The notes beneath the pieces are model-generated. The model saw nothing but the letters and a program-made list of their open reading frames with translations, was not told where the DNA came from and ran no database searches. Below, in pieces: positions 1 through 64,000 of a DNA stretch of 64,000 nucleotides. Each line of letters begins with the position of its first letter. Within the stretch, counting starts at the first letter, position 1. The position numbers and the translations under genes were made by a program. Origin of the DNA: Tetrahymena thermophila SB210 (Eukaryota; Ciliophora; Oligohymenophorea; Hymenostomatida; Tetrahymenidae). The stretch spans positions 434,001-498,000 of the forward strand of contig NW_002475926.1 of assembly GCF_000189635.1 (NCBI RefSeq), read 5' to 3'.

Positions 1-121
1 AAAATTAACTTGTGAAAATAAATAAACTCATGCATTTTACTTTGGTAAAAACTTTTTAATCAATAAATAAATAAATATTTAGTTAGGCAGCTTTTATTTA
101 CCATCAAATCCTTATCCCAAA

Positions 122-855
122 ATGTCAAAGTAAGCAGCTGACAATTCTTTAGATTCTATATTAAGTGATATTAAAGATGGTATAAGTAACATGAGAAGTA
201 ACGAAGGCTTATAAACTCATTGGAAGTCCAACTTGGACTAAAGTTGCAAACTCCTGAAGCACTACGCACGTTGCTTAGAATATAAAGACAAAAGTATGCT
301 TAAATTTTAATTTCAATGATTGGCTTATTTTATTTGATCTCATTTTATTTTTTCATTAATTTTTTTTTCTTTTAAAAAGATAGAAAAATGAAAGTGAAAG
401 ATCCTGAAACAAATGAAGAGCTTGAAATGGATTTCGATGCTTTGAGAGCGAAATTTGAAAAGGACATGAAAAATTTAATGCCAACTGACTATCATTTTTA
501 GTGTTTACCTATGAAATTCCTATTCATTGAAAAAAGTTAAATTAGAGCCTTAATCGAAGAAAAGGCTAAATCCTTCTTCTTGTTAAAGAAAAAGCACATT
601 ATTTTTGGCATGAATGGCAAAATATTTAGATATCCTAACAAAATAAACTGCTTAAGAATAGTAATTGCCATGTTTTACAGTAACCTTGATAACATATAAA
701 ACGAAAAAGATAAAGATAAGAATCTGAGAGATGAGAACGAAATAAGAGAAGAAGATGATGAAGAAAACTCTAATTTAATGGAATCAGAAGATCTAGATGA
801 ATAAGAAGAGAAATCTAATTTAAAAAAGTCCTCTTTTAAGAAATCTACGCGCTGA
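122..855 (+). CDS. Hypothetical protein, two exons, acidic C-terminus
   Basis: Function not recognised. Exon 1 is 122-293 and exon 2 is 380-855, joined across an 86-nt AT-rich GT-AG intron in phase 1. The product is 215 aa and ends at TGA. Four or more glutamines are encoded by TAA or TAG. The N-terminal half is mixed-charge and probably helical. The middle (about residues 95-150) is more hydrophobic and may be a small folded domain. The last 55 residues are very rich in Glu, Asp, Lys and Ser, typical of a disordered tail. No signal peptide or membrane span. The start is the first ATG after a stretch with no coding character. It could be a lineage-specific nuclear or cytosolic protein; I am sure of the gene but not of any role. 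Confidence 0.75.
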
Positions 856-1196
856 CCATTAATTATTTAAATAGTATACTAATTTATCAGAAATATTATT
901 GTAAGTTATCGTATTCGATTTAAATCAATAGTATCTACTTATTTGTATTTCTATTCTTATTTTTTTCTATTTTTTGAGGTATAGATAAATGCACAAGTTT
1001 TTATCTATTCTCATTAATTATATTACTTTTATTACCAAACGATGAAATATTTGTTCTCCAATTTATTTACAATAATTAAATTTTTGTTTTAATCAATAAA
1101 ATACTTATAATAAATAATCAATTTATAATTAAATAAAGTTATCACTTTAATTAATTTTTAGGAAATCAATATCAATTCTTATTTTATTAATTTCCC
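856..1196. other. Intergenic, no gene seen
   Basis: AT-rich spacer between two plus-strand genes. No frame with coding character and no repeat was seen. It probably holds the 3' end of the first gene and the promoter of the next. Confidence 0.6.
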
Positions 1197-3219
1197 ATGA
1201 ATAAATAAACCTTGATAAATTCTAAAAGAAATTATGAAATAGAAAAAGGATATTTGGCAATCAAATTTAAGTAACCAATTTTTTAAATTGTTAAAATAAT
1301 TTTAAATCTTTCTAAAAAAAGTTCCCACAAAAAAAGTAGCTCTTTAAAAATGGAAGCTTTTCAGTACATTTCGTGGGCTTAGCTAAGGTATCTAAAGATA
1401 TCTTTGAAGTAAAATAAAAACTATTTTAAAACTATATAATTGTTTATAAGTTATTAATAACCCAAATAGCTCTGTAACAGAAATTAAGAACATAGATATA
1501 AGTGTTCTACAAATGGTAATAAGTTAAGCCACCTCACTTAAAACTCTCAAAATAAAATGGAAGTAATATTTTTTATTAAAACTATTTTTCAAATATTTTT
1601 AAAAACTCAAAAAGTTTTTTGTTTAATTTTTAAAAGCTCAACAATGGACTTACAACCTGAATGTGTTGCTCTTTTATTCAACGTAGTTATAAACTGCAAA
1701 AATTTAAAAAGACTTGTTTTAAATTTTAAGTAATTTACCATTTATAATAAAAACAATACAATATTTTTTTAATTTAAAATAATAAATAAAGCTTTAGTAG
1801 GCTGCAATAAAGTGTATATTAATTACTTCCTTAATTTTTAGTTAAATTAGATGACTTAGAAGATCTATCTTTACATTTTAAGTAAATTATTTAATATTTC
1901 TAAAAAAACCAGATATGTTTAAAATTTACATTAAAATACCATAAAATCATAACTCTTTAAAAATTTATTTTTTAATCTATCCTTCAATCGCCTTGTGTTT
2001 AAATTAATTAAAAATATTACAAAATAACACTTAAATCCATTACTTAAAATTTATTAAATAAAATAAATATATTTAGGATAATATTTTGATCAATTTTTAA
2101 TACTAACTATACTTTAATTATCTTAAAATAATCTTCGAATTCAAATTTTATTTTATTTGGTGCTTTAAAAATAAACTTGAAAATTATTTGTATAAACTCT
2201 ATTATTAAATCAAAATCAAACTTTATTTTATGATTATATTTCTCTTAGCAATATCATCAATAGTTAGTTTTTGGTTTTTATGGTATTCATTTTATTTAAC
2301 AAAATATAATCAATATTTATAACTTAGTTCCTGCAACTTAAACTCCGATGAGTGTTAATACATAAGCACAGCAATAAGCTAATGTCCAAAATTGAGAACT
2401 TTAGAGCTGAATTTAAAGTAATTCTAATATATTTGTATAACTTTCCCTTAATTAAAATTTATATTTAGTAAATATATTTAAAGCATTTTAATTTTTGAAA
2501 GAAATCAATTTAAAACCTATTTATCTGTACCTTTTTATTCAAATAGCTTTAACAAGATTTGTAACTTAAGTCTGAGTTTACTTATTTAATTCTTTAGATC
2601 CCTAAGATATCTCAAATCATTAAATTTAATTTTAACGTAATATTAACTTCTGATTTTTAAGGTTTTTAATAATAGATTAATTTAACAGAAAAAACTAGAT
2701 TTCTGACTCAGGGGTAGCTTATCTGTTCTAGTAATTAAAGGATATTAAGAACCTTAAAAAGCTTTTCTTAAAATTAAAGTATATTTTTTTCAATTTATAT
2801 TTTTTAATAATAAATTATAATTTTTAAAAAATAAAGTGGAAATGACATAACAAATGACTGTGCTAAAGTAATATCCAAGGGATTAAATAGCTGTAATAAT
2901 CTCTTGTAGTTTTAAATGAATTTACAGTAATAACTAATTAATTAATTCCTTAATTTCTGATATTCTAACCTTTCAATTTTTTAATAAAATAGATGTACAA
3001 AATTCTGCTTAAAGGGATTCAAAAATTTTTCTGAAAACCTTAATAGTATGCTAAAAATTAATTATTTGAAAATTATCTTAGAGTAATTAATAATTTGTTT
3101 GCTTTACATAATTTTCAAATATTTTATATAATTATAGCTACCAAGATAAACCTAAGAATTACCTTTAAGACCTAATGAAAAAACTAACCAATGTAGTTAA
3201 GTTAGACATTGACATTTGA
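1197..3219 (+). CDS. Leucine-rich repeat protein, 11 exons, one repeat per exon
   Basis: Exons: 1197-1270, 1322-1408, 1470-1562, 1637-1729, 1792-1881, 2328-2417, 2547-2636, 2662-2778, 2837-2926, 2993-3082, 3138-3219 (331 aa, stop TGA). Each exon ends in the same LRR core, for example LRYLKISLN, LKTLKIKWN, LKRLVLNFN, LEDLSLHFN, LRTLELNL and LKKLFLKLK. All ten introns interrupt the codon after its second base, usually inside the conserved Asn codon, so exons behave as interchangeable repeat units. LRR proteins are binding scaffolds, and the partner cannot be read from sequence. There is no signal peptide or other domain. The exon-6 acceptor follows an unusually long (446 nt) intron that may hide a decayed repeat. 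The start is the first ATG giving a phase-2 exon; an upstream exon is possible. Confidence 0.8.
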
Positions 3220-4244
3220 AAAAAAAAAAAATTAATAGTTTATTACTTTCAATTCCTTTCTAAAGTTATTCTTATCAACAAATAAAAAAATTTAACAAAA
3301 TCAACTTACAAACTTAAATATATTTAAAAACTCCCTTACATTACAACTAGTTTATTTCTTTCCTATATTCCTATTATTTATTGTATTTAAAATGTTTTTT
3401 ACTCAATCTATAATAATTTATTTCATAGATTGAGTATTATTAAATTCTTATCATAATCACAATCATTATCTCATTAATAATATCTAAAAAGTTTTTATTT
3501 TTATTTGAAATGTTTTTATTTTATTTGAAAATCTTTGTTTCTGGATTATTTAAATGCTTTATTTGCTAAGATAATGCGTTAAAAATTGAAATTTATTTGT
3601 TCAATACTTAAACATAAAATATAAAACTAAAAATAAAAGATTTACTACATAAGATTTCAGTATAAATATTTTTAATACTACAATATAAAGCAAAAAGTAG
3701 TAAATATTTAGTTCTTTAATTAAAGAATTTCAAAAAATAAATTTATTTTATTCTTTTAAAAATTATTTTTTTTAATAGATCAAATATATTCTAATATTAG
3801 AATCAATTTGTTCCCCATAATTCCTGATATTTCTTATTTTATTAAAAATATGTTGCTACAAATTTTCAGTATAAATTTACCTGGTGCTTAAATAGATATA
3901 ACAAATTTATTTAATGTGAAATTAATTAGAAAGAATTTTATATTAAAACAAAAATGTAACATTATGAATTTATTTATTTATAAATAACATTTTTAGAATA
4001 GCAAAAAGAAATTATTTTATACAAATTTATTATATGAATTTTTTATTTTAGATTGAGAGGTTTTTATTGGCAATCATCCATTAGTAATCATTTGAGAGTT
4101 TTTCAAACCCTCTTATATGGTTTAAAGATAATTTATTTAATAGTAGTTAATACTGCTTACAATAATTAATATTTGTTACTATTTTTGTAATGAAATAATG
4201 AGATAGTTTATAGATAGATAGATTGAATATTATATTGTAACTTT
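3220..4244. other. Intergenic between convergent genes
   Basis: Shared 3' region of the LRR gene (+) and the kinase gene (-). No coding frame was recognised. It contains the hairpin at 3400-3436 and a short GATA-type run near 4210. Confidence 0.6.
3400..3436. repeat. Perfect 12-bp inverted repeat (hairpin)
   Basis: TACTCAATCTAT at 3400-3411 is the exact reverse complement of ATAGATTGAGTA at 3425-3436, with a 13-nt AT loop. It lies between two converging genes. Function unknown; it could act in 3'-end formation or be chance in AT-rich DNA, though a 12-bp perfect stem with four G/C pairs is more than usual here. Confidence 0.6.
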
Positions 4245-5018
4245 TCAAACAGTATTTTTGGATTTATTTTATTGTAAGAAACGAGTAATTTGTGATATTA
4301 TTTCCCTTTGTTTAGGACCATCTTATTCAAACTCTGTGTTACCATCTATAACGAGGATAGGGATTTTTTCTTATAAACATTCTTTTGAAGTAATCAACCA
4401 ATCTTCATGGCGTTAGTGAATATCCTTTAAGTATTCGAGTGAAATTGAATCCTTTTCTTCATCTCTAGCTCTCTTTTAAAGACGCTTGTAGCAAATTTCA
4501 GGTTGAACATGAAGGTAAATGATACCATCCATTTAGTTTGCATGGAATTTATCAACTAAAAAGTTAAAATAATCATTATAAAGAGCCCATTCGAGTTCGT
4601 TAAAGAAACCAGCTTTGTGTCCGTTTAAAGCAAATATAAATTTATCACTCAATACACTTCTTTCACAGACAACAAAAGGCTTTTCTCTACGGATTTCATG
4701 CCATTATTTTAGGCGTGAAAAGTATGCGTATACTTAGAAAGTATATCCCCAACGGTGAGGATTTTAGTAAAATGCATCAAGTAAGTTTAATTGAGGATTA
4801 CCATCAATTGCCTACCAATTGTTGACTGGTTCTCTTACAACTTAGGTGTCTTCTACTAAACTTTGAATTAAACGAAGGAGGGTTGATTTACCACTTCCTA
4901 TATTGCCTTCAACGGAAAAGATTTTAGAGTTGGAGTTAACATGGTTGGAGGGTGAAAGATATCCTAAAGTGTTGTTAGGATTTTCACTGACAGTGGAAGA
5001 TGTAGAAGAAAATGACAT
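4245..5018 (-). CDS. Deoxynucleoside kinase (dCK/dGK/TK2 family)
   Basis: Transfers phosphate from a nucleoside triphosphate to the 5' hydroxyl of deoxynucleosides, the first salvage step towards dNTPs. The gene is a single 257-aa exon. The P-loop GNIGSGKST is at residues 38-46. REPVNNW (62-68) and the FY-x-NP-x-RW segment (83-90) match the substrate-site region of the family. The ERS motif is at 119-121, followed by an SDKF motif. The Arg-rich LID is in KRARDEEK, followed by the family's LEYL...H..WL segment. Length is typical. The first 31 residues are Ser/Asn-rich and poorly conserved; they could be a targeting sequence, but I see no clear one. The sequence separates the dCK-like family from bacterial-type TK1, but not its substrate preference. 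Several glutamines use TAA or TAG. Confidence 0.93.
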
Positions 5019-7817
5019 CGTTATGAGCTAATTTGGGTATCTAAATTTCCTATTACTATTTTTTAAACTTAGGTTTTTATGTTGTATTTATATACTTTTT
5101 TTCAAGCTTTATATTAGAATCGACATTATTTCAATTATATCCTCAAAATAGATCTCGTTTTTAAATAGCAGTAATTTTTTAAGAGTTTAAAATTTTATGA
5201 AATTGAGGGAAAAGAAATCTTTTAATACATAACCAACTATATATATTTAACTCAATATTTATTTTTTTTCATAATCGTTATGGATAAGAAATCTCTACTT
5301 TAAGCATTTAAGTGACGACTGAAATCAGTATGATTATTCTATTAGTATTCTACATAGCTTAATTCGTATAGTTGTTCATTATTTCAGCATTATATAAACA
5401 TATAAAGCACCATTTAAACATCCCCTAAAAGCTAGCTTAACGTCCTTTCATATATTGTTAAGCTTAACAACAGTTAAAACCCCCTCCTTAAGAAGAATAA
5501 TTAGCTTACCTCTTTATCTTATTGGCGCTTATTATTATTATTTCAAAATCTCTCTTTTATCTAAATTCAGCGGACATCTATAATTATTCAAATAAAATTT
5601 CAATATTCACACAAATATAAGAGATTTTAGATAAATGGTAACACATTATAATTAGAAAAAAGAAAGTATTTATCTGCTTTAAATAATATATAAAATCATT
5701 AAATTTATTTCTTTAGTTTTTCTCTCTTTTCAAAATTTTTTTAAATAAATTTTTTTTGCAAAAAAAAATAATTATAGTACGAATATTTTGAATTTTCTCC
5801 ATTTGAATCTCAAAAAAATCCGATAAAAACTAATTTAAGTGTAAAGTTTTTAATTTAAATTTAATTCTGCTAAAAGCAATTTACATTTTATTTTTAAAAA
5901 TAAAATATTTTTTAGATTTATTCATATTATTTAATTTCTTTGCCAAAAATTATTATTCTAATATTAATTAATTTTATTTTGCTTGTAAAATGATATGCTT
6001 AAAAGAGGGGCTAAAATTAATCATTCTGTCTTTTATATTATTACAATATTTCTTAATTAGTTAAAAAAAATTCCTCTTGATTTTAAATTTAGCTAAAAAG
6101 TAATTTATCATTTCATATTTGTAACTAATAATCTCAAAATAAAATTGCCAAGTAAAATAATTTAAATAAAACTTTTCAAAACACAAAAAAAATAAACCTT
6201 TTATTTTTCATGAAATTAATTCAATTTCTTCTTTATGAAAATTTAAAACAATATTCAAGTATTTTTTTTCTTCAATATTTAAAATAATATTTTCGCTTAA
6301 CATTCAATTAAGCAAATCATTAATTTTCAATTAAAATTTTAAATAATTTTGAATAGGGAATTTTTTAAAAGATGTTCCTTAAATTATTTTTTATTAAGAT
6401 TAGGACAGTAAATATTTGTTATTATTTCTAGAAACTTTCTATTGTTAAATGAGATATTAATTTTTATTATCAAATTGTAAATAGTCTAATGTCAACATCA
6501 GTTAATTTGTACTTAATAAATTTACTTTATAAAATTTACCTTACAGATTATTTTTTTAATTTATACGATGAAATTTCTTTTTAATAATCACAATAATTAT
6601 TTGCTTAATTAAAAAACAATAATATCTCAATCTCATTTCTCAGTTGAAAATACAAAATTTTTATTAAAAAAAGCTTATGTTTTTATATATTTTTGTGAAA
6701 GTTAAGATGTAAATAATAATTTTAGAATTTAGCAAAAAAAGATTTGATTGAAAATTTTTTAAAACAAAATTTAACAAAAAGAATCATTTATTTAATATAA
6801 GATAAGTATGCTGCAGGCTAAAGTCATTTATATAATTTAAAAACGATAATATAAATTTAAATAAGTAAATAGATTATCAGACTTTATAAGTATTTTTTTT
6901 CTTTCATAAAAATAAAAGTTGATTATTATACCCCTAAAACAATTGATTTAAAATAAGTTAACTTTTTGGACTTTTCCTTGAATAAAGAAAAACCCTCAAA
7001 TTTAATAACTGATTAATTTTATTAATTTCTAAATTGTATTCAGGTATTTCCTATAAAAAACTCTGATTTCTTAGCTTGTATTAAATTATGGTCAACTCAA
7101 GTAATTAACTTAAATTAATTTAAAATTCATAAATAATCAAACTAATAAATTGGTTAATACTTGAATCTTATTTTTTAACTAAGGATAATTTTTACTTTCC
7201 TTAAAATATTTATGTTTTTTTGAATAATATGTCTATTTCAATAAAATTCTAAACTCTAAATTCTAAAATCTAAAATATTTTATTAAAAGCAACATATAAA
7301 TCAAAATTCTTAATATTTATCGGATATTAATTCTTCTTCTTTTAAAAAATATGATAGTCAGTAGGGCCTTTTTTAAAAAAAGAGGTACTTTGAGAAAATT
7401 TGTATATTCTTATGTATTTAATGTATTTAATTACACTCAATTTTATATTGACTTACATTTTAATTTTATATTAGCAATTTTTTATTAACATTTGGAAATT
7501 TATGGAAAAAATACTCGTGCTTACTAGTTAATAAAGAGAAAAATTTTTAATTTGGAAAAGATAGAATGAGGTAATTTTAAGAAATAAATTAAGCTTAAGT
7601 ATATTACTGAATATATATATATAAATAGATGTAGTTTATAAATTTTGTCTGTTAATTTATAAGTATAAGATGAGATGAGATGTGAGAAAATGTTTGTTTT
7701 TTTTAATTTAACATTAACTAAATTTTTTAATTTTAATGTCAATAATTATTAATTTTATGAGTTCTAAAGGTTTTAAACATTAATTAATAGCTAATGACTT
7801 CTTTTTTAATTTATTTT
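5019..7817. other. Intergenic, with a less AT-rich island at about 5280-5580
   Basis: About 2.8 kb with no supportable gene. 5280-5580 is visibly richer in G/C than its surroundings and holds a 16-bp palindrome, but no frame looks coding. The rest is nearly pure A/T with short homopolymers and an (AT)n run near 7610. Confidence 0.55.
5455..5470. repeat. 16-bp perfect palindrome
   Basis: TTGTTAAGCTTAACAA reads the same on both strands. It sits inside the GC-richer island upstream of the kinase gene. It could be a dimeric protein-binding site or part of a structured RNA; nothing in the sequence decides. Confidence 0.5.
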
Positions 7818-8420
7818 TCAAAAATCACTACTTCTTTCTTCTGAGTAGTCAAAAGACTCATCTTGAATTTTAACTCTCTTCTTTTAAGGTTGAGTTCTGC
7901 GTCTTTTGGCCAAAAGTTAGTTTTCAGGAAAACTCATATTCCATATTTCAAAGAAATCGTTGATACATTTCATATCTTGATTAAATATGTAGTACAAAAA
8001 GAAGTTGTATAAAAGATAAGAAACAAAACTGGACCTAATTTTTTTGTTAATATTGTAGTCAGTGCGCTTCTCGCTAGAAATACAGTCTTCTAAAGAGTAC
8101 ATTTCAATAACTAAGTTTCTATTAAATTCTTTTTCGATGTTGCACTCTCTTATTACTTCAAAGTATTTGACGATCACCCCTATGTATTAAGGATACTTAT
8201 CAGAAATGTTAGAGTGTATGTAGTTATTAACTTCTTCAATTGAGCTGAGATTAAGAGGAGCCATCAGTAAATGAGCTGCTACTTTTTACATAAAATAGGA
8301 TTTAATAGAGTCTTAGAACCATTTGTTAAGAAGATTTCTGTTTCCTCTTTTGCTCTTAACAGACTATCTCTCTAAGGTTAAAATGTTATGAAGTATTATT
8401 TCTTCAATTTCGTGTTACAT
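7818..8420 (-). CDS. Hypothetical protein with basic C-terminal patch
   Basis: Single-exon gene, 200 aa, stop TGA. Not recognised. Residues 1-155 are largely amphipathic helix with bulky aromatics (for example LLYNFFLYYIFNQD), suggesting a small all-helical domain. Residues about 170-185 contain KRRR and KKRVK clusters resembling a nuclear localisation signal, followed by a Ser/Glu/Asp tail. No transmembrane segment that I trust. The start is the only in-frame ATG near the 5' end, and the upstream sequence loses coding character. It lies alone between two large AT-rich spacers. Real gene likely; role unknown. Confidence 0.75.
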
Positions 8421-11400
8421 TTGAATCGAATTAGTTAGATATTTGTTTTACTTAATTTAACTTTTATATGATTTTTAAAGATTAATTAAGTAATATATAA
8501 AGTGGTTTGGAAAACTCAAGTGTATTTTTCTATTTCCCATTAAAAAGGAAATTGCTTTATCTAACATTAATTTACAAATTAATTTGATTTAATTTAAGAT
8601 AATCTTGTTTTGCAACCAGATACCAGAATTTCATAAAATAAGCAAATATATTTTTATAATCAAATTCAAAAATTTTAAGGTAAATAAAATCAATAAAAAC
8701 AACGACTTAATACAATCAATTTTACTGAAAATAAAAAGTTAATTGTAATATACATTATTTCTGAATGTAATTACACAAAAAATAGCTTCTATTTTCTATC
8801 CATTGATTTATTATTAGGTCGAGTATTTTGACAAAATCTGAAAATAAATTTTTATCTAAAAACATAAGCAGTTTACACAAACAATTTTTTCAAAGAAAAA
8901 TGTTTAAAATTACATGCCAATTAAAATTAGAACTTTATTCACAATTTATTTTAGTTAAAATTATTTAAACTATTATTTATCTACCAAAAATTATTATCTT
9001 TTTACTTTAAAACGGTTATTTTACTTTTATTTTGTCAGGTATTTTTTAAAAATAAATGCTAAAAATATTAAAGGTTGATAAGTTGTCAAACCTAAATTAT
9101 AATAAACAACTGACAAAAAAATCTAGTCCGATTTAACTTTATTATATTATGCGATTGATATATTTAGTTTTTTTAAAATTCAATTCTATTAAAAAATTGA
9201 GGCTGTGTTTTTTTAGATATCATAAAAAAATGTCAGTACTTATATTAAAACAAATAAAATTACTCAGAAATATCGTAAGTACTAAAAGTACTTGCTTTTC
9301 TAGATACTCTTAGCTTTAAATTTTTTTTGAAATAAAATTTAACAACTTATCATATAAATTATATGGAAAAAATTTAATTTCTAGTGATATAAATAAATAA
9401 ACTTATTTAATCATATACAATTAGCTATTTCAAGTATTTTTACCTTTTTAAAATATTATTTTTGAAATTATTTTGAAAAATAAATTGCTAAAATAACTTT
9501 TAATAAATCAAATTAAGGAAAAAATTCAATTTAGTTTATTGACGATTTTAAGGTATAAAAAAGGAAAAAAATTTTCTATATTTTAAGATTAAAAAATTGT
9601 TACTCAAATGCATACAACTTTACAGGCAATCTAAAATTTTTAAAATAATCAATTAAATATATCCGTAATATTTTTTTATTAAAATATATATTTATTTTAG
9701 ATTTTCAATCTGTAAGATTAAGTTCGAATATCATTATCTCATTTTAATTTAATGTAACCTATCAAATTCAATTTATTCCTCCTTTGTTATTTAATTAAAT
9801 AATTAATTCAAGTAGTTGAATAAACTAAAATTTAATAGTTTTCACGTATTTTGATGAACATTCAAAATTACTAGTAAAATTTAAAAAATATAAAAAGGAC
9901 AAATTATTTTATTGCATGAATCATTATTTTCTAAAAAATATTTTATTTAATTTAATAATTTTTAAAAAAATCCTATCATATGGAAAAATTCCTAATTATG
10001 AACATCTATATATACTTTTTTATATATTAAAGATATGAATTTATAATTCTCTTAGATAACAATTAATTACTTTCAACTAGGAATGTTTTTAAATTTCTTA
10101 AAAATTTCCATATTTTTATTTTATAAAATCCATAATCTGATATTACTCTTTTTTTTGTAACCTAAAAATTGCATCATGCAAACAAAATAACATAAATTTT
10201 TTTATTTAATATCACCTAAAGTTTCATAAGCAAATGAAAATAAAATATTATCTAACTAACAACTGAAGATTCCATATTATTTAATATCTATAAAGTAATA
10301 GAGTTTATTAGTAGCTGCAAAAAAAAAGATTTGCCTATACTGCGCGATAAAATAAAGTAAAAATATTAAATGGTTTGATTGATTTTTATGTTTTATTATA
10401 GCTTTTAAATAAATGAAATAGTTATCTATCAATTTAAAATTTAAAAAGATACTTGAAACAAAGTTATGAATTTTTGTGTTTTTTAAGCTTACTAATTTTT
10501 AAATGATTATATTTTTTTAATTAATTTTAATTAATTCAAAGACTTTCCTAAAAATATTTAAAATTAATCTTCATAATTCTCCAAAAGCATTACAAATTAT
10601 ACAAAAGATATCTTTACAACATTTTAAAACTTTTTCATGTTTAGTCTAAAATTAACCTAAAAAAGTTTGCTCAATTAAAAGAACTTTTTAAAATAATTAC
10701 AATTTCAATTGATTAAAAAACAAAAGTCATCTAATAAGCTTATTTAGTTAATTAATTGATAGTTTAATTTAAAAAAATTAAATATCCATAAATTTGCATT
10801 TAAAAAAATAATATTATTTCTCAAATTTAATTTACTTTAATTATAATCTCTAAAAAAATTGAGGGATAAATTCTCTATTAAAAGTCAATATAAAATTAAT
10901 TTGCTAATAAAAGTCATTCATTTATTTATGTTTTATCTAAATATTGATTTTCTTTTTCAAAAACCTAAATTATGAAAATATTGCTATAAAAAATAAAATC
11001 AGCTAATGATTTTTAATCGAATGTAATAGTATTTACACAGAGATAATATCATAAAAATTGTGGTATTAAAGTAATTATTATTATTAAACCATTCAAATGC
11101 ATTTATTTATCATGAAATTAATAATAATAATTCTGAATTTTTGCAATTCAAGTGGTATTTGAAGTAAACAATTCTTTTATATTATAAAATTTAAACTTTT
11201 TTGCTTTTTATATAAGGCACTACTGATCAAAATTTCAAAACAAAATAGGATAAATATACTAAATTAAGAAAAATAATTAATCCAAAAAGAAAGAAAAATA
11301 TTGGATAACAATTAAAATAAAAGTTTGTAACCAGCTTTAAATAAAAATTTTAGCAAAAAATTTTTAGTTTTCATACTTAAAAGTAATTTATACAATACAG

Positions 11401-12743
11401 TTTATATAATTTAAATGAAAATTTATGTTCCATTATAAACTATAATAAAATTAAAAAGAAATCAATTTAGCCTCATTATAAATTTAATAGAATTTTATAT
11501 AATTTTTGGTCGATAAAAACTTTATAAATTTTTAAACAAATAATACAAAAAAATAATTTAAAAAAAAAAATATAAATTGGTGATATTACTTGAAAATTAT
11601 TAAAAAATAAATAAATAATATTTTAATTGAAATTCAGCATTTTATGCATGAAAGTAACAAGATTTAAGCAAATAGAATCAAGAAATAGCTGATTTCCTTG
11701 ATTTATAATTATAAATAAGTTTTCTTTTTTGATTAAGAAATTAAATTTGATTTGCATTTACTTAAAATATCAATATTTTAAATATAAAGATGAAAAATAT
11801 ATTTATTTGTTTATTTATTTAGGAGATTAAAATTAGAAAAATAAAATTACAATTTAAAAAAAATAAATTTAATAATAATAAAAAAACTAAATAGCAAATT
11901 ATAATTAAATTTAAAAATAATTATTATTTATTATTTTAATAAAAATAATTTTACAAAAAATTAACAAAATTATAATTTTAATAATTTATTTTATTTATTC
12001 TTTTAATATATTATAAAAAAAAATATCAGACTATTTTTTTCTTATAACATTCATTTATGAAATTAAAATGAATGAATTTGTATGATATAAAAAAATAAAT
12101 GAATTAAATACATTTAGAAATAGTTAAGATAGTTAGTTAGTTAATAAATATTATTAAATGGATAAGTTATGAAGTACATTATCAAATATAATTAATTATT
12201 TTGTGGTTTGTTATTTTGATAAGTTCATGCAAAATGCAATTTCATGTGAATGTTAAAAGCCAAGTATTGATTTATTAGTTTTAAAATATCTGTAAATTGA
12301 GTATTTATAAAAATATTGATTGATGGTTTAGCTTCAAATCAATTATATTCTTAGATAATAATTGATGGTTTTGTTTCTTCAAATTATATATCTAATACAA
12401 AGTGTGTTGTGTTCAATGCAATATTCCCAAGCCTTAATATCGAAATTTTAATAATAATACACAATTAAAGATTAGGAGATATAAAAACAAATATTAATTT
12501 ACAAACCAAACGTATTTATTTATTATATAAATTTAATAAGCTCATTGAACAACTCATTTTTTACAAGCTAGGAAGATAACTATTAGCTTATACAGATAGA
12601 TTTATTTTTTTCCATATTATAGAATAGGCAATTAGTTATATAAATATTTTTGGTATTTGTTTTAGTAGCGCAACTAACTATAAGTAAAATCTCTAGTCTA
12701 GCTGTCATTTAGTAAACACATTTAAAAAATTTAAATATATAGT
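8421..12743. other. 4.3-kb gene-free AT-rich stretch
   Basis: The longest stretch in the window without a gene. I read both strands and found no frame with sustained mixed amino-acid composition, only A/T runs and short inverted repeats. The last few hundred bases presumably carry the promoter of the phosphatase gene. An RNA gene cannot be excluded. Confidence 0.55.
9030..9118. repeat. Nested inverted repeats
   Basis: TTTTGTCAG (9030-9038) is complementary to CTGACAAAA (9110-9118). Between them AGGTTGA (72-78 of 9000) pairs imperfectly with TCAAACCT (9086-9093). The nested arrangement could fold as a hairpin with a side stem. No gene is attached to it. Confidence 0.4.
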
Positions 12744-15700
12744 ATGAGATCTAGATCAAATAAAGTTTCGCCAGGATAAATTAGAGTTTCAGCTGGAATA
12801 TAATCAATTTCAAATACAAGAAATGGATAATCTTCTACACGCAGTAATAATGGAAATAATTAAATATTAATGAGCAATTTAGCTGCAAATGGTATAAATA
12901 ATTAGCAATAGTAACAATAATTATAGATTAGTAACGGATATATGAGTCATAATAATAGCATAAATAATGGAATGAATGGTACTTTTAATGCAAACGGATA
13001 GCATATTATAGCAGAATCAAGGAGTCAACAAAGTTCTCCATTAAACACTCCTAAAAAAAATGGTAGCCATTTGGGATTTAAAAAACTTATTAGTGGCACA
13101 GTGCCCGTAAATTATCATTAATAAGGAATTAATTCTGGTATGAATGGTAATAATAACAATGGAGTTGGTTAATCAAATACATTGAATATATAGTAGAACT
13201 CTGTAAATAGCGTTAATCAAAATAACAGTTTCTAGTTTGGAAGTTATTAAAATGGTGACAGTTTAAAAAGTAAATCAACCTCAATCTAAAAAAAGTAAAA
13301 TAGCAATAGCAACAATAACATCAACAGCAACGGATAAAATAATAATTTCAATCAAAATAATAATTTATAACCAATAAATTCGCGTCCCTCGACTGGCAGA
13401 GGCTAACCAAAAAAAGATTTATAGATTCAATTAGGTTTTGATAATATGGATTTAATTACTAATGGAGGAAATGCTAGCGCTTCTAATGGATAATATGAAA
13501 ATACTTCAGAAGGCACAAATGCTATTTTATCAGCTAAAAATTCCAACTATTCTAATTCAGTTACGCCTACAATTATTAATGGATCAAGTAATCCAAACTC
13601 TAATATAGTAAATAATTATATCAATAACCGTTCTCTCAATAAGCCCTACTAAAGCGCTCATAGAAGAATGACTCCAAACAGACTAACCGGAATAGATAAA
13701 GTAAAAATTTAATTACTCATTAAAAATAGCAATCAATCAATCAGTCATATTATTTGTTCTTCAAAATTAATTTTTGCATTTTTTTGCTTTTAAAAAAATA
13801 AATCTCTTAATTACCTTTAATTAGAAAAGTGAATTGTATTTGTGGTGAATTCAAAATACTTAATTTATTGCTATCCATCACATTACTTTTTATCCTTTTT
13901 CTTTATTTATTTATATTAAATTAAATTTTATCAATCATTTTTCATTTTATAATATTAGATATAGTTGCCGACACCTCAATCTTCTTCAAGAAATAGCTCT
14001 CCCTACTGGAATAGTATGTCAAACAATTCAGCTCGTCATAGAAAATAATAATAATCTCTGATTAACAAAAGTTACAATGGTAACAAAGAAAATAATTAAT
14101 ATCTTGAAGGTTAATAAATTATACTATCAAGCCAACAATAAAATAACAACCAGCTAAATTTAGCGAATGGTGCTCAACCAAGCGGATAAACTTAATTTAT
14201 GAGAATTAACAACAAGAGTCCTATTAACAGTGCAAGATCTAGCAGTTATAATAATAATAATAATATTAACAACAACAATAATTAAGTTTAGAATAATGGA
14301 TAAACTAATGGGTAACAGTAAAGCAATTAAACATAATTCGAAAGGTCTAATCACTCACCTTTGATAAGTAAACTTTTAATCATTCCAAACAGCACAAGAT
14401 CATCTAGCTCTAACAATAATAATCGAAACAAAAGTGGGAGGAGTATTTTAAAATAGAGACAAATAGGTATTATGAATAATAATAGCTTTAATGGAGCAGA
14501 AGATAATCCAAAAGCAAGTGCTGAATCTACTAGAAATAGTGGTGATTATAATTAAAATAATATTACGAACAATATAAGTAATGGACATAATGTAAATTAC
14601 TTTTAAAACTCTTAAACAGTTCGTCAGAGCCATGCAAAAAGTACTTAAAAAGAAAAATCTTCACAAAATACTTCTTACAATACAAATAATGAAGAGAGAT
14701 TGAATATGCCACTTATCAACCCTTTACAGTAAATACCAAATAATCAATAATAATATAATCCATTAAACTAATTAAATAATAAGTTAAACAACATTCACAC
14801 TAACGAGTTTCTTTAAAACACTTAACAAGCTGTTTAGCAATAGCAATAGCAACAATAAGAATATGAATAAAATCCTTCTGGCTCAAATAGCTAAAATAAC
14901 AGTAATGTGAATTAAAATTAAAATTAGCAATAGCCTTAAAATACAGCTAATCCTGAATAATAAACACAACCAAACAAAGGGGTATTAAACATGAAGTATT
15001 CATTTAGGACAAGAAAAGGATTTATGCCTAACAATCCTAATAAGGTTAATTAAGACACCTATATCATACACTAAAATATAAATAAAAAACCTTGGTAGCA
15101 TTTCTATTCAGTGTGTGATGGACACGGAGTATTTGGCCATGATGTTTCAGGTTTTCTAAAAAGATTATTACCTTTACTATTCAGCGAATAAAGTGACAGG
15201 CTCGAACAAGATCCTAGAAAAGTTTTAAATGAAATATATGAAGAGGCTAATGAGAAGTTAAATTATGAAAGCAACATAGATATCTTATTTAGTGGTAGTA
15301 CAGTTGTCTCAGTATATTTTCATAAAAATAGCATATTTTGCGCAAATATCGGAGATTCCCGTGCTATCCTTGGTAAAAAAAATACACAAGATAAATGGTC
15401 AGTAATTCCCCTCTCTAGAGATCATAAGCCTAGTGACAGCGAAGAAGCATAAAGAATCATAGCTGAAAATGGCCGAATTGAGGCATTCAAAGATTAGGAA
15501 GGAAAACCTATAGGTCCAACAAGGGTTTGGCTTAAAAATGAAAATGTTCCAGGTTTAGCTATGACCAGAAGTATGGGTGATACAGTAGCCGAAAGTGTTG
15601 GAGTCACTTGGAGGCCTGAAATAATTGAATATGAGTTAAGCTATAATGATAAAATATTAGTGCTAGCTAGTGATGGTGTTTGGGAATTTATAGATAATAA

Positions 15701-15851
15701 AGAAATAATCAAAATGATTGCTCCTTACTATTAAAGAAATGACATAGAAGGAGCTTGTGAGTGTCTCCTTTAAGAAGCCCATTTACGTTGGACAAGAGAA
15801 TGTAATGTAATAGATGACATCTCATTTATTATAATCTTTATGAATATGTGA
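12744..15851 (+). CDS. PP2C-type protein phosphatase with ~660-residue Q/N-rich extension
   Basis: A Mg/Mn-dependent Ser/Thr phosphatase (PPM family). Exons 12744-13700 and 13959-15851 (intron 258 nt, phase 0) encode 949 aa. Residues 1 to about 660 are low-complexity Asn, Gln, Ser and Gly with many glutamines written TAA or TAG. The catalytic domain starts near residue 664. It shows KVNQDTYII, the metal motif VCDGHG, FSGSTVVS, ANIGDSRAIL, LSRDHKP, GLAMTRSMGD, LASDGVWEF and a final IDDIS. The metal-binding aspartates in DGHG, SDGVW and DDIS are all present, so activity is expected. No signal peptide or membrane span. The extension is probably disordered and could mediate condensation or docking. 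The intron lies inside the disordered part. Confidence 0.93.
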
Positions 15852-16401
15852 GTTTCACATAAATAACAACTAATAACAATATATAAGATTTTAATAGTAT
15901 TTTTAAAGCAACCTAAATAACAAAATAAGCTGACTGGCTAGCTTGCTAGTACACTCGTTGACTTATTTCCTTATTTATTAACTTATTTACATAAAAGACT
16001 TAAAAAATTGCAAAGCATATAAATAATTAATTAGCCAATTCAAAAATAAATGATAAAAAATATTAATTTCAATATTTAAAATAAATATCAATAAAACTGA
16101 AAAATAAATATGTATATAATAATCATATTTAGCTTTTATATAATAAAATTATTATTACTAAATATTAACAATAATTAATTATTAATTACTTAATCTTCAC
16201 ATTTGCTTTTATTAAATTTTGTTCAAAGTTAGTGATTTATTTTATATTATCACTTTATATATGTATCTTTGCAAATATTATTTAGTTTTAAAATTTTTTA
16301 CATTCATTTAATTAGTCAATATAAAGATTTATATTCTTGTATTCTTTTTAAAAAAAAATACCAAATTTTGCTTTTACCGAAATAATTATTTTTAAATTAA
16401 A
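15852..16401. other. Intergenic, no gene seen
   Basis: AT-rich spacer between two plus-strand genes. Nothing recognisable beyond a short CTAGC/GCTAG repeat near 15935. Confidence 0.6.
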
Positions 16402-16931
16402 ATGTCTGCCAATTAGTAAAATTATTCATATGAAAGCTCTCAGCTGAAAATAAATTTGTAAATAATGGAAGAAGATTTTAATTCTTTACTTATAAAAATA
16501 TAAAGCAGTATGAATAAGGTTTTATTTATTTATTTATTTAACGCTCACAATATATTTTAATAAATAAATTTGTTAATATGTTAGATGTCCTCAAACAATA
16601 TAGCTCTTTCGGAGCTATTGAAGCAAAGCGCAACAGAATATTGTGAGGAAGTTATAAAAGCTAAAAATTTACTCTAAAGTATAATATCTGATTGCGAAAA
16701 TATCCAAGACTACTTTATACATATTGAAATTCTTTAAAAGAAAATGTAAAAAATATTTTGTTAAACAAATTCAATCAAATTATAAAGATAAACTTATAAA
16801 TAAATATTAATGAAAATTAAAATTTTTGTTTCTTTGTATTAAATAGAAGTCACTTTAGGTTAATCGTAGAGGAGATTGCTAAAATAAAAGAAAGAGAGCT
16901 CATAGAGGTTGAGTTAGATAACAAATAATGA
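16402..16931 (+). CDS. Small helical (coiled-coil) protein
   Basis: Three exons (16402-16518, 16585-16745, 16847-16931) join in phases 0 and 2 to give 120 aa ending at TGA. The sequence is almost wholly predicted helix with heptad-like hydrophobics, an acidic and basic mix, and no signal or membrane segment. Size and pattern would fit a small subunit of a helical-bundle complex; Mediator Med22/Med21 or a BLOC-type subunit are possibilities, but I see no decisive motif. Both introns have clean GT...TAG borders and the reading frame holds only when they are removed, which supports a real gene. Confidence 0.65.
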
Positions 16932-17476
16932 TACATATCATTCAATATTTATTTAATCTATAATATAAACATATAAAAACAAAGATTATTAGAAAATAAC
17001 ATTAAGTTAATCTAAAAATTATATAAAAATAATTTGTCCAAATTTACTTTTAAATAATAATTATAAAAATATTTTCAAATCTGAATCTTTTTTATGCTTA
17101 GTTTCTTGTTATACTTTAGTTTTTATTTATATTTTATAAATGAATTTCTAACAGAAATATCAAAAGATAATTTACAAAATTTTGTTTACTTGCAAATTCT
17201 ATGCTTACATTAATGAATAACGTGGATAGTCAATCCAAAAATATTTTTTTTAATTAAAATTTTTGATTAAATCAATTTCAGAATACTCCAAATTTATTTT
17301 AATTTACACTCCATGAAATATTTAGATTTCCTAGTAAATGAATTTTTATAAATTAATTTTAATTAAAATTATTAATTAATTAGCTAATTTATAATATAAA
17401 ATAACTAGTAACTAATTATTATTTTTTTATTTGATTAAATAATTTTTATAAGTAAATAAATTATTCATTTAAATAT
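16932..17476. other. Intergenic, no gene seen
   Basis: AT-rich spacer between two plus-strand genes. No coding frame or notable repeat. Confidence 0.6.
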
Positions 17477-18637
17477 ATGGAGAGAAAAGAGAGCTTTTAA
17501 AATTTTTAATAAAAATAAAAAAATAAAATACCCTTTGTTGTTTGCAATGAGAAATAATCTAGTTATATTATTGGATAGACAATTAGTTGCTCAGAAAATA
17601 GTCGGCTTGAGTTCAAGAATTACTAGTGGCCTTTTACAAGTAGCAGAAATAAAGACTTGGAGTTGATTTTACTTAAAACTATTTGTAGCTTTCTTAATAG
17701 AGAGGGAGGTACAATACTTATTGGAGTTACTGATCAAAAGAAAGTTGAAGGAGTTTAAATTGAGAACGTAGATGATGTAAAAAAATATTTCGATTCCTTA
17801 AAGGAAAAGTTCTATCCTAAACCTTAAGGCCTCATAAAAACAGTAGAAATACCAATCAGAAAGTTTATAGATGAAGAACAGTATTTTTGGATTCCAAATA
17901 CTTATGTTATTAGAATTGAAGTTAAGTAAGGAAAGTTAGATAGATTTTATACATTCAAAACTGCTTCGTAAATGTTTTCTGCATTTAGAGAAGATGCAAG
18001 TGCTATTTTAATTAAAGATATAGATGAAATATAAGAATAAATATACATTAAAAGCTAACATCCAGTCGACCCATCTAAATAAATTGTATACGAGGAACCT
18101 GATTAAGAGGGACTTTAAGAAAGTTATGATGCCTAAAAGTCTAAGGTTTATGAAAATAAAGGAAATTATATTGCATTCACTAATTTATACAAAAACTACT
18201 TCAAGAATTTCATAAAATTTTTAGATAAAAAGTTAAAAGAAAGAAAAATTTATAATGTAGAATTTTTCGAAATATCTGATTATGCATTATTTATTAGCCA
18301 TTAAAAAATGATGAAGCTTTATAATTAAATAGAAGATATAGTTAATGAGTATTATGAAGAGATAAAATAAGTCACTATTAGTTTTTAAGATTTGTAGTTT
18401 GGTTTTCCTAAAAAGTCTTTAACTATAAAAGTCTACACTGATGAAGAATAAGAAATGGTTTTAGAAATTATTTAATAAATAAAATGTTAATTTAAAATAA
18501 AAGAATTTAATGGATATAATGAAATCTTTCTATTTAACATTTAATCTTTTGAGGATTTAGTCACTATTTATTAATATTTCAAAGATATTTCTTTAAAAGT
18601 ATACATTACTCTCACAAAACCTGATAAAAAATAGTGA
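17477..18637 (+). CDS. AlbA_2/Schlafen-like domain protein (copy S1)
   Basis: Single exon, 386 aa, TGA stop. Residues about 36-180 form an AlbA_2 (Schlafen N-terminal) domain: SENSRLEFK at 39-47, then TICSFLNREGGTILIGVTD at 68-86, then alternating strands to an RIEVKQGK segment. In mammalian Schlafen RNases the catalytic acids are an E-x4-E pair and an Asp after the GG strand; here E40, E45 and D86 occupy those places, so nuclease activity is possible (inference). Residues about 200-386 share a pattern with the genes at 19911 and 29834: NLYKNYFKNFIKFL, then EFFEISDYALFI, then FNGYNEIFLFNIQSFEDL. This defines a two-domain family. No membrane span. No neighbour forms an obvious operon-like unit, but three relatives lie within 20 kb. 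Confidence 0.8.
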
Positions 18638-19910
18638 AAAAAAAAAGATATTTATTCCCTTTATTTGTATAAATCTTGCCTTAATTTATTCAATATTTAT
18701 CTAATTATTTCATCTTTAACAGAAGTAATAATAAATTTATTTTATATAATTTTAATTATTAATTGATAAAGTTTTTTTTTTTTTTGAGTTTTTTTAAATT
18801 AGAATTTGATTAAATGTTTCAAATTGTTAATATTTAAATATCAATAAATAGAAAAAAATAAATACAAAGTTAAATGAATATCAACTATATTTAAAAGGGA
18901 TCTAAAAATAATATCATATTAATTATTGTTAGAATTTATAAAAAATCATTTAGTTTTCATAAAATAATCAATCAACATTTAATTTCTTTTAAAACAGATT
19001 TACAAATTTTTAATATTTTTTTAATTACCACTACCCTTTATTTAGTTTAATGTAGTTGTTTCTTATGAAGAAACTATTTAAGTAAAAGTTAGATCTAATG
19101 ATACAATCAAGCTAGTAAAAAATTAAATTAAAATGATTACTGAAATTTAAAAATTAAGAATTAAAAGGCAATAAAACTCTCTAAGACTATAATATCAAAA
19201 ATTTAGACAATTTATATATAGCACTCAACAATAACGATTGATCAAAATATTATTATAAATACATAAATCCTTTTAATTAAAACTTAGTTTCTCTCCTCAA
19301 TCTTTTTTAAACAGATTTATGATGAACTAAAATTTTATATTAAATTAATCCCAGTATTTAATATTAATTAATTAAAAATTATATATAGCACATTCAGCTA
19401 TTAAATTCTTATGGATGTGAAAACTTAAGAATTTAATCCAATATTTGCTATTAAGTATATTAATTAAAATTAAATAAATAATTATATTTCAATTTTTATC
19501 ATATTTGTAAAAATTATTTTTAATTTAATTATGTTATTTTAAATTATTAAATTCAAATAATATTTTTATTTAGCATAATATATGCTTAATTAGTTTAAAA
19601 AAAAATTAATTATTTAATAAATATGTAATTTCAAAAAATTTTTAATTTAAAAAATTTCATTTAAATTTTAGAAATATTTAGAAATTAGAAACTATAGTAT
19701 GTATAGTCAAATTATTAGAGATTTTGGAATTAAGAAAAGAGCAATGATTAAGAGGGATTTTATTAGTGAAGAAATAAATTTTAAAATGATTGGTTAATTA
19801 AATTCTAAAATTTATTTTAAACAGTTAAAATAAATCTAATAAATAAATACTTATTTTAATAAATTTAAAAGATTTTAGTTTATTAACTAATCAAAAAATA
19901 TACTATTAAG
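18638..19910. other. Intergenic with possible gene remnants
   Basis: Spacer between S1 and the truncated relative S3. Two short stretches look weakly coding: about 19046-19255 (ubiquitin-like, listed separately) and 19698-19795 (a basic helical peptide starting MYSQIIRDFG). No AlbA_2 N-terminal domain for S3 was found here, so the S3 N-terminus seems lost rather than spliced in. Confidence 0.45.
19046..19255 (+). pseudogene. Possible degenerate ubiquitin-like fragment
   Basis: Frame starting TTT AAT GTA reads VVVSYEETIQVKVRSNDTIK, then VKNQIK, resembling the first two strands and helix of a ubiquitin fold (x-V-x-S-x-D-T-I-x-x-V-K-x-x-I). After about 28 unmatched residues comes STQQQRLI, resembling the ubiquitin DQQRLI turn. 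There is no start ATG, no GT-AG intron to remove the unmatched part, and no C-terminal GG. It is at best a relic; the match may be chance. Confidence 0.25.
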
Positions 19911-20750
19911 ATGGAGAGTCTAAAGCATAGAGATAAAAATCGTTACATAGTTTAAGAAATGTTTTTCAATAAAAAGGCTCTCTTAGATTAAAAAGCTAAA
20001 TTACTTAAACTAAGAGCATACTAGTATTTTTAAAAAGAATACGTTTGCATTTTGAACTTATTTAAAGATAAAAGAGGTTAATTTTTAACTTTGCTTAGTT
20101 GGTTTTTAAACCATCATAGAATCGATTTTAAATTTATAGAGTGTTTTTAATATTTTATATTCATATCATCAAGTGACATAGCCAGGCTTTCTAATCTAGT
20201 TTTTTAATTTACAGAACTTATAAAACCAAATTTAGCTCACTTTGTTTACAATTATTAGAACCTAAAATTTGGATAGATAAGGTTTTAGCTATTAGTAAGA
20301 TTTAAATCTAAAAAACAAGAAATTTAAATTGAAAATTTACTTAAAAATTTCAATTGTGTGACTTATACAGAATATAAATATATGATTATTTTCTTTTTTG
20401 ACTATAGAGGGTTCATGACTTCGCAAATAGAGTTATAGAAAAACTAAATAGAATACGATTTCTATTACAGCTAGCCTAGAGTAGTGAGGAAAGAAGTACT
20501 TTTTCAGAATGAATAAAAAATAGAATTTTTTTAACTAAGGCAAAAACTTGATTATTTTTATAATACTAAATCAGAGAATATAAATGATAAAATATGTGAA
20601 AAAAATAATCTAGTGAATCTTGTATAGCCAATAAAGGATTTGATATATTACATTGATTTTTCTTTTATAAGTTTTTACAAAATGAAGGTGAACAAAGAAT
20701 TTATTGAACTAATTTAAAATGTAAATGAATCTAAAAACTTAAATTTATGA
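19911..20750 (+). CDS. N-terminally truncated relative of the AlbA_2-like family (copy S3)
   Basis: Single open frame, 279 aa, TGA stop. It aligns with the second half of the gene at 29834: KLLKLRAYQYFQKEYVCILN against KLLKLKAYQCFQTEYVCLLN, then YNYQNLKFGQIRFQLLVRF, IQIENLLKNFN, and FFFDYRGFMTSQ then YDFYYSQP. The AlbA_2 half present in S1 and S2 is missing, and I found no upstream exon carrying it. The first ATG follows TATTAAG, which could be a splice acceptor, so a distant or decayed first exon is conceivable. The last 90 residues are unique. The frame is intact over 840 nt, so it may still be expressed. I call it a truncated paralogue, probably on the way to a pseudogene. Confidence 0.6.
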
Positions 20751-21064
20751 TTTTTCATTGTAAATAATAATAAATTGAAATAGCTTCTATATATTTCAAA
20801 TACAATAATAATTAATAAATTTCCTAATCAATCATTGTTAAATTTCTAACTTTTGATGACATAAATTAATTATCATTTTTTTTAAAGTAAAAAAGCAATT
20901 CAACTGAATTTTGAAGGCTTTTGACAGCACTAAAAAGAGATAATTTTAGTTTAAAGATATTATGTTTTAAATATTATAATGAAAAAAAATATTTATTTTT
21001 TATATAAATTTATATATTTATTTTTTAAACAATTTTAAAATAGATTTATTAATCTTATTTTTCA
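20751..21064. other. Short intergenic between convergent genes
   Basis: AT-rich 3'-to-3' spacer between S3 (+) and the first pepsin-like gene (-). Nothing recognised. Confidence 0.6.
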
Positions 21065-22189
21065 TCAAACCTTTTCTTCTCTCAAATATTTAGAAAAATT
21101 TTCAGATTTTTAAGCCAACAATTAAGGGTTCAAATTTTCAACTCTTTCAGCAAAAAAGGTGTTTTGAGTATTTGCATCATAAGCAAAATAGTAGGAAGTC
21201 AAAATTTAATTACCAATAATAAAAGCTCTCTCGCCATCAATAACTTTGAACATCAATCTATAAATTCCATCTACAATTTTTTTAGTATAAACAGAAGGAA
21301 CTAAAGATAGAATATAAGGACTCATATCTTCAGTTAGTATAGTAATCTTAATAGGTTCTAAACCTTCAATGGTATCTATATAATACTCCTTGAAAATTCC
21401 GATACCGCTAACTGTTATTTAATAACCTCTTTCTTTTAAAATTGCAAGCATTTACTCAAAAACATTCAAATCTATTGAAGATAAAGCAGAATCAAAATTA
21501 ATGTAGTATTTTTTATAGCCACTAATTTTTTAACCAAAGTAAGTTGTTTCTCCATTTGAGTAAAATGTACAATCATAAACGTAAGTATCAGATTTATCTA
21601 CATACATTTTCACGAAACTACTACCTTTTTTGATAAACTCTGGATTTGGCTCACCAAGATTTATTTGTCCAATAATATCATCCGAAGTAAAATATGAAAG
21701 ATATTTATTGAAAAAAGTTATATACACTCTAGGTTAAGAAATCAATCCTTCTTGATTAAGTTGCTTCAATAGTGACAATTATTTAGTATCATCATTAACT
21801 TTACCAAAACATAAGCTTCTAGTGTACAAAGTTAAGTTTAAGTTATCAAGTGTATTGTATTGAGCAAAAACAACTCTGGCTTAGAAGTTACCCATTTAAA
21901 ATTAAGCCTCATAGTCATTTACTCCATAAGTAGTTGTTCCACTAGGAACTGCACCACAAGTTTAAATCTTGCGATAATCTGTTCTGATAAAGTCAATTTC
22001 ATTGGAACAATAATAGAATTCAGCTTTTGCTTCTATTTTGCAGTTTTCAGTTCCAAAATTAGCATTAAATAAAATGGAGTTCTCTTCACGGTCAAACTTT
22101 AATGGAATTTCAAGCAAAGCATGAGTAGTTAAAATAAAGCTTGCAGAAATTATAAGCAAACTAAAGGTATTTTTTTTAGTAATCGTCAT
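21065..22189 (-). CDS. Secreted pepsin-fold (A1-like) protein, catalytic sites degenerate (copy A)
   Basis: Single exon, 374 aa. Residues 1-24 are a signal peptide (KNTFSLLIISASFILTTHA). The layout follows aspartic proteases of the pepsin family: an N-lobe with paired Cys; RVYITFFNKYLSYFTSDDII followed by GQINLGEPNPEF (the ISQ...FS...G..I.LG flap region); and near the C-terminus FIIGNQILTSYYFAYD, matching ILGD-x-FL-x-x-YY-x-x-FD. The expected second D-T/S-G is FDSALSS and the first site lies in FNANFGTE, so both catalytic Asp-Thr-Gly motifs are altered. I infer a non-proteolytic secreted or vacuolar protein. Copy B, 2.9 kb away on the same strand, is highly similar with identical 15-20 residue blocks. 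Assignment to the fold is by motif order only. Confidence 0.7.
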
Positions 22190-25095
22190 CCCTTTTTAGT
22201 TTAATTAACTTTTATCTAATAATGTTTAATCATATAAAAAATATTTACTCAATTTAGACTTTGTTCTGTCAAATTTGATAAATTTATATTTCTGGTAGAT
22301 TAGAAAATTTTTTATTATGGATCAACTAACTAATCAGGAAAATTATAAAGGACAGTCACTTTTTTCTAGCCATAAAATCTGATTAATTTTTTTAGAATTA
22401 TTTTTTGTATAAATCAATTAAAAAATATGAAGTAAAATAATAAAAAATTTATGATTCTCAATCAAGTAAACCATAAAAAATATCAGATTCTTAAATAATT
22501 TTAAACTTTCTAACAAACAAGAACTATATTTATTTTAAGTATAGACTTTGAACTATATTTTAAGTTTAGAGTTTTTATTTATAACTAGAAATCATCCATT
22601 TTTGAATAAAATTTGTTTTTTTTCTTTCAAACTTTTATAGAAAAAAGTAAATTAAATAAAAAAATTTCATTAATATAGAAAAGAAATATGTTTATAGTAA
22701 AATATAACAATATTTTAACATATTCAGATTAATGCTTCTTTGAACTTTCTTTTATAAGAGTTAATCAGAAATTTAATAATATTACACATACAACAAATTA
22801 AATAAAGCATGCAAAGCAATAGTTTATGAAAATAAAATTAATCTTAAATTTGAAAAGATAAAAGAATATAGATCAATAAACTATTAAATATTTAAATCCT
22901 ATTACTCATTCTTAATTACTCAATTCCATAATTAAATAAGTAGTAAATTGAAATACTTTACAATTAAATGGTTTCCAAATTTAACAAATTTCTTTTTTAA
23001 TATTACAAAAGCTAAAAATTAAAAAGTAAAAATTAACTTAAATTGTAGTATAAAATACAGGTCAAAAATAAATAACATTTTCAAAGTGAACTAAACTCTA
23101 TTTAATATATTAATTAAGATAATTTTTTTATATGAAGTACTAATTTATTTAAAAATAATAAAAATAAGAAAATTTATTGATAAATAATATTTATTAAAAA
23201 AATGATCTAATATTTTAGTCTTTAAAAAAAATTTTCACAAGTATCTTGCTTATAAAGTATTATTTTAAATAGAAATTCAAAATAATCGATAATTTTTTAT
23301 AAAAAAGAAAAAACTGAGAACATTTTCCTCTAAATTTAGCCTTAAACTTAGTAAAAATTGATAAATGAAATAAATCAAATCTTTAATTTATTTTAGATAA
23401 ATTTTAAGTAAAAGATTTCTCCTTAAATCACTTTTAAAATCTATGTAGGAAGGAAGTAATTAATTAAATTATAATTATTTGAAGGTTATATTTATATAAA
23501 AATATCAAAATTAATTTCATAAAAATGAACTATAAATAAATATTTATTTTTATTCAAAAATTTATTTAATCTTTATTTTCAGTCTTAATTTAATATCATT
23601 AAATTTTTTAATAAATAAGTTAACTTTTTGAAATACGTAATAAAGTTAAAAATAATTTTGATAGTAAATAAAAACTAATTGCTATCAATCCTCATATTTA
23701 AGACTAAGTTGTATTAAAGTATAAAAATTTTTTTTGGAAACTTGTTCATGCATTAATAAGGTGTTCTTTTATATAGACTGATAATCTTATCTATTAATTA
23801 TGTTAAATAAAAAAAATATATTTAAAAATATATAAAATACTGCTGGAACTCTTAAAAGTATAGTCTAATTTATTTAATAAGTAATATTTTTGCAAAATTA
23901 GTAAAATAATAAGAGAAAATTTTTTGAGTAATTTAAATAATCGTTAGTAAAATTTTTTTTTAATTAAAATGCATAAAAGATATTTTTATTTTGAAAAGTA
24001 GAGGAAGATGGTACACTAATTTATTAGGATTGATAGCATTTTATATTTATTTATAATTAATTCAACCATAATTTAAATTTTAAATTTCATTATGAAGATA
24101 AAATTTTATTTTACTATTTATTAAATAAATTATTTAATTTTTTTAAATAATCTGAATAAAAAATATTTTAAATTTTTTCTAATTAGGGAATTTAAATTTT
24201 AATTTAAAAAATTCAAATGTAAAATTGATTATTAATGTTAAAAAAATCTTTCTTGAATATTTAATACTTTGAAATAGAGAAATTAAAATTGTTTTTTAAC
24301 TTAAATATATTCTAAAAGAAAAAATTTATTCTGATCAATATTTAAAAATACAAAAATTAAGAGACTAATTATGCTTTAAACTAATTAGTTAATATATTAA
24401 ATAAACTTTAAGATGAATATTTTAACTTTACTAATTTCATTTTTTGAAATCTTAATAAAATATAAGTTTTACAATTACACTAATATTATTTATTAAAATA
24501 AGTACCTAAAATGATGAAGATAGTGGTAATTTTTAAGAATAAATAAAAAAATTTAAATAATTAATAACCTAAAAATTGAATTAATTTAAAAATATAGATT
24601 TAAAAAAAGGAAAAAATTTTAGAGAATTTGTTAGAAATTTAGTTTCAAATAAATTATTAAATTTATTATGTTATTTTCTTAATTAGCTTTTTTAAAATGA
24701 AAGTGAGAAAATAATTTTTTGAATTTTTGTAAAAATAAAATTCATCTAAAAGTCAAAACTTATAATTCATAAATAAACCAAAAATTATGATATTTTATTT
24801 GTTTTTCTAAAATATTAGTGAATCTTTTGTTTATATCAAAAAATTTTTTAATTTTATTAAGAAATTGTAATTTTTGTTAATTAAAAAATTTATTTATTTT
24901 ATTTAAAAATTATTGTTTAGAAATTACTTTTGCAAATTGTGATTTTCTAATTAAAATTGAGAAGGAGAAAAAAAGTTGATTATAATTTTTAAATTTTAAT
25001 TTTTAATATACTTTTAAAAACATAAAATATTTTTAATTTATAATTATATATGTTTGTTTCATTACAATTTTAAATAACTTCTAATACTTTTTATA
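22190..25095. other. 2.9-kb AT-rich spacer between the tandem copies
   Basis: No gene seen on either strand. Long A/T runs dominate. The part next to 22190 should hold the promoter of copy A. Confidence 0.55.
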
Positions 25096-26211
25096 TCAAA
25101 GTTTTACACTTCTCAAATAATTAGAGAAATTTTCAGCTTTTTCTGCAACCTATTAAGGATTTAAATCAACAGCTCTTTCTGCAAAGAAGGTATTTTGAGT
25201 AACTGCATCATAACCAAAGTAATATTTAGTCAAAATTGTATTACCCAATACAAAAGAACCAACTTCAGGTTCTAATAGTAATTTGTAAACTCCTTTTGCT
25301 ATCTTTCTGGTGTAAACAGAAGCATCTAGGGTTAGAGTAAATGGGCTCTTATCTTCAGTGAGTAAAGAAATTGTAATAGGTTCTAATCCTTCAATAGTAT
25401 TTATATAGTATTGATCATGAATATCAAATTGGTTTATTGTAATTTTATAACCTCTTTCTTTTAAAATATTCAACATATATTCTAAAGTATCCTTATCTAT
25501 TGAGGTCATTTCTGTATCAAAGTAGATGGTATATCTTTTAAAAGTAGGTATTTTTTAACCGAAGAATGTTGATTCGCCATTTGAGTAAAACTAGCATTCT
25601 AACTAATAAGTATCAGTGTTATTAACAAACATTTTTACAAATTTAGAACCTGGTTTGATAAATACAGGGTTTGGTTCACCAAGATTTATTTGTCCAATAA
25701 TATCGTCTTTAGTAAAATAGGAAAGGTATTTATTGAAAAAAGTGATGTAGACTCTTGGTTAGGAAATCAATCCTTCTTTATTAAGTTGCTTCAATAAAGA
25801 CAATTATTGTTTATCATTAGTAACTTTACCAAAGCACAAGCTTTTAGTAAAATATATTACATCTGGGTAATTGACATCATTGTATTAAGCAAAAACGAGA
25901 TCAGCTTCGAAGTTACCCATTTTAAAATTGGCCTCATAGTTACTTAACCCTGAAATTTTAGTTCCAGTATTTACTGCACCACATGTATAAAGAGAACGTT
26001 CACCAGTCATTACAAAGTCTACGTCATTATTGCAGTTGATGAATTCAGCTTTTGCCTCTATCTTGCAGTTTTCAGTTCCATAAGTAGCATTAAGCCAAAT
26101 TTAGTTTTTTAAAACGTCAAACCCTACTGGGATTTAAAGCGAAGCTTAAGCACTCAAAAGCAAGCTTGCAGAAATTAAGAATAAAGCAAAGGTATTCTTA
26201 GAAATGCTCAT
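25096..26211 (-). CDS. Secreted pepsin-fold (A1-like) protein, catalytic sites degenerate (copy B)
   Basis: Tandem paralogue of the gene at 21065-22189, 371 aa in one exon. The signal peptide includes NTFALFLISASLLLSAQA. It shares GTENCKIEAKAEF, SLCFGKV, EGLISQPRVYITFFNKYLSY, DDIIGQINLGEPNP, NILKERGYKI, then FVLGNTILTKYYFGYD and TQNTFFAER. The second catalytic position reads FDTEMTS instead of D-T-G-T-S, and the first lies in LNATYGTE, so again both active-site motifs are broken. Both copies keep the same Cys pattern in the N-lobe, supporting a folded secreted product. Origin by local duplication is plain. Their shared loss of the active site suggests the ancestor was already inactive. Possible roles include ligand or inhibitor binding; not determinable from sequence. 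Confidence 0.72.
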
Positions 26212-28304
26212 TTTTTTTATCTTTATTTTATAATTTATTTTTTTATAAATTATTTGTTCGTTTAAGTCCTTTATCCATCGTGTAAATTTAGACAAATTAA
26301 AATTTCTAATTGATTAGAAAATTTTTTATGATAAATAAAAATCATGAAATTATCAAAAAAATTGATATTATTTTTCCGGTCATGAGATATAAGAAGGATT
26401 TATTTTATTAATTAAAGTGATAAACAAATAATTATTTGGTTTTTGTTAATTGAAAAATACTAATTAAAATAATAAAATTACTAATTCTCAATTATATTTT
26501 AAGTATTCTATCTTAATGATATATATTTATTTATTTTTATACTTTCTCTTTTAAAAAAAATTATTTTAGACATTTGTTTCAAATTGATATATTTGCTTTT
26601 AAAAAAAATTGCATACATATTTAATACACCAATTTATGAAAAAAAAAAGATGATTTTAATTTTTTTTAAAATCATTATGCTAAAAAGCAACTTATATAGA
26701 AATTTCGTAAAATATAGAAAAGAATTCGTATTTGAACAAAATATAAAAGAATCTATCTATATAGATTTAGCTTAAAGTGTCTATTTAGCTATTATAAACA
26801 ATATTTATCAGAAATTTAATAAAATTCTTTAAACTGTAAATAAATCAAACACTTATTTTAAATATTACACTAAAAATATAAAATATTTTGTTTTCATTTC
26901 CATTAATTTATCTATTAATGTTGTTTTTATATTTATTTATTTATTCTAGTTGACTTTAAGAGCATATTTTCAAATTATTTTTCCATTTTTCTTTTATTAC
27001 TTTTTAAATAATTAAATATTTTTTAAGAGATAAAAAAAGCCTTTTATCAAAAAGAAATTAAAAAATAAAAGAATTAATATCAATTTCTGAAAAAATAGAT
27101 GCTCTAACTAAAGAAAGATTTATTAAACATAAGCATTAATACGAAAAATGAACATATAATTAATTAATTTTAAACTTATTTCTAAAGAAAATTAAAATCA
27201 AATTATTTTTTGTTTACTTTCCATAAACAGCAACATATTTTCTAAAAATTATCAGCTCAATTCTTAAAATTATTTTATTGTTTTAATAAATTACTAAAAA
27301 AATTGAGTGGAAGTAAGATTGTTTAAATGCTAAGTTCCTTAAGTTAAAAATTAATAAATAATTAATAAAAATTTGCTAAAAATAAATTTATCATTTTAAA
27401 ATATAGATATAAAAGTAAATTTAAAAACTGTTTATTTTTGAAAAAAAAATATTCATTCTCAAAAACCAATTTCTAAAGAGAGTTTATATATGAAACATTA
27501 ACTTATTTAATTTAGTTGTTTAATTTTAGACTTTCTAAATTTTAAAAAGTTTTATTCTTAAAATAAATTAAAAAAAGAAAGAAAAAAAAATTGCTTATAA
27601 AAATAAATTAAAAAACATACTTAAATTTATTAAAGATATTTTAGAAGCATTTAAATATTGCTTAATATAAAATAAAAGATAGAATAATTTTAATAAATAT
27701 CTAATTTTAATCTATTACTTAACATAATTTTCAATTGAATTTTAGTAGTCTGAGGAACTAAAATAACTTTATTAAATAAATTAATTATTTAACCTCAACT
27801 ATTTATCTTAAAAATTATTTTATTCAAAGAATATTTAAAATTATGAAATAAATATCTTTACTTTTTAGTTAATATTAATCGATGATTAATCTTTCTTTTA
27901 TTTATTTAGTTAATGAAGCAGTTTTTAATTCTTATTATAGAATAATTTAAATTTTAAGTAAAAAAATTAAAATCAAATAAAATCAAATTTTAAAATAAAA
28001 ATAGAAAAAAATAGAAGAAGTAGACAATTCTAATTTCAAAAGGACTTTATTTATTTTTTAAATTTATTTTAGGAATTTATACAAAAGAAAATTAATACAA
28101 TTCTTAAAATTTATAGATTAAGAGTAATTGCTACTGAAATTCAATTAATCTATCAGATAATATTAAACCTATCACTTCATATATACTACTTACTATTTAT
28201 TTAATTATTTTATTAACTCTTCCTTAAATAGGAAAGAAAAATAAATACGTATTTTATTCAATAAGAAATTTTTTGAAAACAGCACATTTTATTTGTAAAA
28301 TAAA
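26212..28304. other. Intergenic, no gene seen
   Basis: About 2.1 kb of AT-rich DNA. A short open stretch at 26584-26775 (+) is Lys/Ile-rich and has no support. No relic of the neighbouring families was recognised. Confidence 0.55.
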
Positions 28305-29474
28305 ATGGAAATTGAACAATTAGAAGAAGAAAAAACACAATAAAACTTAAGTGATTCTCAAATTTAATCTTAGAAAAATGATAATACCCAAGTTAGTATA
28401 ATTAAAAAAAGAAAAAGAACAAAAGCTTTCAAATTTTGTAAATTCTACTATTAGCCACAGGATATTGATGATGAACCAGTTTATATATTTTTTTTAAATA
28501 AAATTTACAAGAATTATGAATAAGAATAATACAATTAATATAGAAACTATGGATTTACTGATGCCGGCATTGCGAAAATAGAATATGTCTAGTTAGACAA
28601 AATCTTTTAAACTATTGATTTAAAGTTTGATTTTGTTTCTTTAGGTGTAGATAACTTTAGAAAACTTATATAAATTTTTAGAAAGAAAGCAGATAGAGAT
28701 TATTTTGAGCTTTCAAATGCTCTTAAAGAGTACTAATTATGGATAAACTAAATTTTTAAAACTGCAGCAGAGTTATTCTCTGATAAGTAAATATACAATT
28801 AAAGCCATCAAGAAGAAGTTGATTAAGCCTTCCCAGATTTTGAAAGGATAGTAAAAGAATGGGCTAAGGAATAACTTCCTAATGAATTATATGAGATAGA
28901 GCTATGCTCGATTAAATATGATATGGTTAGGCCAATTCTAAAAAAAAAGATATATTCAAAAAACTTAATTTTATTTTTAGGGAGTGATCTTGAAGATATT
29001 TATTAAAAACTTATTGATTTTAACTTAAAGAGTTACATCCATAGTCTATTAAATGGAGGTGAAAATAATGGCAAATTATAATTGTAAAAGGCTATAAAAA
29101 TAATAAAATGGATGACTCAATACTAAAAGGAGGAGCTCTTCTTTGACGACGAAATTACCACTTTAGATGGCTTGTCTATCCCAACATAGAAATCATTAGC
29201 TTACTATTCTTACAACTATAAATCAAAAACTATTTCTTAAAAACGTGATTAGCATTTCTTTTATGTTACTAAATATAATTTTGAGCCTCACTGGATTAAT
29301 TACCTAATTTAGATGAGATAAAAACTATAATAAATGCCAAAGCAAATAGGATGCAACTAAGTTTATTAAATCTAAGGACAAACATTGAATTAAGTAGATA
29401 AAAACTTTGAGTTTATTTGTCAGCAAGAATATTTTTTAGAGAAATTTAACTATATATAAAAAAGTTTAAATTGA
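28305..29474 (+). CDS. P-family protein 1 (P1), novel tandem family, subgroup A
   Basis: Intronless, 389 aa. First member of a six-gene array; family not recognised. After a Glu/Gln/Lys-rich head with a KKRKRTK basic patch come family blocks: DDEPVYIFFLNKIYKNY, then YRNYGFTDAGIAKIE, a central helical stretch, KKKIYSKNLILFLG, LLNGGENNGKLQLQKAI, FDDEITTLDGLSIPTQK, FFYVTKYNFEPHWINYLIQM, and the terminal FICQQEYFLEKFNYI. Spacing suggests an N-terminal alpha/beta part, a helical middle and a C-terminal strand-rich part. No signal peptide or membrane span. Subgroup A (P1, P4, P6) shares a PNELYEIEL segment and IYQKLIDFNLK. Basic patches near the N-terminus would fit a nuclear or nucleic-acid-binding role, but this is only a hint. 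Confidence 0.8.
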
Positions 29475-29833
29475 CTTTTTTGTCAATATCCTAATTATAA
29501 TTTAAAAAACTGTTTAATTTTATAGCTATGTTAGTGAAATATTAATTATTTTTCTTCAAAAATTATTTTTTATATTACCAAAATTTTTATGATTAAATAA
29601 ATAAAATTTATTTTGTAAAAATAACCTTTGTAAAATAAAAAATTAAAAGACCAATTTTGATGAGTAAAAATTTAAATCAAAAATAAAAAATTTTTATAAA
29701 TTCAGAAATATGATTTATTTTTTTACCCTCTAAATATTTTCAAAATAATTTGCATTTATTCATGCTAAAATAACAAACAATTAAAAAAAATAATTATTTT
29801 GAATTTAGGAAAATAAACAAAAAACCTACCAAG
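29475..29833. other. Short intergenic
   Basis: AT-rich spacer between P1 and S2, both on the plus strand. Nothing recognised. Confidence 0.6.
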
Positions 29834-31168
29834 ATGTAAAACTTTTCTTTTAGTATTGATTAAATACTTGATAAATCGTTTGAATAAGAAGTAGATTTTT
29901 ATATTTTATATTATAAGATAAGTAATTATAATACAAATCAGGATTATTATCTAAGATAATTTTTACCTATTTAATTCTCTGAATAAACTAAAGAAGATGA
30001 TGTAGCTTTGTAAATTATTTGCAGCATTATAAACTCAAAAGGTGGAGTCTTATATATTGGATCGAATCAATGTTTTTATGCATCAAAACAAAATATAGAA
30101 GCATAAGATTATTTAAAAGATTGCTTAAATTAAATTCTTGAAAAAATTACACCAATACCTCACGTTTATATCAATATATAATAAGTACAATAATCAGATA
30201 TAGATTAATTTTAATGCAAAAAAGGTCTTAATCTTTATTTAGAATATTTAGTTAGCCTATAAATTTTTGGATAAAATTAAACTGCTTTGTACAAAATAAA
30301 AGAAGTAACTTATATTTCTCAATTAATAAAACAAGATTAATTGATAGAATGTTCTTAGAGAGAAGATCAAAAATTACCAATAATCTAGAATTTATTTCTG
30401 AATAAAGAATCAAAGATAAGTCTAAATGAAAAATTACTTAAATTAAAAGCTTATTAGTGCTTTTAAACAGAATATGTTTGCTTACTAAATCTTTATTTAA
30501 AAAAAAAAAATCAATTTTTAAATTACTTATCTTAGTTTTTTAATCTAAATAAGATAGATTACGAATTCTAAGAAAGCTTCTAATATTTTACCTTCATAAA
30601 ATCAAACAATGCTAAAGAATTAGCCTGTCATATATATTAATTTCTTAAGACAACTTAATTAGATTCTAGTCATTTTATATATTAGAATCAGAACTTAAAA
30701 TATGGAATGATGAGACTTCAATTATGTATTCAATTTAGTTCTATTCAAGATAAAATATAAATTGAAAATGTTCTTTCAAAATTTAATTAAGCTTCACACT
30801 ACGAAAATGGATATATTATTGCATTTTTTTATGACATTAAAGAGTTTATGATTTCATAAAATATGCTAAAGAAAATTAAAATTCAATATGATTTCTATTA
30901 TTAATAACCTGAAATAATTGAAGAAAAATATATTATCAGTTCTCAAAGAAATTATTAGAGTCAATACTTTCATAAAGATTGTTTAGATTTAACTAATACT
31001 ATTACTAACAGCTAATCACCATAGAAATCCTTTAAAACCTAGAATTTATAAAATTAGAAGTATCAATCAAGAATTCAATATAAGCTACTATAATTTGAAT
31101 TATACTGCTTTCACAACATTTTTATAGATAAACACATTAAAAAAATTAAGAATAAATTATATAAATGA
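29834..31168 (+). CDS. AlbA_2/Schlafen-like family, degenerate active site (copy S2)
   Basis: Single exon, 444 aa, sitting inside the P array on the same strand. Residues about 36-160 match the AlbA_2 half of the gene at 17477, clearest at IICSIINSKGGVLYIGSNQC (61-80) against TICSFLNREGGTILIGVTDQ. Unlike S1 there is no E-x4-E pair before the GG strand, and the acid after IG-V-T is replaced (GSNQ), so a Schlafen-type nuclease activity looks lost. Residues about 205-360 match S3: KLLKLKAYQCFQTEYVCLLN, IYQNQNLKYGMMRLQLCIQF, IQIENVLSKFN, then FFYDIKEFMISQN and YDFYYQQPE. The last 85 residues are Ser/Gln/Lys-rich, then a basic helix. It may be a pseudoenzyme partner; the placement between P1 and P2 may be functional or simple insertion. 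Confidence 0.75.
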
Positions 31169-32012
31169 ACTATTTGAGGGAGAAAGTGAATGATATGCCT
31201 AAATTTTAAAATAGAAATGAAATATAAATATGTATGATTTAAAGTACTAGAAATAGTTAAATATTTTAGTCAAAAAGATTGCATAATAAATATACAAATT
31301 AATTCTTTTATTGATCAAAATAAGTTTAATATTATTTTTAAGTATTTATTTTAATGTTTTTTTAGATTAAGTGCATTTAGAATATTACAATTTTAATATT
31401 AAATAAATTTCAATATCAAAATACTTAAATTTATATTTTATACATATTAAAAATTATATTGATTTAAAGATAATAATTTCATATTTTTAAAATTTGCTTT
31501 TAAACTTATCTCTATCAAATTTTGAAAAATTTTATGGCATCTAAATTATCTCTATAAAAAAGATGCTAAAGTATTAAAAATATACTCTTGAGAGTTTGTT
31601 TGTGAAAGGATATTAATAGAATTTTGATTCATGTTTTTATTCTAAAGTTATCAATATTTATGAAATATCTACAAAACTTCAATTATTTAGTTTTAATGAA
31701 TGAAGTTTAAGATAAAAATAATAAATATCATATTAAATTGCTATATTATTTTAGTTAATAAAAGATAATTATTATAAATTGCAAATTTAATTCTACTTTA
31801 AATAATTAATTGATATAATAGTAAATAAATTATATAGCAATAATTTACTGACGTTTGTATGTATGATTTGCAAACAACAATTATTTATAAATTGTGGAAT
31901 TGAGCCATCAGAAGAAATAGAGAATATCATAATTTATTTAATCTAGCATCATTAATTTAATAAGTGCTTAAAATAAAGAAAAGGTTATTAAAAAAAGGTT
32001 TATTTTATAAAA
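31169..32012. other. Intergenic, no gene seen
   Basis: AT-rich spacer between S2 and P2. I found no reliable remnant of either family. Confidence 0.5.
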
Positions 32013-33185
32013 ATGAGCCAATAATTTATGGAAGAAGAAGAAATAAATGAATATTAAGAAAGCTAAGAAATCAAAGATAAACAATCGCTTGAAATCGAAT
32101 AAAGTTAGAATCAAGTGGTCTAAAAGAAAAAAAGAATAGTTAAAAAAAGAGCTAAATGGATTCCCTTTCTTATTTAAAATAATTTCAATCCAGATGAGTA
32201 GCCAATCTATCTTTTTTACTTCAGAAAATGTATGAAAAGTTACGGAAACTATGAATATAATAAATATAGAACGTTTGGATTTGAAGAAGCTGGTATAGGA
32301 AGAATAGAATAATTGAAAATTGATAAGACATTTGGAAATATAGAAATATAATTAGACACTTTTCACATGGGCGAAACATCGTTTAAGTATTTGATTGACT
32401 TATATAAGTCATATTAAGATCAATAGTATTACTAACTTGCTCTTTCTCTTGAAAAATATTAGGAATGGACATAGAATCAACAAATTAACTTGAATAAAAT
32501 GTTTAATAAACTAAGAAAGACTAAATATATGCAATCTCATGTTGAGGAGCATTTAAACAACTTTGAAAATGATGTAACATATTGGATATCAGATTAATTC
32601 CAAAATGATATTTATGAAGCTTCGTTCGGATTTTGCAATGTTGAAAAAAAGCTCCCAGTATTAAAGAAGAAGATCTTTTCTAAAAATTTGATAATGTTTT
32701 TAGGAGGAGATCCAAATAAAAGTTTCTATTAAATGTAAAAATAAAATATGAAAGAAAACACAAACTATCTTTTTGGCGGAGAAGAGTTTGATGGTAAAAT
32801 TTAACTTGAAAAAATGATACATCTGTTAAATTAATAATTAAGTGGTGAATTAAAATGTGTTGTTAAAGACCAAGTAATAACAATAGAAGGAGTAATTTTA
32901 CCGACTACTAAAACTATAACTACATACTTTTATGATGAGATTAAAAGAGAAATCACTTAAACACCTACTTTATTTTATATAATTGTGACATAATACAATT
33001 TCGAAGCAAATTGGATAAAATATCTTATGGATTTGAGAAATAATATGAATTAAGGATCTAGTTATACTTTAGATCAATCTTAAATGAGCTCAGAAACTAT
33101 TTCTCATTAATCTGATAATGTGATTAAAAATTTCGAATTTATGTGTTAGCAAGAGTATTTCCTAGAAAAATTTAATTACATCTGA
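32013..33185 (+). CDS. P-family protein 2 (P2), subgroup B
   Basis: Intronless, 390 aa; a second in-frame ATG five codons on (32028) is an equally good start. Head is Glu/Gln-rich with KKKRIVKKRAK. Family blocks: DEQPIYLFYFRKCMKSY, KYRTFGFEEAGIGRIE, LYKSYQDQQYYQLALSLEKY, KKKIFSKNLIMFLGGD, FGGEEFDGKIQLEKMI, then VITIEGVILPTTKTITTYFY, YNFEANWIKYLMDLR and FMCQQEYFLEKFNYI as the last 15 residues before TGA. Subgroup B (P2, P3, P5) shares the YKSYQDQQYY motif and a WIPFL-type segment before the first block. No targeting sequence seen. Function unknown. Confidence 0.8.
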
Positions 33186-33972
33186 AGAGCAAGCAAGTGA
33201 TTGCTACAAAATTCATTTAATCAATCTTACTCTCATTCATTCATTCATAAAATTTATGCAAACAAACAAACAAAAAAGAATAAATTTACAAACAAAACAA
33301 ACAAATAACTACTGTATCAATATTAATAATTTATATAAACATTTATCTTACTAGTTGCTTTCTTAATTTTACTATTATATCTTACATTTCTCAGTTAATT
33401 CTAAACATTAATTTATATTAACTCAATCAAATATTATCATGAAAGTAAAGTGTTGGTAGAGTTTATTCTGATAATTTTTTATACTACTTATTTTTTAGTC
33501 ATTTATATTTTTTTTTTTACATTATTAACATGTGTAAGCATTAAGTAAAAATAAATATTTAAATAAATAAATTGAAAAAATCTTTGTAAACATGATTTTC
33601 ATAGTATAAAATTAAAAAATATTTGGTTTAAGCAAAATTTTGTTCTTTGTAAAGTGTATCTTTTATTAAAATTAATATAAAGTAAATGGTCTTCCTTATG
33701 TGTAAGATAAAGTATAATTAAAATCTAACATGGTTTACTTTATTAAATTAAGATTTTGTAAATCTTAAAAAGAAGTGGAAAAAACAAAACATTACTCGTC
33801 TAAAAAATGCAAGCATTTTATGGTATTTTTGTTTTCTTAGAGATAGAATTTGATATTTTTTTAAGACGGTATTTATTTGTTAATATCAAATCTTTTTAAA
33901 ATCAGGTTATTTTTATAAATTAAATAATTGTAAAATCAATTAAGCAGATTAATAAAATTGCAAATTAATAGA
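33186..33972. other. Intergenic with simple repeats
   Basis: Spacer between P2 and P3. It opens with (TCAT)4 at 33233-33248 and an (AAAC)n run at 33258-33276, and is otherwise plain AT-rich DNA. Confidence 0.6.
33233..33276. repeat. Tetranucleotide microsatellites
   Basis: (TCAT)4 followed about 10 nt later by an (ACAA)-type run, in the 3' flank of P2. Simple slippage repeats; no role inferred. Confidence 0.7.
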
Positions 33973-35121
33973 ATGCGCTTAAAGTAAGAGCAATTAAACT
34001 ACGATGATGAAGAGTTAGCTAGAGAAAAGGAATAAAATAAAGTAGCTATAGTTAAAGCTCCTCTTAAACCTTGCAAAAGGAGGAGAAGAAAAAACAAATA
34101 AATATAATGGGTTCCTTTTTTATTGAAAAATAATATCAACTCTGATTCAGAACCCGTTTACATTTCTTTTTTCAAAAAATTTATGAGGAAATATGATAAC
34201 TAATATTATAATAAATATCGCAATTATGGGTTAATTGATGCAGGATATATTACGATAGAATAGATGACACTAGATAAAATATATGGAAATTTATTGGTTT
34301 AAATTCGCAATCATTCTTCAGGAATTATCAACTTCTAACATTTGATTGACCTATACAAATCATACTAAGATCAGTAATATTACGAGCTAGCTAATTTGCT
34401 AGACATATACTAGACCTACCATAAAAATTAGATTAAACATATTCAATACTATCTAAACCAAGAGATATCTAATAATAATATAACCTAGGAAGATATTGAT
34501 GAAGTTTATAAAATATTTCAGTAAGATGCGATAGACTGGGCTTAATAAAATTATGAGAATGAAATATACGAAATGAGCTTAATATATATGAATTTAGAGA
34601 CTAAAACACCCGTTTTAAAGTAAAAAGTATTTTCTAAAAACCTGATTATGTTTATTACTAGGGATTTTTATAATTTTTATTCTAAACTATCATGCTAAAA
34701 TATGAAAGAAAATTTGTCTTTAATATTGCATGGAGATGAGTTTGATGGAAGACTATAGCTTGAAAATAGAATTAAAATGATGAAGTAAACATTGAATGGA
34801 GAAACTTGTATTTAAGTAGAAGATGAAATAATTACTGCTGAAGGGTTAGTTATACCAACTACTAAATAAATACATCTATATTTCTATGACTATTAAACTA
34901 GAGAGATTTCTAAAAAACACAACTATTTTTTTATTCATTTAATTAAATATAATTTTGAAGCTAATTAGATATAGCGATTAATTAATATGAGATAACAAAA
35001 TAGTTGGAATAATTTAATAAATTAAAATATTGATAAAGATAATTCTTAAGACCATATAATTACTAACTTTGATTCCATTTGCTAATAAGAATATTTTTTA
35101 GAAAAATTTAATTATATTTGA
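33973..35121 (+). CDS. P-family protein 3 (P3), subgroup B
   Basis: Intronless, 382 aa. The basic head (KPCKRRRRKNK) precedes WVPFLLKNN, DSEPVYISFFKKFMRKY, KYRNYGLIDAGYITIE, LYKSYQDQQYYELANLL, VFSKNLIMFI, HGDEFDGRLQLENRI, IITAEGLVIPTTKQ, KYNFEANQIQRLINMR and a terminal ICQQEYFLEKFNYI. It lacks the LGG step after the MF strand (IMFITRDF here) and has GDEFDG in place of NGGE, so it is the more diverged B copy beside P5. All blocks are in the same order as in the other members. The frame is intact, arguing against pseudogene status. Confidence 0.8.
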
Positions 35122-36440
35122 TAAATTTTATTATTTGAGTAACAAAATTTTATATTATATTTAATCCTATTATTGTTTCAATTTAATTCATTTGCTTAAT
35201 TGCTTGTGTTTTCTTATATCAAACTTTAAACAAAAATATTATTTAAACTATTATTAAATAGCAATTATTAAATAAATATATATTAAATAAATCTAAGTAA
35301 ATAATTTCACATAAAATATAAAAAATAATTAATTTAAGGAATAAAAAAAGATTTTTATTAATTTAATCTTTGTAAGCTGTAAGATTTTTAGAGAATTTGA
35401 AATTATAACAAATACCTATATTAATTTTATGATTAATGAAAATTATATTAATGTTTAATATGAATTAACATTTTAAATATTTTGCGTTTATCATTTCAAA
35501 AATATAAATTAAAATAACAAAATTCCTGATACTCAATTATTATATTTTAAGTTATTATAAATTAATTATATTTTTATACTTGTTAAAATGAGTTTAGATA
35601 TTGGTTTAAGATCTAAATATTTTTTTTTTAAATTAGGTATTAAATACAAAAGTTAATAATCTTTGTATATATGATGCAAAAATTTCATGAAGACTTAAAA
35701 AATATATTGAATTTTGCAATTTATTTTTGAATAAGTTAAATTGCAAAATTCTACTTTTATATATCAAAATTTTAATGATTAAATTGTTTTTATTTAATTT
35801 ATTTTCTATATTTATAAGCTTGCTAGATTTAAAATTTTTTAATTTTTTTGTTAATTAATTTATAAATGAATAAATAACTAAATTATTCAAGTTTGCATAT
35901 TAATACTTTTGTTTAAACACTTTTTCTATTTTTATGAACAAGCTTATTTTTTAAATTCTAAAAATTTTATTATTTTAGTTAATTTTTAAATTAATAAATT
36001 ACTCATTTATTAAAGTTTTCTATAAAATGTGTATTGATAATAAATAAGGGCTATTTCTATTTTTATGATTTAGTTAGCTTACAAGAATTCTAAACTTTTA
36101 TTATTTTAATTCATAGATAAATAAAAAAATAAATTATTAAAGTTTATTATAAAATGTAGAAGTTTTATAGATAAAAATGGTTATGCTTAATTAGTAAATA
36201 ATGATTTAAAAAATAATATATTTGAAAGATTTCATTTATTTGGTTTATCTAAATTTAATTATTTATTTAAAACTTAAGTTTTTTTATTTCTATAATAACT
36301 TTGAAGAATTTTTTCTGTTAAATTATGGTCAGAAAAAATTTTCAAATTTTAAATAAATAATAATAAATCAATCACTACAAGTTTTAAATTTAAATAAATT
36401 TAGAATAGACAAATATCATATAAAGTGAATAATATTATTT
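35122..36440. other. Intergenic, no gene seen
   Basis: 1.3-kb AT-rich spacer between P3 and the S4 relic. No coding frame of the local families was recognised in it. Confidence 0.55.
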
Positions 36441-36749
36441 ATGGAAGATTATTTAGTTAATTACATTTTTTTATTAATACATGAATAAGATTAGCTAAGA
36501 ATCATATATTTTATTTGTAAACCTAAAATTCATGCTAATTATTAATTACTCTAATTCCTCTTTGAGTAAGGCAATTTATATTAAAACCGATTTTTAATTT
36601 ATTTTTTCTATGACCACAAAATCATGTATTTCTAAGGTGATTACCTTTTTATATTATATGAGAAATTGCAGCATATTTATTTAGTCATAATATTAATAAT
36701 ATTATTATTAATTTATATTTTAAAAATTATAGTTAATCAAAATTTTTGA
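36441..36749 (+). pseudogene. AlbA_2-family relic with terminal membrane span (copy S4)
   Basis: Open frame of 102 aa ending at TGA, 37 nt before the P4 start. Residues about 18-70 resemble the C-terminal half of S2/S3: QLRIIYFICKP against MRLQLCIQFSS, and RFLIYFFYDHKIMYFQGDYL against YIIAFFYDIKEFMISQNML. The upstream AlbA_2 domain and the first part of the C-terminal domain are absent. The end (IYLVIILIILLLIYILKII) is a strongly hydrophobic segment with no counterpart in S1-S3, either a real membrane anchor or read-through into AT-rich DNA. I favour a decayed copy; a small membrane protein made from a fragment is the alternative. Confidence 0.4.
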
Positions 36750-36786
36750 ATAAATAAAAGGTTTTAAAATAATGATCCAACATTAA

Positions 36787-37953
36787 ATGATATAACAATA
36801 ATAGAAAGAATAAAAAAAATAAAACTAAGCAAATGACTAAAAAAATATTACACAGTATCAGCAAAAAAATAGCGCTCTAACAAAAAAAAATTAAATCTAA
36901 AAAATGAAGAAGGTAAAGGTTCTTAAAATTTCAAAGCTTTACTAATAGCTTAAAGAAATTGACGATGAGCCGATATACATATATTTTTTAATAAAGATAT
37001 ATAAAAGTTATGAACAAGAAAGTTACTGTTAGTATCGGAATTATGGGTTTGCAGATGCTAAGATAGCAAAGATTGAGTATGTATAACTTGATAAGATATA
37101 TTAAACTATTGACATACATTTTGATTTCTTTTCTTCAGGAGTTGATAATTTTTAAAAATTAATAAAAATGTTCAAAAGAAAATAAAGTCAGATTTACTTA
37201 AATCTCTCTGTTGCCTTAAAATAATATCAAATTCATATTAACGATCTTTCAAAAATTATTGTAAATTTATTTTCAGATAAAAACGAATCTCCTGATAATA
37301 TACAAGAAAGAATAGATTAAGCTTATCCAGAATTTGAACAAACTGTGAAGCAATGGGCTTGCGAAGAGCTAGCTAACGAATTGTATGAAATCGAACTATG
37401 CGTAGCTAAAATAAATATATGTAAACCAACTCTCAAGAAAAAGATTTACTCCAAAAATTTGATGTTATTTTTAGGTGGTGACCTTGAAGAAATTTACTCA
37501 AAGCTTATTGATCTTAATTTGAAAGATGTTATTCAAAATTTTTTAAATGGAGGAGAATTTAATGGCGAGATGTAACTTGAAAAAACAATTAAAATTTTAT
37601 AATGGATGATTAGATAAAATTATAATGATTAGCTGACATTTTAAGATGAGATATTTACAATTGACGGAATTACTATCCCAACTTAAAAAACACTGAAATA
37701 CTATTGTTATGATTATCAGAAAAATGAGGTGGTCTAATACCACTAATTTCATTTTTTTTATGTGACTCTATACAATTTTGAGCCAAGTTGGATAAGATAT
37801 TTATTAGAGACTAGATATACTCTATAGTAAATACCCAAACAAATTTAATAAGAAGAATATTCAAGCAAAATTTAAAACTAAGTTTAGAATAACTTTGAAT
37901 TTATATGTAAATAAGAGTATTTTTTAGAGAAATTCAATTATTTTAAAAAGTGA
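36787..37953 (+). CDS. P-family protein 4 (P4), subgroup A
   Basis: Intronless, 388 aa. The head is Gln/Lys/Asn-rich and almost all its glutamines are TAA or TAG. Blocks: DDEPIYIYFLIKIYKSY, QYRNYGFADAKIAKIE, GVDNFQKLIKMF, ANELYEIELCVAKI, KKKIYSKNLMLFLGGD, EIYSKLIDLNLK, LNGGEFNGEMQLEKTI, FQDEIFTIDGITIPTQKTL, LYNFEPSWIRYLLETR and FICKQEYFLEKFNY near the end. It is closest to P1 (shared GVDNF, NELYEIEL, YSKNL, LIDLNLK). It also has a second ATG at about residue 47 (MKKVKVLK) that would drop the low-complexity head; the longer start is chosen because the head is open and compositionally like the heads of the others. Confidence 0.78.
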
Positions 37954-38560
37954 TTTCTTCTATTCGAAAATTAAAAAATTAGAGATTTAAAAAATAAAAA
38001 GTATAAAAATGTATTAATTGTCGTCTTTAAAAAATATATGTAAATTTTTTTTACCATTCAAAAGTAAAGTATTTTATTCTTTTATTTAATGCATTGTGAA
38101 CTTTATAAAACTCATAAATAAAGTCTCTCTTATTGTTTTTCATAAATTAATATAATTTTTAAGAGTTGAATAAATAAATTGAAAAATAATAAATAAAATA
38201 GCTAATTTGATAATTTTTTTTATTTCTAAAATTAAATAATATTCATTTTTACACTTTATAAATTTATTTCGAAAAACAAATATTTTTTAAATTTACTTTT
38301 AAAAAATTAATTTAATTTATCAAAGATTTTTTTATCAAACTCAATAACTATTAAGTCCAAAAAAGTACTAGTAAATTATATATTGCTATTTACTTGATTC
38401 CCTTTTCACTTTTATCAGATATTGATTGGTATTTCAGATTAAAATAAACAAATTTTCTGATAAGGATATGATATAATCTATTAATTTATGACTTTAAAGA
38501 ATTACATCAATTAATTAAATAAATTAATTAATTTGTATCAAAAGAACTTTAAACAAACTA
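37954..38560. other. Intergenic, no gene seen
   Basis: AT-rich spacer between P4 and P5. Nothing recognised. Confidence 0.6.
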
Positions 38561-39679
38561 ATGGAAGAAGAAAAAGAAAAAGATTCACAATAAACTATAG
38601 TAAATTATAAATAGAAAACGATTAAAAAAAAGAAAAAGAAACTATAATAAGCTGGTTGGATTCCATTAATATAGAATATATTGTTAAACTTTAGTAATGA
38701 GCCTGTATATATTCCTTTTTACAAAAAAATTATGAAGAGATATGATGATGAGAATTATAACAAATATAGAAATTATGGATTTACTGATTCTGGTTTTTGT
38801 AGTATAGATTAGATTAAATTAGACTATATCCATGAAAATTTATAAATTTCAATGAATACTCATTCCATAGGAAATAGAGATTTTTCGTTTTTAATTGAGA
38901 TGTATAAATCATACCAAGATCAATAGTATTATGAGCTTGCTATACTACTTGAAAAATATTAAATAAAATGTTAGCAATAAATAAGCAAGCTAGAATAAGT
39001 AATTGATGAATTAAATTAAATGAAATATATTACTCAAGAAGAACTAAGTGAATCTTTTGATATGTTTGAAAAAGATGTAATGGATTGGGTAAATTAAAAT
39101 ATTCAAAATGAAATTTATGAATTATCATTAGGGTTCATTAATTTTGAATCTAAAATTCCTGATATTAAAAAAAAAATATTCTCAAAAAATATAATTGAGT
39201 TTTTAGCAAGAGATATCTAAACTTTTTTTTCATAACTTTCTTAGAAAAACATGAAAATTGAGCTTGATAATTTGATGAATGGTTAAGAATTTAGTGGAAG
39301 AATTTAGCTTGAAAAAAAGATCAATACGTTTAAATAGATTTTGAGTGATTAGAAATACATAGAAACAGAAGATGAAGTAATAACTATTGAAGGATTAGTG
39401 CTACCAGCTAAAAGAAAATCAAAAATGTTATTTTATAATCATAGAAATAGATAAATAACAAAAGAATAAAACTTAATGTTTTTTATAATTAGAACGTATG
39501 ACTTCGATGCATCTCAAATCTAGCGTTTAATTAACTTAAGAAACGAACTATTATCTAATTTCTTTAAGAATAATAAACATCCAAACTTTTAAAATAGTAG
39601 CTTTTAAGGAAACATTTTCTAAAATTTTGAGTATGCATGTCAATAAGAATATTTTTTAGAAAAGTTTAAATACATATGA
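38561..39679 (+). CDS. P-family protein 5 (P5), subgroup B
   Basis: Intronless, 372 aa, the shortest member. Short acidic/basic head with KTIKKKKKKL, then WIPLIQN, NEPVYIPFYKKIMKRY, KYRNYGFTDSGFCSID, MYKSYQDQQYYELAILLEKY, FESKIPDIKKKIFSKN, NGQEFSGRIQLEKKI, VITIEGLVLPAKRK, FDASQIQRLINLR, and the terminal ACQQEYFLEKFKYI. Relative to its sisters the LPTTK block is LPAKR and the YNFEP block is YDFDA, so this copy is the most changed in the C-terminal half, yet the final signature is kept. The conservation of the last 12 residues against a drifting background marks them as functionally important. Confidence 0.78.
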
Positions 39680-40515
39680 AAGAAAAATAAATCAAATTAT
39701 AATGTAATTTAATATCTGGTAGCTATTTAAGTTGTTGAATAGAATTTTATTGAAAATTATTTTAAATTATACAAGTTTAAATTCATTTTGGGGCTAAAAT
39801 AATTGCCAAAAATAATAGTCAAAGAAATATTTATTTTTATAATTTTTCACCTTATCTTCTTATCTTTAAATAATTTAAACTTTAAAAGAATTATTTTTAT
39901 TATTTAAAGCAAATTGTGCTCAAAAAATTATAAATTTAAAGCAAGACTATAAATCATATTTAAAGAAAATTGATTAAAATAATTATTTAGGAAATTATTT
40001 TAGTCTTTAATTACATGTAAATGATTTATAGTTTTTCAGTTAATAATTTATCATATTTAATACGCATTTTAAACTAAAATAGAAAAAAAGACTTTTTTTA
40101 ACTGTAAAGATTATTTTTTTTAATGCTTCTATTTAATTCTAATATTGAAATTAAATTTGTTATTTTTCTACTACATTAATTAATTAAAATAGATGAAAGA
40201 CTGAATGGATATTAATTAAAAATCACTAGTAAATAGAATTTGTAATTAAATGCGAGCTATTTTTTACTTAAAAAAAATGAAAGCTTTACACTTTAATATT
40301 AAATTGCTTCCAAATTTTTTATTTTATTTATTGAACAACTTATATAAAAATAAAAACTATTTCTGAGAATATTAAGAAAAATCATTACCAGTAGAATTGT
40401 TTATTTTAAGGTATTCATAGAATTAATTGATTTTTTTGTTATTAAGTAAAGAAAGGAATTTTAGATTACATAAACATTTTTTTATAATAAAAAAAAATAA
40501 ATCTGAAAAAAAAAA
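39680..40515. other. Intergenic, no gene seen
   Basis: AT-rich spacer between P5 and P6. No gene or family relic recognised. Confidence 0.6.
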
Positions 40516-41700
40516 ATGGAAATAGAAGAAGAAGAAAAAATTTAAAAAAATGAAACTTAAATTGCTATAAAAAGATAAAAATATCCTAAATCCGAAAGCG
40601 ATAAAATAGTAAAGGCAAATATGAATAGATATAAAAAGAAAAAGTAAGTTTAAGTTTTGGTGCATCCAAATATACCTTGCAGTGTGATGAATTTGAACCA
40701 AGAACCAATTTATATTTATTTTTTATTTAAAATCTTTAAGAGTTATGATAATGAAGATTATAATAAGCATAGATACTTTGGATACGCAGATGCAGGAGTA
40801 GGAAGAATAGATTAGATTTATTTAGATAAGGTAAATGAAACCATTGATTTAAATTTACAAATCTACTCTCAAGGATACGAGGATTATAAGTATCTAATAT
40901 AGATTTTTAAAAATAAATAAGATATCTTGTATTATAATTTGGCTAATTTATTAGAATAATATTAGCAGTGGACTAACTAGCATTTATCCTATATTTTAAA
41001 TGCCTTTTCTGATAAAAATATTTTTAATTAATCATTCTAAGAAAAAATTGATTAGGCATAACCAGAGTTTGAGTCAGTAGTTAAAAAATGGGCTTAAGAA
41101 AAATTTCCTAATGAATTATTTGAAATAGAGTTAGGCACTGTCAATATAAACCAAGCAAAACCTATTCTTTTAAAAAAAATATTTTCCTAAGGCTTAATGA
41201 TGCTTTTAGGAGGTGAAGTTTATGATATATATTAAAAGCTAATTGAATATAATTTAAAAGAGAGCTTAAGTAGCTTTTTGAATGGTGGAGAATATAATGG
41301 GAGATTGCAGTTAGAAAAAATAATAATTTTAATAAAAAGCTTCATGTAAAATAACTATACCCATGTTGTTTTTGAAGATGAAATATTTACTTTAGATGGT
41401 ATTTCAATACCAACTAAGAAAACTATTAAAACATATTATTACGATGAAGAGCAAAAATAAATAAATTAGAAGCCTAATATGTATTTTATTATCATAACAT
41501 TCTATAATTTTGAATCTAATTGGATAAAGTATTTGATAGAAATAAGATAGTAATTCTCTTAGTTAAGAAAAGAAATTGAGTATCCTGGAATAAAAGAAGC
41601 ATCTCAGAAATAATTTTATAAAAATTTTGAATACATTTGCAAATAAGAATACTTTTTAGAAAAATTTGATTACACAAACAAATTCTAAGACAGCTAATGA
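40516..41700 (+). CDS. P-family protein 6 (P6), subgroup A
   Basis: Intronless, 394 aa, last of the array. Head Glu/Lys-rich. Blocks: NQEPIYIYFLFKIFKSY, KHRYFGYADAGVGRID, FPNELFEIELGTV, KKIFSQGLMMLLGGE, DIYQKLIEYNLKES, LNGGEYNGRLQLEKII, FEDEIFTLDGISIPTKKTI, FYNFESNWIKYLIEIR and YICKQEYFLEKFDYT, followed by eight more residues to TGA. It groups with P1 and P4 by PNELFEIEL, DIYQKLI and LDGISIPT. An antisense open stretch here is only a shadow of this frame. Confidence 0.8.
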
Positions 41701-42118
41701 ATGAATATATTTTATTTTTTAATTAATTAATTATCTATCTTTGCATTTAAATTTTAGTTAGAATTTTCGAAATTATTTATTTTTTTTTGTGAAGATAAAA
41801 AAATATTTTAGGTAAAAATATAAAAAATTATTTTATCAAAGTAAAAATATTTTAATTATTTTAATTTTTTTGAATAATTTTATGTTTTTTACTGACAATG
41901 ATTTATCATAAATTCCATGTAAAAATGAGGAGGTTATCACGAATTTTTAAAAATGAATAAATGAAATGAGAAGTGAGCATTAATTAATTAAAAAAGAAAA
42001 AATAAGATTATAAAAGTAAAATGAATTTAATATAAAATGTAAACTAATAAACTAAACAAGTTTTTTTGAAATTTAAATTTATTTTAAAAGAGTTGTTGTT
42101 AGTTAGTTCTCCAAAGAA
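41701..42118. other. Intergenic between convergent genes
   Basis: AT-rich spacer between P6 (+) and the Ttd14-like gene (-), with a short TTAA-type repeat near 41718. Nothing else seen. Confidence 0.6.
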
Positions 42119-44135
42119 TCAGAGAGAATCCTTTCTGATATTTAATATTTCTTCATCTCCTTCAGGAACGTACCAATCTTTCTTGGCAAGGACACGACTT
42201 GTGTAGCCCTTTTCATTTGAGACATCACGTTTAACAGTGATGAATCCAGGGATTTTAATTTCTTAATCTTCTTAAAGCTTAGCTTTGAGTAAGCTGAAAC
42301 CTTCTTTTACATTTAAGTAAGTATCGATAACATAATAGATACCTTCCCACATGAAACAGATTCTTTCTTTAAGGAGAGGTTAGCGTGTGGGATCACGAAG
42401 AGATAATAAGAAGAGGTATTCTTTGAAGTTGAGTTATTTCTTTTGAGTAGAAACCTAAACATCATTTATGAATTCATTTTATGACCACAAGTAGACAAAT
42501 TAACTACCTTGTCCTCTTCTACGAACTTTAGTATATATTTTATGATTTTTATCTTTAATAGGTAAGTTGTGTTAAATGAAGACATCTTCAATATAGAACT
42601 TTTGTATTTTAATGTTAGCTTCATTTGATGAAACAAAGTTAGAGTATTCGAGTAAATATCTTTTATGCACTTTATTAAGAGATCCTGAGAGACCAACTGA
42701 TAGTCTAACTATACTTACTAACTTATCTAGCTTGTCTTCAAAATTCTTCACTGAAATATTATCTATAATTTAATAGTTAGGGTGACCCAACCAAGCGAGT
42801 TAAAGCTTTCTGTCGACAACAATAGCATCACTAGGAGATTCGTGTCTGACATCATTATCCTTGTTGTAGTAATTTTAAGCACCATCAGCAGCAGTTACTA
42901 AATGAATGACTAAATCGTATCTATTTATTTATTTTAAATAAAGTTAATTTAATTAATTATAAATTTTATTTAGATTTGTTTTGATTAAATTCATAGAATT
43001 TTCTTTTTTGTTACAAAAATAAAGATTTTAAAAAAGAAAACAAAAGAGAGATTCTCTGATTTGATTTAAGACAAATAGAATAGGTATATGCAGTGAATGA
43101 GTGAAAGGTATCTTAGATTTATTTCTTTAAATTGAATGCAGTAAAAGAATCAAATTTAAATAAAACAATTGTCTAAATTTATTTGCTGAATACAATCTTA
43201 TAATGCTTTAGCTTTTTTAAATATCTATGATCGATCATTATTTAAAATACCTACTTATTGATTAAATGAATTTTGTTTTTTATTTAAATCTATTCTATTT
43301 AAACTATCCAAGTTGATTGATTCACTGACTATTCTAAGTTGAAATTATCTAAGAGCTTGGTAAATTGTGTTAAAACGTTTGAATTTTTGAAATTAAATTA
43401 ATATATAAATTGTTTTATCCATTACCTTTTATCACGAATTTGGACTTCAGTTAAACCCATCTATTCTAGCATCTTGTTCCATAGGTTAGGGGGAAGATAA
43501 GCAGATCCATCCATAAGACCTCTGTCACAAAGAATAACAGATTTTCTATTTGAAAGCTTTGCAATACCATGGAACGAGTCTTCAAGTTGTACTTGAGTCT
43601 TCATCAAGGCCTTTTGGAAATTAATTTACTAGGTGTCATCGTAATGAGACATATCAATCATACCACCTCCATTTGCTATCATAGTAGCAGCTTCGGGGAC
43701 AGTAAATACATTAAAACCTTCATCACGTAACTTTTCAGAAAGAAGAACCAAACCTGAGGTTTTACCAGCACAAGGACCACCAGTAATACAAATTTTATGA
43801 ACGAGTTTATTGGATTCGTTAACAGACTTAGAAATCTACTTTTCAAGAGCAAGTTCGTTTTCTAAATTTTGGCTGCTTTCTTTCTTTTAGTTATTAGATT
43901 TTGCAAAAGCTGACAAAATTTACTAATCAAGCCCGTTTTCAGCATCTAATTCAGAGGGTTAAGCACTTTATGATTCAGCTTTTTATTCTACGAGCTTGAG
44001 AAGTTACTTTAATTAAACTTCTCTGTTGTTAATACTTTGAGAGCACTTATTGGCTACAATAGCACTAATAGCTGCACTTCCAGCTAGAGCTAATCCCTTA
44101 AGGATGCTAGAAAGTTAAGTATTTGAATCACTCAT
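42119..44135 (-). CDS. Ttd14-like P-loop NTPase with CYTH-like C-terminal domain
   Basis: Two exons (43426-44135, 42119-42920; 505-nt intron, phase 2) give 503 aa. Homologues of Drosophila TRPL translocation defect 14 bind GTP and phosphoinositide and act in membrane-protein traffic. Residues 11-28 (ILKGLALAGSAAISAIVA) are hydrophobic, a likely membrane anchor absent from the core family. A Gln/Glu-rich linker follows. The AAA_28-type domain has Walker A GGPCAGKT at 119-126, VFTVPEAATMI, and VILCDRGLMDGSAYLP. The C-terminal half has charged strand pairs (VSSNEANIKIQKFYIEDVFI, then KVRRRGQGSQFVY) as in CYTH-like tunnels, ending PGFITVKRDVSNEKGYTSR. All sizes fit the family. Target membrane and cargo unknown. 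Confidence 0.87.
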
Positions 44136-45841
44136 ATTAATATTGATTGTTTTTTTTACAAAATTTTTATAAAGGATAACTTATATTAGAATTAACTTAT
44201 GCTTGCTTTAGTGAGAGGGTATAAGCTTTTCTTGATGATGTCAAAGAAATGTTTATAAAGCCTTTTACTACTACCTTTTATGAGATTATTTTATCTGTCT
44301 AAAACTAAATGATTAGTTCTTTAGATCGTTTAATTTTTTTAAACAAATAGGAATAATTTTGGGATAAAAAATAATCCAAATAAATTATTTATAATTAGCC
44401 GCTAATTTTTAAAGCCTACATTGCAAAGCAAAGCAAGAGTCCCCCTCCTCTTCTTATAATATTTAACTAGCTTTACCAAATTTCAAATAAATCTTTTTTA
44501 TTTTAAATATCTTAAGATATGCTTCTAGCATTAACACTAATTTTATGTAATTGAATAGACAATGCATTCCTGCATGCTTAACTTGGTCCCTCATTTTTCA
44601 GCCCGCAAATTTTAGTATCTCATTTATACTTAGCATCAATTTAAAATCTTTTGAATTCTTAAGAGTTCTACAAATTTAAATGAGAGAGAGTATTCACAAT
44701 AAAATAAATATTTTAATGCATGAATAAATACAAAGTAAGCAATCTGCATAGAAAAGTATGCTTGTAAGTGTTATTTAAATAGAAATGTCCAAGAATTATA
44801 AAATTTACTCAAGTAGCTTCATAGAATAGAGGCATATTTTTTATCAAAATCGATAATATTTAATGAAAAACGAAGGAGAATTATAGATAAAAAGCTATAA
44901 TTAGTAAAGTTAAATGTTACATTTTATTTGGTGGAGAGATTTAGGATATAAACTACCTTTAATTACTGTTTAACAATCAAGCAACAGATTAAGATTTTAT
45001 AACAAGTTAAGCATCAAAGTGAATATTTATTTAATATTATTTATTAAATTAAACACCACACATAAGATAAAGTAAAATGCATCATAAATGATTGCTGTTA
45101 TTAGATAAGCAAATAGTACATTTTAAAATTGATTGATGAAGTTCTATTTATTGTAATCTCTAAAATCTTATTCAGACTAAGACAATAAATACCTTAACAA
45201 TATTTAAAGTAGGTAGGTAGGTTAATCTTTGTTTAATGAGCTTGCTTGCTAAAATGACTTTGGCTTAAAAAGTAAATCGGAAATTCATATATTTCTATAT
45301 CTTTTATTTTTATACCGATTTAATTATTTCTTAAAAAAATAAGAAAATACAAAATAAATTCAAATGAAATAAATATAAAACGACATTTATTTTTTATTAT
45401 TTTTCTAAATTAAAAAATTTCATTCAGTTCGTGTGTTGTTTCTTCTTCAGTATTTTTGAGAAATTTACTAGTAATATTATATTTAACATACCTATTAAAG
45501 TTTTTTATAGAACAATTTAGAGTACCCCTTTAAATATAGTTTGGGGATAAATGTAATTTATTTATATACCAAACTCCTTTTAATAATTTATTTTATTAGT
45601 TGACCCATCAAATTTATTTATTTTCAAAAGCATAATATAAAATTAAAATGAAACGAAGTATAATAGATTTAATTATTTTGTTTTTATTTTTTAGAAAAAA
45701 GATAAAGATTTATTATAATTTTATTAAATTTATTAAAAATAGATAGATATTGAAGCAGCTAGTTTGTTTTTATTAGTCATCATATGTACAAATATTTTTA
45801 ATTAAATTATATAAAATTAAACTAGATTATTTTTTTGTATT
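44136..45841. other. Intergenic, no gene seen
   Basis: 1.7 kb upstream of the Ttd14-like gene and downstream of the coiled-coil gene. 44150-44700 is somewhat richer in G/C than the rest and may hold UTR or promoter sequence, but I see no coding frame. Confidence 0.5.
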
Positions 45842-47380
45842 TCATTAATTTTTAGATCCATCGGTACTTATTTCATGGAATGCAGGAGAGTTTTAAGCTG
45901 AGCTACGTCTAGAGGAACTTTATTTATCTTAGCCTTTGAGAGCATCTATGACTCTTCTATTGCCTTTTGGAAAACAAATTTATTACATAAAGTTATTTAT
46001 AGAAATTGTAATTAATTACTATTTGGAGTTGTTCCTTCAGAAATAGGATTGTATGAAAATGCATTAATTTATAAGTTAACATGGTTAGCATTCTACGAAT
46101 TCCCTCTATGAGATTTATCAACTGAAGGACTTTGTTTATGTAACCTTTCAACCAGCACAGAATTATTGACTGCATAGTAATGGTGCTTGCGTATTCCTTT
46201 TGCTGTATTCCTATGAGGACTTGAAGGACTATAGTATTGCTATAAATTTTTACTTAAAGATAGTTACTGGCTTGGAGATGTATTTCTTGCTTAAATTAGT
46301 ATATCTTCGAAATCCTTCATAGCCTTTGTTTGTAAAGTTTATGTATTTTTTAAATTCTAGACCATTTTCATTTCCTATTTTTCTAGCTGCTATACCTCAA
46401 ACTAGATAAGCAAAATAAGAATTATTTATAAATAAATCAACATTGCTTTAAAATTAATTTAATATTTATTTACTTCTTTAATTTCTCTTTTCTGAACTTC
46501 TTAGTGCAACTTCTTAGAATAGTTTCCTTTAGCTCTTTGAACTTTCAATTCCTTTTACAATAGAATTGTTTAATATCATAAATATAAAAGCATTTATTTA
46601 TTTATTACTTATATTTTTTCTTTACGATACTCTGCTTCTCGTTCTTGGGATTTGATAGAATTAGTTTTAGAAAGCTTTTATTGAAAGAGGTCCTCGCTAA
46701 CTCTGTTGATGTATTCTTTATATTTCTTTTATTAATAGCTAACTTAATATTTAATCTTTGATGATATAAATTTTACTATTTTTGATTGCTTAAGTTATTA
46801 TGCTTCTTATTGAACCTTATGTTAAATAGATTCGTTTATAAGTTACTTAGCAATTTTTGAAATGTCTTTCACTTCTTGGACTTATTGATGCTTTTAGACA
46901 ACCTATTCTTCATATTCTTATTTTCTCTATTTATTTAAAATGATCAATTTAATAATATCCCTTTATGTCTAATAAAATCTCTACTCTTTTTCTCTCTTCT
47001 GAGGTTTTAATGTTACGCTCTCTAAATGAGAGTATTTCACTTGCCTTCTTTTGTGTATCATTTATTTTTTTTAGCGTTTTTTGTTCTTCTTAGTTAATAA
47101 AACGAATTCTGTTATATAAAAGTTAAGCTTCATTTTCTGCTTTTTTGTATAAATATCTCTAGTCGGTAATTTTCATCGATTTGTTGTAAGAAGTATCATA
47201 CATATCCATAATAGCTACATTATGGATGAGATTGTTTGCGTTAAATGAAGTAGCTGTTAAGTACAAATTGCTTGAATGATTTAATGAATGCGATCTATCT
47301 GTTGTTGATCTAGGAGAATTCTAAGAACTCTAAGGACCTTAATAATATTTTGGGGTATTATAAATTAAATTGCTAGCCAT
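45842..47380 (-). CDS. Coiled-coil protein, five exons
   Basis: Exons 46985-47380, 46609-46926, 46474-46551, 46020-46401 and 45842-45963 (introns 56-72 nt, phases 0, 0, 0, 1) give 431 aa. Residues 1-75 are Ser/Asn-rich with SSNLYLTATSFN. From about 80 to 300 the sequence is one long run of Lys, Glu, Gln and Leu in heptads (for example RKQEYEEQVVQKHQQVQEVK), a strong coiled coil. The C-terminus is Ser/Asn-rich and ends RRSSAQNSPAFHEISTDGSK. The coding frame changes at each intron and closes properly only after splicing. The pattern fits a cytoskeletal or basal-body structural protein in a ciliate, but no specific family is recognised. Confidence 0.75.
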
Positions 47381-48255
47381 TTTAATTATGGTTTGAAAAT
47401 ATAGTGCTATAAAGTTAAACTAATTCAATTAAAACTTTAATTTGATAACTATTGGTGTTTATTTGCAATCTTTTTCACTAAATATATAATTTTTGCTTGC
47501 AAATTATTTGATATTTGAGGATATTACTTGTATATATGGTTAATATTTTACCAAATATTATTTAATTTTTTAATGAAATAAATATTAATGTTTAAAACTA
47601 ATTGAATGGTATTTAGGTGTTGTATTTAACACAATAAAATTATAAGCTTGACTTATTCAATATAATAGATTTAATAAACTTTGAATTATTTCAATCTACA
47701 CTTAGCTTCATCTTCCAAAAGAAAATATTTTTATTTATTTTAAATTTTTAATTAATAAACTTTCTTCTAAAATTTAAATTTTACATAAAATATATGTCTT
47801 CTTAATTTAATTTTAAGTGAATTTTCATAATATTTTCCTTCACATATGCCTCCTGATTGATTAAAATTTTTATGTTTTCAAATTATCTCAAAACATAAAT
47901 AAGTTCATATTAATTTACAAAAATAAATTTTATTTATCTAGCTTATCTATCTTCAATTCCAAGAAATCAAGAAATAGAAAAGTTTGAAAATCTTTAAATT
48001 TTAGTTACTTAAATTTTAGAATGAAGTTAAAACTAAATTATATAAATATTTAAATGTAAATCATAACATCTTCTTAATTGTTAAAATAAAATTTTTTTAT
48101 AATTTTAAAAGCAAAATTTATCGATTGACTAGAATTATGTCAATAATAAAAATGGTTTATCTATTATTTATCAATTTGTTATTTAGTAAAAATCAATATT
48201 AGAAAATTATATTTATCTTTTGTAAAGATTAAAATGGAGAGCTTTAATGTTTTAA
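47381..48255. other. Intergenic, no gene seen
   Basis: AT-rich spacer between two minus-strand genes; nothing recognised. Confidence 0.6.
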
Positions 48256-50149
48256 TCAATCTCCACTACTTATATAAAAAACAAATATATCTCCTACTCT
48301 AAGCTAGATTGTAGTTTCATTATCTTAATAAAGACCTTTTCTTTTTATTTCACATATTTAATCTTCTGAATCATCTAATATTTATATGTATACACCTAGC
48401 TTTTCTTTGCTTTTTTACAAAATACCGTTTGCTATTAATAAATTAATATGTAAAATATAATTTAGATTTAAATATTTTTACATGGTTGTTTAGCGATATA
48501 GATATGCTTACTTGTAATTATATCTACACCAGCACAGTAAACTTCTTTTAAATGCAAGTAAGGTGAAAAATCATCTATCCTCTTTTTATTAATCTTATGG
48601 AAATATTCATATAGTACCCAGTCTGAGTAAATTTCTTCTGTTTCACAAATTCTCTCTTTCTCGTAATTGTCTATCTTATTTGGATCTATATAAATTGGTA
48701 CACTGGGTATGCTACCAGTAGTTAATTCTTTCCATTGAATGCTATATATGTTGACTAGTCCATTCATGTTAAAAAAGTTTACTGATATTTTAATGTTATC
48801 TCCTATTTTTACTGGAGTTATAGGCTAAATAAATGCTACTTTTTTTTTGTCATAATTATGCTAATATTTTTTTTAAATTAATCTATAAACTATATAAACA
48901 CAAGTTTATTTACATTGCAATCGTCTTTATAAGCCCAAATTGTACGAGAGCTCTTCTTTTGGACTGCATCTATATGGTATTCACAGAGATATTTTTTCTG
49001 CTTTTGTTAACTTTTATATTCATCTACTCTTCTGAATGATTTGTAAGTATATTTAATGCTGACTGTTTTATCTAATTTTATAAATAAATTGATAAATAAA
49101 TAATTAGATTTAATAATTACATTTAATCATAAAAATTATAAAATATTTTTTCAACTTTATTAAGCTATGCACTAACATATTTAAAAATAAAATTTTATTC
49201 CTAATTTAAAAGAAAATATCTCAAAATAAAGCTTTAGAAATATATCATCTGATAGATTATTTTTAGTTTATTTAATAAAAAAACAAAAAAGTTTTTTCAC
49301 TAAAACTGAAAATTATTTTAAAAATAATTAAAAGTTTTTTATCTTAATTTGATAGATTATTATTAAAAATATTATAATAAAATTTATTGTTCAGAACCTT
49401 TTTATTTTGATATATTTCATATTTTATTTTTAATATTCTTAGCTTATTTTAAAACATTTTCCCTATTTTAAAAATAACTTAAGCAATATTAATAGCTAAA
49501 CTTAAAATGTTAATAGTAAAATAAATAATATTTATAAAAATAAAGATATTTTATAGGATAAAAAATATTATTATTTATGTTTTTATGGAAATTAATTATC
49601 TATATAGAATAAATTCTTACTACTAATTGATGGGAGTACTTCTGCACAAATATTTCTATCCATTCTAAATCCAAAATGGTTATTTACTTTTATTGGCTTA
49701 ATAGTAAGATAGGAATTTTTGAACAACAAGGCATTGGAATAGCTTTTTATGAAATCGTTGTCTATTTTGAGTAGCTCTGTTTCAATACATTCGTGTAACT
49801 TATAGTACCATAAAGGAGATACCATTATTATGCTAATATAATCATTCATCAAAAAGGAAAGTATCATGTATAAAACTGAAGAAGGTAGCTTTTGAAACAG
49901 GTACTCATTAACATTGCAATTCACTTTAATTTTAAGCTATTGATAATTTTAATACCCATATTAAGGCTATTAATTTTGCCCATTCATTTATATAATTCTT
50001 CCATTCACTTGTTGATAATTTCCTGGCTAGTATTACATATTTTGTTAAAATCTCTGCTACTGTTGCATTTACATTTACCCTTAGGGTGTCTAATAATATT
50101 AATTCTAAGTTTATTACTATTGCTATTGAATTTATTGTCTTCCTTGCAT
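48256..50149 (-). CDS. F-box protein with Q-rich N-terminus and unrecognised strand-rich C-terminus
   Basis: Exons 49621-50149, 48914-49062, 48482-48860 and 48256-48431 (introns 558, 53 and 50 nt; phases 1, 0, 1) give 410 aa. Residues 1-75 are Gln/Asn-rich (almost all TAA/TAG). An F-box follows at about 85-125: LFQKLPSSVLYMILSFLMND, then VSPLWYYKLHE, matching the LP-x-x-x-L-x-x-I-x-x-(F/L)-L pattern and the VC-x-x-W-like end. F-boxes bind Skp1 in SCF ubiquitin ligases. The C-terminal 230 residues contain strands such as VKIGDNIKISVNFFN and LRVGDIFVFYIS and presumably bind the substrate; I could not place them in a family. The first intron is long for this genome and its borders are the least certain part. 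Confidence 0.72.
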
Positions 50150-50318
50150 TGATGATTAATTCTAGTTTAAATAGTATAAATAAATATTTTAAATCTTAAA
50201 TGGCTTTCTCTAGAAAATTAATGAGATTATCAAAATTTTAATCTGATTATTTATTTTACTTAATACTAAGTAGGTTAGCTCAGCTCTCCTTTCTCTATTT
50301 AACTTTAAACCCTTAAAA

Positions 50319-50854
50319 TCATCTTTTAAATGGTTTCGCTTTTGTGATTATTGAATTATAAATTGCTGTTTTTATTAGTGCCTTATGTCTAATTAGGTTT
50401 TGAAATATCAATGCCCATATAATACAACCACTAAAAACTATGATAAGAAGAAGATTTGTCTATGAATAGCCTGCAAGCTATTTAATTTGCTAGTAATCTA
50501 TTATCGAATCTTTAGGATATGGTTTGCTGTTGCTTGGTTCTCCTTCTATTCTACGGAAAATGTTCAAATAAATAAGAATTTTTATTAATTATATTTCTTT
50601 ACTCAAATAGTTATTAAAAGTAAAGTAAAAATATCGTTTAATACTTAATATAGTAAAAATTATTACTGATTAACTTGATTTAAATAATTTTTAATTTGTT
50701 TAATAATTAATATTTTTTTATGCAAAACTAAAGTAGTTTGTTTGTTTGTTTGTGCTAATATTCCGCTAATTAAATATCCTTATTATTAATTTATTAATTA
50801 AATCTTAATTCACTTTATTTTACCTTCTTACTATTTAAACAACTCAAACCCCAT
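50319..50854 (-). CDS. Small single-span membrane protein (84 aa)
   Basis: Exon 1 is only 31 nt (50824-50854), then a 281-nt intron and exon 2 at 50319-50542, phase 1. The product has a short polar head, PSNSKPYPKDSIIDYQQ, one transmembrane helix (TNLLLIIVFSGCIIWALIF, about residues 42-60) and a basic tail ending KAKPFKR. Size and layout resemble small accessory subunits of mitochondrial inner-membrane complexes, but no family is recognised. A second frame over part of exon 2 is also open (starting MGIDISKPNQ), but lacks the membrane pattern. The ATG is the only one upstream of exon 2 before the divergent gene, and splicing restores frame, which supports the model. Confidence 0.6.
50543..50823. 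other. Intron of the small membrane protein gene, with (GTTT)n
   Basis: Intron inferred from phase; contains a (GTTT)4 microsatellite at 50736-50752. It may also carry promoter elements for the divergent gene at 50880. Confidence 0.45.
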
Positions 50855-50879
50855 TTTTTTCAATAAAATTTATATAAAA
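50855..50879. promoter_or_regulatory. 25-bp divergent start region
   Basis: Only 25 bp separate the ATG of the minus-strand membrane protein (50854) from the ATG of the plus-strand gene (50880). Their 5' UTRs and promoters must overlap each other's transcribed region, or one start is misassigned. Confidence 0.4.
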
Positions 50880-51395
50880 ATGTCTGCGGAACTTACAAAT
50901 GAGTGCACAGAACTATTTACTTAAGTGTAAAATAATGTCGATCAAGCAATGAACTCATTTAATTCAAAAGTAACCAATAAAAATAAAAAAGACCCTCACT
51001 AATTATATTAATCTTCACTTTAAAAATCAAAATAATAGATATTTGATAATTTAATATCTGAGTTTTCTAAATTAGACAAAGACATGATGAATATTTCGAA
51101 TGTAAATTTTTAAAAATAATTATAAACCTAACAAAAATGTGGATTTAGTTTATCTATTATTTGATTAAACCATCATTTTTAAAAATTATTAATTGCTCAT
51201 TTGTTTTTGTATGAAAATAATTATTAAGAACTTGAATAAAAGTGTTTTGGAAGCAGAAAAATCAAAGAATATGTAAATACTTTATATATTAAAACTAAAT
51301 AATTACAATTCATATTTTTTATTTAATTTATGAATAGGGCCAAAGAAACTATTGATAAACTTAAGTTGAATGTAGAAGTTAACAAAAAGTATTGA
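50880..51395 (+). CDS. Small helical coiled-coil protein (107 aa)
   Basis: Exons 50880-51101, 51229-51272 and 51338-51395 (phases 0 and 2) encode 107 aa with TGA stop. The sequence is helical throughout, rich in Asn, Lys, Ser and Gln, with heptad-like hydrophobics in FDNLISEFSKLDKDMMNISN and in the last 40 residues. No signal or membrane span. It could be a small subunit of a coiled-coil complex; no family recognised. The frame closes only after removal of two AT-rich introns with good borders. Confidence 0.7.
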
Positions 51396-51508
51396 TTGAA
51401 GTGGTTAATTAATAAAAAAAATATATTTTAATATACAACTATTTATTTAGGATAAAAAAAATTAATTAACTAATTAGTTCTTTATTTTATTATATGTAAA
51501 TAAATTTA

Positions 51509-52893
51509 TCAGTAAACATAATCATCTAAAGATAATTTTTAAAGAATCAACATATGACTTGGATTCTAATTGTTGTATTCATCAATAATATCTTTACTTT
51601 TATTACTATCAAAATCTTCCATGTAAACTATTCTAGTTACTCCCTAATTATTGATAAATAAGTGTTTGAAAGATAAAACTCATTAAAAATAATTATTACA
51701 CTTTAAATTATAACTTTTGCACACATTCTACAAGGGAAGAGGGTTGTATACATAGTTGGTTCAAATTACTTGCTCTCTCTTACACCAATGTCTAATAAGC
51801 AGTTCTCTTCAGCATGGATGCACCAGCATTAGTCTAAACCTTAACCTTATGCAGTATTTTGATTACATCTTTCACAGCCTCCTAAAAATAAAATATTAAA
51901 TTAGATAAACTATAATATATATCTCTTTCAATGATGCATACCGTAAAAGCAATCCTTCATCCTTAATGGAGTTCCATTATATCCTGTTGAAAGAATTCTT
52001 TTTTCTTTAGAAATCAAAATAGCTCCTACACTATATACAAAACGAAGAATTAAATTAATATATGTTTAATATCTTATACCTTCTTTTATTGCAGTTGCTT
52101 CTTTTTTTTACCTCTACTGCTAACCTCATGAAATATTCATCCCAGCTTGGCTTATATTCTCTCAGTATTTTTTTTTCATTTTCTATTAATAAAATTAATT
52201 TTAAAACTTTTGATAAAATGCCAAATATTACTTGAAATGTAATTATCTAAATCATCTACACTTCCTTCATTACTTACTGTTACTTTAAATTCTTGAATGA
52301 TACCTTAAATATTCAACCCATAATTAACCTTTATATTTTAAGGCATAAATTAATATTCTATTAATGAAAATAAACAAATAAATCAATAAATAAATTGTCA
52401 AGCTAAAATTCTAGTTTACGCAATCATCTAAAAGGCAAAACATATTTAGGTCTATATCACCTGAATATTTGTTATATTTATTTTTGAAGTTTTCAAAGCG
52501 TGTTAGTAAAGGACAGTCCAAGTATATTTTATGGAAGAAATTTCTTTTTGATAAAAATTAAACTTCATTATTCGTGTAAATTCTACTAATTATTGTAGGT
52601 AATGTCCATTCTTCTAACAGTTTTTTGCATCTTTTTTCATATTAATTTTTAAGATTTGCTTTAATGGTATTTATTTCTTCCATTAAAATTTATTTCAATT
52701 CCTATTATGTTGCTCCTTATTTTCTAAGTTTAACAATAAGTTAGATTAGGTTCTCCAAGGGAATATCATCTCCTTTTATGCATCTAAGACCTCTCTTAGT
52801 AATCAATTCACAAAAGGTTGTTTTTCCAGAGCAGATCTTTCCTACTAAGCCAATTATAATTTAGAATTATTTCTTGTTATTTTTCTCAGCCAT
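51509..52893 (-). CDS. DCTD: dCMP deaminase with N-terminal P-loop domain
   Basis: Deaminates dCMP to dUMP, the thymidylate precursor. Six exons (52420-52893, 52262-52328, 52080-52182, 51942-52030, 51700-51881, 51509-51643; phases 0, 1, 2, 1, 0) give 349 aa. Residues 12-26 hold a nucleoside-kinase-like P-loop (GLVGKICSGKTTF), the arrangement known from fungal Dcd1. The deaminase domain runs from about 190: KPSWDEYFMRLA, SVGAILIS, STGYNGTP, zinc motif H267-A-E269 in CIHAEENCLL, and P294-C-x-x-C298 in TLFPCRMCAK, so all zinc ligands and the catalytic Glu are present. CERCNQ upstream adds a second Cys cluster. The N-terminal domain is complete (DDIPLENLI, IYLDCP, TRFENFKNKY) and may be regulatory or a relic kinase. 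Confidence 0.92.
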
Positions 52894-53791
52894 TTCTAAA
52901 AATTTTTAATTTTAGTATTAAGATTTTTAATTTACAATTTAATTAGATTTAAATAGCGATTTTTAATGACCATTATCAAATTTATATTTTTAAGACTAAT
53001 TTATTCTTAAATGGTAAATACTAATAAAAGATTTAATTCTTAAATTAGGTTTAAAATACTTTTGAATATTATTATTTAAATAATTAAATATTCTAGTTTC
53101 AATAAGAATTTGTAATCACTCGATTTTCAATTATAAACTACAATCATAATTATTAAATAAGCAAAAATGCGCTATTTTACTCAATTTTAATATTGAATTT
53201 AATATTTAAGAGAGGAAAAATTTCATGTTAAAATCAAATTTGAGTTTTTAACAATTAAGAAATGAAAGAAATAAGCAAAATTATAAATTTTATGGTTTTT
53301 CAAAAGGGAATTTAGAAAAATCTTAAATGGAAAGAAAGTAGAAAAAAATTAAAATTTGATATAGAAAAATGAATGAGGATAAGATGAGAGTAGTGCAATA
53401 AGAAATTAAGGAGAATACTTAAAGTTAAACACATAATAATATTAAATTAGAAAAAGATTAGTATAAATTTCATTAAACTGGTATATTTAATTAATTATTA
53501 ATAAAGCCTTTATGTATAAGTAATAAATTAGCTTTATGTTTTAGTTTAGTTATTCATAATGGCTAATTGTGAATTGATTAAGTAAGTTATTATTTTTCTT
53601 AAGTTAATTTATTGTGAATAAGTTCTAAACATTTCTGTCTCAATCTCTCAATGCACTTTAGAAAATTGCTACACTAACACTCGATAGAAAAAAGCATACT
53701 CTCTCAGATAAAAGAACTAGATAATTACACTATTACCTTTGAGTAAGCATGCAGCTTTTTACTTTTTAATTTTTTAAGATAAATATTTTGT
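52894..53791. other. Intergenic with weak open stretches
   Basis: Between dCMP deaminase and histone H4, both on the minus strand. Two short plus-strand frames (about 53262-53367 and 53374-53574) are open to TGA but look like AT-biased chance frames; I do not call them genes. The bases just below 53792 are the H4 3' region. Confidence 0.5.
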
Positions 53792-54103
53792 TCAACCACC
53801 GAAACCATAGAGAGTTCTGCCTTGTCTCTTGAGGGCGTAGACAACGTCCATAGCAGTGACGGTTTTTCTTCTAGCGTGTTCAGTGTAAGTGACAGCGTCT
53901 CTAACAACGTTTTCTAAGAAAGACTTCAAGACTTGTCTGGAGTCGTCGTAAATGAAAGAGGAAATTCTCTTAACACCACCTCTTCTAGCTAATCTTCTGA
54001 TAGCGGGCTTAGTAATACCTTCAATGGAAGCCTTGTTAGACTTTCTGGAGTGTCTCTTGGCTCCGACTTTACCCATACCTTTACCACCTTTACCACCGGC
54101 CAT
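53792..54103 (-). CDS. HHF: Histone H4
   Basis: Core histone H4, 103 aa, single exon. It pairs with H3 in the nucleosome. The tail [20 protein letters not shown] carries the acetylatable lysines at 4, 7, 11 and 15 of the mature protein and has the Met and Val positions seen in Tetrahymena. The fold is complete: [32 protein letters not shown], then [14 protein letters not shown] at the C-terminus. No TAA/TAG glutamine codons are used and the third positions favour C and G in many codons, unlike every neighbour, typical of very highly expressed genes. Tetrahymena has two H4 genes; which one this is cannot be told here. No H3 gene lies next to it in this window. Confidence 0.98.
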
Positions 54104-55397
54104 TTTTGTAAGTTTTTATAATCTTATTTGTTTTTCTATTTATTGTTTTAAAATTATTTATAAATTTTTGATAATTACCCGCTTTCCCTTTTAAACCAAA
54201 CAAATATTCTTGCTATCCTATTCAAATCATGATTAATAATTAAATCTAATTTTCTTTAATCCAAAATCCTTAGCGCCGAAAAATTATCCAATCAGAATCA
54301 GTCTTTCTAGAGATTCAGATTTTGATGCTTCAATAAGGTTGAATTAATTTTAATGTTTTATTTTTATAGTTTTGAATTTATGCAGATTAATTACCTTCTA
54401 ATAATTTGAAATAATTAATCCATACTTTGAAGATATCTCACCAGATGCAACCATTTTTGGATTTTAGCCTCAAAATTTAAAACCCTAAAATCTATTTAAC
54501 TATCTATAACTACAATTGATAATAGACTAATATCTAGTTTGAGCATTTAAAATATATTTGATAGCAAATTTAATAATAAAAACACATTCATTAAGTTCAT
54601 TCAAAATAAATTAATAAATTTTTATTTAAAATTTTTTTTTATTATAAAATATATTTGTTAAATCAAATAAAAAAAATAAATATTCTAAAATTAATAAATA
54701 AAATTATTATTATTATTAAAAAGTCATGTTTGTATTATTTTAATTTTATTTTTAAATTATATTTTAATTTGATAAAGTAACTTTCAAAAATTTAAAATAT
54801 GTTATGTTTATAAAAAATAATTTTTTTGAGATATTTTTATTTTTAAAATGTTCAGTTTATATTGAAATAATTTTTAAATATTTAATTAAAACCAATAATT
54901 TTCATAGCAACAAAGATTTGATAATAATTTATTAAATATATCTAAATCATAATACACAATAAATAATGAAATAAAAAAATAAATAAATGATCAAAAAATA
55001 TTATCATTTATAGATAAAATTTTTATAATAGTAAAAATAAATTAGTATAATTTTTATTGACACTTTTGCTATAATTTTGACCTCCTTTAAAAGTTTTATT
55101 TTATATTTTCAGATTTATTTAATATCTTTTTTAACATATTTCATACTAAAAGTAAATTTTTACAAATAAACGTGCAAAATAACTTTAACTTCAGATTTTT
55201 TATTATGAATAAAATATATAAGATAGTGGTTAAATGAATAGAAATTTTAGAAATATTTTTAATGAGATATGCTTTTATAATAATCTAATTGAATACACTA
55301 AAATTTTTTATTAATTAGTTAAGTTAAGATAATTTTAAAAATATTCTTTGTAAATTGAACGCTTTAAAAATTAAAATCATGTATTTAGTTTTTTTAA
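54104..55397. other. H4 upstream region and intergenic
   Basis: The first 250 bp upstream of H4 are less AT-rich than the rest and hold a CCAAT element and a GC-rich element. The remainder is AT-rich with no gene seen. Confidence 0.55.
54273..54294 (-). promoter_or_regulatory. Putative H4 promoter elements: GC-rich site and CCAAT box
   Basis: GCGCCGAA at 54273-54280 (TTCGGCGC on the gene strand, one mismatch from the E2F consensus TTTSSCGC) and CCAATCA at 54288-54294 lie about 170-190 bp upstream of the H4 ATG. Five consecutive G/C bases are rare in this AT-rich DNA. Cell-cycle control by E2F-like factors is an inference. Confidence 0.4.
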
Positions 55398-56702
55398 TCA
55401 ATTATGAGAATCTTCAGTATGCTATTCGACTAAATAAAATTTATCATTTTCTTGGTCATATAATATTTTTTTACCAGAAGTAGAACGGAAAATCTTGTCA
55501 TAGACAGTTTCTAAAAACTCAACTTTTTATGTATCAATACCTTCTAAATGGGTGTAGTGATGGTCTATATTATAGATTAATATATTTTTAGCAGCATCCA
55601 CGTTTTCTGCCCATCTAAGAGAATCATACAATTTTGTCATTATTTCTCTCATGTCTCCTTTTTCAGAAAGACTAATGTACTTCATGCACTTGTCTTTTAA
55701 GTGCTCTGTTTGGTTTTTGTAATCAAATATAATAGACTCTTTTATGTTAATATCATTAAGCAAAGGATACTTTAAGTCTTACTTATCATCACTACTTCTT
55801 AAGTGGAATAAATAACAATTTATATAAGGAGAGTAATGCTTTAATAATTATCCAGGAGCTTCAGAATGTATGTGTTCAGCAACTTTATTTTCTTTCTTTT
55901 TTTTTACTATAGTAATCCTATCTTTAAACTAATCACTCTTAGAAATAGCTTAAGCTATTTACTCTCCACTCAAGCTACCAAATCTTAAAATAACTAAATT
56001 AAATTTACTATTTTCTTGCTAATTGCTACTAGCTATTTCTTCTATTTTAACTACTGTGCTTTCAATACCAAATTCACAAGAAGGAAGCTCTTAGACTGGA
56101 TCGTTTATAATTGAAATATTTTAATCGTAGAAATCATTAAAAACATGAACTGCACTTGTAGGAGAAACATGAGCAAATAAATTAGCACTTGGTGCAGCTA
56201 TGGGTCTTTGTGCTATTCTAATTAATCTTCTAGCAACTTCATGCTGAGGGCATCTAATTCCTACAAAATCTGTCTAAGCTGTGACAACGCGTGGGATAAT
56301 ATTAAAGTTAGCCTTCAAAATCATAGTAAGTGGACCAGGCCAGAAATTATCTGCCAAAAAGTCGTACACTTCTTTTATACCAGGTGTAATTTCAACAAAG
56401 TTTAAACCATCTTCTTTCTTATCAATATGAACAATAACAGGATCTGTCAAAGGTCTATTTTTTGCTAAAAAAATACTTTTTACAGCTTCTTCATCTAAAG
56501 CATTAGCTCCTAATCCATAAACAGTTTCTGTAGGGAATGAAACAAGCTTACCATTTCTTAAGAGCTCGCCAGCCTATTTCATATCCTCTTCATTTTTGTC
56601 ATCAAGTATTTATGCTTTAATATCTGATTGCTTAATAATAGATAAAATCTTAGTTTTATTAGTTTCTAAGAATTTCTTTAAATATGATTGATTATCCTCC
56701 AT
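55398..56702 (-). CDS. SUA5: Threonylcarbamoyl-AMP synthase (Sua5/YrdC)
   Basis: Makes threonylcarbamoyl-AMP from threonine, bicarbonate and ATP for the t6A modification at position 37 of ANN-decoding tRNAs. Single exon, 434 aa. The YrdC domain spans about residues 48-260: LVSFPTETVYGLGANALDEE, FLAKNRPLTDPVIVHI (the K-x-R and substrate-loop motif), FWPGPLTMIL, VGIRCPQH, and APSANLFAHVSPTSA with its SAN motif. The linker EAPGQLLKHYSPY leads to a C-terminal Sua5 domain of about 130 residues that closes over the active site in two-domain family members. Both domains and all signature residues are present, so it should be active. A 35-residue leader precedes YrdC; a mitochondrial presequence is possible but not clear. 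Confidence 0.95.
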
Positions 56703-58092
56703 TTCTTACTTTTTTTAAATGTTACTAATAATATTTGTTATTGCTTTTCTATTTTGATTAAATTATGTGCTTTTATTCTATGTTTATTTTAAAGTTTTTG
56801 AAAAATTTTGAATTTATTCTTTATTTTTTTATATATTAAAATTTCTATCTACTAAAAATTATCTTTGATATCAATATTTCTACCTTTTTTTAATTATGCT
56901 ACCTGATAGATTAATAATTTTACTATCCACTATTTTGATTATATATAAAGTAAATTAGCCTAAGAATTATTATAAATTTTATACTTTAGTTTCTGATACA
57001 ATTCTTCTTTATTTGGTCTAAAAGCATCTACTTTTCAATAGATAGTTATAATTATAATTCTATTTTTATTTAATTAATCATTTTTTTTATGCTTATTCAA
57101 TATGTGAAGTGATCAATTATTAATCAAAAATAGACTAATTTGAAAATTTTAATACCTACAATATTTTTCTAATTATCAATGAAAAATTTTATAATTTCGC
57201 TCTCTAAAAGCATATATTATTAATTTATATTTTGAGTTTTTTATCAGATAAAAAGCATTTATATTAATGAAATTGTATTCATATCTAGGAATAATTTAAA
57301 AAATTTATTATCACTTCATAAAACTAAATAAAGTTTTATGAATAACGTTTATAAAAATAATGAAGCTAATTTTATTTAAATAGATATTTATAAGTGAGTA
57401 TATGAAGAGCAAAAGATTAATTTATAATACATAAATTTTTATTATTTTATTGAGAAACATTTAAAGATATTTTTATATTCAATTTATTTGTTTGAAAATA
57501 AAATGATTATCAATAAAAAAATAAAATATGATCTTTAAAACTAATAAATTTAAATATTCTTCAAAAATAGTTTGAGTATTAAAAGAATAAATTGTCAATT
57601 AATTATAAACAAATTTTATTAAAGTATTGAGAAATAAACATACAAATATTTTTAAAATTAAATGAAATAATCTTCATGACTAATTCTTTTTTATTTTAAT
57701 CAAGAATATTGAAATTGAAAACTCATTTATCATAAATTCAAAACCATAAAATATATTGATTTAAAGACATTATAAATTTGAAGGAAAAATAATTACAAAA
57801 TGATTAATAAAATAATATTTTATTTTTATTAAATATTCTATTGTGTTTAATAGTAATTAAAGTAATTGATTGTTTAGTATGAGGTGCATAAAGAATGATA
57901 AGAGGATATCTATCTATTTATTTATTAATTCATCAATCAATTTTGATAAATTTTTACTAATTTTAGGCTATAAATACAATTTGAGCTTACTAATTTTTTC
58001 AAGATTCAATTGGTTTTAAATATCCTTATAATATTAAATGTTCTACCTTTTTAAATTATATGTAAAAGTTAAAAATAAATTCATTTTATATT
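56703..58092. other. Intergenic, no gene seen
   Basis: 1.4-kb AT-rich spacer between two minus-strand genes. Nothing recognised. Confidence 0.6.
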
Positions 58093-58885
58093 TCATTTTA
58101 TTATTACTTCTTAACGTTTGACATAGTGCTGAGTATCCTTTGAAAGCTTAATTGTCTCACCATAACTTGTTAAAATTTCTCCACAATCCTGTAAAACTCT
58201 TACTTCTATAAAAGTATCATGAGGAGGCTCTAAATCCTTTTAAAGTATAGTTAAATTAAATTTAATTTAAACGCATATTGATCTGATACGAATAAATATT
58301 ACTTTAGTTAAATCAAAATTAACATCTGGATAATTTTAGGTCATATTTTTAGAGTAATTAACAATCAGACTTCTATAATTTTCTGTATATTATTTTTCAT
58401 CTGGATGAAGGAACTCTTTATATTCTTTAGGTAAATTTTATCCAAATTCCCAGAAATATTACTCAATTATATCCATTCTTTTACTCAAATAAGCTAAAAT
58501 AATTCTTTTGTATCTATATATAATCAGTTATAGTGTCTTGATATTTGTCATGTATTTTTAATATTTATCCTGTTTAGAATCAATTTCATCTTCAGGTTCG
58601 CTTTAATAAATATAAAGGATTATTTAGTTAGTTGTTATATTATAGAATATATTCCGCAAATTATTTGCTGCTATCATTTATCCAAAAAAGTAATTTACCT
58701 AATTATTTTAATAAAGCTATCGCAATGGCCCTTAATATCCTTCTTAAGGTCCTTAATTAATTCCTCCTAAATTTCATATATTTTTTATAAATAAAGTATA
58801 GTTTTGAATATAATACATTGTAATATGGAAGAAATTTAGATCCTTTTAATTCTTTAAGAAGCTTGCTTGCCTTGATTGTATCCAT
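58093..58885 (-). CDS. PSF1: GINS complex subunit Psf1
   Basis: Psf1 (GINS1) is part of the four-subunit GINS assembly in the CMG replicative helicase. Exons 58817-58885, 58699-58766, 58303-58600 and 58093-58236 (phases 0, 2, 0) give 192 aa, close to the 196 of human. The A domain shows KLLKELKGSKFLPYYN, then YRYKRIILAYLSKRMDIIEQ, WEFGQNLP, and HPDEKQYTENYRSLIVNYSK. After the linker, PPHDTFIEVRVLQDCGEILT and the B-domain LSKDTQHYVKRQEV match the PP-x3-IEVR-x-L-x-D-x-GE signature. The third intron (58237-58302) is 66 nt, a multiple of three without TGA; comparison with the family shows it is removed (DLTK joins DLEPP). Confidence 0.93.
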
Positions 58886-59804
58886 AATCTTATATTTTTT
58901 TATCTAAACTATTTAAATTGTAGGTTTATCAAATCTTCAAAACTAAAGTAGAGCTTATTTAAAAAGATACCTAATTATAATAACTTTTGATTTAATATTA
59001 GTTGGCTAACTTTTTTCGCGCGTATAATTTCTTATCATAAGAAAGAAATAAATATTGACTAAATCTACTTGTTGACTTTTTTAAATATCTTGAATAAAAT
59101 GATGGTAAAGGTTTATACATACTTATAAGCATTTATTAAATAAATGAAAAAATCTTAAAATTTATTTTAATTTAAAATCAATTCTTTAAAAAAGGTTGAA
59201 TTTGTATAAAAAATTATTATTTTAATTAAAATTATTTATCTTTGATTTTTAGTTTAATATTTTCTTGAAATAACTATACAAAAATGTTTATTATTTTTTG
59301 ATAATCATTTTATTTGTGATAATAAAATTAATTTATTTTCAATGACAATCAGATAATTCTCTTTTACTTTGCTTTTCTATTTTTTATGGTTTTTTTTTAG
59401 TTTATCTAAGAAAAATAAAAAATCTAATTTTATATGAAAAAAATAAATAATATCTAATGAGTTTCAACATTTTGCAATATCACTTTTTCCTTATTAGCTA
59501 TCTTTATTTTTAGAAAATAGATAAAAATTATCAAAATGCTTTTGGTATTATTTTATAAATATAGTTAAGTTGATAGGTACAGTGAATTGGATAGCATTAA
59601 ATAATTTAAAATACTGTAAACAAATATTTATAATATCTAAAGTATTATTTTCATCAATGAATATTGCATCAGATATTTTTTCTAGCTATTTATATTGTCA
59701 TTTATTGCGTAATTTAACAACTAATTTATTTTTTTTTAAAATACAAAAAAGATACTTTTTACTTTATAATTTAATAAAATAAAAAAATTGTGGTAATATC
59801 AAAA
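58886..59804. other. Intergenic between divergent genes
   Basis: AT-rich region between Psf1 (-) and the DUF2804 gene (+). An open stretch at 59570-59782 (+) is hydrophobic by AT bias and has no other support. Should contain both promoters. Confidence 0.55.
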
Positions 59805-61150
59805 ATGGCTAAGTTTTAAATTTTTGTAGCAGTTTTTGTTGTGCTTTTTGCAAGTATCATCTATGAATCGATGAATGAGCCTGTTTCTAAATTAGTCAAT
59901 TACAGTGCATAGTAAGTTGAAGTTAAAACTCCAGGAAAACTTTTGAATTCTTAAGGTTAGCTTGTTGAAAAGGGTTTTGCCAGAAAACCACTTAAAGAAA
60001 TTAATGAAGAAGAAATTATCCCCTTTTTGGGATTGAAGTAACTTTCTTTCCTTAGATATAAAAAATGGGATTTCTTCGACATCATCACAGATAAGTTTAT
60101 GCTTTTAATTCATATTGCTGACTTGGGATATGCTGGAAATGTCTAAGTATCATTGTATTATTTAGGTAATCTCAATTAAATTTACTAATAGTTTTCAAAA
60201 AATGAAAACAATTTAAATAAGAATAAATTAATTTTTAATATTTTGTCTAATTTAAATCGTAGAAAAAAATTACATTAAGACCATCTCCGATACTGTCCAT
60301 AATTTATCAAAGTTACCTGCTCTTCATAAAAATTCTATGAATTATGAAGGAAATTACAAATATAATAGTGATGATATTAAGCTTTCTATTTAATAAACAC
60401 CCAACGCTGAAAAAGGAGTTCATTATGTTGAAGTAAAAAATAAGATTTCAATTAATTAGCATTTATATATTTATTCTTTATCTAAAAAAGTATGAAATTG
60501 AAACACCATATTTTTCTAGCAAAGGGAAATTAGTTAAAAGAGAATAAGATGATGAATTAGTTATGCTTACACCAATTAATTAAGATGCTTCTTACTTTTA
60601 TTACAACACCAAGAGTTATGGTTTGCGTGCTGAAGGTGAATTGATTATCAAGGAACATAATCAAAGTATCAAATTCAACAGATCTCATTCTCTTGCTGGT
60701 AGAGATATAGGCAGAGGAGTTTGGAACTATAATTCTTTCTGGTTCTGGGCTCATGCTTAGGGTTTTATTTAAGATAAGACTGGTAATATGGTACCTTTTG
60801 GAATTGATTTGGGTAATGGTTTTGAACATGAATCGGCAAATACCTATGAGGACTGTGTTATTTTGAATGGAAGACTTCATAAGCTTCATGTTGTTAAAAG
60901 GACACTAAATGAAGACAATATAGAATAAGCTTGGACTTTAAAAACTGATTAGTAAAACGTTCCTGGAAGTTTGAATGCTACATTCGAACCTGTTCTTAGA
61001 GTTACTAAAGATGAAAATTTCTTAGTCATTCAAGCTAAATTCAAACAATTTTATGGAGTTTTTAAAGGCTCCTTTGTTGATGAAAACGGAATCACAGTTA
61101 ATTTTGATCAAATATACGGTTTTGCTGAGCTTCATAGAGCTAAATGGTGA
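59805..61150 (+). CDS. DUF2804 family protein with N-terminal hydrophobic segment
   Basis: Exons 59805-60165, 60263-60432 and 60491-61150 (phases 1 and 0) give 396 aa. Residues 5-20 (QIFVAVFVVLFASIIY) are a signal peptide or membrane anchor. DUF2804 features: ARKPL, then LSFLRYKKWDFFDI, LIHIADLGYAGNVQVSLYY, RSHSLAGRDIGRGVWNY, then NSFWFWAHAQGF, GIDLGNGFEHESANTYEDCV, LNGRLHKLHVV, FKQFYGVFKGSF and the terminal LHRAKW. The molecular function of this family is not established; the fold is thought to be strand-rich. The Trp-rich centre and the closing LHR-x-(R/K)W are well kept, so the gene is surely functional. Confidence 0.88.
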
Positions 61151-61741
61151 AATATCATTTTGATAATAAAACTTAATATTTTATTTAAAAAATCGTATTT
61201 TTTGTTACATTAAACAGATTTGATAAATAAATTTAAATTAATAATAATTTTTTTTAAGAAATATTTTAAATTATTTTAATATTTTGATTATTTGTATTTG
61301 CATTCATTATTTGATATTTTTACATTCATATAAATTTGAAAATATAAATTACAAATACATACATATATAAAGTAAAAAAATCAAAGAAAGATTTGAGAGA
61401 TTTCAAAATAATAAATTAAATTAATTAAATCAGTTTCTTTTTTGTGAAAAATCAATAATAATTTATTATTTGTTAGTTAATTTCAAAAAACAATAACTTA
61501 TTAAATAGTGATTATCCTCTTTTCAAGGTTTATCAAAGTTACATTAGTAAAGAAGAGTATACATAGATAGGATAATTATACATTTAGCACAACCATTAGT
61601 TAATAAGGTAAAGCAAAAATAAGACATTTCTAAGCGATTTTATAATATATTTTGATAAAAATGAATATTTAAACTAATTTTAAATATTAAAAATTTCAAG
61701 ATCTTAAACATTTTAGAAAAGAACTAATAATTTGATAGCAA
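61151..61741. other. Intergenic, no gene seen
   Basis: AT-rich spacer upstream of CFAP44. 61505-61640 is a little richer in G/C and may be 5' UTR or an untranslated first exon. Confidence 0.55.
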
Positions 61742-64000
61742 ATGAGTGATTAAGGTTTAAACGATTAACAATAAGAGGAGTTTTAGAATTAACCTGAAGT
61801 TATAGAAAATAATCAAGATGAAGGATAATCTTAAGCTTAAAATGAAGTAGATTAAAATTAATAATAAGAATCTTTTAAATTAGAAAATCCAGCAGATCCA
61901 AACTTTCCAGTCGAAGATGCCACTACCCTTAACTATAAAAAATAAGTATAAGAATAAGAAAATTTAGCTTAATCTGAAGAATAGAGCCAATAAAAATCAA
62001 ATATCAAGGGTTCTGCTTCAAGCCAAATGGAATAAAGTGTGGCAGGATAAAATTTACCCGATTTGAATATTTTAGGAAATGCATCAATAATTAAGCAACA
62101 ACAATAAGAAAATCAATAAGAAATTGATGAGATGTAAGAAGTTGAATAGGAGATTCCAAAAATTCCTGATGATTTCTTTTATGAAGAAAACCATGTAGAA
62201 ACATAAATCGCTGATTCAGAAATATCTAAAAATGCAGCTCAATTTTAGTAAAGTTTTTATAAATTATTTAAGCCAAATAAAAATAGAGCAATTGATTGAA
62301 TAAGAAAATTAAAATAAATATTATTTAATAGATATTTTTATTAATAAATAATATAATAAATTTAGTGAATGCTTCGGTTTTGATACAGCTAAAAAATATA
62401 ATGTCAGCATGCTTGATAATGATAATTTAATTTATTCAGCTGGTATCACATATCAAATCTTCAATATTGTTACAAGAGAAATAAGGCCATATTTCTCAAA
62501 AGATTAAGGCGGTATAGGCAGCATAGCTGTTAATCCAAATAAAACTCACTTCGCAGTAGCTGAGAAAGGAGATCATCCAAATATATACATCTACGAATAC
62601 CCATCATTTAAATTATATAGAATTCTTCGTAAAGGAACTGAATTATCATATAGCTCTGTTTGTTTTTCAAGTAAAAATATATTCAAAGGTAATTATTTTA
62701 AATAAATATTCATTTTGTAATAGATAATGGAGAAATTATTGCAGCAGTTGGATCTTATCCTGATTATACTATTTCTTTATGGAACTGGAAGCAAGAAGTG
62801 ATCATCTTAAAAGCTAAAGCTTTTTCACAAGAAGTTTACAGTGTTAATTTTTCAAATTATAGTGAAAATATTTTAGCCACTTCTGGTTTGGGTCATATTA
62901 AATTTTGGAAAGTTGCTGAAACTTTTACCGGTTTGAAGCTAAAGGGTGAAATAGCAAAATTCGGTTAAGTTGAATTGTCTGATGTTATTGGTTATTATAT
63001 TCACTAAGATGGTAAGGTTTTATCAGGTACTGAATATGGTACATTATTACTTTGGGAAGGTAATCTCATTAAATGTGTTATCTATATTGATGAGGAAACT
63101 TAAACAAAATGTCATAATGGTTGCATCAATGTAATATTTTATTTCTATATTTAATATGAGTTTGCTTAACTTAGTTTAATAAAAACAGGTAGTATTTAAG
63201 CATGGAGATGATATTGTTACTGCAGCTGATGATGGATATATTAGATTTTGGGATTATGCTACTATTGATAACTCAGAGAGTGATGATTTTGGTAACTTTT
63301 ATATGAAACCAAATAGTGAAATTCTCATTAAGACTGATGATGATGTACTACTTTACAATTTTTTAATTTCTTCAAATTAAAATCATTTTTATAATATAGA
63401 GACCTGCTAATATCACTTAAATTTTGGTTTAAGAAAACTTTTGGATTGTGATAGATGCTAACGGAAGAATACAAAAAATTAAAATTTCAGAAAATAAAAC
63501 TGATTATGAAATGGAAACTCTACTTGAAATGAATTCAGGAAGATTAAATGATATTATCGTAAGTCCTATATAAAATGGAGCTATTACCGTAGGAGATGAT
63601 GGTGCTGTTAGACTTTGGGATTATGTTTAACGCAAAGAGCATTATCATAGAGTTTTCTAAGGAAAAGCAACATGTGCAGAGTGGCTTCCATATACTATGA
63701 AAAATAAATCAGCTCGTATTATTTTAGCTGGTTTTTCAAATGGTATAGTTAGATGGCTTCTGCTTAACTAAAATGGTTTTCACCTTCTAAGAGCTACAAA
63801 AGTGCACAATGAGTCAATTAAATTTATTAAAGTATCTCCTGATGGATCAATTATTGCCATATTTTCAGAATCTGGTGACATTTTCCTAATTGAGCAACAT
63901 CCTAGCGATTTCTAAAAAATTGATCCATTCTGCTTATTTGAAACCAAATTTAAAATTAATTCAGTTGTTTGGGATAGAATGGGAGAAAAATTATTACTTG
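61742..64000 (+). CDS. CFAP44: CFAP44 (ciliary WD-repeat protein), 5' part, cut by window end
   Basis: CFAP44 with CFAP43 forms the tether/tetherhead of the I1 inner dynein arm in motile cilia. Five exons are visible (61742-62247, 62366-62688, 62724-63130, 63189-63344, 63400 to the edge; phases 2, 1, 0, 0), about 664 residues. Residues 1-165 are Gln/Glu-rich with many TAA/TAG codons. WD repeats follow: [20 protein letters not shown], then [82 protein letters not shown] and [12 protein letters not shown]. The family-specific ANIxxYEYPSxKLYRxLRKGTE and TFTGLKL blocks separate it from other WD proteins. The C-terminal repeats and coiled coil lie beyond the window. Confidence 0.93.

Follow-up and report, generated by a model that had tools for sequence, protein, structure and literature searches.

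Similar genes clustered on one strand of the Tetrahymena thermophila SB210 genome raise the question of which protein family they encode, and why the last residues of each protein are so constant. They lie within a stretch of 64,000 nucleotides that was analysed as a whole and is referred to here as the window.

The array and its neighbours

When translated with the ciliate code 6, in which TAA and TAG encode glutamine, the locus contains six intact, intronless open reading frames (P1–P6) on the plus strand. These span positions 28305–41700 and encode 372–394 amino acids, as the original prediction had claimed (Table 1). The proteins are 31–58% identical in pairs, and the family alignment reveals homology along their entire length. 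The starts of P2, P3 and P4 were placed at the onset of family similarity. The frames of P3 and P4 extend open farther upstream, and that of P2, also open upstream, contains an earlier in-frame ATG at 31863.

The genes had been described as a six-gene tandem array. All six copies are present, but the array is interrupted between P1 and P2 by the non-family reading frame P0007. This ORF gives a weak match to SLFN_AlbA_2 (Pfam E 4.8e-4, 21.1 bits, under the cut-off of 25.3), and a clear Schlafen AlbA_2 member is found upstream of the array in the same window (17435–18634). Schlafen AlbA_2 proteins are neighbours of P1–P6, none of which matches SLFN_AlbA_2 in Pfam. Judged from two flanking identifiers, P1–P6 may correspond to gene ids around TTHERM_00498070–00498130.

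Table 1. Positions in the window of the array genes, the interposed reading frame and the short conserved segments
Feature	Positions	Strand	Length or sequence	Basis
P1	28305..29474	+	389 aa	Open frame under code 6; family alignment
P2	32013..33185	+	390 aa	Family alignment
P3	33973..35121	+	382 aa	Family alignment
P4	36772..37953	+	393 aa	Family alignment
P5	38561..39679	+	372 aa	Family alignment
P6	40516..41700	+	394 aa	Family alignment
P0007, non-family ORF inside the array	29762..31168	+	468 aa	Weak SLFN_AlbA_2 match
P1 basic arm, densest segment	28398..28424	+	IIKKRKRTK	K/R composition tests; matching place in other copies
P1 tail	29418..29453	+	CQQEYFLEKFNY	Family alignment, genome motif search, member reading
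P2 tail	33144..33179	+	CQQEYFLEKFNY	Family alignment, genome motif search, member reading
P3 tail	35080..35115	+	CQQEYFLEKFNY	Family alignment, genome motif search, member reading
P4 tail	37906..37941	+	CKQEYFLEKFNY	Family alignment, genome motif search, member reading
P5 tail	39638..39673	+	CQQEYFLEKFKY	Family alignment, genome motif search, member reading
P6 tail	41638..41673	+	CKQEYFLEKFDY	Family alignment, genome motif search, member reading

Extent and identity of the family

The array (contig C442) is not the only tandem group. Four close relatives of P1–P6, one of them apparently frame-broken, lie in tandem on another chromosome (C173); reading frames that look LRR-like by eye are found near them. 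Within the array the two predicted N-terminal motifs, P-[VI]-Y and [YH]R-x2-G-[FLY]-x-[DE][AS], are each present in all six copies. They are not fixed termini of the family, as among the three intact C173 copies the first occurs once and the second not at all. In the copies compared, both motifs are specific to the P1–P6 array.

A genome search places the family at no fewer than 65 sites on 35 contigs (E≤1e-5), and the description of a six-gene family thus falls far short. The distant hits rest on single-query E-values. A single reversed query returned no candidate, and the same sequence run forward gave 44 matches at E≤1e-3. An empty reversed search by itself shows little, but set beside the forward result it makes it unlikely that the distant hits are an artefact of AT-rich composition. 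Homology along the full length of the core is seen in both alignment and profile scores. The best explanation of the sequence comparisons is that P1–P6 make up a single tandem branch within a large superfamily, which has at least 65 gene places.

The family had been reported as one that could not be placed, and this held when the six proteins were searched against profiles: there was no significant match in Pfam, NCBIfam, PHROGs or PADLOC. Weak Pfam matches (YcxB, KH_PARP14_6, BCAS2, DUF1871 and others) were under the cut-offs and differed between copies. The sequence search of the PDB gave no credible relative; matches to a mitochondrial NADH dehydrogenase subunit, kinesins, designed repeat proteins (best E 1.6e-4), polymerase subunits and a fatty-acid-binding protein were taken as chance because they were brief or repetitive, or changed from one search to the next. 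No phage, bacterial-defence or viral relatives were found in PHROGs, PADLOC or viral contigs, and no paper recognisable as treating these genes was found among the main texts of the open library searched. The superfamily is apparently undescribed.

Tandem families are familiar in this organism. According to the passages of PMC6564038 that concern them, species-specific Tetrahymena tandem families such as the LRR genes show one-orientation copies, fast divergence and several clusters, features that the present family shares. By Pfam, however, P1–P6 are not LRR, TPR, WD40, kinase, CNBD, GFR or P-loop NTPase proteins. In the same passages of PMC6564038 the young LRR genes are arrays of 90-bp exons, whereas P1–P6 are intronless with a fixed C-terminal tail.

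The tail, the core and the basic arm

Read from their sequences, the proteins begin with a head that is variable and either acidic or rich in glutamine, followed by a K/R-rich arm and a moderately conserved core of approximately 300 residues; a variable linker then leads to the C-terminal peptide. The tail C-[QK]-QEYFLEKF-x-Y, the central claim of the original prediction, is found in 6/6 copies. Its terminal position also stood, though not the range of 1–11 residues from the stop: the last tyrosine lies 1–8 residues from it. Searching the 101 Mb genome with back-translated [QK]EYF[LIFM]EK[FY] gave 11 matches compared with 0 for the backward control, which argues that the tail is not due to chance. 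Ten of these are P1–P6 and the four C173 relatives. Around the remaining match, KEYFFEKY on C123, no ORF within 6 kb scores well enough to be included by the family profile (best E 0.41).

When the nine intact close copies are compared, no 12-residue window is better conserved than the tail (identity 0.75). A looser form, F-[LIV]-x-[KRN]-[FY]-(x)-Y, is present in 25/25 superfamily members read, a sample biased toward stronger hits, and the typical superfamily tail reads [FL]-x-[YF]-x2-[EQ]-x3-F-[LIV]-x-[KR]-[FY]-(x)-Y. In these members, which represent three deep clades, the tail again ranks first: no 10-residue window exceeds its identity of 0.53, the mean being 0.21. The tails differ by synonymous codons, so the protein rather than the DNA is conserved, and conservation at the DNA level or by recent gene conversion was rejected on the same ground. 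These comparisons support protein-level selection on the tail.

Proteins with a conserved short C-terminal docking motif are a general known kind. As judged by sequence, P1–P6 resemble them in having a short terminal peptide that is better conserved than the body and is preceded by a variable linker. Among the close copies this linker is of variable length and one of the least conserved stretches (0.14), which would fit a tail acting as a separate docking peptide. We know of no named docking motif that FLEKFY matches. It is almost as probable as docking that the tail belongs to the fold, as a final structural element that turns back onto the core to complete the domain, its conservation reflecting folding. 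Its richness in aromatic and hydrophobic residues and its presence in 25/25 members are as expected of a core element, and linkers preceding core elements may vary freely; against this, the tail is better conserved than any core window, and a single packing element would not usually stand out in this way.

The termini had been thought to be kept while the body drifted. This is true of the tail; the body has not simply drifted, because it retains conserved blocks at P1 residues 121–135 (0.55) and 211–225 (0.56) across the nine intact close copies. Two close C173 pairs have dN/dS values of 0.32 and 0.23. A pseudogene or relic array was rejected on these values together with the intact frames of P1–P6, which are unlikely to be pseudogenes. 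The least likely of the readings considered here is a fast birth-and-death family of little present function, in which mostly silent tandem duplicates come and go. The tandem arrays, the frame-broken C173 copy and the fast divergence of the core would suit it, and species-specific Tetrahymena genes are often tandem and weakly expressed with raised Ka/Ks, in the passages of PMC6564038 on such genes. It is opposed by the six intact frames out of six, by dN/dS well below 1 in the close pairs and by the same tail being retained across deeply diverged clades.

The predicted basic heads were sustained across the members whose N-terminus was available. In 16/16 of these, out of the 25 members read, no 28-residue window elsewhere in the protein is richer in K/R than the one that precedes the core. 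Against a head-only shuffle, however, the basic run was not significant in P4 and P6, and many proteins carry basic patches.

Possible roles of the family

An upstream basic segment and, by eye, the order of some short motifs (S-x2-[LF]-x2-[LF]-[LIM]-G, T-x-[DE]-G and a final strand) recall PAS-domain proteins, which include fungal regulators of the ERT1/AcuK type. The core could then be a very divergent PAS fold and the proteins PAS-type regulators with a basic arm, which we consider improbable. A four-sequence PAS alignment did score above 150/150 column shuffles (16.8 against a maximum of 14.6, over 24 columns), an easier test than that with decoys. However, hhalign gave this alignment a probability of 0.6%, and in the profile test seven PAS sequences ranked only 73–198 of 247 when set against 246 E. 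coli decoys. The decoy test itself works, as a control PAS profile ranked 3/3 E. coli PAS domains first and PYP eighth. No Pfam PAS family was matched at E≤10 by P1–P6, nor any by the relatives scanned, and PAS chains are absent among the PDB hits. The identity proposed by eye was rejected on the decoy-controlled test, in which no profile similarity was detectable.

We tentatively favour the reading that P1–P6 are paralogues which act in the nucleus or in association with nucleic acid and have a docking tail in common; their localisation, docking and function are all inferred from sequence. The basic arm would serve for targeting to the nucleus or to nucleic acid, and divergence of the core would make each paralogue specific in its own way. 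Through the tail the paralogues would dock onto a single common partner, and this may be why the tail alone hardly changes. A wider version of this proposal is rather doubtful: that at least 65 nuclear proteins of one ciliate, with a core outside today's profile libraries, make up a many-paralogue set of adaptors or regulators in which the arm contacts DNA or RNA, the fast-evolving core recognises a cue that varies, and the shared tail connects the paralogues to the same machine.

A superfamily with 65 gene places or more, for which the four searched libraries contain no profile, leaves a sizeable annotation gap in a model organism. The tail offers a simple handle on it, as a common partner, if named, could show what the family as a whole does. 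Should the core turn out to be a familiar fold that has gone unrecognised, a hidden class of proteins in ciliates would be revealed.

Six tandem genes and their surroundings

The array, at C442:462305-475700 of the 101 Mb genome, lies 40-54 kb away from a telomere-capped end. TAA and TAG encode Q throughout the window (ciliate code), and P1-P6 are each one intact, intronless frame of 372-394 aa on the + strand, as originally predicted, with pairwise identities of 31-58%. P1, P4 and P6 form a cluster (support 99/97 in a smaller tree, 99/98 in a larger tree). The P2/P3/P5 cluster is weaker (94/91, smaller tree), the larger tree keeping only P3/P5, and the two groups follow the order A-B-B-A-B-A along the DNA. 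With dS at 1.7-2.4 or beyond, synonymous changes among the array members approach saturation, and their dN/dS ratios (0.18-0.30) therefore carry little information.

P1 and P2 are separated by an ORF for which Pfam offers a single lead, SLFN_AlbA_2, scoring 21.1 bits and so short of the 25.3 cut-off; together with two other ORFs of the window it forms a small local Schlafen AlbA_2-related group. The two 418-aa ORFs are perhaps another duplicated pair. The histone H4 gene is perhaps HHF1 (TTHERM_00498190, the identifier coming from a table in PMC5844071), and a set of ORFs from about 61.7 kb resembles, by eye, the WD-repeat protein FAP44 (TTHERM_00498220, from PMC6208767). The genome also contains the T. 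thermophila telomerase RNA, and together these markers make T. thermophila very probably the species.

Features around the array, in window coordinates, and the frame-jumping copy on C173
Feature	Position	Strand	Evidence
Deoxynucleoside kinase	4248-5324	-	Pfam
PP2C phosphatase	13833-15848	+	Pfam
Schlafen AlbA_2-related ORF	17435-18634	+	Clear SLFN_AlbA_2 match, E 1.2e-17
Schlafen AlbA_2-related ORF	19884-20699	+	Like C-terminal part of 29762-31168 ORF, 33% identity, E 8.3e-38
Two 418-aa ORFs	21068-22321 and 25099-26352	-	Starts look alike; no Pfam match
Schlafen AlbA_2-related ORF inside array	29762-31168	+	Weak SLFN_AlbA_2 match, E 4.8e-4
AAA_28 ATPase	42888-44240	-	Pfam
Histone H4 gene (landmark)	53795-54226 (about 53.8-54.1 kb)	-	
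Sua5/YrdC	55401-56870	-	Pfam
Q1, fourth C173 copy	L018 72-1185 = C173:236073-237185		Match changes frame in overlapping stretches (236073-237173)

Relatives elsewhere in the genome

Four close copies, Q1-Q4, are found on a second contig, C173. Q2, Q3 and Q4 are intact, whereas the match of Q1 jumps frame, apparently through breakage of the gene or a fault in the assembly. The Nei-Gojobori method gives a dN/dS of 0.32 for the Q2-Q4 pair and 0.23 for Q1-Q3, the latter over the intact C-terminal 232 aa of Q1 only. Minus-strand ORFs amid these copies contain LRR-like repeats, seen by eye only (fetched stretches L018 and L019, C173:236-256 kb).

Searches with Q2 and P5 revealed weak relatives elsewhere. 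Eight stretches were fetched around these and a C123 match, and six of the eight hold family ORFs; 11 ORFs lie above the inclusion threshold of the nine-copy profile, none of them in stretches L057 and L059. Two of these ORFs and a C308 domain served as further queries. Pooled as a union, all searches give at least 40 places at E<=1e-10, at least 65, spread over 35 contigs, at E<=1e-5 and at least 73 at E<=1e-3, lower bounds whose weakest members depend on single-query E-values. A C221 member falls outside the 65 (E 0.006 by P5, 2.1e-9 by profile). In one control of one query, the reversed C308 domain gave no candidates against 44 forward matches at E<=1e-3. Three or four places cluster on each of C138, C279, C91, C340, C281, C327 and C398, and local duplication is therefore habitual in the superfamily.

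The 25 members read (nine of the ten close copies and 16 others) were picked by score and are thus biased to stronger hits; a C17 member split into two ORFs and a third C91 copy split into two overlapping ORFs were omitted. The tree, unrooted and with some long branches, contains three groups, EYF (the array genes), FYP and EKYY (ultrafast bootstrap 99-100, SH-aLRT 97-99).

The main texts of one open library yielded no publication on these genes; they may be listed as hypothetical proteins in supplements or the Tetrahymena Genome Database. According to PMC6564038, species-specific genes are numerous in Tetrahymena, often lie in tandem and are concentrated in the pericentromeric and subtelomeric parts of the germline genome, LRR genes being foremost among them. 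The P1-P6 family shares their tandem pattern, but P1-P6 lack, by Pfam, all seven domains that the paper lists.

Conserved tail and basic arm

The predicted C-terminal signature, C-[QK]-QEYFLEKF-x-Y, is present in all of P1-P6, and C-x-[QK]EYF[LI]EK[FY] occurs in 10/10 close copies, with codons that vary synonymously between copies. The tail pattern has 11 matches in the genome, ten from the P1-P6/C173 family, and its backward control none. Among the nine intact close copies the tail is the most conserved 12-residue window (0.75); blocks of about 0.55 remain in the body, and the linker preceding the tail scores 0.14. All 25 superfamily members read carry a tail of the form F-[LIV]-x-[KRN]-[FY]-(x)-Y, and no other 10-residue window is better conserved (0.53 versus a mean of 0.21; 24 rows, near-copy Q4 dropped). 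Because the linker is variable, a tail acting as a detached peptide is favoured; nearly as likely, it is a packing element of the core.

The N-terminal motifs noticed in P1-P6 are not conserved outside the array. In all 16 of the 25 members whose N-terminus lay in the piece read, no other 28-residue window of the remaining protein exceeds in K/R content the 28 residues that precede the core. Against head-only shuffles the basic run reaches <=0.05 in seven of nine close copies, P4 (0.37) and P6 (0.29) failing.

Known families and proposed working

P1-P6 gave no significant family in Pfam, NCBIfam, PHROGs or PADLOC, nor did those relatives that were scanned with Pfam. A PDB sequence search gave no credible relative, a designed repeat protein (E 1.6e-4) being discounted as a match via repeated short stretches, and none of 286 stretches of viral contigs fitting a search pattern encodes a relative. 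The core is reminiscent, by eye, of PAS, and a small PAS alignment beat 150/150 column shuffles, although the match spans 24 columns and its probability is 0.6%. Against 246 natural decoys, seven PAS sequences ranked 73-198 of 247, amid the crowd, whereas a control PAS profile ranked 3/3 E. coli PAS domains first and PYP eighth; the superfamily is therefore not classed as PAS.

At the level of sequence, the anatomy of arm, core, linker and tail is established, as is purifying selection. The arm may target these proteins to the nucleus or to nucleic acid, the core would perform a role specific to each paralogue, and the tail, as a detached peptide, would engage a partner common to the paralogues.
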